In this document: positions 1 through 27,938 of the stretch, one piece after another
Numbering within the stretch: the first letter of the stretch is position 1
How the letters are laid out: the number at the start of each line of letters is the position of its first letter
Source of the DNA: a virus
Length of the DNA stretch: 27,938 bases
Reading direction: 5' to 3' (one strand)
IMG/VR virus record: IMGVR_UViG_3300025102_004520
Coordinates: 1-27,938 of that record
Translations under genes and position numbers: made by a program
The notes under the pieces: generated by a model
Databases searched by the model: none
Seen by the model: only the letters and a program-made list of their open reading frames with translations
What the model was told of the DNA's origin: nothing

Positions 1-144
1 ATGAAAAATCTATTTAAAATCTTTCGGACTAAATGGTTTAGATCTGCTCCAGTAGTAGCAACTATATGGTTGACTATTACAGCAATAATTCTTATAGAAT
101 TTAATTACTTCTTCCCAGATCTTTTATTCCATCCAATGTCATGA
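1..144 (+). CDS. psaJ: Photosystem I reaction-centre subunit IX (PsaJ)
   Basis: This 47-residue protein begins at the first base of the window and is too short for ordinary ORF calling. It reads as a basic N-terminus, one membrane helix (about residues 15-33, containing [20 protein letters not shown]) and the family C-terminus [11 protein letters not shown]. That is the whole of a normal cyanobacterial PsaJ, a one-helix thylakoid subunit next to PsaF that stabilises the plastocyanin side of photosystem I. Its TGA stop overlaps the ndhI start by 4 nt (ATGA), so translation of the two is probably coupled. Viral PSI cassettes are known, often with a psaJF fusion. Here PsaJ ends with its own stop. 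Whether other psa genes lie upstream cannot be seen. The identification is firm; the only doubt is whether the ORF extends further 5' outside the window. Confidence 0.93.
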
Positions 145-683
145 ATAAGGTTCTCTCATATTTAAAAGATACGGTTGATGCTGCGAAGTATATGCTTCAA
201 GGTATGTCTGTTACCTTTGACCATATGAGAAGAAGACCTGTAACCATACAGTATCCTTATGAAAAACTTATCCCTTCTGAGCGTTATAGAGGCCGTATTC
301 ATTACGAGTTTGATAAATGTATTGCTTGTGAGGTATGTGTCAGAGTATGCCCTATCAATCTCCCAGTAGTAGACTGGGTGATGAACAAACAGACAAAGAA
401 AAAGGAACTTAGAAATTATTCGATAGACTTTGGGGCTTGCATATTCTGTGGTAATTGTGTAGAATACTGTCCAACCAACTGTCTAAGTATGACAGAAGAA
501 TATGAATTATCTACATTTGACAGGCACTCACTTAACTTTGATAATGTCGCTCTTGGACGACTGCCCACTTCTGTTACAAGTGATCCCTCAGTTAGGGCTA
601 TGCGTGAATTGGCTTACTTACCAAAAGGAGAGATGGATCCCCATGAAGTCCCTGATAACAAACCCCGTGTAGGTGCAAGATGA
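141..683 (+). CDS. ndhI: NDH-1 complex subunit I (NdhI), two [4Fe-4S] ferredoxin-type protein
   Basis: This 180-residue protein has two classical 4Fe-4S motifs: CxxCxxCxxxCP at Cys60, 63, 66 and 70, and again at Cys100, 103, 106 and 110. An amphipathic N-terminal stretch ([17 protein letters not shown]) matches NdhI, and the motif following the second cluster ([18 protein letters not shown]) is characteristic of cyanobacterial NdhI rather than a free ferredoxin. NdhI carries electrons from reduced ferredoxin into the thylakoid NDH-1 complex, which supports cyclic electron flow around PSI. The ATGA overlap with psaJ upstream and with the small gene downstream shows a tight operon. Length is slightly below the roughly 200 residues usual for host NdhI. 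ndhI has been reported in cyanophages carrying PSI genes, which fits. The assignment is secure; activity is inferred. Confidence 0.93.
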
Positions 684-862
684 GTTTACTATTCTTATTA
701 CTAAAACCTTTGCTTCTTATGTTAGTGCGTAAGGTATTCAAGAAGCAAATGAAAGAGTTTGCTGTTCAGATGATGGAGGAGTATGCAAAATCAACTGATA
801 ATGATATAGATGACGCACTTGTTGCGAAGATAAGAAAGTCCATGAGATTAGGAGTAGTGTAA
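680..862 (+). CDS. Small hydrophobic protein of unknown function
   Basis: This 60-residue ORF overlaps the ndhI stop by 4 nt. Residues 1-16 are very hydrophobic ([17 protein letters not shown]) and could insert in a membrane. The rest is charged and probably helical ([32 protein letters not shown]). I do not recognise a family. The position after ndhI invites comparison with small NDH-1 subunits such as NdhP, but the long charged tail does not look like the single-helix NdhP, and the sequence style resembles other small cyanophage proteins. It is kept as a gene because of the overlap coupling and sensible composition. Confidence 0.65.
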
Positions 863-873
863 GATAGCGAGGT

Positions 874-881
874 TATAAATA
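874..881 (+). promoter_or_regulatory. T4-type late promoter (TATAAATA)
   Basis: A perfect match to the T4 late-promoter consensus TATAAATA lies 36 nt before the start of the virion-type gene at 917. In T4-like phages this single element is read by the gp55 late sigma factor. Position and the kind of gene downstream both fit; use is inferred. Confidence 0.75.
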
Positions 882-916
882 TTCATTAGCAAAAGAATTC
901 TACGGAAGTAAAGAAC

Positions 917-1474
917 ATGGCACTCTGGGGAAATAAGGATAACATACTTGTAGCATCAAGTGGAAAAGTAACTCTTAACTATGCTACACGAGGCGTTACA
1001 GGTAGTGGAACTACTTTCACAAATTTTGCCGAAGGGGATGTTATTAGATTTGGTGATAAATTCACTGGAACTTATTTTGGTGACGCTGTAATTGAAACAA
1101 TTACAAGCAATACTGCAATAACAATAGCTTCAACTGAAGGTTTAACTGGTAATGCTATTGGTGGTGGCGGTACTGTATTCTCTGTGACACAGTGTCCTGT
1201 CTATACCACTCTTGATACTCACGCAAGTCCAGGAGCAATTCGTTTCGTTGGTGCTGCTGGTGTTGATAAGTATACTTATGGTGTTGCTGCTGGTGGAGTA
1301 GATAACGCTGCAGGAACACAGTATGAAACAGGTGCTGGATGGGTTGGTGTTCAAACTTACATGGATGAGTCACAGAATCCTCCCCAGTTAAGAGTCAAGA
1401 AAGAAATTCTTGTCGCCATGTCAGGAATTAGTACTGGTAACTTACCTGTTTATGATTCTGATCCTTCTGCATAA
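917..1474 (+). CDS. Virion structural-type protein of T4-like cyanophages
   Basis: This 185-residue protein is rich in Gly, Thr, Ser, Ala and Val with short alternating beta-like strands (GKVTLNYATRGVTGSGTTF, ITSNTAITIASTEGLTG). It has no signal peptide or catalytic motif. The MALWGNKDN start and the VTGSGTTFTNFAEGDVI-type segment resemble a group of proteins annotated as virion structural proteins in marine T4-like phages; I recall this rather than having searched it. GGAAG upstream at 904-908 is a plausible ribosome-binding site, and a perfect late promoter precedes it, as expected for a virion component. The exact role (tail, fibre or decoration) is not visible. Confidence 0.68.
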   Translation: MALWGNKDNILVASSGKVTLNYATRGVTGSGTTFTNFAEGDVIRFGDKFTGTYFGDAVIETITSNTAITIASTEGLTGNAIGGGGTVFSVTQCPVYTTLDTHASPGAIRFVGAAGVDKYTYGVAAGGVDNAAGTQYETGAGWVGVQTYMDESQNPPQLRVKKEILVAMSGISTGNLPVYDSDPSA

Positions 1475-1475
1475 G

Positions 1476-1483
1476 GATAAATA
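1476..1483 (+). promoter_or_regulatory. Candidate late promoter (GATAAATA)
   Basis: GATAAATA fits the NATAAATA form of the late promoter reported for T4-like cyanophages. It overlaps the end of the preceding gene and lies 20 nt ahead of the start at 1504. It is one of several such motifs at gene boundaries here. Confidence 0.5.
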
Positions 1484-1503
1484 AATTTAACTGAAAACTT
1501 AAT

Positions 1504-1938
1504 ATGATATTTACTGAATTGACGGAGGATAACTTCCTCCTTTTTGCTATTAAGAACTATGAGAATCCTCAAGCGGTAACGAAAGAGGATTTTGATAAAG
1601 ATCTTAATCACTTTAAATACATAAAGAGATTATTGAAACGATATAAAAACTCTGGTCAATTGAAGACTCATCTTCTTTTAAATCATTTCATTATCCTTTA
1701 TAATATATTTGGCGAAGCAACTACTCCTATGCTATTTTTTAAAATAGAAAAGGATCTTTGGTCGTCAATGAAAACTTTTGTAATGTTCTTAGGTAAATTG
1801 CCTGAGTATCCAAAGTGTTATATTCATGATGTTAAAGTTGATTTGTATTGTCTATCCGAACTTTATAAGATTTACAATGGAAAAGAAGAAACTAAATCGA
1901 ATCGTAAATCTAATAAGAGAACAAATGGCAACAAATAG
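1504..1938 (+). CDS. Conserved-type phage protein, function unknown
   Basis: This 144-residue protein is largely alpha-helical with alternating hydrophobic and charged residues (DFDKDLNHFKYIKRLLKRYKNSGQ; LLLNHFIILYNIFGEATTPMLFF) and a very basic C-terminus (SNRKSNKRTNGNK). There is no transmembrane-grade segment and no catalytic motif. Its opening (MIFTELTEDNFLLFAIKNYENP) resembles a protein family recurring in marine T4-like phages that, to my knowledge, has no assigned function. It follows a candidate late promoter and its 3' end overlaps the next small gene by 14 nt. Gene status is good; function is unknown. Confidence 0.75.
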   Translation: MIFTELTEDNFLLFAIKNYENPQAVTKEDFDKDLNHFKYIKRLLKRYKNSGQLKTHLLLNHFIILYNIFGEATTPMLFFKIEKDLWSSMKTFVMFLGKLPEYPKCYIHDVKVDLYCLSELYKIYNGKEETKSNRKSNKRTNGNK

Positions 1939-2095
1939 TGTTGCTGGTAAGCCAGGATTTAGTAATAAAGCAGATGCAGCAGGACCAACTGCAGGTTATG
2001 ATACAATGATAGGTATAAAAAGAAAGAGAAATAAATACATATATGGAGGACATGGTTCTAGAAGGAACTGGTTAACTAAAAAAGATGGAGAGTAA
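1925..2095 (+). CDS. Small basic Gly-rich protein, function unknown
   Basis: I place the start at the ATG at 1925, inside the end of the preceding gene, although the frame is open further upstream. From there the protein is 56 residues (MATNSVAGKPGFSNKADAAG at the N-terminus, then a basic tail with KRKRNK and GSRRNWLTKK). The upstream extension would run wholly inside the previous gene. The sequence is low in hydrophobic residues and looks disordered and basic. Its 3' end overlaps the next gene by 11 nt. An AATAAATA at 2030-2037 inside it might act as a late promoter for the following gene. No family recognised. Confidence 0.6.
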   Translation: MATNSVAGKPGFSNKADAAGPTAGYDTMIGIKRKRNKYIYGGHGSRRNWLTKKDGE

Positions 2096-2456
2096 TACCC
2101 CATTACTAGAAAGATTAGAGAGAGTAATAGATACTCTTAGTGATAACTCCATCAAGATGGGGCAGATGCTTGCCGTCCATGATGAGAAATTAGAAAAACA
2201 GGATAGAATCGATGCGGTATTATTCGAGAAAATTGAATCGCTTCATAGAGAAGTTAACCGTCAAAGTTCGGAGATTAAAGCAGGATGTGAGAGAGATATT
2301 CGACTGGTAGATAATCGTCTTCGCATGATGGAGAAGAAGATGTGGAGTATTTTTGGTGCTTTGAGTATAATAAGTTTCATAGTATCACCAATAGGTCAGA
2401 GGGTTGTTGGAGCAGCATTGACATCACAACCACCTGCTAGTATAATACAGAAATAA
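2085..2456 (+). CDS. Coiled-coil protein with C-terminal membrane segment (XhlA-like architecture)
   Basis: This 123-residue protein has a long N-terminal helical, heptad-like region (LLERLERVIDTLSDNSIKMG; KLEKQDRIDAVLFEKIESLHREVNRQ) followed by one hydrophobic segment at about residues 87-113 (MWSIFGALSIISFIVSPIG) and a short polar tail. The architecture, an amphipathic coiled coil and then one membrane anchor, resembles the XhlA-type haemolysin or holin-accessory proteins and other small phage membrane proteins. I cannot assign it to that family from sequence alone. It overlaps the upstream gene by 11 nt. Alternatives are a membrane-tethered scaffold or a spanin-like protein. Confidence 0.7.
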   Translation: MESNTPLLERLERVIDTLSDNSIKMGQMLAVHDEKLEKQDRIDAVLFEKIESLHREVNRQSSEIKAGCERDIRLVDNRLRMMEKKMWSIFGALSIISFIVSPIGQRVVGAALTSQPPASIIQK

Positions 2457-2469
2457 TAGAATCCTTATA

Positions 2470-3438
2470 ATGAATTTGGTTGATTCCAAATATATTGGAC
2501 TGGTATCTTCAAGATTACAGAAATTTAAAAGGGTAAAACCAAATCTATACAACTTTCGTTGTCCTATTTGTGGTGACTCTCAAAAGAATAAGAGTAAAAC
2601 AAGAGGGTATCTGTATGCTGTAAAGGCAGATATAAATTTTAGGTGTCACAATTGTGGTGCTTCTATGACCTTGAGTAATTTTATAAAGAAATTAGATTCT
2701 ACTTTACATAAGCAATATGTATTTGAAAGATTTAAAGATGGTAAAACTGGTAGAGGGACTGTAGTTGAAGAACCAAAGTTTAATTTTGAAGCACCCAAGT
2801 TTAAACCTAAACTAGATTTACCAAAGGCATCTGAAAATCCTATTGCCAAAAGGTATCTAGAAAAGAGAAAGTTAGATCCTAATAAATTTTACTATACTGA
2901 TAAGTTTAAGGCATGGTCAAATTCTCATAAACATACGTTTGATGATTTGACATATGATGAACCAAGGATTATTATACCTTTGTTCTATACGAACACTTTG
3001 GTCGGTTTTCAGGGTAGATCTCTAGGTCCGAGCAAGGTTAAATACATTACGGTAATGATTAATGATGATGCCCCAAAAATCTACGGACTGGATAACATCA
3101 GAAGAGATGCTCCAGTCTTCGTTACAGAAGGACCAATTGATAGCACGTTCCTACGCAATTCGATTGCTATGTGCGGTGCAGACGGTGATGTTGGGAAGTG
3201 GGGTGTTAGCACTCCTGTTTGGGTATATGATAACGAACCAAGGTCTAAAGAAATTACGGCAAGAATCTCCAGCACAATTGCCAGAGGTGAGTCTGTCGTC
3301 ATCTGGCCAAATCAAATAAAGGAAAAGGACATAAATGATATGGTTCTAGCTGGACATGATGTCCAATCAATAGTAGAATCAAACATATATAAAGGACTAG
3401 AAGCTACTCTTAAATTTACTACTTGGAAACGAATATGA
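2470..3438 (+). CDS. 61: DNA primase, T4 gp61-like
   Basis: This 322-residue protein has an N-terminal zinc-binding domain (CPIC at Cys31/34 and CHNC at Cys59/62) and a TOPRIM domain whose acidic residues are visible at VFVTEGPIDS (Glu220, Asp224) and VWVYDNE (Asp254), followed by KEKDINDM (Asp287, Asp290). This is the layout of the T4 gp61 primase, which makes RNA primers for lagging-strand synthesis with the gp41 helicase. The length is close to T4 gp61 (342 residues). The stop codon overlaps the nrdA start by 4 nt. The basic region between the zinc and TOPRIM domains is intact, with no frameshift seen. The assignment is confident. Confidence 0.9.
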   Translation: MNLVDSKYIGLVSSRLQKFKRVKPNLYNFRCPICGDSQKNKSKTRGYLYAVKADINFRCHNCGASMTLSNFIKKLDSTLHKQYVFERFKDGKTGRGTVVEEPKFNFEAPKFKPKLDLPKASENPIAKRYLEKRKLDPNKFYYTDKFKAWSNSHKHTFDDLTYDEPRIIIPLFYTNTLVGFQGRSLGPSKVKYITVMINDDAPKIYGLDNIRRDAPVFVTEGPIDSTFLRNSIAMCGADGDVGKWGVSTPVWVYDNEPRSKEITARISSTIARGESVVIWPNQIKEKDINDMVLAGHDVQSIVESNIYKGLEATLKFTTWKRI

Positions 3439-5747
3439 GCAACGGCATCAAAGTTAACAAACGCAATGGAAGAGGTGTAGAACCCTTAGACCTAGAGAAG
3501 ATTCATGTAATGTGTGAAGAGGCTACAAAGGGTCTTGCAGGTGTCTCTGCAAGTCAGGTAGAGATACAATCTGGTATTCAGTTCTATGATGGTATTACTA
3601 CAGAAGAAATTCAGGAAATACTTATCAAGTCTGCTAGTGATCTTATCGATTTAGAACATCCTAATTATCAATTTGTTGCAGCAAGATTGTTACTTTTTGC
3701 ACTAAGAAAGAGTTTATATGGTAAAATGAGAGAGATGCCCCACTTAGAGGAGCATATCTATAAGTGTGTAAACCAAGAGGTATATGATGCTGGACTTTAT
3801 GACAAGTATTCCAAGGAAGAAATTGACAAGGCAAATGGATATATTGATCATACTAGAGATTTTTTGTTTACATATGCTGGTTTACGTCAGGTCGTAGATA
3901 AATACTTGGTACAAGACAGAAGTGGTGGTGGAGTATATGAAACACCACAGTTCATGTATATGATGATCGCATTGACGATCTTCGCAGAATATCCTAAAGA
4001 AAAGAGGTTAAGTTATGTCAAACGATACTACGACGCAATCAGCAAGCACAAAATCAACATCCCAACGCCAATTATGGCAGGAGTCAGAACACCCATTCGT
4101 CAATTTGCATCTTGTGTTCTGGTTGATATTGATGACACCCTCGATAGTATCTTTAGCAGTGACATGGCTATTGGCAAATATGTCGCACAGAGGGCTGGTA
4201 TCGGTATTAACGCAGGTAGAATCAGGGGAATCAATTCTAAAATCAGGGGTGGAGAAGTTCAGCACACAGGTGTGGTCCCCTTCCTTAAAAAATTTGAGTC
4301 AACTGTCAGATGCTGTACGCAAAACGGTATTAGAGGAGGATCAGCTACTGTCCACTTTCCTATCTGGCATCAAGAAATCAAAGACATCCTCGTCCTCAAA
4401 AACAACAAAGGAACAGAAGACAACCGAGTCAGAAAACTCGACTACTCCATCCAGTTAAGTAAATTATTCTATGAACGTTTTATCCAGAATAAGGAAATCA
4501 CGCTATTTTCCCCTCATGATTGTCCTAACTTGTATGAGAGTTTTGGGACCGATAAGTTTGATGACTTATATTGCAGTTACGAATCAGATGAATCCATCCC
4601 AAAAACCACTATTGGAGCCCAAGAACTTATCCTCGACTTATTAAAGGAGAGGGCAGAGACTGGACGTATCTATATTATGAATATAGATCATTGTAATAGT
4701 CACTCATCATTTAAAGATAAGATTGAGATGAGTAACTTATGTCAGGAGATTACTTTACCTACATACCCTATTCAACATATTGATGATTATACAGGAGAAA
4801 TTGCTCTATGCATTCTCTCTGCAATTAATGTTGGTAAGGTAAGATCAGATGATGAGTTAGAAGAACTTTGTGATTTATCAGTCAGAGGACTAGAAGAATT
4901 AATAGACTATCAAAGATATCCTGTAGCTGCTGCAGAACGTGCTACAAAAGCACGTAGATCCCTTGGAGTAGGTTTCATTGGTCTTGCACATTATCTTGCT
5001 AAACTTGGGTTTAAATATGATTCTCAAGAGGCATGGGATGCAGTTCATGGATTGTCAGAATCTTTCCAATATTATCTTCTAAAGGCATCAAATAAGATTG
5101 CAGAGGAGAAAGGTCATTGTGAAAACTTTGGACGTACCAAGTATGCAGATGGAATCCTTCCTATAGATACATATAAGAAAGACGTAGATGAACTTTGTTC
5201 ACAACCATTAGCACATGACTGGGAATCTCTTAGAGCATCTATCAATGAGCATGGGTTACGGCACTCAACATTGTCAGCACAAATGCCATCGGAGAGCAGT
5301 TCCGTTGTGTCAAACGCTACCAATGGAATCGAACCTCCTAGAGACTACTTGTCCGTTAAGAAATCAAAGAAAGGACCACTTAAGCAGATTGTTCCGTCTT
5401 ATGGGTCTCTAAAGAATAACTATACATTGCTATGGGATATGCCTAGTAATGAAGGTTATATTAATGTTGTTGCAGTGATGCAGAAGTTCTTTGACCAAGC
5501 AATTTCAGGTAACTGGTCATATAATCCACTTCATTATGATGACAATGAAGTGCCAACAACGGTTATGGCAAATGATTTTCTAACAACATATAAGTATGGT
5601 TGGAAGACATCATATTATCAGAATACAAATGATATGAAGAGTGATGAAGTAGAGGATTATAATACTGAAGACAAAACAAAACTTGACAATTTACTTGATG
5701 AGTTGCAAAATAGTAGTGAAGAGGAGTGTGAATCCTGTGCCATCTAA
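3435..5747 (+). CDS. nrdA: Ribonucleoside-diphosphate reductase alpha subunit (class Ia NrdA)
   Basis: This protein is 770 residues from the ATG that overlaps the primase stop (ATGA); an in-frame ATG four codons earlier at 3423 is an alternative. An N-terminal ATP-cone-like region (residues 5-90) precedes the ten-stranded barrel. Key residues are present: redox Cys227 (ASCVLVDIDD), Asn434-Cys436-Glu438 (NLCQEI), Cys459 (ALCILSAINVGK), the radical-transfer Tyr pair 727-728, and the C-terminal CxxC shuttle (Cys765, Cys768). The enzyme reduces ribonucleoside diphosphates to deoxy forms with NrdB. All catalytic residues are intact, so it should be active. T4-like cyanophages commonly carry it to boost dNTP supply. 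Confidence 0.97.
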   Translation: MSNGIKVNKRNGRGVEPLDLEKIHVMCEEATKGLAGVSASQVEIQSGIQFYDGITTEEIQEILIKSASDLIDLEHPNYQFVAARLLLFALRKSLYGKMREMPHLEEHIYKCVNQEVYDAGLYDKYSKEEIDKANGYIDHTRDFLFTYAGLRQVVDKYLVQDRSGGGVYETPQFMYMMIALTIFAEYPKEKRLSYVKRYYDAISKHKINIPTPIMAGVRTPIRQFASCVLVDIDDTLDSIFSSDMAIGKYVAQRAGIGINAGRIRGINSKIRGGEVQHTGVVPFLKKFESTVRCCTQNGIRGGSATVHFPIWHQEIKDILVLKNNKGTEDNRVRKLDYSIQLSKLFYERFIQNKEITLFSPHDCPNLYESFGTDKFDDLYCSYESDESIPKTTIGAQELILDLLKERAETGRIYIMNIDHCNSHSSFKDKIEMSNLCQEITLPTYPIQHIDDYTGEIALCILSAINVGKVRSDDELEELCDLSVRGLEELIDYQRYPVAAAERATKARRSLGVGFIGLAHYLAKLGFKYDSQEAWDAVHGLSESFQYYLLKASNKIAEEKGHCENFGRTKYADGILPIDTYKKDVDELCSQPLAHDWESLRASINEHGLRHSTLSAQMPSESSSVVSNATNGIEPPRDYLSVKKSKKGPLKQIVPSYGSLKNNYTLLWDMPSNEGYINVVAVMQKFFDQAISGNWSYNPLHYDDNEVPTTVMANDFLTTYKYGWKTSYYQNTNDMKSDEVEDYNTEDKTKLDNLLDELQNSSEEECESCAI

Positions 5748-5757
5748 TCTACAAGGT

Positions 5758-6894
5758 ATGACAGTCTTTAATACTGAAGATGTAAACACCAAGAAGCAAC
5801 CAATGTTCTTTGGCAAACCTCTTGGTGTTCAACGTTATGATAACTTTAAGTATCCATCATTTGAAAACTTAACAAAACAGCAGTTAGGTTATTTTTGGAG
5901 ACCTGAAGAGGTATCTTTACAGAAAGATAGAGGTGACTATCAAACTTTAAGAGCAGAACAGAAGCATATCTACACTTCTAATCTTAAGTATCAGATCATG
6001 CTTGACTCTGTGCAGGGTAGAGCACCTGGTATGGCATTCTTACCATACTGTTCTCTACCTGAGTTAGAGGCATGTATGGAGTGTTGGTCTTTTATGGAAA
6101 TGATTCATAGTAGATCATACACCTATGTAATTAAGAATGTGTATTCAGATCCTTCTGAAGTATTTGATACTATAATAAATGATCCACGTATACTAGAACG
6201 TGCAGCAACCGTTACAGGTTCTTATGATGACTTCATCAATGAAGCACAGCAGTGGGGTCAGAGTAGTTTGTGGAGAGATATGGACTCTTCATTGAATACA
6301 TCCTTACCTGTTTTAGAAATGAAAGAGGTGAAACGTAAACTTTATCGTGCAGTTGCCAATGTTAACATCCTTGAAGGTATTCGCTTTTATGTCTCTTTCG
6401 CTTGCTCCTTTGCATTTGGTGAGCTCAAACTCATGGAAGGATCAGCCAAGATTATCTCCCTTATTGCTCGTGATGAGAACCAACACCTTGCCATTACGCA
6501 GAATATATTAAACAACTGGAGAAAGGGTGATGATCCAGAGATGGTTGAGATAATGAAAGAGGAAGAGGAGTGGACATATAAGATGTTTGATAACTGTGTA
6601 AATGAAGAGAAGGCATGGGCAGATTATCTGTTTAAAGATGGATCTATGATTGGTTTGAATGATAAGTTACTTCAGCAGTATGTTGAGTGGGTTGCAAATC
6701 GTAGATTAAGATCTATTGGATTGAAACCACAGTATGATATACCTGCAAAGAACAATCCATTACCTTGGACAGAGCATTGGATTAGTTCTAAAGGACTTCA
6801 AGTAGCACCACAAGAGACAGAAGTTGAGTCATATGTTGTGGGGGGAATCAAACAAGATGTTAAAAAGGACACATTTAGTGGATTTAAATTGTAG
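5758..6894 (+). CDS. nrdB: Ribonucleoside-diphosphate reductase beta subunit (class Ia NrdB)
   Basis: This protein is 378 residues from the ATG at 5758, 10 nt after nrdA. A GTG at 5737 with GAGGAG upstream at 5721-5726 is a credible alternative start that would overlap nrdA. The di-iron ligands are all recognisable: Asp83 (MLDSVQGRAP), Glu114 and His117 (EMIHSRSY), Glu206 (NILEGIRFYVSF), Glu240 and His243 (ARDENQH). The radical Tyr121 is present in HSRSYTYV. The C-terminal tail ending in FSGFKL is of the kind that docks on NrdA. The subunit generates the tyrosyl radical needed by NrdA. It is a tyrosyl-radical class Ia enzyme with no missing ligand. Confidence 0.96.
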   Translation: MTVFNTEDVNTKKQPMFFGKPLGVQRYDNFKYPSFENLTKQQLGYFWRPEEVSLQKDRGDYQTLRAEQKHIYTSNLKYQIMLDSVQGRAPGMAFLPYCSLPELEACMECWSFMEMIHSRSYTYVIKNVYSDPSEVFDTIINDPRILERAATVTGSYDDFINEAQQWGQSSLWRDMDSSLNTSLPVLEMKEVKRKLYRAVANVNILEGIRFYVSFACSFAFGELKLMEGSAKIISLIARDENQHLAITQNILNNWRKGDDPEMVEIMKEEEEWTYKMFDNCVNEEKAWADYLFKDGSMIGLNDKLLQQYVEWVANRRLRSIGLKPQYDIPAKNNPLPWTEHWISSKGLQVAPQETEVESYVVGGIKQDVKKDTFSGFKL

Positions 6895-6919
6895 TCTGTG
6901 ATTAAATAGTTGAAAGAAG

Positions 6920-7123
6920 ATGAGACCAACTCCTCCTTTCCCATCGCATCCTGAATACATGAACGGTAGACTTAAAAAGATAGATATGACTGCTAGACTT
7001 GATCATATGAAGAATGGTCTTGCTAATAAGAGTTGGTATCCTGAATGGGATGCTCGTCAAAGAGGTGCTGCCCAACGCATTCTAAATAATGCATTGGATG
7101 TCCTTGACGAGTATGACTATTAA
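6920..7123 (+). CDS. Small conserved-type phage protein, function unknown
   Basis: This is a 67-residue soluble protein with an amphipathic, charged sequence (MNGRLKKIDMTARLDHMKNG; EWDARQRGAAQRILNNALDV) and no membrane segment or cysteine. A purine-rich GAAAGAAG stretch precedes the start. Its 3' end overlaps the endonuclease-like gene by 11 nt, and it follows nrdB by 25 nt, so it is probably co-transcribed with the dNTP genes. I do not recognise a characterised family. Confidence 0.68.
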   Translation: MRPTPPFPSHPEYMNGRLKKIDMTARLDHMKNGLANKSWYPEWDARQRGAAQRILNNALDVLDEYDY

Positions 7124-7553
7124 GTATGAGAATCCTTGGAGATATAATAAAAAAGTATTTGAATCATCTAATATAGGAGATTATTTTGGGTTTGTATATA
7201 GTATCCTAAATAATAAAAACGGAAGAGAGTATATTGGACGTAAATACTTCTGGCAATTTAGAACCCCAAAAGGAAAGAAACGGAAAGTCAAATCCGAATC
7301 CGATTGGAAGAAGTACTATGGGTCTTGTCCAGAACTTAAAGAAGAAATTGGAAAGATTGGTAGAGAAAATTTTAGTCGAACTATCTTATCATTACATCAT
7401 ACAAAAGGCAAAACAAACTTCGAGGAAACCAGACAACTCTTTGCACACGGAGTTCTTACAGAGCAACTTGACGACGGAACACCAAAGTTCTATAATAGTA
7501 ACATCCTCTCAAGATACTTCAGAAAAGATTACTATGGAACCGAAGACAACTGA
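7113..7553 (+). CDS. GIY-YIG-like (SegE-type) putative endonuclease
   Basis: I choose the ATG at 7113, which overlaps the preceding stop, over an upstream in-frame ATG buried in the previous gene, giving 146 residues. The N-terminal core shows GFVY (26-29) followed by YIGRKYFW (40-47), matching the GIY-YIG pattern with the conserved Arg43. A basic stretch follows (TPKGKKRKVKS). Homologous-looking proteins near nrd genes in T4-like cyanophages are annotated as putative endonucleases, which fits the freestanding homing endonucleases of T4-like phages. A glutamate candidate for metal binding lies in NFEETRQLF. No intron is visible nearby. It overlaps the next ORF by 20 nt. Confidence 0.7.
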   Translation: MTIKYENPWRYNKKVFESSNIGDYFGFVYSILNNKNGREYIGRKYFWQFRTPKGKKRKVKSESDWKKYYGSCPELKEEIGKIGRENFSRTILSLHHTKGKTNFEETRQLFAHGVLTEQLDDGTPKFYNSNILSRYFRKDYYGTEDN

Positions 7554-7722
7554 AGATATTATTGCACATGTAAGAGAATGGGCAATTGATAAGATTGAAG
7601 AAGCACCTTTATGTGGAGAGAAGATAGCATTGTATGAGGAGTTTGGTGAATGGATTGATTTGGATGACGTAGAGGAATTGGAGATTGTATCCCTAGAAGA
7701 AGACCTAGAAGAAGGGGGTTGA
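7534..7722 (+). CDS. Small acidic protein, function unknown
   Basis: I choose the ATG at 7534; the frame is open further upstream but only inside the endonuclease gene. The product is 62 residues and strongly acidic (DIIAHVREWAIDKIEEAP; LDDVEELEIVSLEEDLEEGG). It is probably an amphipathic helical protein. It overlaps the endonuclease 3' end by 20 nt. Its last codons contain the -35 box of the next promoter, so it closes this transcription unit. No family recognised. Confidence 0.6.
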   Translation: MEPKTTEDIIAHVREWAIDKIEEAPLCGEKIALYEEFGEWIDLDDVEELEIVSLEEDLEEGG

Positions 7723-7747
7723 CAAGGGTTGACAGAGGTGGTATATT
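7719..7747 (+). promoter_or_regulatory. Strong sigma70-type promoter for the structured leader/purS unit
   Basis: TTGACA at 7719-7724 is followed after a 17-nt spacer by TATATT at 7742-7747, a near-ideal host-type promoter. A second TTGACA at 7729-7734 is too close to any -10 to pair with it. The expected RNA start is around 7754, leaving a leader of about 215 nt before purS. Confidence 0.75.
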
Positions 7748-7753
7748 ATATTT

Positions 7754-7930
7754 GTTGAGTTGACGAACCCAACATGGGAGTGACTGAATCAAACTTGCTG
7801 GCATAAGGCTAGTTAAGGTGACGAGACACAGGTGGTGCTGCACGTTGAAAACGTGAATCGATTTACCAGTCGGGTCTTGGACAGTGAGGTAAAAATCTAC
7901 TAATGTAGCAATGCCCCTTACTTGTTGGTA
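7754..7930 (+). ncRNA. Structured 5' leader RNA, candidate manA-type element
   Basis: The 247-nt stretch 7723-7969 has no credible gene but carries dense complementary pairing. A closing helix pairs 7769-7774 with 7923-7928 (CCAACA/TGTTGG), extended by GGG 7776-7778 with CCC 7915-7917. Inside are hairpins at 7794-7817 (CTGGC/GCTAG core), 7841-7855 (CACGTT/AACGTG), 7862-7893 (TTTACC/GGTAAA with an inner GTC/GAC) and 7897-7908 (CTAC/GTAG). A multibranch domain between a strong promoter and purS plus a mannose-6-phosphate-isomerase-type gene matches the reported setting of manA RNA motifs: marine T4-like cyanophages, upstream of mannose-isomerase and nucleotide-synthesis genes. The structure is seen by eye; the motif name is inferred from context, since I do not remember its exact consensus. 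Confidence 0.6.
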
Positions 7931-7969
7931 TACATTAATCCAACCTCCCACCCAAACATTTTTAATGAT

Positions 7970-8293
7970 ATGAGATTTAAAGCATTAGTTTTCGTTAGGT
8001 TAAGAGGATCTGTATCAGATGCTGCTGGTAATGCAGTGATGAATAATGTCAATAGAATTGCCCCTAATCTCACACCACATTTGTTGAGGATTGGTAAGGT
8101 AATTGATTTTTGGTTTGATGCAGAGACTGAAGAGATAGCACGAGAAGAAATGGATCTTCTGTCTGATAGGATGCTTTCTAATACAGTCATAGAAGATTGG
8201 GAATATAAATTAGAAGAAACTGAAGAAACTGGCATAGGGAATATATCAAACGATAATGCTGGCACTTCAAAGCATCATTTGTTTGGAGATTAA
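7970..8293 (+). CDS. purS: Phosphoribosylformylglycinamidine synthase subunit PurS
   Basis: This is a 107-residue protein. I use the ATG at 7970 because the upstream TTG extension falls in the leader. Residues 1-83 follow the PurS fold: [22 protein letters not shown], then [22 protein letters not shown], then [15 protein letters not shown]. PurS bridges PurL and PurQ in the glutamine-dependent fourth step of purine synthesis. It has a polar C-terminal tail of about 24 residues ([20 protein letters not shown]) beyond the normal 80-85 residue length. No purL or purQ is in the window, so it may join the host complex. No clear Shine-Dalgarno is seen, which would suit leader control. It is 2 nt from the next gene. 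Confidence 0.85.
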
Positions 8294-8295
8294 AA

Positions 8296-8652
8296 ATGGA
8301 AAAGGAAGAAAGACCTTGGGGACATTATATTGTTACTGACCAAGGCAATAGATATAAAGTTAAAAGTATTCATGTAGATGCTGGTGCAAGTCTTTCTCTG
8401 CAGAAGCATTATCATAGAGCAGAGCATTGGGTTGTAGTAGAGGGAACTGCCAAGGTAGAAGTGGATGGTAAAGAAACCTTAATATATGAGAACCAAAGCA
8501 CCTATATACCATTAGGAGCAGTTCATAGATTATCTAATCCAGGCAAAGTTCCATTAAGGATAATTGAAGTATCAAGTGGATCTTATCTAGGAGAAGATGA
8601 TATAGAAAGATACGAAGATAATTATGGACGTTTAGATAAAGAACAATGTTAA
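8296..8652 (+). CDS. Mannose-6-phosphate isomerase-type cupin (type II PMI C-terminal domain)
   Basis: This 118-residue single-domain cupin has RPWGHY (6-11), the metal-binding motif [11 protein letters not shown] (His38, His40, Glu43), [13 protein letters not shown] (His77) and the ending [22 protein letters not shown]. This is the signature of the C-terminal isomerase domain of ManC/AlgA-type bifunctional enzymes, here without the GDP-mannose pyrophosphorylase half. It should interconvert fructose-6-P and mannose-6-P, the entry to GDP-mannose and hence GDP-fucose made by gmd and fcl about 11 kb downstream. It follows purS by 2 nt and overlaps the next gene by 7 nt. All metal ligands are present; its real substrate is inferred. 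Confidence 0.82.
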
Positions 8653-8888
8653 GTGTAAGATGTAAAGAGTGTAATACAGAACTCACTAGTAGTAGCAAGA
8701 CACAGGTGTGCGGTTGTCCGAACATGATGACTATTACTGATGATGCTGTATCTGCAACAGATTTAAAAAGGGTAGTGATAACCCAACTAGATAAGAAGGA
8801 AATCGAAGGTCTATCTTCTAATGATCTTCAATGGCAAGAAAAGAGGAGAAAGCGTAAAGTTCGTAAGTTAGACTTTGAAATTAAATAA
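8646..8888 (+). CDS. Small Cys-rich, putative zinc-binding protein
   Basis: This 80-residue protein has an N-terminal CKEC (Cys6, Cys9) and CGC (Cys22, Cys24), together a plausible zinc ribbon knuckle, then a charged region ending in a highly basic block ([18 protein letters not shown]). Such small zinc-ribbon proteins are common in T4-like cyanophages, and nucleic-acid binding is a reasonable guess, not shown. It overlaps the cupin by 7 nt, so the purS-cupin-zinc protein set is one operon. Confidence 0.68.
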
Positions 8889-8891
8889 ATA
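8884..8891 (+). promoter_or_regulatory. Candidate late promoter (AATAAATA)
   Basis: AATAAATA, the NATAAATA late motif, straddles the stop of the preceding gene and lies about 75 nt before the small ORF at 8966. It is AT-rich context, so chance occurrence is possible. Confidence 0.4.
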
Positions 8892-8965
8892 ATAATACTT
8901 AAATCCACAACTTGCCGTGTATGTTTTTAGGCAGGGAGATTAAGTAGAAGCATTTTAAAACTTAA

Positions 8966-9127
8966 ATGACAGACAGATCTATTGAATCTGATCTCAGAGA
9001 AGTCCATAAAAAAATTGAAGACATTGAAAAGAAACAAGAGATGATGCAAAAATTATATCAATTGGACAGAGATCGTAGAGCAAAAATGGGGGAACGCCCA
9101 TCAACACACATTCGAGAGATGACTTGA
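8966..9127 (+). CDS. Small helical protein, function unknown
   Basis: This is a 53-residue ORF too short for routine calling: it begins MTDRSIESDLREVHKKIED and ends HIREMT. It is highly charged and heptad-like (IEKKQEMMQKLYQLDRDRRA), so it is probably a coiled coil. It fills an otherwise empty gap between genes in the same direction, and its codon use looks like its neighbours'. The stop overlaps the TTGACA of a candidate promoter. No family recognised. Confidence 0.55.
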   Translation: MTDRSIESDLREVHKKIEDIEKKQEMMQKLYQLDRDRRAKMGERPSTHIREMT

Positions 9128-9154
9128 CACCTATATTATAATAAGAAATATGAT
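9124..9154 (+). promoter_or_regulatory. Possible promoter before the membrane-protein cluster
   Basis: TTGACA at 9124-9129 is a perfect -35. The perfect TATAAT at 9137-9142 is only 7 nt away, too close to pair with it. TATGAT at 9149-9154 gives a 19-nt spacer. The start codon at 9166 leaves a very short leader. A weak but reasonable call. Confidence 0.4.
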
Positions 9155-9165
9155 AACAGTTACTA

Positions 9166-9495
9166 ATGACTGAAGAAGCAATCAAAAAGATTCTTCCTCA
9201 TCTCTGCTATACTAAGGAAGAAGTTGATTTACTTATTCGTGCTGCTGTAGATGAGGCAAGAGCTATTGATGAAGCATCAATGGCAAAACACAATAGAGAA
9301 GCAACTATTATTAGTATGATTCTAGGATTCACTACCCTAGCATTGTTTGTTGATGGATTACTTAGAATATTGGGAATTATTCCACCCTTCATGCATATTG
9401 ATGTTAATATATTAGACAAGATTGCTGATAGAGTTGAACATGATGTTATAGATAAAGTAAGACAAGTACCAATCAAGAAATTACTTAATAGATGA
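9166..9495 (+). CDS. Small membrane protein, function unknown
   Basis: This 109-residue protein has a helical, charged N-terminal half (YTKEEVDLLIRAAVDEARAI), one clear membrane segment at about residues 47-69 (TIISMILGFTTLALFVDGLL) and an amphipathic C-terminal part (HIDVNILDKIADRVEHDVID). It is first of four consecutive, overlapping small membrane genes. The 3' end overlaps the next ATG by 4 nt. I do not recognise a characterised family. Confidence 0.7.
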   Translation: MTEEAIKKILPHLCYTKEEVDLLIRAAVDEARAIDEASMAKHNREATIISMILGFTTLALFVDGLLRILGIIPPFMHIDVNILDKIADRVEHDVIDKVRQVPIKKLLNR

Positions 9496-9839
9496 ATCCT
9501 CTAACTGACATTATTTTTACAGCAACTTGGTTTTTACTTTTAGTTTGGGCAGTTCGCACTGTTCTCTCTGGATTTAGATCTAAGTCAGTGAGGGATTTTA
9601 ATTCTGGTCGCATATCAGGAGAGTGGACTACAGAAGTAAGGAAACCTGTGCATCCAGAAATGAAGGATGTAACTCCTGGAACTGAATTGTTAGGTGTAAA
9701 TTTTGAAAAGAAAACAGAGTGCGATCTTGAAGACTATAAAGCTTTACAACAGAGAATAGAGGAGTTAAAATCTGAATTGGAAGATCCTTGGGATGACGAG
9801 GATGATGATGGAGATGTCCCTGCACTTACAAACCGATGA
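9492..9839 (+). CDS. Membrane-anchored acidic protein, function unknown
   Basis: This 115-residue protein has an N-terminal membrane segment at about residues 8-24 (IFTATWFLLLVWAVRTV), a polar middle region containing EVRKPVHPEMKDVTPGTELLG, and a coiled-coil plus acidic tail (ALQQRIEELKSELEDPWDDE). It is probably anchored with its soluble part on one side of the membrane. It overlaps both flanking genes by 4 nt. The central HPEMKDV motif looks like one I have seen in other marine T4-like phages, without an assigned role. Confidence 0.7.
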   Translation: MNPLTDIIFTATWFLLLVWAVRTVLSGFRSKSVRDFNSGRISGEWTTEVRKPVHPEMKDVTPGTELLGVNFEKKTECDLEDYKALQQRIEELKSELEDPWDDEDDDGDVPALTNR

Positions 9840-10009
9840 GAACCCAACGAAAAGAAAACTATTACTACGTCTTTTGGACAGTAGCAATGATGGCATTCAT
9901 AGTGCCACAAGTATTCACTGCTTATGCATATATGAATATTAAAACACTTCTTGAAAAACCTTTTGAGATTGAGATTGTGGAACCATCCAAGATAAAATTA
10001 GGACTATGA
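9836..10009 (+). CDS. Small single-helix membrane protein, function unknown
   Basis: This 57-residue ORF was found by reading on from the ATGA overlap with the previous stop. A basic start (MRTQRKENYYYVFW) is followed by a membrane segment (TVAMMAFIVPQVFTAYAYM, residues 15-33) and a polar tail (EKPFEIEIVEPSKIKLGL). Its own stop overlaps the next start by 4 nt, which strongly supports it as a real gene in a coupled chain. Function unknown. Confidence 0.68.
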   Translation: MRTQRKENYYYVFWTVAMMAFIVPQVFTAYAYMNIKTLLEKPFEIEIVEPSKIKLGL

Positions 10010-10293
10010 AAGAATTTCTATTTTTCTTATCAAACTTTTTAGACTTCTGGTTCTTACCTTTTGTCATTGGTCTTATTGTTTCTATTATCATAGAGCAAAT
10101 TTTAAGAGTAACGGGCAATGAGTATGACCCTAAAGCAGTTAAAAAAGTAGAGACTGCTGCGAGAGTAAGAAAGTTTTTGTGGAGACAGAATCTGATTCTT
10201 AATTTCTCTTGGTTTGTATGTTACTTTTTATTAATGATCATGTTGAGATCAACTCCTAACGCACCAATGCCTGATATGATATGGCAAGGGTGA
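10006..10293 (+). CDS. Two-helix membrane protein, function unknown
   Basis: This 95-residue protein has membrane segments at about residues 15-32 (FWFLPFVIGLIVSIIIEQ) and 62-80 (LILNFSWFVCYFLLMIMLRS), joined by a charged loop (DPKAVKKVETAARVRKFLWR), and has a short tail. It is fourth in the chain of small membrane genes, linked by a 4-nt overlap upstream. Two-helix architecture is compatible with a holin-like or other pore-forming role, but nothing specific supports this. Confidence 0.68.
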   Translation: MKEFLFFLSNFLDFWFLPFVIGLIVSIIIEQILRVTGNEYDPKAVKKVETAARVRKFLWRQNLILNFSWFVCYFLLMIMLRSTPNAPMPDMIWQG

Positions 10294-10300
10294 ATAAATA
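10293..10300 (+). promoter_or_regulatory. Candidate late promoter before talC (AATAAATA)
   Basis: AATAAATA overlaps the stop of the preceding gene and is 20 nt ahead of the talC start, the same geometry as the motif ahead of the gene at 1504. It implies at least some late expression of transaldolase, which is inferred. Confidence 0.42.
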
Positions 10301-10319
10301 AATTACCTAAATTACAAAA

Positions 10320-10967
10320 ATGAAAATTTTTCTTGACACTGCCGAAACAGATGTCGTTCGTAAACACTTCAAAAGTGGTTTGATTGATGGGTTAACAACA
10401 AACCCTACTCTTATTAGAAAAAGCGGTAAGAATCATGAGGATGTATACCAGCAGTTTAAAGATATTGGATTAACTGATATCAGTATGGAAGTGATTGGTA
10501 ATGCAGAGAATATGATCTCTGAAGGTAAGAGACTTCATAAGAAGTTTGGTAAGGTTGCTACAATCAAAGTTCCTTGCACAGTTGATGGACTTCTTGCATG
10601 TAAAGAATTAGCAGAAAGTAATATTAAAGTTAATGTGACCTTGATATTTTCTCAAGCACAAGCAATCCTTGCTGCAAAAGCAGGTGCCGCATATGTATCA
10701 CCATTCGTAGGTAGAGTGGATGATAATTCATTTGGTGGACTGTGCCTTGTTAAAGATATTGCAAATGTTTATAAGGTTCATGGAATAGAAACTAAAGTTC
10801 TTGCTGCTTCTCTTAGAGGTGTGCGGGATGCTGCTAGAGCATTTGAGTATGGTGCTGACATTGTTACGATGCCACCAAATGTTTTCTCTGGTATGTTTAA
10901 GCACATCTTAACTGATGCTGGATTAAAACAGTTTGACATTGATTATGCGGAGAGCATTAAAGAATGA
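10320..10967 (+). CDS. talC: Transaldolase (TalC/fructose-6-phosphate aldolase-like)
   Basis: This 215-residue single-domain beta/alpha barrel of the short transaldolase type has MKIFLDTAE (Asp6), DGLTTNPTLI (Asn28) and the Schiff-base lysine in ATIKVPCT (Lys83), followed by NVTLIFSQAQAILAAKAGA and YVSPFVGRVDD. Transaldolase moves a dihydroxyacetone unit in the pentose phosphate pathway. Cyanophage TalC is a well-known auxiliary gene thought to push carbon towards ribose-5-P and NADPH while host carbon fixation is held back. The active-site lysine is present and length is normal for the family. The stop overlaps the next start (ATGA). Confidence 0.93.
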   Translation: MKIFLDTAETDVVRKHFKSGLIDGLTTNPTLIRKSGKNHEDVYQQFKDIGLTDISMEVIGNAENMISEGKRLHKKFGKVATIKVPCTVDGLLACKELAESNIKVNVTLIFSQAQAILAAKAGAAYVSPFVGRVDDNSFGGLCLVKDIANVYKVHGIETKVLAASLRGVRDAARAFEYGADIVTMPPNVFSGMFKHILTDAGLKQFDIDYAESIKE

Positions 10968-11131
10968 AAACTATTACAATTGAAGAGTATGCAAAAGATC
11001 CTGATGGTATAATCAGGAGAGTAGAGAATGGAGAAAAGATTGCAGTCACTGATGGAAAGGTGAGTGCTGTCTTGACTCCTTCTGACGAATACGTTAAACT
11101 TCATACTACAGGAGGAAGTGCAGAAACTTGA
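10964..11131 (+). CDS. Orphan Phd/YefM-type antitoxin-like small protein
   Basis: This 55-residue ORF starts inside the talC stop (ATGA). The sequence MKTITIEEYAKDPDGIIRRV followed by ENGEKIAVTDGKVSAVLTP has the pattern of the Phd/YefM N-terminal domain: a beta strand, a helix, the V-x-x-G-E/K-x-I/V-x-V-T-x-x-G turn and another strand ending in AVLTP. That domain binds DNA and forms dimers. The toxin-binding C-terminal helix is very short here and no toxin-like ORF is adjacent. It may be a free autorepressor or an anti-host-toxin protein; both are inference. Its last codons overlap the next promoter's -35. Confidence 0.65.
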   Translation: MKTITIEEYAKDPDGIIRRVENGEKIAVTDGKVSAVLTPSDEYVKLHTTGGSAET

Positions 11132-11156
11132 CTTCCTTCTTCAAAACCCTTATAAT
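11128..11156 (+). promoter_or_regulatory. Sigma70-type promoter before the 11180-11758 gene set
   Basis: TTGACT at 11128-11133 is followed after 17 nt by a perfect TATAAT at 11151-11156. The predicted RNA start is about 11163, leaving a short leader before the ATG at 11180. This is one of the best promoter matches in the window. Confidence 0.78.
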
Positions 11157-11179
11157 ATAAACGTCCACCATTCAAAGCA

Positions 11180-11383
11180 ATGACGCTTACCACAAAGTTT
11201 AAGAAAGACATAAGCACTCTTCGAGCTGCTGCAAACAAGGAGATTTATCTGGATGTAAAGAAACCAAAGTTGTTTAAAAAGGTTAAGAAATATTACGAAA
11301 GAGAGGAAATGATACAGTTTACAGGCGAACCGTTAGAAGATTATGATATACTAATGGAAGTTATAGCAGAGGATTTGAATTAA
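11180..11383 (+). CDS. Small basic phage protein, function unknown
   Basis: This 67-residue soluble protein has a lysine-rich first half (KFKKDISTLRAAANKEIYLD; KKPKLFKKVKKYYERE) and an acidic end (EPLEDYDILMEVIAEDLN). It is the first gene behind a strong host-type promoter, so it is probably expressed early. The stop overlaps the next start by one base (TAATG). I recognise no family. Confidence 0.66.
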   Translation: MTLTTKFKKDISTLRAAANKEIYLDVKKPKLFKKVKKYYEREEMIQFTGEPLEDYDILMEVIAEDLN

Positions 11384-11616
11384 TGGATGTTCTTCTTGAA
11401 AGATTTCCTTATCGTTATGTTGAGAACGGCACTCTAGAAAACGGTAAACCAGATTTCCGTATCCAAAAGATGGATAGTTATTCTCCTAGATGGAAGGATA
11501 TGTATCTATGTGATAATGGTATGCAGTTGACTCAAGCTATGGAAGACTTTGAATACACCAAATGGTTAGATCCTTCTGGTGTTCCTGCTTATACTAAAGG
11601 TGATTATTATGAGTGA
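11383..11616 (+). CDS. Small protein, function unknown
   Basis: This 77-residue protein is rich in aromatic and charged residues (RFPYRYVENGTLENGKPDF; MDSYSPRWKDMYLCDNGMQL), with a soluble, mixed alpha/beta look and one cysteine. It starts on the last base of the previous stop and overlaps the next gene by 8 nt, so the three form an early-type operon. No known family. Confidence 0.66.
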   Translation: MDVLLERFPYRYVENGTLENGKPDFRIQKMDSYSPRWKDMYLCDNGMQLTQAMEDFEYTKWLDPSGVPAYTKGDYYE

Positions 11617-11758
11617 TGAATTGACTCGCATTGCTAATGCTCTAGAAAGAATTGCAGACTTCTATGAAAAGGGTCTGCATGTCGATATAGATCATGCACA
11701 TATTGATGATATTGGTGAGATACATGGGGATGTAGTAACTCATCCTAAACAATTCTAA
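11609..11758 (+). CDS. Small His/Asp-rich protein, function unknown
   Basis: This 49-residue ORF begins MSDELTRIANALERIADFYE and ends in a His/Asp-rich stretch (HVDIDHAHIDDIGEIHGDVV) that might bind metal. It overlaps the previous gene by 8 nt and is last in this short operon. The N-terminal helix LTRIANALERIADF is a pattern common in tiny phage proteins. It is supported by overlap and composition only. Confidence 0.58.
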   Translation: MSDELTRIANALERIADFYEKGLHVDIDHAHIDDIGEIHGDVVTHPKQF

Positions 11759-11769
11759 ATAAATAAATA
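11758..11769 (+). promoter_or_regulatory. Tandem candidate late promoter (overlapping AATAAATA copies)
   Basis: Two overlapping AATAAATA copies at 11758-11765 and 11762-11769 follow the stop of the previous gene, 26 nt before the start at 11795. They match the NATAAATA late motif in the expected place. Confidence 0.5.
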
Positions 11770-11794
11770 AAAATACGAATTTTAAATTAAGATC

Positions 11795-12058
11795 ATGGCA
11801 AAGGGAACAGCAAGTAAGTCATCAAGTGGAGCATCTATGTCAAAGTATGATGTAGAAGTAGAAGCAAGATTGCAAGCATTAGAAAAAGCAGTTAAAGAAA
11901 TTGCTGCTAAATGTGATGCAAGAGCATCTGGTGGCGGTGATGGAGAAAGAGTAGATAAGCTAATCGATTGGATGACTAGTGTGCCTTCATTAAGAAATGC
12001 AATGCCTAATCATTACAATGAGGAGACAGGAGAAGATGATCGTCATCTAGATTTCTAA
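11795..12058 (+). CDS. Small Ser/Gly-rich coiled-coil protein, function unknown
   Basis: This 87-residue protein has a disordered Ser/Gly N-terminus (MAKGTASKSSSGASMSK), a helical heptad region (YDVEVEARLQALEKAVKEIA), a GGGDGE linker and a second helical part (RVDKLIDWMTSVPSLRNAM). It looks like a small oligomeric phage protein. It has a late-type promoter upstream and an intrinsic terminator immediately downstream, so it is probably a monocistronic late gene. Confidence 0.68.
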   Translation: MAKGTASKSSSGASMSKYDVEVEARLQALEKAVKEIAAKCDARASGGGDGERVDKLIDWMTSVPSLRNAMPNHYNEETGEDDRHLDF

Positions 12059-12080
12059 ATCTGAAGACATATCTTATTAA

Positions 12081-12109
12081 GGAGGGGTTGCATAAACCCC
12101 TCTTTTTTT
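12081..12109 (+). terminator. Rho-independent terminator
   Basis: GAGGGGTT (12082-12089) pairs with AACCCCTC (12095-12102) across a 5-nt loop, followed by a run of seven T (12103-12109). It is a textbook intrinsic terminator that separates the small-gene region from the glycan operon. Confidence 0.9.
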
Positions 12110-12116
12110 GTATAAT
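12088..12116 (+). promoter_or_regulatory. Promoter embedded in the terminator, driving the glycan operon
   Basis: A perfect TATAAT (12111-12116) follows directly after the terminator T-run. The best -35 at 17 nt spacing is TTGCAT (12088-12093), weak (3 of 6) and lying within the terminator hairpin. The first glycan gene starts at 12137. The -10 is convincing; the -35 is not, so an activator may be needed. Confidence 0.5.
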
Positions 12117-12136
12117 AGTAAAAAAGATTTTGTGTA

Positions 12137-12970
12137 ATGATAGGTTTTAATGCACTGGGACATCTTGGGAGATTGGGAAATCAGATGTTCCAATTTGCAG
12201 CACTCAAAGGTATTGCTCGAAATAGGGGATATGAGTACTGTATTCCTCCGTCGCAGATGCAAGGAGAATGGAAAGATCATCATCAATATTATAATGCTGT
12301 AGGAACTGGTGTAGCACAACATCAATTACTACAACCATTTAAGTTAAGTAATACTAATCAACTTAACTTACAGTTTATAGATCAAGATAGACCTGTGGTT
12401 CAGGAGGGAAGTTTTACATTCAATGAAGATCTATTTAATAACTGTCCTGACTGGGTAACTATACAAGGATTCTTTCAGACAGAAAAATACTTTAAGCATA
12501 TACGTGATGAGTTAAGAGGAGACTTTGAGTTTAAGGAGGATATATTAATTCCTTGTAAAGAGATGATGGCAGAGATACAGGAACCAGTATCATTACATAT
12601 CCGTAGGACAGATTATATCAGCAATCCTAATCACAGTGCATTAGGATTAGAATATTATGAGAAAGCATTGAAGCAATTTGATAAGAGATCTACTATTGTT
12701 GTTTTCTCTGATGATCCAGAGTGGTGTAATGAGCAGGAGTTGTTTGCTTCAGATAGATTCTTGGTTGCGGAAAAGAATAGTACTTATGTTGACATGTGTT
12801 TGATGACTTTATGTAAGGGTCATATCATTGCTAACAGTTCATTCTCTTGGTGGGGTGCATGGTTATCAGATAGTGAACAGGTAATAGCACCTTCTGGATG
12901 GTTTGCTGGATCTAATAATGAGCAGATGGATACGAGTGATATTGTTCCTAAATCATGGAGAGTATTATAA
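12137..12970 (+). CDS. GT11 alpha-1,2-fucosyltransferase
   Basis: This 277-residue protein has the N-terminal GRLGNQMFQFAAL motif (11-23), the GDP-fucose-binding HIRRTDY motif (154-160) and the ANSSFSWWGAWL motif (232-243), the three hallmarks of family GT11. These enzymes transfer fucose from GDP-fucose to galactose, making Fuc-alpha-1,2-Gal (the H-type structure). The GDP-fucose makers gmd and fcl are in the same operon. Length (about 280-300) is normal. It heads the operon behind a terminator/promoter junction, and its stop shares one base with the start of the GT6 gene. The linkage specificity is a family inference. Confidence 0.88.
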   Translation: MIGFNALGHLGRLGNQMFQFAALKGIARNRGYEYCIPPSQMQGEWKDHHQYYNAVGTGVAQHQLLQPFKLSNTNQLNLQFIDQDRPVVQEGSFTFNEDLFNNCPDWVTIQGFFQTEKYFKHIRDELRGDFEFKEDILIPCKEMMAEIQEPVSLHIRRTDYISNPNHSALGLEYYEKALKQFDKRSTIVVFSDDPEWCNEQELFASDRFLVAEKNSTYVDMCLMTLCKGHIIANSSFSWWGAWLSDSEQVIAPSGWFAGSNNEQMDTSDIVPKSWRVL

Positions 12971-13689
12971 TGAAAGTTGCTATTACTTTTATAGGAACTA
13001 ATAGGTATCTTGATTACTTACCCAAGTATTATGAGAATATTGAAAAGTATTTCTTACCTAATACTGAAAAGGTTATACTTGCATTCACTGATGGTGAGTT
13101 AAACGATACACCAGACAATCTTAAAGTATATCCTCAAGAGCATTTAGATTGGCCATTCATTACTCTTAAAAGATTTGAGATTATTAATAAGGCAAGAGAT
13201 GTTATTGATGAGTGTGATTGGTTAGTCTTTATAGATGCTGATGCTATACCTGTAACTACTATTACTGAAGAAGAGTTCCTTACAGATAAACCTTTGTTTG
13301 GTGTTCATCATCCATGTCATTACCTTGGTATGGATCCACATACTAAAGCACCAGGTGCATATGAACAGAATCCAAAGTGTGAAGCATATGTAGATGTTTC
13401 TAAATCACTTCCTCCTGTTTATTGGCAAGGATGTCTGTGGGGTGGTAAAGTTCCTGAAGTATGTGCTATGATAGATGAGTTGGAGGCAAGAGTTAATCGT
13501 GATTTGGAAAATGATATCGTTGCTGTGTGGCACGATGAAACACAGATCAATAGATACTTTTTAGAAAGAACACAAGATGTTCATACCTTTGGTCCTTCGT
13601 ATGCATTTCCTGAAGTATTTGAAGAGCATTGTAACTTTTCTCCAAAAATAGTTCATCTTGCAAAAGATAATTCTAAATACCATCAGTGA
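12970..13689 (+). CDS. GT6-family (ABO/alpha-1,3-Gal(NAc)-type) glycosyltransferase
   Basis: I use the ATG at 12970 (TAATG overlap) rather than an in-frame ATG five codons upstream, giving 239 residues. GT6 signatures are present: the DxD motif in FIDADAIPV (Asp89, Asp91), the acceptor-site segment YWQGCLWGG (151-159), and AVWHDETQINRYF (185-197) with Glu190 in the place of the catalytic glutamate. It lacks a membrane anchor, like the bacterial members. GT6 enzymes add Gal or GalNAc alpha-1,3 to a galactose that is often already fucosylated. The neighbouring GT11 gene supplies just that acceptor type. A GT6 member in a cyanophage has been noted in the literature; the donor sugar here is unknown. 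Confidence 0.83.
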   Translation: MKVAITFIGTNRYLDYLPKYYENIEKYFLPNTEKVILAFTDGELNDTPDNLKVYPQEHLDWPFITLKRFEIINKARDVIDECDWLVFIDADAIPVTTITEEEFLTDKPLFGVHHPCHYLGMDPHTKAPGAYEQNPKCEAYVDVSKSLPPVYWQGCLWGGKVPEVCAMIDELEARVNRDLENDIVAVWHDETQINRYFLERTQDVHTFGPSYAFPEVFEEHCNFSPKIVHLAKDNSKYHQ

Positions 13690-13698
13690 ATTGAATCT

Positions 13699-14364
13699 AT
13701 GAAAAATTGTAATCGCTTCATTCGTAATTCTGATCTGCCAGAAGCAATGAGAATTAGAGATGAGAATGGTTGGATACAGAAGTATCCTCATAAGACAAGT
13801 TTAGGTAATCATTGGAACAGAGGTGAAGCATTACTCAAGTGGGTATTTGCATTGCGTAACTTTGGTATAGGAGAGAGTGGTAAGAAAGTAATTGATCTAG
13901 GAACTAACAATGGATGTGTCCCTCATGTAGTTGCAGACTGGGGTAATGAAGCAATTGCAATGGACTATATTAATCCAGATTATCCACCCCCACCATCTGC
14001 ATGTGAGATGTTAGTAGCAGATGCTTTTACATGGTTGCCAACATTAGAAGAAGAAAGTATAGATGTTGTATTTGATATATGTGCAGTTCATTTATTTGAT
14101 ATTACACATGATGAAGAGATTGGTAACTATGGATTGCTTAAAATTGGAAAGTTGGTTCATAGGATTTTAAAGCCAGGTGGGAGATTTATTATTTCATCTG
14201 ATGCTGGTGATGAAGATCATGGTGAGTTCTCTAATGCAGAAACATTCATTAAAATGATTGAGAAGTCTGGTTTGAAACTAACTTCTCCTTTTGATTACAC
14301 AGTAGATGATGATACCTTCTACAGTAAACCCTATAAAGTTGTTACATTAGTATTTGAAAAGTAA
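13699..14364 (+). CDS. Class I SAM-dependent methyltransferase
   Basis: This 221-residue protein has methyltransferase motif I VIDLGTNNGC (64-73), a following acidic strand end (AIAMDYINPD), a motif IV-like DVVFDICAVHLFD, and a post-motif segment HRILKPGGRFIISSDA typical of class I enzymes. It sits in the glycan operon, so a small sugar or polysaccharide O-methylation role is likely but not shown. The stop shares a base with the next start (TAATG). The N-terminal 60 residues (RFIRNSDLPEAMRIRDENGW) are outside the core fold and may define the substrate. Confidence 0.8.
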   Translation: MKNCNRFIRNSDLPEAMRIRDENGWIQKYPHKTSLGNHWNRGEALLKWVFALRNFGIGESGKKVIDLGTNNGCVPHVVADWGNEAIAMDYINPDYPPPPSACEMLVADAFTWLPTLEEESIDVVFDICAVHLFDITHDEEIGNYGLLKIGKLVHRILKPGGRFIISSDAGDEDHGEFSNAETFIKMIEKSGLKLTSPFDYTVDDDTFYSKPYKVVTLVFEK

Positions 14365-15062
14365 TGGATTTAAAAGATTTGGAATTGGTCACTGCTCTTG
14401 ACCAAAGTTTTTATGATGGTTTTAACTCCTTTATGTTAAGTTCAGACTTGAAGGTGTTTGGAAAACTATTAGCACGTACTCAATTATTTGATAAGGTAAA
14501 AGATATACCAGGTGATATTGTTGAGTGTGGTGTATTTAAAGGAACAGGTCTCTTTACTTTCTTAAAGTTGAAGAGATATTTTTGTCCTAATACGGGAAAG
14601 AAAGTTATAGGATTTGATTTCTTTGATTCAGAAAAGTTGACTTCTAGTTTATCTGAGCAGGATAAAGAAGCAATGACCACTCTATTTGAGGGTAGAAACT
14701 TCCAACACGAGTCCTCCTTCCAAACTGAACTAGACTATACTATCCGTAAGTCTGGTTTTGAGGATCATGAATATGAACTTATAGGTGGTGATATATCGAA
14801 AACTGTGGTAGAATTTGTATCACAAAGACCTGGTGCAAAGATTTCACTATTGTATCTGGATTTGGATTTAGATGCCCCTACTTATGATACTCTTGTAGCA
14901 TTGTGGGATAGGGTTAGTAGTGGTGGTATAGTTGTCTTTGATGAGTATGCTTTCCATAACTGGTCTGAATCTGTTGGTGTTGATAGATTCTTTGCTGATA
15001 AAGATATTAACATTGAATCTCTTAACTTTGTTGCACCTTCTGCTTACGTTGTAAAACCATGA
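14364..15062 (+). CDS. TylF/MycF-type O-methyltransferase
   Basis: This 232-residue protein has DIPGDIVECGVFKGTG (47-62) as the SAM-binding motif, and LLYLDLDLDAPTYDTL followed by GGIVVFDEY, which is the TylF-family signature including the metal-binding acidic residues. TylF enzymes O-methylate deoxysugars in macrolides, and relatives are widespread in marine bacterial polysaccharide clusters. Here it probably methylates a sugar of the phage-directed glycan. It overlaps the next gene by 4 nt. This is a different subfamily from the methyltransferase just upstream, so two distinct methylations are likely. Confidence 0.85.
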   Translation: MDLKDLELVTALDQSFYDGFNSFMLSSDLKVFGKLLARTQLFDKVKDIPGDIVECGVFKGTGLFTFLKLKRYFCPNTGKKVIGFDFFDSEKLTSSLSEQDKEAMTTLFEGRNFQHESSFQTELDYTIRKSGFEDHEYELIGGDISKTVVEFVSQRPGAKISLLYLDLDLDAPTYDTLVALWDRVSSGGIVVFDEYAFHNWSESVGVDRFFADKDINIESLNFVAPSAYVVKP

Positions 15063-16429
15063 ACAAACTTGTTATATTTGATCTAGATGGTGTTCTTATT
15101 GATAGTAGGGACATGCATTATGATGCCCTTAACCGTGCTCTTGCAAAGGTAGATGAGAAGTATGTAATAACAAGAGAAGAACACTTAAGTGTTTTTGATG
15201 GTCTTCCCACTACACGAAAACTAGAACTCCTTACAGAGAAGAAAGGTTTACCTGTAGTTGAGTATGATACTATCTGGCAGGATAAGCAAACAGCAACTCT
15301 GGATATATTCTCTGAATTAAAACCAGACTATGAGTTGATGCATTACTTCCAGCAACTCAAAGAGAAAGGATATAGTATTGCAGTTGCAAGTAACAGTGTG
15401 CGTAATACTGTTAAACTTGTTCTACTTCGTTTAGGATTACTAGAGTTTGTTCATTACCACTTAAGTAATGAAGATGTATTCAGAAGTAAGCCATTCCCTG
15501 AAATGTATTGGCGTTGCATGATAGCATGTAATGCTCTTCCAAAAGATACTGTTATCTTTGAGGACAGTCACATTGGTAGACAGGGTGCATTAGATAGTGG
15601 ATCTCATCTAATTGCTATTGAAGACAGACCTGATCTTACACAAAGTAAGATTGATAAGGTCTTTGAGATCTTTGAAACTAAAAAAGTAACACACATCCCT
15701 TGGAAATCAGAAAAAATGAATGTTTTAATTCCTATGGCAGGTGCTGGCAGTCGTTTCGCACAAGTTGGATATAGTTTTCCGAAGCCTTTAATCGAGGTAA
15801 ATGGCAAGCCAATGATACAAGTGGTGCTAGAGAACCTGAATATTGAAGCAAACTTTACTTTTGTTGTTCGTAAAGAGCATTATGAAAAGTATAGTCTACA
15901 ATATCTTCTCACTTTGATTGCACCTAATTGTAACATTGTTCAAGTTGATGAATTGACAGAAGGATCTGCTTGCACTACGATGTTAGCGAAAGAATTTATT
16001 AATAATGATGATCCTCTTCTTCTTGCAAACTCCGATCAGTTTATGGAGTGGAATAGTAATGAGTGTCTTTACGCTTTTAATGCTGATGGTATTGATGGGG
16101 GTATATTAACCTTTAAGGCAACTCACCCTAAATGGTCTTATGCTAAAGTTGGTGCTGACGGATTTGTATCAGAAGTAGCAGAGAAGAAACCAATCAGTGA
16201 GGATGCAACAGTAGGTGTATATTATTGGAAGAAAGGTTCTGACTATGTTAAGTATACAGAGCAGATGATTGAAAAGGATATTAGAACCAATGGTGAGTTT
16301 TATATTTGTCCAGTATTTAATGAAGCGATTGCTGATGGTAAGAAGGTAAGGATTAAAGAGATTGAAAGAATGTGGGGTATCGGAACTCCCGAAGATCTAT
16401 CTTATTTCTTGGAACATTATAAAGGATGA
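15059..16429 (+). CDS. HAD phosphatase-nucleotidyltransferase fusion protein
   Basis: This 456-residue two-domain protein has residues 1-210 as a HAD phosphatase with DLDGV (Asp8, Asp10), the motif II serine in ASNSV (Ser111), Lys144 (SKPFPEMY) and EDSHIG (Glu168, Asp169). Residues 220-456 are a sugar-phosphate nucleotidyltransferase with PMAGAGSRF (225-233), FPKPLIEVNGKPM (240-252) and an ANSDQ metal site. The pairing suggests dephosphorylation and nucleotide activation of one sugar, as in heptose-type pathways, but the sugar is not identifiable. An internal ATG at 15716 falls exactly at the second domain, so a separate transferase could also be made. It overlaps both flanking genes by 4 nt. 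Confidence 0.85.
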   Translation: MNKLVIFDLDGVLIDSRDMHYDALNRALAKVDEKYVITREEHLSVFDGLPTTRKLELLTEKKGLPVVEYDTIWQDKQTATLDIFSELKPDYELMHYFQQLKEKGYSIAVASNSVRNTVKLVLLRLGLLEFVHYHLSNEDVFRSKPFPEMYWRCMIACNALPKDTVIFEDSHIGRQGALDSGSHLIAIEDRPDLTQSKIDKVFEIFETKKVTHIPWKSEKMNVLIPMAGAGSRFAQVGYSFPKPLIEVNGKPMIQVVLENLNIEANFTFVVRKEHYEKYSLQYLLTLIAPNCNIVQVDELTEGSACTTMLAKEFINNDDPLLLANSDQFMEWNSNECLYAFNADGIDGGILTFKATHPKWSYAKVGADGFVSEVAEKKPISEDATVGVYYWKKGSDYVKYTEQMIEKDIRTNGEFYICPVFNEAIADGKKVRIKEIERMWGIGTPEDLSYFLEHYKG

Positions 16430-16893
16430 AACTAATTGCCCATCGGGGAAACACGCATGGACCTGATGCTAAACAAGAAAACAATCCTGATTACATTGAC
16501 AAATGTTTATCGGAAGGGTATGATGCAGAGATTGATGTACGGTATGATTCTTTAACCACTGTCTTTTGGTTGGGTCACGATGAACCTCAATACAAAGTAA
16601 GTTGGAAGTGGATGGCAAACCGTTCTGAACTTCTATGGATACATTGTAAAGACATCACAACTCTACATGAGTTTACCAAGTATGAACATGCAGGGTATCA
16701 GTATTTTTGGCACGATCAAGATGACCATACTCTAACCAGTAATAAGTATATCTGGACATTTCCAGGTAAACCTTATACTCCAAAATCCATAATGGTTATG
16801 CCAGAATGGAATACAAAAATAAGTAATCTAAATGATTTGAGAGCAGTTAATTGTTATGCAATCTGCAGTGACTATGTTGCACATCTACAATAG
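16426..16893 (+). CDS. Short glycerophosphodiester phosphodiesterase-like protein
   Basis: This 155-residue protein shows the PI-PLC-like/GDPD barrel signature: IAHRGN (His6, Arg7), AEIDVR (Glu35, Asp37) and LGHDEP (His51), the general acid/base and metal ligands. GDPD proteins usually run 230-300 residues, so this is a shortened barrel, and the later strands (CKDITTLHEF, YFWHDQDDHTLT) are compact. Related short proteins occur in capsule and LPS clusters of marine bacteria. It might trim or add glycerol-phosphate groups. No frameshift is seen, so the short length looks native. Confidence 0.72.
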   Translation: MKLIAHRGNTHGPDAKQENNPDYIDKCLSEGYDAEIDVRYDSLTTVFWLGHDEPQYKVSWKWMANRSELLWIHCKDITTLHEFTKYEHAGYQYFWHDQDDHTLTSNKYIWTFPGKPYTPKSIMVMPEWNTKISNLNDLRAVNCYAICSDYVAHLQ

Positions 16894-16902
16894 AGGAATT
16901 TA

Positions 16903-17487
16903 ATGGCAAACGTTTTTACTAGAGACTTGAACGATCCTATGGATGATGTTCAACAAAAGATTAAGGATAAGATGATTGAGGTCACTAAGCTTGAGTTGAC
17001 TGATAAAGCATCCTATCATGCCTATGAAGAAGTATATCCATTTCTATTGGATAAGTTTATAGGTAAGAAGTGTAATATGTTAGAGGTTGGTATGTCATGG
17101 GGTGGAGGGATGCAAATTCTTTCTGAACTTTTCCCTGATTCCAATATCTATGGGGTGGATTGGGATGTATCTTTACTACGAATTGATACAAAAAACTGGT
17201 CTAATATGACTATCTTTGAGTCAGATCAACGTGATCCTACTCTTGCTGATAAACTTCCTATGTTAGATTTTGTGACAGAGGATTGCTCACATCAGATGCC
17301 AGATTCTATCAGAACATTTGAGATACTAGAACCAAAGTTAAATCCTGGTGCAGTCTATGTGATTGAAGATGTGTATCCACAGTTTTGGGATGCTTATTGT
17401 GCAGATGGAAGATTTGATATGTATGATGTAACCCATGTAAAAGATAGATCAGATGATCGTCTTGCTGTTTATAGGAAACCTGAATGA
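16903..17487 (+). CDS. SAM-dependent methyltransferase (cephalosporin-hydroxylase-like type)
   Basis: This 194-residue protein has MLEVGMSWGGGMQIL (59-73) as the SAM motif, YGVDWD as the strand-2 acidic end, and DFVTEDCSHQMPDSIRTFEI then GAVYVIEDVYP as the metal-site and late motifs. This arrangement is common to small methyltransferases of antibiotic and LPS clusters (CmcI-like/type 24). A good ribosome-binding site GAGGA lies at 16893-16897. It is the third methyltransferase in the operon and overlaps the next gene by 4 nt. Glycan methylation is inferred from the setting. Confidence 0.78.
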   Translation: MANVFTRDLNDPMDDVQQKIKDKMIEVTKLELTDKASYHAYEEVYPFLLDKFIGKKCNMLEVGMSWGGGMQILSELFPDSNIYGVDWDVSLLRIDTKNWSNMTIFESDQRDPTLADKLPMLDFVTEDCSHQMPDSIRTFEILEPKLNPGAVYVIEDVYPQFWDAYCADGRFDMYDVTHVKDRSDDRLAVYRKPE

Positions 17488-18236
17488 GAATAGCAGCATG
17501 TTTCGCAGGACAACCACGATTCATTAATGAATGTGCTCCTAGCATACTACAAAATGTATTCAAGGATCAGCAGGTAGATGTCTTTGCACATCTATGGTTC
17601 TGTGATGAACTTCATAATGAAACCTTTAAGTATGGTGGAGACGGTGGATGGGAAGGTTATAGAATACCCAAGACTGCTGTTGATGATTTTATCCGTCACT
17701 ATAAACCAGTTGATATTAAAGCAGAACCTAGTGTTCACTTCTATGATCCTTACATGGAAGAAGGATTTGATATACCTTTGAATAAGTATTGGGGTGGTGG
17801 TAATAATGAACCAGATTATATGCCAAGACAGATAGACAGAACGCTATCTAATTTCTATAGTCAGAGTGAAGCATGTAAGTTGAAGTCACTCTATGAGTAT
17901 AATAATAAGTTTAAGTATGATTGGGTGTTTAAGTTCAGACCAGATGTGCAGATTCATAATCAAATCAACCTAGAAGATTATTCGCCTCATGCTTTTAATT
18001 GCATGGCACATACCTGTGGGTTTGATAGTCACATCAATGACTGGTTTGGGTTTGGTGGGTCTGATATAATGGATGTATTCATGGGTGTATTTCCTATGTT
18101 CCAAAGAATATTTGATTTGACTAAGTATAATAATGAAGGAGCATGGGACAATGAAACATTACATGCTCAAGCTCTACACCAAATGGGTATAGAGATACAG
18201 AAACATCCCTTTGCTCTTACCGTACCAAGGTTATGA
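17484..18236 (+). CDS. Putative glycosyltransferase (SGQPR-type family)
   Basis: This 250-residue protein opens with IAACFAGQPRFI, like a group of glycan-cluster proteins beginning with a GQPR motif, then has VDVFAHLWF, WVFKFRPDVQIH (a DxD-like RPD site near residue 152) and DWFGFGGSDIMDVF with WDNETLHAQALHQMG near the end. This is a GT-A-like arrangement in which RPD may bind a metal-nucleotide sugar. There is no membrane segment. It overlaps both neighbours by 4 nt. The family is recognised loosely; donor and acceptor are unknown. Confidence 0.66.
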   Translation: MRIAACFAGQPRFINECAPSILQNVFKDQQVDVFAHLWFCDELHNETFKYGGDGGWEGYRIPKTAVDDFIRHYKPVDIKAEPSVHFYDPYMEEGFDIPLNKYWGGGNNEPDYMPRQIDRTLSNFYSQSEACKLKSLYEYNNKFKYDWVFKFRPDVQIHNQINLEDYSPHAFNCMAHTCGFDSHINDWFGFGGSDIMDVFMGVFPMFQRIFDLTKYNNEGAWDNETLHAQALHQMGIEIQKHPFALTVPRL

Positions 18237-19201
18237 AAATTGTTATCTGGGGTCATCCCCTACATTCACACACCCATTCATATGTCCATCAAGGATACTA
18301 TGATGGGTTTAAAAGTTTAGGTCATGAGGTATATTGGTTTCATGATGATGACTATCCAGAGGACTTTGATTTTACTAATACCTTATTCATAGGTGAAGGA
18401 TTTGCTGATAAGAAGATACCTATCAATGATAGCAGCACATACTTCATCATGTATCTTCCTGACCCAAGGAAGTATGATGGTGCAAAGAGACTTGTTGATG
18501 TAAAACTAACTGCTACTAATTTTAAGGATCATATTATTGAGTGGTCTTTTGATGAGAGTAAGTGTCAGAGTATGGGACCAAGTGTATGGTTTGAACCCAA
18601 GACTAATGAATTAATTAAGTTGAAGAATGATTATATTGATGTAGAGATACCTGACTATGATAAGATGTATATTAGTTGGGCAAGTAATCTACTACCAGAG
18701 CAGATAAACTTTGATGATATGTATATGGAAAGAGAGAATGCCATATACTTCTGTGGAACTATCTCCCCTCATGGTGTATGTGAGAACTGGTCTAACTGGG
18801 AACCCTTTATACAACAGTGTTCAGAGAATGGTATAGACTTTCATTGTAATGATGTATGGTCGAATCCACTATCATTCGATGAAGTTCAGAAACAGGCACA
18901 GAAATCTATTCTTGGTGTCGATATTCGCAGTAAAGAACATGTAAGACAGAGATTGGTAACGTGTAGAGTCTTTAAGAATATAAGTTATGGTCACTTGGGT
19001 ATGACTAATTCAGAACAAATCTATCAAGAGATGGATGGGAACTGTATTTACAATGAAGATCCTGCTGCATTGTTTCATGAGGGGATGGCAAATAGAGAAA
19101 ACTATGATATGATACGTAAAGGTATGCAATACGTAAAAGAGAACCATACATACATCAATCGTTGTAGTTCGGTTCTTAAGATCTTTGAGGAAGGTGAATG
19201 A
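18233..19201 (+). CDS. GT-B-like glycosyltransferase
   Basis: This 322-residue protein has an N-terminal Rossmann-like half ([39 protein letters not shown]) and a C-terminal half containing [32 protein letters not shown] and [19 protein letters not shown], resembling the donor-binding domain of CgeB/GT-B-type transferases, where a C-terminal segment reads V-F-K-x-I-S-Y-G. No membrane anchor is present. It overlaps the previous gene and gmd by 4 nt. Donor and acceptor cannot be read from the sequence. Confidence 0.68.
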
Positions 19202-20226
19202 AGACTGCCCTTATTACAGGTATCACAGGACAAGATGGTTCTTATCTTGCCGAATTTTTATTAGAAAAGAACTATAGAGTGCATGGATTGATTCGTAGAA
19301 ACTCCACATCAGATGGAACAGATAGGATCAATCATTTACTCAAGCTTCCGTCTATCACATTACACTATGGTGATATGACGGACTTTGCTTGTCTTGCTGA
19401 ATTGATTAAAGAGGTTCAACCAGATGAGATATACAATCTAGCAGCACAGAGTCATGTAAAGGTATCATTTTCTAATGCTTTATATACTGCTGATGCTAAT
19501 GGTCTAGGAACTCTTCGTATCCTTGAGACTATTAAACTTCTAGGTATGGAAAAAACTACTAGATTTTATCAGGCAGCAACGTCAGAGATGTTTGGTGAGG
19601 TGCAGTCAATACCACAGAGAGAAGATACACCTTTCTATCCACGTTCTCCTTATGGTGTAGCAAAGTTATATGCACACTGGATCACCAAGAACTACCGTGA
19701 AGCATATGGTATGTTTGCTTGTAGTGGTATTCTATTCAACCATGAGTCTCCACGCAGAGGTGAGACATTTGTAACTCGTAAGATTACAAAGACTCTTGCA
19801 GAGATTAGAAATGGTAAGAGAATACTCCCATTAGAACTAGGTAATCTAGATGCCAAGAGGGATTGGGGTCATGCAAAAGATTATGTAGAAGCAATGTGGT
19901 TGATGCTACAGCAAGAAGAACCAGAAGATTTTGTTATTGCAACAGGTCAACAACATACTGTAAGAGAGTTTGTTGATGCGGCTTTTGATTATATGGGATA
20001 TAGTATAGAATGGGTTGGAGAAGGATTAAAAGAAGTTGCTAAAGACTATGGCACAGGAGAAGTGCTAGTTAAGATTAACCCAGAGTTTTATAGACCTGCT
20101 GAAGTAGATTCTTTGGTGGGTGATTGCACTAAAGCAAAAGAAACATTGGGGTGGAAACACAACTATTCTTTCACTCAATTGGTGGAAGAGATGTGTAAAT
20201 ATGATTTAGAAAATACGAGGGATTGA
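19198..20226 (+). CDS. gmd: GDP-mannose 4,6-dehydratase (Gmd)
   Basis: This 342-residue extended short-chain dehydrogenase has NADP-binding [12 protein letters not shown] (8-19), RRNST, and the catalytic set Thr128, Glu130 (ATSEMFG), Tyr152 and Lys156 (YGVAKLYAH), followed by [20 protein letters not shown]. It converts GDP-mannose to GDP-4-keto-6-deoxymannose, the first committed step to GDP-L-fucose (or GDP-rhamnose and related sugars). All active residues are present and the length is typical. It is directly followed by fcl, completing the GDP-fucose branch, and the GT11 user is in the same operon. Confidence 0.95.
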
Positions 20227-20228
20227 TT

Positions 20229-21149
20229 ATGGAAAAGAATGCTACTATCTTCGTTGCAGGACACAAAGGTCTTGTAGGTTCTGCAATTGTTCGTAAACTT
20301 AAAGAGCAGGGACATAATAATATTATTACTGCTACTAGGCAAGAGTGTGATTTAATAGATCCTAATCAGGTCAAAGATCTCTTTGAAAAGAATAGGATTG
20401 ATTATGTTTTTGATGCTGCTGCTAAAGTAGGTGGTATCAAAGCAAACGATACTTATTCAGCAGAGTTTATCTATCAGAACACAATGATTCAGACTAACCT
20501 GATTCATTATGCTTACAAGTATTTTGTTAAGAAGTTCTGCTTTTTGGGATCGGTTTGTATCTATCCAAAGTATGCACCTACACCTGTGAAAGAGGAGTCT
20601 CTACTGTGTGGTGAGTTGGAACCTACTAATGAAGGATATGCTGTTGCAAAGATACACGGCATTGAGATGTTGAAGATGTATAATAAGCAGTATGGATTTA
20701 AGGGTGTATCTATTATGCCTTGTAATCTATATGGTATGGGAGATAACTTCCATCCAGAGAACAGTCATGTGATTCCTGGTATGATCAGAAGATTCCATGA
20801 AGCAAAGGGAGATACTGTTGAGTGTTGGGGTGACGGAACTCCTATGAGAGAGTTTATGTATTCTGATGATATAGCAGATGCTTGTGTATTTGCTATGAAT
20901 AATTATGAGAATGCAGAGTTAATTAATGTTGGTTCGGGTGAGGATGTATCTATCAAAGAACTTGCTGAAACTATTGCTTCTGTAACGGGGTATAAAGGTG
21001 AGATAGTTTGGGACACAACTAAACCAAATGGAACACCAAAGAGACCACTAGACTATTCTAAAATCTCTGCACTAGGTTGGAAACCAAAGCATAAATTAAG
21101 AGAAGGACTTGAGAAGTCTTATCAGTGGTTCTTGGAGAATTGCGTCTAA
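20229..21149 (+). CDS. fcl: GDP-L-fucose synthase (Fcl/WcaG)
   Basis: The ATG at 20229 is preferred over an upstream TTG because it lies 2 nt after gmd and gives the usual N-terminus, 306 residues. NADP-binding IFVAGHKGLVGSA (7-19) is followed by the active site FLGSVCIYP (Ser108, Cys110), YAVAKIHG (Tyr137, Lys141) and HPENSHVIPG (His180). The enzyme epimerises and reduces GDP-4-keto-6-deoxymannose to GDP-L-fucose. The epimerase cysteine and histidine are both present, so it should make fucose rather than stop earlier. The stop shares a base with the next start (TAATG). Confidence 0.94.
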   Translation: MEKNATIFVAGHKGLVGSAIVRKLKEQGHNNIITATRQECDLIDPNQVKDLFEKNRIDYVFDAAAKVGGIKANDTYSAEFIYQNTMIQTNLIHYAYKYFVKKFCFLGSVCIYPKYAPTPVKEESLLCGELEPTNEGYAVAKIHGIEMLKMYNKQYGFKGVSIMPCNLYGMGDNFHPENSHVIPGMIRRFHEAKGDTVECWGDGTPMREFMYSDDIADACVFAMNNYENAELINVGSGEDVSIKELAETIASVTGYKGEIVWDTTKPNGTPKRPLDYSKISALGWKPKHKLREGLEKSYQWFLENCV

Positions 21150-21961
21150 TGAAAGTAACATTTGTTTCTGCACTCTTTGATATCAATAGAGTTGATGGTC
21201 GTAAATGGGAAGAGTATCTTAAGTGGTTTGAGATCACTCTTAAGTTGAGAGTTCCTATGGTCTTGTTTGTCAACAGGGACATGCAAGAGTATATTGATGA
21301 GAGAAGAGGAGATATGTTCAGTGATAATGAGTATCTAAAAACTCAAACTCTGTATCAGACTGTAGAAGATATACCTTATTATGGATTGAAGGATCAGATA
21401 CAGGAGATATTAGATTCAGATCAGTATAAAAAGGATATGGCAGATCCTGAAAGAATAGAATGTAAGCAAGCAATGTATCCTATCATTCAGTATTCTAAAT
21501 TTCCTTGGCTTACACAAGCAGCAGCAATGAATCCACATGGGTCTGATTATTTCTTTTGGTTAGATGCTGGTGGTTCAAGATTCTTTGAGGACTATGATCT
21601 AACACAGAACTATCCTAGTGAAGAAGCAAAGAAAGCATTAGATGATATGGGAGATAGTTTTTTGCTTCAGATGAACACAGAATACTATACTGATCTTGCG
21701 AATGCAAAGACATTAAGCACTGATTATCTTTACGATAATAGGTCTTATGTGTTAGGATCTATGTTTGGTGGTCATAAGAAGTCATTATTCAGAGTATGTG
21801 ATATGGTTCACGATGTTCTGATGAATGATATGATTGCAAACAACACTATTAATAATGAACAGATAGCATTGGGATACCTTATTAAGAAGTATCCTGATGA
21901 GTTTTCTCTTTATGAGAGAACCAATCAAAAACACATGGCACTTTTTCACGAATTAGGATGA
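21149..21961 (+). CDS. HtrL/YibB-type putative glycosyltransferase
   Basis: The protein is 270 residues from the ATG at 21149 (TAATG overlap). It opens with VTFVSALFDINRVDGRKWEE and EITLKLRVPMVLFVNRDMQE, the style of the HtrL_YibB family found in LPS loci, with a GT-A-like aspartate site DYFFWLDAGGSRFF (about residues 131-144) and a conserved-looking GSMFGGHKKSLFRV region. The family is generally classed as of unknown function but glycosyltransferase-like. It overlaps the following GT4 by 4 nt. Confidence 0.7.
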   Translation: MKVTFVSALFDINRVDGRKWEEYLKWFEITLKLRVPMVLFVNRDMQEYIDERRGDMFSDNEYLKTQTLYQTVEDIPYYGLKDQIQEILDSDQYKKDMADPERIECKQAMYPIIQYSKFPWLTQAAAMNPHGSDYFFWLDAGGSRFFEDYDLTQNYPSEEAKKALDDMGDSFLLQMNTEYYTDLANAKTLSTDYLYDNRSYVLGSMFGGHKKSLFRVCDMVHDVLMNDMIANNTINNEQIALGYLIKKYPDEFSLYERTNQKHMALFHELG

Positions 21962-22911
21962 AAGTATCAATAGTCGGACCAGGTATTATGCCTATCCCTC
22001 CTACAGGGTGGGGAGCAGTAGAGATTCTAATATGGGATCAGAAACTAGCATTAGAAAAATTAGGACATGAGGTTGACATTGTTAATACTCAAAGTCCTGT
22101 TGAGATTTTATCTCAAGTAAACAAGTTTAGACCAGACTTTGTTCATATACAGTATGATGATTTTATTGAACTCTATCCTTATATCCAATATCCTCGTGCT
22201 ATTACAAGTCACTTTGGATATCTTGAACAGACTAATAAATGGGACTATTATGGGGAACGGATTGCCAAACCATTTGGTAAGATAAAACCAAATGTATTCT
22301 GTTTGTCAGATGGTATTGCTGATACTTATCTTATAAATTTAGGCATTCCTCATGAAAATCTTTTTGTAACTCCTAATGGTGTTAATGTAGGTAAGTTTAG
22401 AGTAGAGACTATTCCTGAAAGATTATCTGATAGTATCTACCTTGCTAAGATTGATTATAGAAAGAGGCAACATATGTTCCAGTCAATAAGGAACCTATAT
22501 TATGCAGGTAATACTGCTGACCCTAGATTTGATACAAGTAATAATTATCTCGGTGAGTGGTCAAAGGAAACATTATATAATGACTTGACAAAGTATGGTA
22601 ATCTTGTGCTATTATCTGATGGTGAAGCACATCCTCTTGTATGTTTAGAAGCATTTGCTGCTGGTCTAGGAGTGGTAGTTAGTCAGTGGGCTGCTGCTAA
22701 TCTTGACACTAGTAAAGATTTCATCTCTGTTATACCAGAAGATAAAATATCTGATATTGAGTTTGTAGAGAATGAAATCCTACAGAATAAGTTCTATTCT
22801 ATCAATCATCGTCAAGAGATTCTAGATTATGCAAAGACATTTGATTGGACAGAGGTTGTAAAAAATTATTATATACCTGCTATGGAAACCATTATTGGAA
22901 ACTACAAATGA
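21958..22911 (+). CDS. GT4-type (GT-B) glycosyltransferase
   Basis: This 317-residue protein has an N-terminal acceptor domain with the loop PGIMPIPPTGWGAVEI (8-23), a central linker with VTPNGVNVGKF, and a donor domain with LLSDGEAHPLVCLEAFAAGLG, which carries the family EAFAAG glutamate in the E-x7-E position (Glu near 221 and 229). This is a short GT4. It uses an activated sugar to extend a glycan and overlaps both neighbours by 4 nt. Donor unknown. Confidence 0.85.
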   Translation: MKVSIVGPGIMPIPPTGWGAVEILIWDQKLALEKLGHEVDIVNTQSPVEILSQVNKFRPDFVHIQYDDFIELYPYIQYPRAITSHFGYLEQTNKWDYYGERIAKPFGKIKPNVFCLSDGIADTYLINLGIPHENLFVTPNGVNVGKFRVETIPERLSDSIYLAKIDYRKRQHMFQSIRNLYYAGNTADPRFDTSNNYLGEWSKETLYNDLTKYGNLVLLSDGEAHPLVCLEAFAAGLGVVVSQWAAANLDTSKDFISVIPEDKISDIEFVENEILQNKFYSINHRQEILDYAKTFDWTEVVKNYYIPAMETIIGNYK

Positions 22912-23765
22912 AAGTTGAACTAGGTCGTTATGAATTAGATTTGGACTTTGATCCAAGAGTAGAAAGGAACTCTACTGAAGAGATGATTCCTATTGAAGAC
23001 ATTGGTTTTGTTTACAACTGTGTGTTCAAGCAGAAGGCAGCATTTGTGCATTCAGTAGAAAGGATTAGAGAAGTATATCCTGACTCAAAACTATACTGTG
23101 TATCTGATGGTGGTTTGGATTACTCTTTCCTACAGGATGAGAATATTGAAACTACAATGGAAGATGATACTCTTTCTATACTGAAGCACATCAATCCTCA
23201 AACTTATAAGCAACCTGAAATGCAAGCTGCTATTAAGAAAGGTATTGCTGCAACACTTGATAGAGTAGAACGTGGTATTAAGTTCTGTGGCAATCCTGAA
23301 TGGACTTGTGTTACAGAACCTGACGTATTGATTCGTGGTAAGGTTAGTTATCCTAAAGGTGCTAAACTTCTAGGGTCAAGAGTAAACTATGCATGGTTAA
23401 GTGAAGAGTGTTTGGATATGTTCATGGGTATGAATGGTCTTCTAGGGGAGATTGAAGGTGCTATCCCTGTGGTTAGATGGGGTGCTGTTCCTGTTATATT
23501 CCATACTGAAACATTCTTGAAAGCACTGAAAGTTTATAGAGAGAATTTTGATCTACTTGATAAGTTGACAGAACATCATTATAATCCAGGTGTATTTGAT
23601 CTTCTATTTCCATTAGTCTTTGCACTGGTAGGAGAGGAAGAAGTTTACACTAGTGAGATTACAGAGTGTCTTCGTAACCCTCAATGGTATACTTCAGATC
23701 ATCCTGTAGTTCATCAGTATAGAGAATATTACGAAGATTCTGACTGGGTTTCCAAACCTTCTTGA
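22908..23765 (+). CDS. Putative GT-A-type glycosyltransferase
   Basis: The ATG at 22908 overlaps the preceding stop (ATGA) and gives 285 residues; the upstream in-frame extension lies inside the GT4 gene. Residues 30-75 (DIGFVYNCVFKQKAAFVHSV; YCVSDGGLDYSF) look like the nucleotide-binding half of a GT-A fold, and WTCVTEPDVLIRG offers a Glu-Pro-Asp-Val site in place of DxD. It has no transmembrane anchor. It is last of the 14-gene run before a new promoter. I have no firm family; glycosyltransferase is the best fit from fold pattern and neighbours. Confidence 0.6.
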   Translation: MKVELGRYELDLDFDPRVERNSTEEMIPIEDIGFVYNCVFKQKAAFVHSVERIREVYPDSKLYCVSDGGLDYSFLQDENIETTMEDDTLSILKHINPQTYKQPEMQAAIKKGIAATLDRVERGIKFCGNPEWTCVTEPDVLIRGKVSYPKGAKLLGSRVNYAWLSEECLDMFMGMNGLLGEIEGAIPVVRWGAVPVIFHTETFLKALKVYRENFDLLDKLTEHHYNPGVFDLLFPLVFALVGEEEVYTSEITECLRNPQWYTSDHPVVHQYREYYEDSDWVSKPS

Positions 23766-23790
23766 TAAAACTATATTCTTGTGCTAGAAT
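23762..23790 (+). promoter_or_regulatory. Extended -10 promoter driving nadE
   Basis: TTGATA (23762-23767), a 17-nt spacer and TAGAAT (23785-23790) preceded by TGC, an extended -10. It overlaps the stop of the upstream gene and is 21 nt from the nadE start. This restarts transcription within the glycan region. Confidence 0.68.
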
Positions 23791-23811
23791 TTGAGCACAT
23801 AGATTAATCGT

Positions 23812-24567
23812 ATGAATCGTATCAAAGATTACGAGAAATTAAAATTTGATATTGATAGATGGTTGAAAGATTATTACTACTTTCATTCTATCAAATCCTT
23901 TGTAGTAGGAGTATCTGGTGGAATTGATTCCGCAGTTGTTTCTACCCTTTGTGCTGAAACAGGACTGCCTACTTATATCCTGACAATGCCTCTTCATTCT
24001 AAAGAAGGGAATACTGAATTGTCGGATTTACATGCTTATCAATTAGTTGAAAAGTATCCTAACGTAACCATAGTTAATGTTGATTTGTCCAAAACATATG
24101 ATGCATTCATGGATACTGTTTATGAAGGATTTACTATTAATCCTTTGGCAAATGCAAATACAAAGTCCCGTCTACGTATGGTAACTCTTTATCAGATTGC
24201 TGGAGCGATGGGTGGTATTGTAGTAGGAACAGGAAACAAGATCGAAGATTATGGAATTGGTTTTTATACTAAGTATGGTGACGGTGGCGTTGACATTGCT
24301 CCTATTGCTGATCTATATAAAACGGAAGTTTGGGAACTGGGGAAACGATTAGGAGTTGATGAGCGTATCATTGATGCCCTTCCAACAGACGGTTTGTGGG
24401 ATGATGATAGAAAGGATGAAGATCAGATCGGAGCATCCTATGAGCAGTTAGAAGAAGCAATGGAGCATAGAAGAGGACCAGCACTGGATATATTGGATGA
24501 GTTTAATAGAAAAAACAAACACAAAATGGAACCTATTCCTACATTTAAATTGGAGAAATTATCATGA
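23812..24567 (+). CDS. nadE: NAD synthetase, ammonia-dependent (NadE)
   Basis: This 251-residue protein has a PP-loop ATP motif VSGGIDSA (34-41), then SRLRMVTLYQIAG, VVGTGNKIEDYGIGFYTKYG (the pyrophosphate/deamido-NAD-binding loop) and IADLYKTEVWELGKRLG. It adenylates and amidates nicotinate adenine dinucleotide to NAD using ammonia; the glutaminase domain of the larger form is absent. NAD-making genes occur in several T4-like phages. Here it is expressed from its own promoter, next to a nucleotide-sugar dehydrogenase that consumes NAD; that link is inferred. It overlaps the next gene by 4 nt. Confidence 0.92.
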   Translation: MNRIKDYEKLKFDIDRWLKDYYYFHSIKSFVVGVSGGIDSAVVSTLCAETGLPTYILTMPLHSKEGNTELSDLHAYQLVEKYPNVTIVNVDLSKTYDAFMDTVYEGFTINPLANANTKSRLRMVTLYQIAGAMGGIVVGTGNKIEDYGIGFYTKYGDGGVDIAPIADLYKTEVWELGKRLGVDERIIDALPTDGLWDDDRKDEDQIGASYEQLEEAMEHRRGPALDILDEFNRKNKHKMEPIPTFKLEKLS

Positions 24568-25787
24568 CTAAAGTTGCAATGATCGGTGTAGGCAAGTTAG
24601 GTCAAGCCTGTGCAGAAGTTATGGCAGAGACTTATCCTCTTGTAGGATATGATGTTGCCCCACGGAGTCCAAAGAACTTTCCTATGGTTGATACCATGAA
24701 GGATGCAGTTGAGTATGCTGATATAATCTTTGTTGCTGCTCCTACTCCACACGATCCAAAGTATGATGGAAGAGAACCAACGGCACATCTTCCTAATAAG
24801 GACTTTGATTATAGTATTGTTAAAGGTATTCTAGCGGAAGTAAATAAGTTCTCTAATAGAAAGCAGTTAGTTGTATTAATCTCTACTGTTCTACCAGGAA
24901 CCACTAGGAGGGAGTTAGAACCACTTATAACCAATGCAAGGTTCGTTTATAACCCTTACTTAATTGCGATGGGTACAGTGGCATGGGACTTCACTAACCC
25001 AGAGATGCTCATGATCGGAACTGAAGATGGATCAGAGACTGGTGATGCAAAAGAGTTGATTGATTTCTATACACCCATGATGGAGAATAGTCCTCGTAAT
25101 GTGGTAGGAACATGGGATGAATGTGAATGTATAAAGATCTTCTATAACACATTCATATCTGCCAAGATCAGTCTAGTCAATATGATTCAGGATGTTGCAG
25201 AACGTCAGGGTAATATTAATGTGGATGTTGTAACCAATGCTCTTAAGGATTCTGATCAAAGAATCATGGGACCACGTTACATGAAGGCAGGTATGGGTGA
25301 TGGTGGTGCTTGTCACCCTAGAGATAACATTGCTCTACGTTGGATGTCAGAGAACCTTAAGTTAGGGTATGATCTCTTTGATTCTATTATGGAAGCAAGA
25401 GAAGTGCAGGCACGTAATCTTGCTGAGAGATTGGTTAGAACAGGGTTGCCTGTAGTAATTGTAGGTAAAGCATACAAACCTCATGTAGAATACGTTGCAG
25501 GATCATATAGTCTTCTTGTAGGACATTATGTTGAAAAGTTTGGAGTTAGTGTTTTCTATGATGATGATTATACTGGTGACAAACCACCTGAAGATCTAGG
25601 TGCTGCTGCATATCTATTAGCACATGATCCTGCTACTACTTTCTTGGGTTGCTTAGATCCTGATCCAGAGAAGCAACAGAAAGATATATTCCCAGAGGGT
25701 TCTGTTATCATAGATCCTTGGAGAAAATGCCCACCTATCAATGGATGCGATGTAGTTCACTATGGAAATACAAGACTTAATGGATAA
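24564..25787 (+). CDS. UDP-glucose/GDP-mannose dehydrogenase-family nucleotide-sugar dehydrogenase
   Basis: This 407-residue protein has an N-terminal NAD-binding domain (VAMIGVGKLGQACAEVM), then FVAAPTPHD and LVVLISTVLPGTTR, and a central helix ECIKIFYNTFISAKISLVN with the conserved Lys191 and Asn195. The catalytic cysteine is Cys250 in MGDGGACHPRDN, a divergent form of the usual GGSCFPKD. A C-terminal domain (GLPVVIVGKAYKPHV) completes the three-domain layout. The enzyme oxidises a nucleotide sugar at C6 to a uronic acid. The divergent active-site flanks mean the sugar (UDP-glucose, GDP-mannose or a HexNAc) cannot be named. The stop overlaps the GT25 start. Confidence 0.85.
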   Translation: MTKVAMIGVGKLGQACAEVMAETYPLVGYDVAPRSPKNFPMVDTMKDAVEYADIIFVAAPTPHDPKYDGREPTAHLPNKDFDYSIVKGILAEVNKFSNRKQLVVLISTVLPGTTRRELEPLITNARFVYNPYLIAMGTVAWDFTNPEMLMIGTEDGSETGDAKELIDFYTPMMENSPRNVVGTWDECECIKIFYNTFISAKISLVNMIQDVAERQGNINVDVVTNALKDSDQRIMGPRYMKAGMGDGGACHPRDNIALRWMSENLKLGYDLFDSIMEAREVQARNLAERLVRTGLPVVIVGKAYKPHVEYVAGSYSLLVGHYVEKFGVSVFYDDDYTGDKPPEDLGAAAYLLAHDPATTFLGCLDPDPEKQQKDIFPEGSVIIDPWRKCPPINGCDVVHYGNTRLNG

Positions 25788-26595
25788 GAATAAATCTGCA
25801 TATAAACTTGGGGGTATTGGACCCATTTATTGTATTAATTTGGATGGGCAACCTGAAAGATGGGAGTTCATGGAGAACCAATTTAAGTATTGGGAAGTAA
25901 AAGACTATACTCGTATCTCTGCTTATGATGGTAGGGAAGATGATTTAAGTGATATTATACAAGGACGGTATCCAGAAATGATGTCGTCAGGTGAGATAGG
26001 ATGCACTACATCACATCTTAAAGCAATGAAGCATTTCTTGGATACTAGTGATGCTCCTTATGCAATCATGATGGAAGATGATTGCGATTTAGAATTGGTT
26101 AAGTATTGGAATTTTACTTGGGCAGACTTATATGCACACTTTCCATATGATTGGGATGTGGTTCAGATGGCTATCATATGCACAGGAGATTTGCATGTAA
26201 GACTTCATAAGAGATTTGTAAATGATTTCTCTACTGCTTGCTATGCAATTACTAGACATCATGCAGAGAAGTTAGTAAGGTTGCATTGTAGAGGTGGCTA
26301 TACTGGTAAGCAAAAGTATAAGTTGGATCAAGGTGTTAAACCTAGACCTGTTGCAGATGATTTAGTTTATAATTCAGGTAATACATTTGCTATTCCTTTG
26401 TTCATGTATAAGGTAGAGTTGGGTTCAAGTATTCATCCAGAGCATGTGGATGTCTTTCATAAAGGTAATCATGAAGCACTTTGGGGATACTGGTCACAGG
26501 CAGGAGCAAGTATGAGCGTTGCAGAACAAATGAACTATGATCCTTATTTGGGTAGGATAACAGAAAATTCTCAAGCAAAACAGAAGCAAGAGTGA
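25780..26595 (+). CDS. GT25-family LPS glycosyltransferase
   Basis: I choose the ATG at 25780; an in-frame ATG six codons upstream (25762) is possible. The protein is 271 residues with YCINLDGQPERWEFMENQF (17-35), typical of the GT25 start, SGEIGCTTSHLKAMKHFLD (residues 71-89), YAIMMEDDCDL (the DDxD-like site) and ADDLVYNSG towards the end. GT25 transferases add galactose or other hexoses to LPS oligosaccharides, and relatives act on collagen. It is the last glycan gene before the terminator region. The 25780 start overlaps the upstream stop by 8 nt. Confidence 0.82.
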   Translation: MDKNKSAYKLGGIGPIYCINLDGQPERWEFMENQFKYWEVKDYTRISAYDGREDDLSDIIQGRYPEMMSSGEIGCTTSHLKAMKHFLDTSDAPYAIMMEDDCDLELVKYWNFTWADLYAHFPYDWDVVQMAIICTGDLHVRLHKRFVNDFSTACYAITRHHAEKLVRLHCRGGYTGKQKYKLDQGVKPRPVADDLVYNSGNTFAIPLFMYKVELGSSIHPEHVDVFHKGNHEALWGYWSQAGASMSVAEQMNYDPYLGRITENSQAKQKQE

Positions 26596-26620
26596 CAACC
26601 ACATAAGTGACTGTCATATA

Positions 26621-26649
26621 TTGACACCTCTTTAATAATCTGGTATTAT
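26621..26649 (+). promoter_or_regulatory. Sigma70-type promoter with extended -10
   Basis: TTGACA (26621-26626), a 17-nt spacer and TATTAT (26644-26649) preceded by TGG. This is a very good host-type early promoter. The expected RNA start is about 26656. Confidence 0.75.
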
Positions 26650-26654
26650 AAATA
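26647..26654 (+). promoter_or_regulatory. T4-type late promoter overlapping the early -10
   Basis: A perfect TATAAATA lies at 26647-26654, sharing 3 bases with the early -10 box. The same few bases could therefore serve both the host sigma factor and the phage late sigma factor, giving expression at both stages. Confidence 0.62.
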
Positions 26655-26687
26655 ATATCAGATACAAAGGAATCGAAAAGATCGTAC

Positions 26688-26745
26688 CCCTGTGTAGATG
26701 CAAACAGTACCCTTGTCGGGGGTGCTATCATCCGCAGGGTTTTTT
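26688..26745 (+). terminator. Hairpin plus T-run in the leader: attenuator or small-RNA terminator
   Basis: Three stacked helices are visible: CCCTGTG 26688-26694 with CGCAGGG 26733-26739, GATG 26697-26700 with CATC 26729-26732, and AGTACCC 26706-26712 with GGGTGCT 26720-26726, then six T at 26740-26745. RNA starting at about 26656 and ending here would be about 90 nt. It may end the upstream operon, attenuate the gene at 26775, or define a small RNA. Confidence 0.72.
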
Positions 26746-26774
26746 AATGCCCGTGCGAGATACTAATAACAATC

Positions 26775-27164
26775 ATGTCTATTAAATCAACAATCGCAGC
26801 TATATTCGCTGCACCTTTCGTACTTTCTTCAGCTGCTTTTGCTGGTCCTTACGTGAACCTAGAATCTAACGCATCATATCCTGATGGAGATTATACAGGT
26901 GCTACTACAGACCTTGCTATCGGTTTTGAAGGTTCAACTTCAGAAGGTAAGGTTGCTTACTACATCCAAGGTGGTCCTGCATTCGTTCACTCTGAAGCTG
27001 CTGACGATACAGAGACAGAATTCTCTGGTAAAGTTGGTGCTTCTGTAGCAGTTAGCGATGACCTATCTGTTTATGGTGAGGTTTCTGGTATTTCTAACGA
27101 AGATTCTACTGGCGATGACATCGTAGACTTCGGTGGTAAAATCGGTGCTAAGTTCCTTTTCTGA
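26775..27164 (+). CDS. Secreted small beta-barrel-like outer-membrane protein
   Basis: This 129-residue protein has an N-terminal signal peptide (basic MSIKS, hydrophobic TIAAIFAAPFVLSSAA, cleavage after AFA). The mature part has alternating, Gly/Ser/Asp-rich beta strands (GPYVNLESNASYPDGDYTG; DLAIGFEGSTSEGKVAYYIQ; GAKFLF) and ends in phenylalanine, the usual C-terminal signature of outer-membrane barrels. At about 106 residues it is short for an 8-strand barrel. Many codons end in C or T in the manner of highly expressed genes. It sits between a dual early/late promoter and its own terminator, just upstream of pstS. A surface or porin-like function is inferred. Confidence 0.72.
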   Translation: MSIKSTIAAIFAAPFVLSSAAFAGPYVNLESNASYPDGDYTGATTDLAIGFEGSTSEGKVAYYIQGGPAFVHSEAADDTETEFSGKVGASVAVSDDLSVYGEVSGISNEDSTGDDIVDFGGKIGAKFLF

Positions 27165-27173
27165 AAGGACACA

Positions 27174-27190
27174 GTTACTGAACCAGTAAC
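27174..27190 (+). other. Perfect small hairpin after the barrel gene
   Basis: GTTACTG (27174-27180) and CAGTAAC (27184-27190) form a perfect 7-bp hairpin with a 3-nt loop between the stop at 27164 and the terminator. It is not followed by a T-run, so it may be a 3' processing or stabilising structure. Confidence 0.5.
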
Positions 27191-27230
27191 AACAGAAGAA
27201 CTCTAAATATTAGCAGTTCGAGATGGATCG

Positions 27231-27260
27231 GACCCTCTGCATTGCAGGGGGTCTTTTTTT
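27231..27260 (+). terminator. Rho-independent terminator after the barrel gene
   Basis: GACCCTCTGC (27231-27240) pairs with GCAGGGGGTC (27244-27253), a 10-bp stem (one G-T pair) with a 3-nt loop, then seven T (27254-27260). A strong intrinsic terminator isolating the gene from pstS. Confidence 0.92.
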
Positions 27261-27269
27261 ATGATAAAA

Positions 27270-27275
27270 TATAAT
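27270..27275 (+). promoter_or_regulatory. -10 box ahead of pstS
   Basis: TATAAT at 27270-27275, 30 nt before the pstS start, in AT-rich sequence. No -35 is visible at the proper distance because that place is the terminator stem, so an activator site would be expected. No clear cyanobacterial Pho box (CTTAACCT-like repeats) is seen between the terminator and the start. Confidence 0.4.
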
Positions 27276-27304
27276 ATATACTTATGCCACGATAGCGGAT
27301 CCTA

Positions 27305-27938
27305 ATGAAAAGGCTTATCGGACTAGCAGCACTTGCTGCATTAACATTACCTGGTTGTGCAGAAGCACGAACAAGATTATCAGGAGCAGGTGCATCATTC
27401 CCATCTAAGATCTATCAAAGATGGTTTGCCGACTTTGCAAAACAAGGAGGGCATAGAGTAAATTATCAGGCAGTAGGTTCTGGTTCAGGTAGAAAATCAT
27501 TTCTTGATGAGACAGTGGACTTCGGAGCATCTGATGATCCTATGAAGCAAGGTGATATAGCAAAAGCAAAAAGAGGTATGGTTCAGATACCTATGACAGG
27601 AGGCACAATTGCTTTTGGTTATAATATGCCTGGTTGTGATCTTAAACTTACCCAAGAGCAAGCAGTGCAGGTTGCTATAGGTGAGATAAACAACTGGTCA
27701 CAGGTTGGATGTGAAGACCATGCAATGACTTGGGTATACAGGTCTGATGGTTCTGGCACTACTGCTTCATTCACCAACTCAATGAAAGCATTCAGTAAGA
27801 AGTGGAAACTGGGAACAGGTAAGTCAGTTGCTTGGCCTGTTGGTATAGGTAATAAAGGTAATGCTGGTGTTGCTGGTAGTATCAGAACTACACTAGGTTC
27901 TATTGGATATGTAAATCAATCTTATGTTAAAGGTGAAA
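27305..27938 (+). CDS. pstS: Phosphate ABC-transporter substrate-binding protein PstS (5' part)
   Basis: The first 211 codons are present; the gene runs off the window end. A signal peptide (KRLIGLAALAALTLPGC, then AEA) is followed by RLSGAGASFPSKIYQRWFAD, the PstS start, then VGSGSGRKSFL, DFGASDDPM and WVYRSDGSGTTASFT, which form the phosphate-binding loops. The LPGC tetrapeptide would also fit a lipoprotein cut site. It binds periplasmic phosphate for the Pst transporter, and cyanophages are known to carry pstS to sustain uptake in phosphate-poor seawater. No stop or frameshift is seen in the visible part. Confidence 0.93.
   Translation, partial: MKRLIGLAALAALTLPGCAEARTRLSGAGASFPSKIYQRWFADFAKQGGHRVNYQAVGSGSGRKSFLDETVDFGASDDPMKQGDIAKAKRGMVQIPMTGGTIAFGYNMPGCDLKLTQEQAVQVAIGEINNWSQVGCEDHAMTWVYRSDGSGTTASFTNSMKAFSKKWKLGTGKSVAWPVGIGNKGNAGVAGSIRTTLGSIGYVNQSYVKGE

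Follow-up and report, generated by a model that had tools for sequence, protein, structure and literature searches.

The window analysed here is a virus record of 27,938 nucleotides (IMG/VR IMGVR_UViG_3300025102_004520) that resembles T4-like cyanophages such as P-SSM2 and carries a structured leader in front of purS and a mannose-6-phosphate-isomerase-type cupin gene. The locus raises the question of what kind of RNA this leader is, and whether the genes behind it reveal what it does. A sequence-only reading had taken the leader for a manA RNA and the pairing of purine and mannose genes for a clue to its ligand. The manA RNA family (RF01745; Weinberg 2010, PMC2864571; Rfam 14 update, PMC7779021) is filed as cis-regulatory and, from its neighbour genes, as a possible riboswitch (PMC2864571). 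It has been a riboswitch candidate since 2010, and our literature search found neither a published manA ligand nor a published manA transcript.

The manA RNA of the window and its fold

The Rfam covariance model for manA matched the leader over its full length (model positions 1-192 of 192) with 158.6 bits and E=1.8e-42, above the gathering threshold of 55.2 bits, which bore out the proposed family membership. No other Rfam family reached threshold anywhere in the window, and kinship with a second family was dropped, as further matches in the region 7700-8000 were only at chance level. The leader had been placed at 7754-7930; its location was right, but its end was about 24 nt short, and a boundary at 7930 leaves the last hairpin incomplete and excludes the 3' strand of P1, the closing helix (Table 1). 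As had also been supposed, a strong promoter lies 5' of the leader, with 11 of 12 consensus matches and a TG before the -10 box, and the two genes behind it were identified as purS and the cupin. The transcription start predicted from the promoter position is about 7754, the base of the manA 5' hairpin, so that the predicted start falls at the 5' end of the RNA, as for an RNA with a promoter of its own. The purS ATG lies 15 nt 3' of manA, and nothing purine-rich that would serve as a Shine-Dalgarno sequence was found in CCCAAACATTTTTAATGATATG, in agreement with the sequence-only reading. Neither a terminator near manA nor an expression platform was found in the window.

Table 1. Features of the window, in order of position.
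Feature	Position	Strand	Basis or remark
Sigma-70-type promoter	7719..7747	+	TTGACA 7719-7724, 17 nt, TATATT 7742-7747
manA RNA (RF01745), whole element	7753..7954	+	Rfam, 158.6 bits
P0, 5'-end hairpin of the transcript	7753..7774	+	Rfam structure
P1 closing helix, 5' strand GGGAG	7776..7780	+	100% of cells paired
Inner hairpin, 7797-7802 with 7808-7813	7797..7813	+	94% of cells paired
Inner multibranch arm closed by 7822-7827 with 7874-7879	7822..7879	+	Closing helix 95.8% paired
Inner hairpin, 7883-7889 with 7916-7922	7883..7922	+	97.2% paired; both-side changes in 7/7 pairs
Last hairpin, 7924-7928 with 7940-7944, adjoins P1	7924..7944	+	100% paired
P1 closing helix, 3' strand CUCCC	7945..7949	+	Pairs with 7776..7780
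purS (FGAM synthase PurS subunit)	7970..8293	+	PF02700, E=1.5e-14
Mannose-6-phosphate-isomerase-type cupin	8296..8652	+	PF01050, E=5.3e-49
HAD plus nucleotidyltransferase fusion	15059-16429		Within the sugar cluster
GDP-mannose 4,6-dehydratase	19198-20226		Within the sugar cluster
Phage outer-membrane beta-barrel protein	26775-27164		After the sugar cluster

Support for the structure comes from covariation and not from folding energy, which was unremarkable for the window manA (z = -1.0) and was dropped as uninformative. For the covariation analysis, we took the Rfam structure, minus the poorly aligning P0, and 36 manA sequences, none as much as 88% similar to another. In this set, 90.1% of cells form standard pairs, and 26 of the 48 pairs changed on both sides; the covariation score of 0.290, compared with 0.119 for shuffled and at most 0.064 for slid alignments, was higher than in any of the 500 shuffles or slid versions. 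The GGGAG/CUCCC helix was paired in every sequence. In the closing helix of the inner multibranch arm, five of six pairs changed on both sides, and the arm includes near-invariant GGUGGUG and ACCA stretches; across manA relatives, GUGACUGAA and GGUGGU were near-invariant. The multibranch leader with a closing helix described in the sequence-only reading is thus upheld by both the full Rfam match and the covariation, and the window manA is an ordinary member of the known family.

Several other features of the window were observed. A GIY-YIG SegE-type endonuclease is encoded at 7089-7553, just 5' of manA; its PHROGs label, NAD synthetase (phrog_447), looks like a carried-over misannotation because an NAD synthase domain protein sits at 23812-24567. 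The transaldolase gene talC lies at 10320-10967, 2.4 kb 3' of manA, and the nrdB-talC interval contains manA in the window and in several phages (P-RSM6, P-TIM40, P-TIM68 and P-SSM4). A big surface-sugar gene cluster, here in a cyanophage, occupies 12137-26595 and includes family 11 and 6 glycosyltransferases, an epimerase and a UDP-glucose/GDP-mannose dehydrogenase-like protein, together with the members listed in Table 1.

Neighbour genes, copy number and genomic sites

We compared the window with at least 269 manA matches collected by two DNA-pattern scans of viral contigs and a third scan for a tail hairpin, described below, together with phage records. The position of manA upstream of sugar and nucleotide metabolism genes, as in the window, was not general among these relatives. 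P-SSM7 lacks manA at its purS, which is 90% identical to that of the window, and carries manA elsewhere in the genome. In the single-cell virus AG-345-E15, a purS 85% identical to that of the window directly follows another ORF with no leader, whereas its manA, 97.6% identical to the window manA over 212 nt, precedes an unrelated small ORF; the gene after this ORF, read by eye, looks like thymidylate synthase. AG-345-O18 also has an 85% identical purS without manA. Because relatives of purS lack manA and a near-identical manA occurs elsewhere, the purine-mannose pairing is incidental, as far as sequence can show. The ligand clue was rejected, as the neighbours interchange while manA stays. Nor was manA tied to one metabolic theme and kept with its genes; purS, gp32 and talC are mostly found without it.

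Over 228 manA loci, the next gene was gp32 in 65, talC in 58, the cupin in 10 and purS in 7. The share of gp32 and talC together (123/228, 54%) is more than random placement predicts, with the reservation that the sampling of next genes was redundant and that shared ancestry contributes to the excess. This excess is the strongest argument for a cis role, and a stand-alone RNA does not fully account for it. In such a role, manA would be a riboswitch or leader whose P1 helix is stabilised on binding of a ligand, possibly a metabolite of the sugar or nucleotide kind; the next gene would then be controlled through termination if a U-tract follows P1, and through translation if not. We regard this as unlikely, but it agrees with the classification by Rfam and by Weinberg 2010 (PMC2864571), with the recurrence of gp32, talC, HAD phosphatase, cupin and purS as neighbours and with the next ORF, which is frequently 7-47 nt from manA. 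Furthermore, every next conserved gene that was found ran in the same direction as manA. Opposite-strand ORFs after manA were considered as evidence against a cis role and discarded; those at eight loci resembled shadow ORFs of talC or had no support, and the one in P-TIM68 had no PHROG match.

The copy number and sites of manA argue against control of the next gene. One manA each was found in 15 of 15 complete T4-like cyanophage genomes carrying manA and in P-RSM1, a set of 16 that includes near relatives (P-RSM4 and S-TIM4; P-HM1 and MED4-213) and in which a faint second match might have escaped detection. A single manA was also present on each of five contigs of 95-210 kb, and a 4.8 kb contig (L084; 117-316 and 3637-3837) was the only one seen with two. 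The sites differ. In six genomes manA follows gp23, and in P-SSM3 and P-SSM4 it follows pstS. It precedes purS in P-SSM2, talC in P-RSM6 and P-TIM40, gp32 in P-HM2 and a carbamoyltransferase gene in P-SSM7, and it directly abuts tRNA-Gly in S-SSM7. Both gp32 and talC were present in all 14 genomes tested, and manA precedes gp32 in one of them and talC in two or three. A regulon that responds to a metabolite would not be expected to have a single manA per genome at switched sites, and the near-identical RNA in front of unrelated genes likewise counts against a riboswitch.

The change of site is most evident in P-HM1 and P-HM2, which are one species by their records and whose manA sites are reciprocal, each phage's site being empty in the other. 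At the gp32 site, both have the same promoter; manA starts at +1 in P-HM2, and P-HM1 has about 24 nt instead. At the gp23 site, P-HM2 has a plain terminator, and the terminator of P-HM1 carries a -35 box, a -10 box, manA and a further hairpin with a U-run, followed by a TAAATA-type late-promoter core and then a gene, of which P-HM2 has nearly identical counterparts. It appears that, exactly at +1 of the shared gp32 promoter, either P-HM2 acquired manA or P-HM1 lost it. Different sites in sister genomes and clean empty sites would be expected of a mobile RNA element maintained through its own spread and not through any service to the phage. We consider this highly improbable: the copy number is constant at one, the fold is strongly constrained, every Prochlorococcus-isolated T4-like phage examined carried manA, and no accompanying protein or terminal repeats were seen in the comparison of P-HM1 and P-HM2.

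The occurrence of manA was also skewed with respect to the host. All 12 Prochlorococcus-isolated T4-like genomes examined had manA, and it was not detected in 11 other genomes, Synechococcus-named or Synechococcus-isolated, in a comparison biased by the many manA-positive genomes that were picked because blastn had found manA in them. Three Synechococcus-isolated phages, S-TIM4, S-SSM5 and S-SSM7, do carry it, and the estuarine Synechococcus phage S-CREM1 has been reported with manA (PMC9964418). Among blastn records, manA was found in 20 Prochlorococcus-named and 6 Synechococcus-named phages, compared with 24 and 378 for gp23. Only one of 300 Cyanobiaceae genomes has manA, on a 189 kb contig matching T4-like cyanophages; this near absence from the host family also counts against a riboswitch.

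The 5' and 3' ends of manA among relatives

The promoter seen in the window was a constant feature. With at most one mismatch in 12 to TTGACA/TATAAT, it was found in 123 of 128 relatives (the non-redundant manA copies with 100 nt upstream), compared with 0.8% of random windows, and the first paired base of P0 lay 4-6 nt after the -10 box in 121 of 126. In 46 of the 128 loci, the -35 box sits in the loop of a terminator-like hairpin (GAGGGGTTGACACCCCTC then T7), which could close the upstream transcript while opening manA; examples were observed upstream of manA in L139, L068, L132 and L160 and, in P-HM1, just before manA at 112740. Low-scoring manA copies were observed in L205 (2505-2705), L254 and P-RSM1 (L341), with about 124 bits in L205 and P-RSM1; those of L205 and L254 have a divergent inner sequence in common (AACCCTGTTGGAATTAGGCGGGGTAATG) and are perhaps a subtype.

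The placement of P0 exactly at the predicted start, the gain or loss of manA at +1 in P-HM2 or P-HM1 and the diversity of neighbours would also suit a generic 5' cap, in which the terminal hairpin and compact fold protect or boost whichever mRNA carries them, free of any ligand. A stabiliser of this kind would be expected on many transcripts per genome, whereas manA is on one. The near-invariant internal sequence reaches far beyond the hairpin, and a tRNA or terminator, rather than an ORF, is often next; we therefore think the cap improbable.

A putative 3' end signal of its own, for termination or processing, was seen for many manA relatives, and none was found in the window. Among 155 non-redundant loci, the next conserved ORF was set apart from manA in 93 by a tail hairpin, a terminator, a tRNA or a late-promoter core, in a tally without a random control of its own; 26 had only a U-tract, and 36, the window included, were plain leaders. 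A stricter terminator scan (17 of 161 loci, compared with 1.5% of random windows) was judged too strict and replaced by this combined tally. A U-tract directly followed P1 in 72 of 161 loci (45%; random, 5%), TAAATA occurred within 60 nt of manA in 34 of 161 (random, 4%), and tRNA genes lay about 5-20 nt 3' of manA in some phages. The invariably paired P1 with a U-tract directly behind it could form a terminator-embedded aptamer, which would suit a riboswitch. The tRNA genes and intervening late promoters speak against a riboswitch, as does the lack of a conserved expression platform outside P1.

Additionally, we found a tail hairpin of about 35 nt, GACCUAAGAUGCAACUC-loop-GAGUCGGGCAGAUGGUC, located 2-16 nt after manA in at least 118 copies, all those away from a contig edge. 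It was not present in the window. Among the matches listed, it occurred only directly after manA, for example in L015, L029, L067, L111 and L342. Its basal pair was G-C (99) or A-U (21) with no broken pair, and the apical stem also covaries; the invariance of the internal loop was partly imposed by the search pattern. This loop resembles a kink-turn or UAA/GAN motif, in resemblance only. No Rfam family covered the hairpin above threshold in the loci scanned, and it appears to be a new, optional, manA-only element outside the Rfam manA model.

A putative stand-alone phage RNA and known systems

We favour the reading, at a probability of roughly 0.6, that manA is an autonomous small RNA of the phage, present in single copy, expressed early, probably acting in trans and associated with Prochlorococcus hosts. 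Such an RNA fits better than a metabolite sensor for the next gene because of its single copy, the start fixed to the RNA, the interchangeable neighbours, the frequent separate 3' signals and the absence from host genomes. That the copy number holds at one while the site and the neighbours vary makes a function in trans probable. The sequences themselves show where the promoter sits, how many copies there are, how the site shifts, the tail hairpin and the bias in hosts, whereas early expression, processing at the 3' end and action in trans are deduced. The stronger statement seems evenly balanced to us: that manA is not a cis-regulator at all but the gene of a site-changing, single-copy, early small RNA acting in trans on a Prochlorococcus factor, with the previously undescribed tail hairpin as an optional second domain. 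A cis leader or riboswitch is possible but less probable, and the window manA is one of the leader-like cases.

On the stand-alone reading, host RNA polymerase would start manA at its near-consensus promoter, at the first base of P0, and we infer that it does so early in infection. The RNA would fold into the multibranch domain closed by the invariant GGGAG/CUCCC helix, and its 3' end would come from the adjacent U-tract, terminator or tail hairpin, or from trimming where a tRNA follows. In some phages, including that of the window, polymerase would read into the next gene, and manA would then also be a 5' leader; the window locus could yield both a short RNA and the purS mRNA. The RNA would probably act in trans on a phage or host factor, the host in practice being mostly Prochlorococcus.

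If this is right, what is new is the nature of the manA family and the tail hairpin. Screens of metabolites suggested by the neighbours would be the wrong experiment, and transcript mapping with target capture the right one; a dedicated structured RNA would take part in infection by viruses of a very abundant ocean phototroph. With their reciprocal empty sites, P-HM1 and P-HM2 allow a direct test, and public RNA-seq of P-HM2 on MED4 exists (PMC5082946).

Compared with known systems, wcaG RNA (RF01761) is likewise a cyanophage and marine RNA described alongside manA (PMC2864571), but it is a distinct family. The window manA is like RF01745 in its full-length match above the gathering score, its covarying helices and its T4-like cyanophage origin. 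In contrast to the filing of that family, the survey revealed one copy per genome, a fixed 5' promoter, interchangeable neighbours and an optional tail hairpin. The T4 gene 32 mRNA has a structured autoregulatory leader at its 5' end. By description, manA is similar in that it precedes gp32 in many uncultured phages, but it does so in only one of the 14 complete genomes, all of which have gp32. T4 also encodes, beside its tRNA genes, the stable RNAs C and D, which are small and structured and have no known function; manA can be likened to these by description, not by sequence, although it adjoins a tRNA only in some phages.

Follow-up and report, generated by a model that had tools for sequence, protein, structure and literature searches.

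A GT11–GT6 transferase pair and its exchangeable donor-sugar genes in cyanophage glycan clusters

Two glycosyltransferase genes lie side by side in a viral fragment, IMG/VR record IMGVR_UViG_3300025102_004520, whose full 27,938 bases we call the window and whose first 11 kb match T4-like cyanophages. One encodes a member of family GT11, the other a member of GT6. Do their products work in sequence on one glycan, or are the genes simply neighbours in a crowded cluster?

The gene string and its two transferases

The GT11 gene (12137-12970, plus strand, 277 aa) matches Glyco_transf_11 (PF01531) with E 4.8e-28 and 98.7 bits against a cut-off of 23.9, and its product carries the motif HxRRxD as HIRRTDY. 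The GT6 gene (12970-13689, plus strand, 239 aa) matches Glyco_transf_6 (PF03414) with E 4e-20 and 72.3 bits (cut-off 25). Base 12970 belongs both to the TAA stop of GT11 and to the ATG start of GT6, so the adjacency with one common base, reported in the first-pass annotation, is confirmed. Another ATG, at 12955, is also in the open-reading-frame list; the start was set at 12970 because relatives start there. A terminator-like hairpin precedes GT11 (12079-12105, plus strand; 11 pairs, five of them G-C, then a T-run). It is a consensus match only, and the scan found two such sites where 1.4 are expected by chance.

Behind the pair, genes continue on the plus strand. A class I methyltransferase (13699-14364; Methyltransf_31, 28.2 bits, cut-off 27) and a TylF-like methyltransferase (14364-15062; Pfam) are followed by an HAD phosphatase fused to a sugar-phosphate nucleotidylyltransferase (15059-16429; profile matches) and by a short protein without Pfam match (16426-16893), whose relative in phage DSL-LC03 (L039:4495-4974) is annotated as glycerophosphoryl diester phosphodiesterase. 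Next are a methyltransferase-like protein with profile scores below cut-offs (16903-17487), a DUF7796 protein (17484-18236; 27.4 bits, cut-off 27) and a protein without Pfam match (18233-19201), whose DSL-LC02 relative (L032:208-1170) is annotated as a glycosyltransferase. The GDP-fucose genes claimed earlier are indeed in the same stretch: gmd, for GDP-mannose 4,6-dehydratase (19198-20226), exceeds the equivalog cut-off of TIGR01472 (539 bits against 415), and fcl, for GDP-L-fucose synthase (20229-21149), is best matched by GDPFucSynFcl (NF047922) with 444 bits, below the cut-off of 500. The cassette had been delimited as 12137-21149; its genes stand, its end does not, since the co-directional string from GT11 extends to 26595. 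The added part encodes an HtrL/YibB-family protein (21149-21961; Pfam), a GT4-type glycosyltransferase (21958-22911; Pfam), which in some relatives is fused to GT6 (17 of 92 viral loci), a protein without match in the Pfam scan (22911-23765), members of the NAD synthase family (23812-24567; Pfam) and the nucleotide-sugar dehydrogenase family (24564-25787; Pfam, below NCBIfam cut-offs), and a GT25 glycosyltransferase (25762-26595; Pfam). Outside the string, a cupin-type mannose-6-phosphate isomerase (8296-8652, plus strand) is a possible GDP-mannose feeder.

None of the window proteins scanned was recognised as making UDP-Gal or UDP-GalNAc, and no clear membrane span was seen by hydropathy within the cassette proteins.

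Alignments, including that with BoGT6a of Bacteroides ovatus, show that GT6 conserves D89-A-D91 (the DXD metal motif), H188 D189 E190 and K232. Its AlphaFold2 model (pLDDT 80.5, pTM 0.84) has a predicted GT-A fold of the BoGT6a/ABO type: the best fold match is 4ayj (E 1.2e-19, TM 0.79, rmsd 4.4), BoGT6a chains take the top 17 places in the PDB ranking, and human GTA/GTB come next. The structure and HMM check proposed for GT6 thus places it in the family with catalytic residues retained; the family and motif calls made for both proteins hold as well, with profiles over cut-offs and HxRRxD, DXD, catalytic Glu and C-terminal Lys all present.

BoGT6a (4AYJ) is also the best sequence match, with the catalytic Glu and C-terminal Lys aligned. 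It has, however, NAN in place of DAD, is described as metal-independent and GalNAc-using (PMC3961637), and carries the donor-pocket triplet AGG, whereas the window enzyme has QGC and sits in another branch. PMC4202792 gives NXN as the motif of bacterial GT6 enzymes; in the phage enzyme it is DXD. Human GTA and GTB share the GT-A fold, DXD and HDE with it at about 24 percent identity, but have Leu or Met at position 266 and Gly or Ala at 268, according to PMC4202792, where the window enzyme has Q and C. With NCBIfam NF041524 (Gltr_6) the protein scores 165 bits against a threshold of 250, so it is related but outside formal membership. Gal may be the likelier donor, because the ABO-266 position holds a bulky Gln. 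This call is weak, since we know of no characterised enzyme carrying the triplet QGC. A role of Met266 is described in PMC4202792 and PMC3961637.

Confidence in the GT11 model is moderate (pLDDT 76.9). Its 31 fold matches with E <= 0.001 are weak ones to the fucosyltransferases POFUT1, NodZ or FUT8 (best E 2.1e-5, TM about 0.4-0.5), a GT-B type fold being a candidate, and a sequence search against the PDB found no GT11 relative. The enzyme probably forms an alpha-1,2 linkage; GT11 also includes HhFT2, an alpha-1,3 enzyme (PMC4202792).

Association of GT6 with GT11 in phages and bacteria

GT6 relatives occur in 71 of 50,697 phage records, so that GT6 in a cyanophage is not a chance finding. Sixty-four of these records are Synechococcus or Prochlorococcus phages, three are marine single-cell records, two are named 'uncultured phage' and two 'Bacteriophage sp.'. 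The last two come from human faeces and were rejected as GT6 phages: their GT6 proteins have the motif NAN and cluster with Gemmiger, the adjoining frames look bacterial, and the records are probably bacterial. Cyanophage GT6 is already published (PMC3961637) and is not new. On the strictness of its pairing with GT11 we found no paper in the open PMC literature, and neither PMC10665884 nor PMC8557907 shows the pair in the portions available.

Pairing was counted after dereplication at 90 percent and application of a 1.5 kb flank rule. The viral GT6 sample consisted of the best 80 of 557 places and the bacterial one of the best 80 of 224; three further locus samples took the best 80 of 564, of at least 583 and of 297. 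When genes were delimited by domain bounds, filtering left 44 of 92 viral and 60 of 80 bacterial loci; in the stop-to-stop-frame comparison, 80 loci each were reduced to 36, 34, 24 and 60. The two delimitations explain why 57 loci in one count stand against 54 in the other, and 35 dereplicated loci against 36.

By domain bounds, GT11 is near GT6 in 35/35 dereplicated main-clade loci (from the best 80 of 557), with a gap of at most 60 nt in 27. With isolates and with single-cell records added, two of these being P-SSM2-type, the count becomes 44/44. In stop-to-stop frames, 36/36 dereplicated close relatives with enough flank (best 80 of 557) have GT11 nearby. Five of these best 80 loci are without GT11 and one has a fragment only; all six were left out of the counts, as one of their flanks is shorter than 1.5 kb. 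The divergent QGC-type loci, counted irrespective of flank, have GT11 nearby in 15 of 16, L478 being the exception.

Adjacency might nevertheless be a by-product of gene-dense, GT11-rich glycan clusters, the two enzymes acting at separate polysaccharide sites and GT6 independently of fucose. We hold this to be unlikely, yet it has points in its favour. GT11 lies near GT25 in 38 of 48 GT25 loci, and GT25 stands directly behind GT11 in 18 of 64 GT11 loci, both among the matches listed; GT6 is present in 30 of those 64 loci (cyanophage glycan clusters, among the matches listed). P-SSM2-type GT6 has GT11 nearby in 48 of 69 cases, or 26 of 34 after dereplication, which equals the base rate among the matches listed, and a link to GT11 common to all phage GT6 was rejected for this type. 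The GT6 enzyme A3GALT is, moreover, described as making the unfucosylated linear B determinant (PMC4202792). Against the by-product explanation, the main-clade pairing in all 35 flanked loci exceeds that of a GT25-anchored control, where GT11 is nearby in 16 of 24 dereplicated loci among the matches listed (36/36 versus 16/24, p=0.0003; like all our Fisher tests, this one takes related loci as independent). The pair also persists in either of two gene orders and when the donor genes are swapped. A similar tie exists in bacteria and one archaeal MAG, with GT11 near GT6 in 46 of 60 loci and missing from 14 (best 80 of 224; either order and either strand counted). Such strict pairing fits GT6 acting on the GT11 product.

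Prochlorococcus phage P-SSM2 itself resembles the window in having gmd, fcl, GT11, GT6 and GT25 in one stretch. Its GT6, however, is of another lineage with an AGG triplet, is separated from GT11 by two genes and has a galE-like neighbour.

A parallel was drawn earlier with Escherichia coli O86. According to the published description (PMC4202792), O86 carries the alpha-2-fucosyltransferase WbwK (GT11) and WbnI (GT6), which uses Fuc-alpha-2-Gal, for a blood group B structure; as expected of an O86-type locus, the window has GT11, GT6 and GDP-fucose genes together. Fuc-alpha-2-Gal is given as the acceptor of both WbnI and BoGT6a (PMC4202792, PMC3961637). The O86 pair, though, belongs to a bacterial O-antigen, whereas the Pfam matches of the 20 window proteins scanned include no Wzx or Wzy (flippase, polymerase) and no initiating transferase; these could be encoded elsewhere in the phage or supplied by the host. 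Pairing in close relatives and in bacteria, together with the WbnI and BoGT6a precedents, backs the proposed joint action of GT11 and GT6.

Two predicted donor supplies at one pair

The donor-sugar genes that accompany the pair are exchanged between phages. The order gmd-fcl-GT11-GT6 is contiguous in 10 of 92 loci, and GME-GT11-GT6, with a relative of GDP-mannose 3',5'-epimerase (GME), in nine of 92, neither count being dereplicated. Both supplies together are found in 0 of 92 loci, a result that depends on the stricter score rule for gmd/fcl. Looser labels had put both into two fusion loci, L023 and L024, by counting weak SDRs ('fcl' there scores 56 bits), and under the stricter rule these cases no longer count as having both. 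In Bellamy and S-CAM9 the GME relative lies directly upstream of GT11 (280 and 276 bits); by sequence, its predicted activity is that of the Arabidopsis GDP-mannose 3',5'-epimerase (2C59), of which no relative was found in the window. GME isolates are Bellamy, S-PRM1, S-CAM9, SynMITS9220M01 and S-8S55; gmd isolates are P-SSM2, ACG-2014f, DSL-LC02 and DSL-LC03. GME, gmd, fcl and an alpha-1,2-fucosyltransferase have been reported for phage S-SCSM1 (PMC9602691), and our search of the open PMC literature found no paper on a GME swap at the GT11-GT6 pair.

A residue of the GT11 motif (RRT or RRG) appeared from the raw table to track the donor gene. Tree-based pair tests do not support this (four usable pairs; median p 1, and 0.5 with stricter donor labels).

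Among 388 cyanobacterial genomes, GME is present in at least 10 and gmd in at least 343, counts that may be low because scoring stopped at five candidates in each genome. We tentatively raise the possibility that in cyanophages one enzyme pair yields a blood-group-like determinant in two chemical forms, an L-fucose version with gmd-fcl and an L-galactose version with GME directly upstream of GT11.

A possible reaction sequence at the host surface

On balance, we lean towards regarding the cassette as a conserved cyanophage glycan-capping system that builds a B-like branched trisaccharide on the host surface. Phage Gmd and Fcl would convert GDP-mannose to GDP-L-fucose. In the cytoplasm, GT11 would transfer the L-sugar, probably in alpha-1,2 linkage, to a galactoside that ends a host glycan, and GT6 would attach a hexose in alpha-1,3 linkage to that galactose, which yields the branched product. 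In sister phages GME takes the place of Gmd/Fcl, and the pair may there transfer L-galactose rather than L-fucose. During infection, the changed cell surface would most likely alter how other phages or grazers recognise the cell.

Decoration of the phage's own virion, on fibres or capsid, strikes us as improbable. The soluble appearance of the proteins by hydropathy, the lack of export genes among the Pfam matches of the 20 window proteins scanned and a tail fibre gene about 5 kb away in ACG-2014f would suit it; however, in several phages the closer downstream neighbours are hli and ferredoxin genes, and so many transferases and nucleotide-sugar genes would better suit a large polysaccharide. 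That the genes chiefly drain host GDP-mannose and NDP-sugars, with the transferases accessory, is most improbable: gmd, fcl, PMI, nucleotidyltransferase, dehydrogenase and NAD synthase genes do share one stretch, but transferase order and overlap are conserved and catalytic residues intact.

With the host-surface capping system, anonymous phage glycosyltransferases become a series of reactions that can be tested, its donors and its order being specified, and the genomes argue that in phages as in bacteria GT6 often acts after GT11. Both donor types are represented among isolates, in which the effect of cyanophages on the host surface can be addressed directly. If true, the L-galactose version, made with a plant-like GME, would be a glycan beyond the unaided capacity of most hosts, since GME is found in few cyanobacterial genomes.

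The gene string and its two glycosyltransferases

The first 11 kb of the window, an IMG/VR virus fragment of 27,938 bases, find matches in 235 phage records, of which 218 carry Synechococcus, Prochlorococcus or Cyanophage in their names, and a cyanophage OMP domain is located at 26775-27164. Between them, 17 co-directional genes with intergenic gaps of -26 to +46 bases occupy 12137-26595. GT11 (12137-12970) and GT6 (12970-13689) open this string and have base 12970 in common, confirming the adjacency described in the first-pass annotation. The gmd and fcl genes (19198-21149) indeed belong to the same string, but the cassette does not end with them at 21149, as had been proposed. Transferase and methyltransferase genes account for a large share of what remains, along with those for a HAD-nucleotidyltransferase fusion, an NAD synthase and a nucleotide-sugar dehydrogenase. 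A terminator-like hairpin lies immediately 5´ of GT11. About 830 bases (10968-11794) are free of ORFs of at least 80 aa; a promoter-like site at 11128-11156 has 11 of 12 matches, the frequency of such sites in the scan being not above chance. ORF 141-683 encodes two cysteine clusters, which we take to be reminiscent of NdhI-type ferredoxin proteins.

Both family assignments made earlier were upheld. The window GT11 exceeds the Pfam cut-off and carries the motif HIRRTDY; a PDB sequence search with it found no relative, and its model of moderate quality (pLDDT 76.9) gave 31 matches at E <=0.001, all POFUT1, NodZ or FUT8. The window GT6 is also above the Pfam cut-off and below NCBI's narrower Gltr_6 cut-off. 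Aligned to BoGT6a of Bacteroides ovatus and to ABO, it conserves the HDE glutamate and the C-terminal Lys and has DAD as its metal motif, and the fold of its AlphaFold2 model (pLDDT 80.5, pTM 0.84) matches 17 BoGT6a chains first, the human GTA/GTB next and alpha3GT later. BoGT6a has NXN in contrast to DAD. Since passages of PMC3961637 describe a DXD GT6 from Parachlamydia as metal-dependent and the NXN enzyme BoGT6a as metal-independent, the window GT6 should need metal. Its residues opposite ABO 266-268 in the alignment are QGC, as in every sampled main-clade (window-like) cyanophage GT6 with a readable motif; the same triplet occurs in 8 of 80 bacterial loci. According to passages of PMC4202792, Met266 of GTB leaves no space for GalNAc and position 268 is not decisive; the Gln found where GTB has Met266 therefore hints, by analogy and weakly, at Gal as donor. 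In one sampled copy (L019:3986-4717) a single stop interrupts the GT6 frame, intact copies being present elsewhere.

Association of GT11 with GT6

We sampled 80 of 557 viral GT6 places, with a flank rule of 1.5 kb on each side. GT11 was present in all 57 loci satisfying the rule (35/35 dereplicated) and, after addition of loci from isolates or single cells (11 of the 12 retrieved, two being of the P-SSM2 type, a second lineage), in 68/68, or 44/44 dereplicated. Among these 44, GT11 lies upstream in 38 and downstream in 6, the gap to GT6 being <=60 nt in 33. Six of the 80 loci, all at contig edges and left out of the counts, had no GT11 or a fragment alone. A divergent sample of 32 loci, taken without the flank rule, contained 16 QGC-type genes, 15 accompanied by GT11 (the exception is L478), and 16 others, of which 8 were so accompanied.

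Cyanophage glycan clusters commonly hold GT11: of the loci anchored on the GT25 gene of the window, taken as control, 38/48 contain it and 5/48 contain GT6, while GT11-anchored loci contain GT6 in 30/64. Main-clade GT6 nonetheless practically requires GT11, which was found at 36/36 dereplicated main-clade loci versus 16/24 GT25 loci (p=0.0003 in a Fisher test that counts related loci as independent).

Loci of the P-SSM2 lineage, whose GT6 usually reads AGG or AAA at the donor-pocket triplet, have GT11 no more often than the base rate (48/69; 26/34 dereplicated). Here (L364-L443) a galE-like epimerase is enriched, occurring at 23/34 loci versus 4/36 main-clade and 3/24 GT25 loci, which hints at donor supply; the best PDB match of a galE-like query from ACG-2014f was UDP-glucose 4-epimerase. 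Two records titled 'uncultured phage' (642 and 635 kb) likewise contain AGG-type GT6 (L037:9998-10657, L038:10001-10678); GT11 lies ~4 kb away in one, and none was found in 20.7 kb of the other.

In bacteria and one archaeal MAG, GT11 accompanies GT6 at 46 of 60 dereplicated loci, on either strand, 24 upstream and 22 downstream. A DAD-motif GT6 in a Pacearchaeota MAG (L045:6001-6675) may be misbinned; PMC3961637 states that archaea have no GT6. Two faecal 'Bacteriophage sp.' records with NXN GT6 (L041, L042) resemble bacterial DNA.

GT6 lineages in cyanophages

In a quick GT6 tree of 80 rows, drawn with an ABO root, the cyanophage main clade groups with three MAG sequences, from Omnitrophota, Saprospiraceae and Pacearchaeota (99, starred). 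The P-SSM2 type groups with megaphages, Parachlamydiales, Moorena and one further cyanobacterium (84, not starred). Most of the bacterial sequences cluster with BoGT6a (95, starred). Judging by the separate places of the two phage types, there are at least two GT6 lineages in cyanophages. Among 388 Cyanobacteriia genomes 73 carry GT11 and just two GT6, so that these genomes offer no obvious host origin for the phage GT6. The two carriers are L115:6001-6753 and L202; in Moorena bouillonii GT11 lies 98 bases downstream of GT6.

Donor supply and the proposed glycan

Directly upstream of GT11, Bellamy, S-CAM9, SynMITS9220M01, S-PRM1 and S-8S55 have a gene annotated as epimerase. The Bellamy and S-CAM9 proteins match Arabidopsis GDP-mannose 3´,5´-epimerase (GME) best in the PDB (280 and 276 bits), and the other three share 66-81 percent identity with the Bellamy protein. 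The S-CAM9 alignment retains the SSACIYP and YGxEKL stretches, which hold catalytic residues. Ten complete GT6 phage genomes comprise four with gmd above cut-off, five with strong GME, none with both and one, B23, with neither; in P-SSM2 the GME-like match is weak (30 percent over part). By a strict score rule, 92 GT6 loci divide into 26 with gmd/fcl, 15 with GME, none with both and 51, many of them fragments, with neither (p=0.005, related loci being counted separately); for all 242 viral GT6 loci, redundant ones included, the respective numbers are 67, 25, 0 and 150. Contiguous gmd-fcl-GT11-GT6 was counted at 10 of the 92 loci, contiguous GME-GT11-GT6 at 9. The GME+GT6 label requires four changes on a quick tree of 59 GT11 rows, at least three forced by starred branches, suggesting that donor supply was probably exchanged more than once while the GT11-GT6 pair stayed.

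Outside GT6 loci, gmd/fcl and GME can coexist, as in L318, in L326 (narrowly below the score rule) and in phage S-SCSM1, for which gmd, fcl, GME and an alpha-1,2-fucosyltransferase are already published (passages of PMC9602691). GT6 has likewise been published for two cyanophages (passages of PMC3961637); in the open PMC literature we found no paper on GT11 and GT6 as a pair, on how strict their association is, or on exchange of the donor genes. Cyanobacteriia have gmd above cut-off in 343/388 genomes and GME (E <=1e-60) in 10/388, all ten of at least 4.2 Mb, counts which may be low because at most five candidates per genome were scored. Given that gmd is common and GME rare, GDP-fucose may come from the host, GDP-L-galactose probably not.

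The most economical reading is sequential action, in which GT11 would first add an L-sugar and GT6 then an alpha-1,3 hexose to the same galactose. At 17 of 92 viral GT6 loci (L164, L165, L168, L169, L180, L184, L186, L188-L195, L197, L198) one reading frame encodes a GT4-type domain followed by GT6, the fused GT4-GT6 ORF of L022 has 555 aa, and GT4-GT11-GT6 are contiguous in 19 of the 92. Fusion and contiguity suggest that a GT4 enzyme acts on this glycan too. Peak 19-residue mean hydropathy in the string reaches 1.64 (GT4) and 1.60 (NAD synthase), with others <=1.36, so that the cassette enzymes look soluble; modification of the glycan would take place in the cytoplasm, with its export left to the host.
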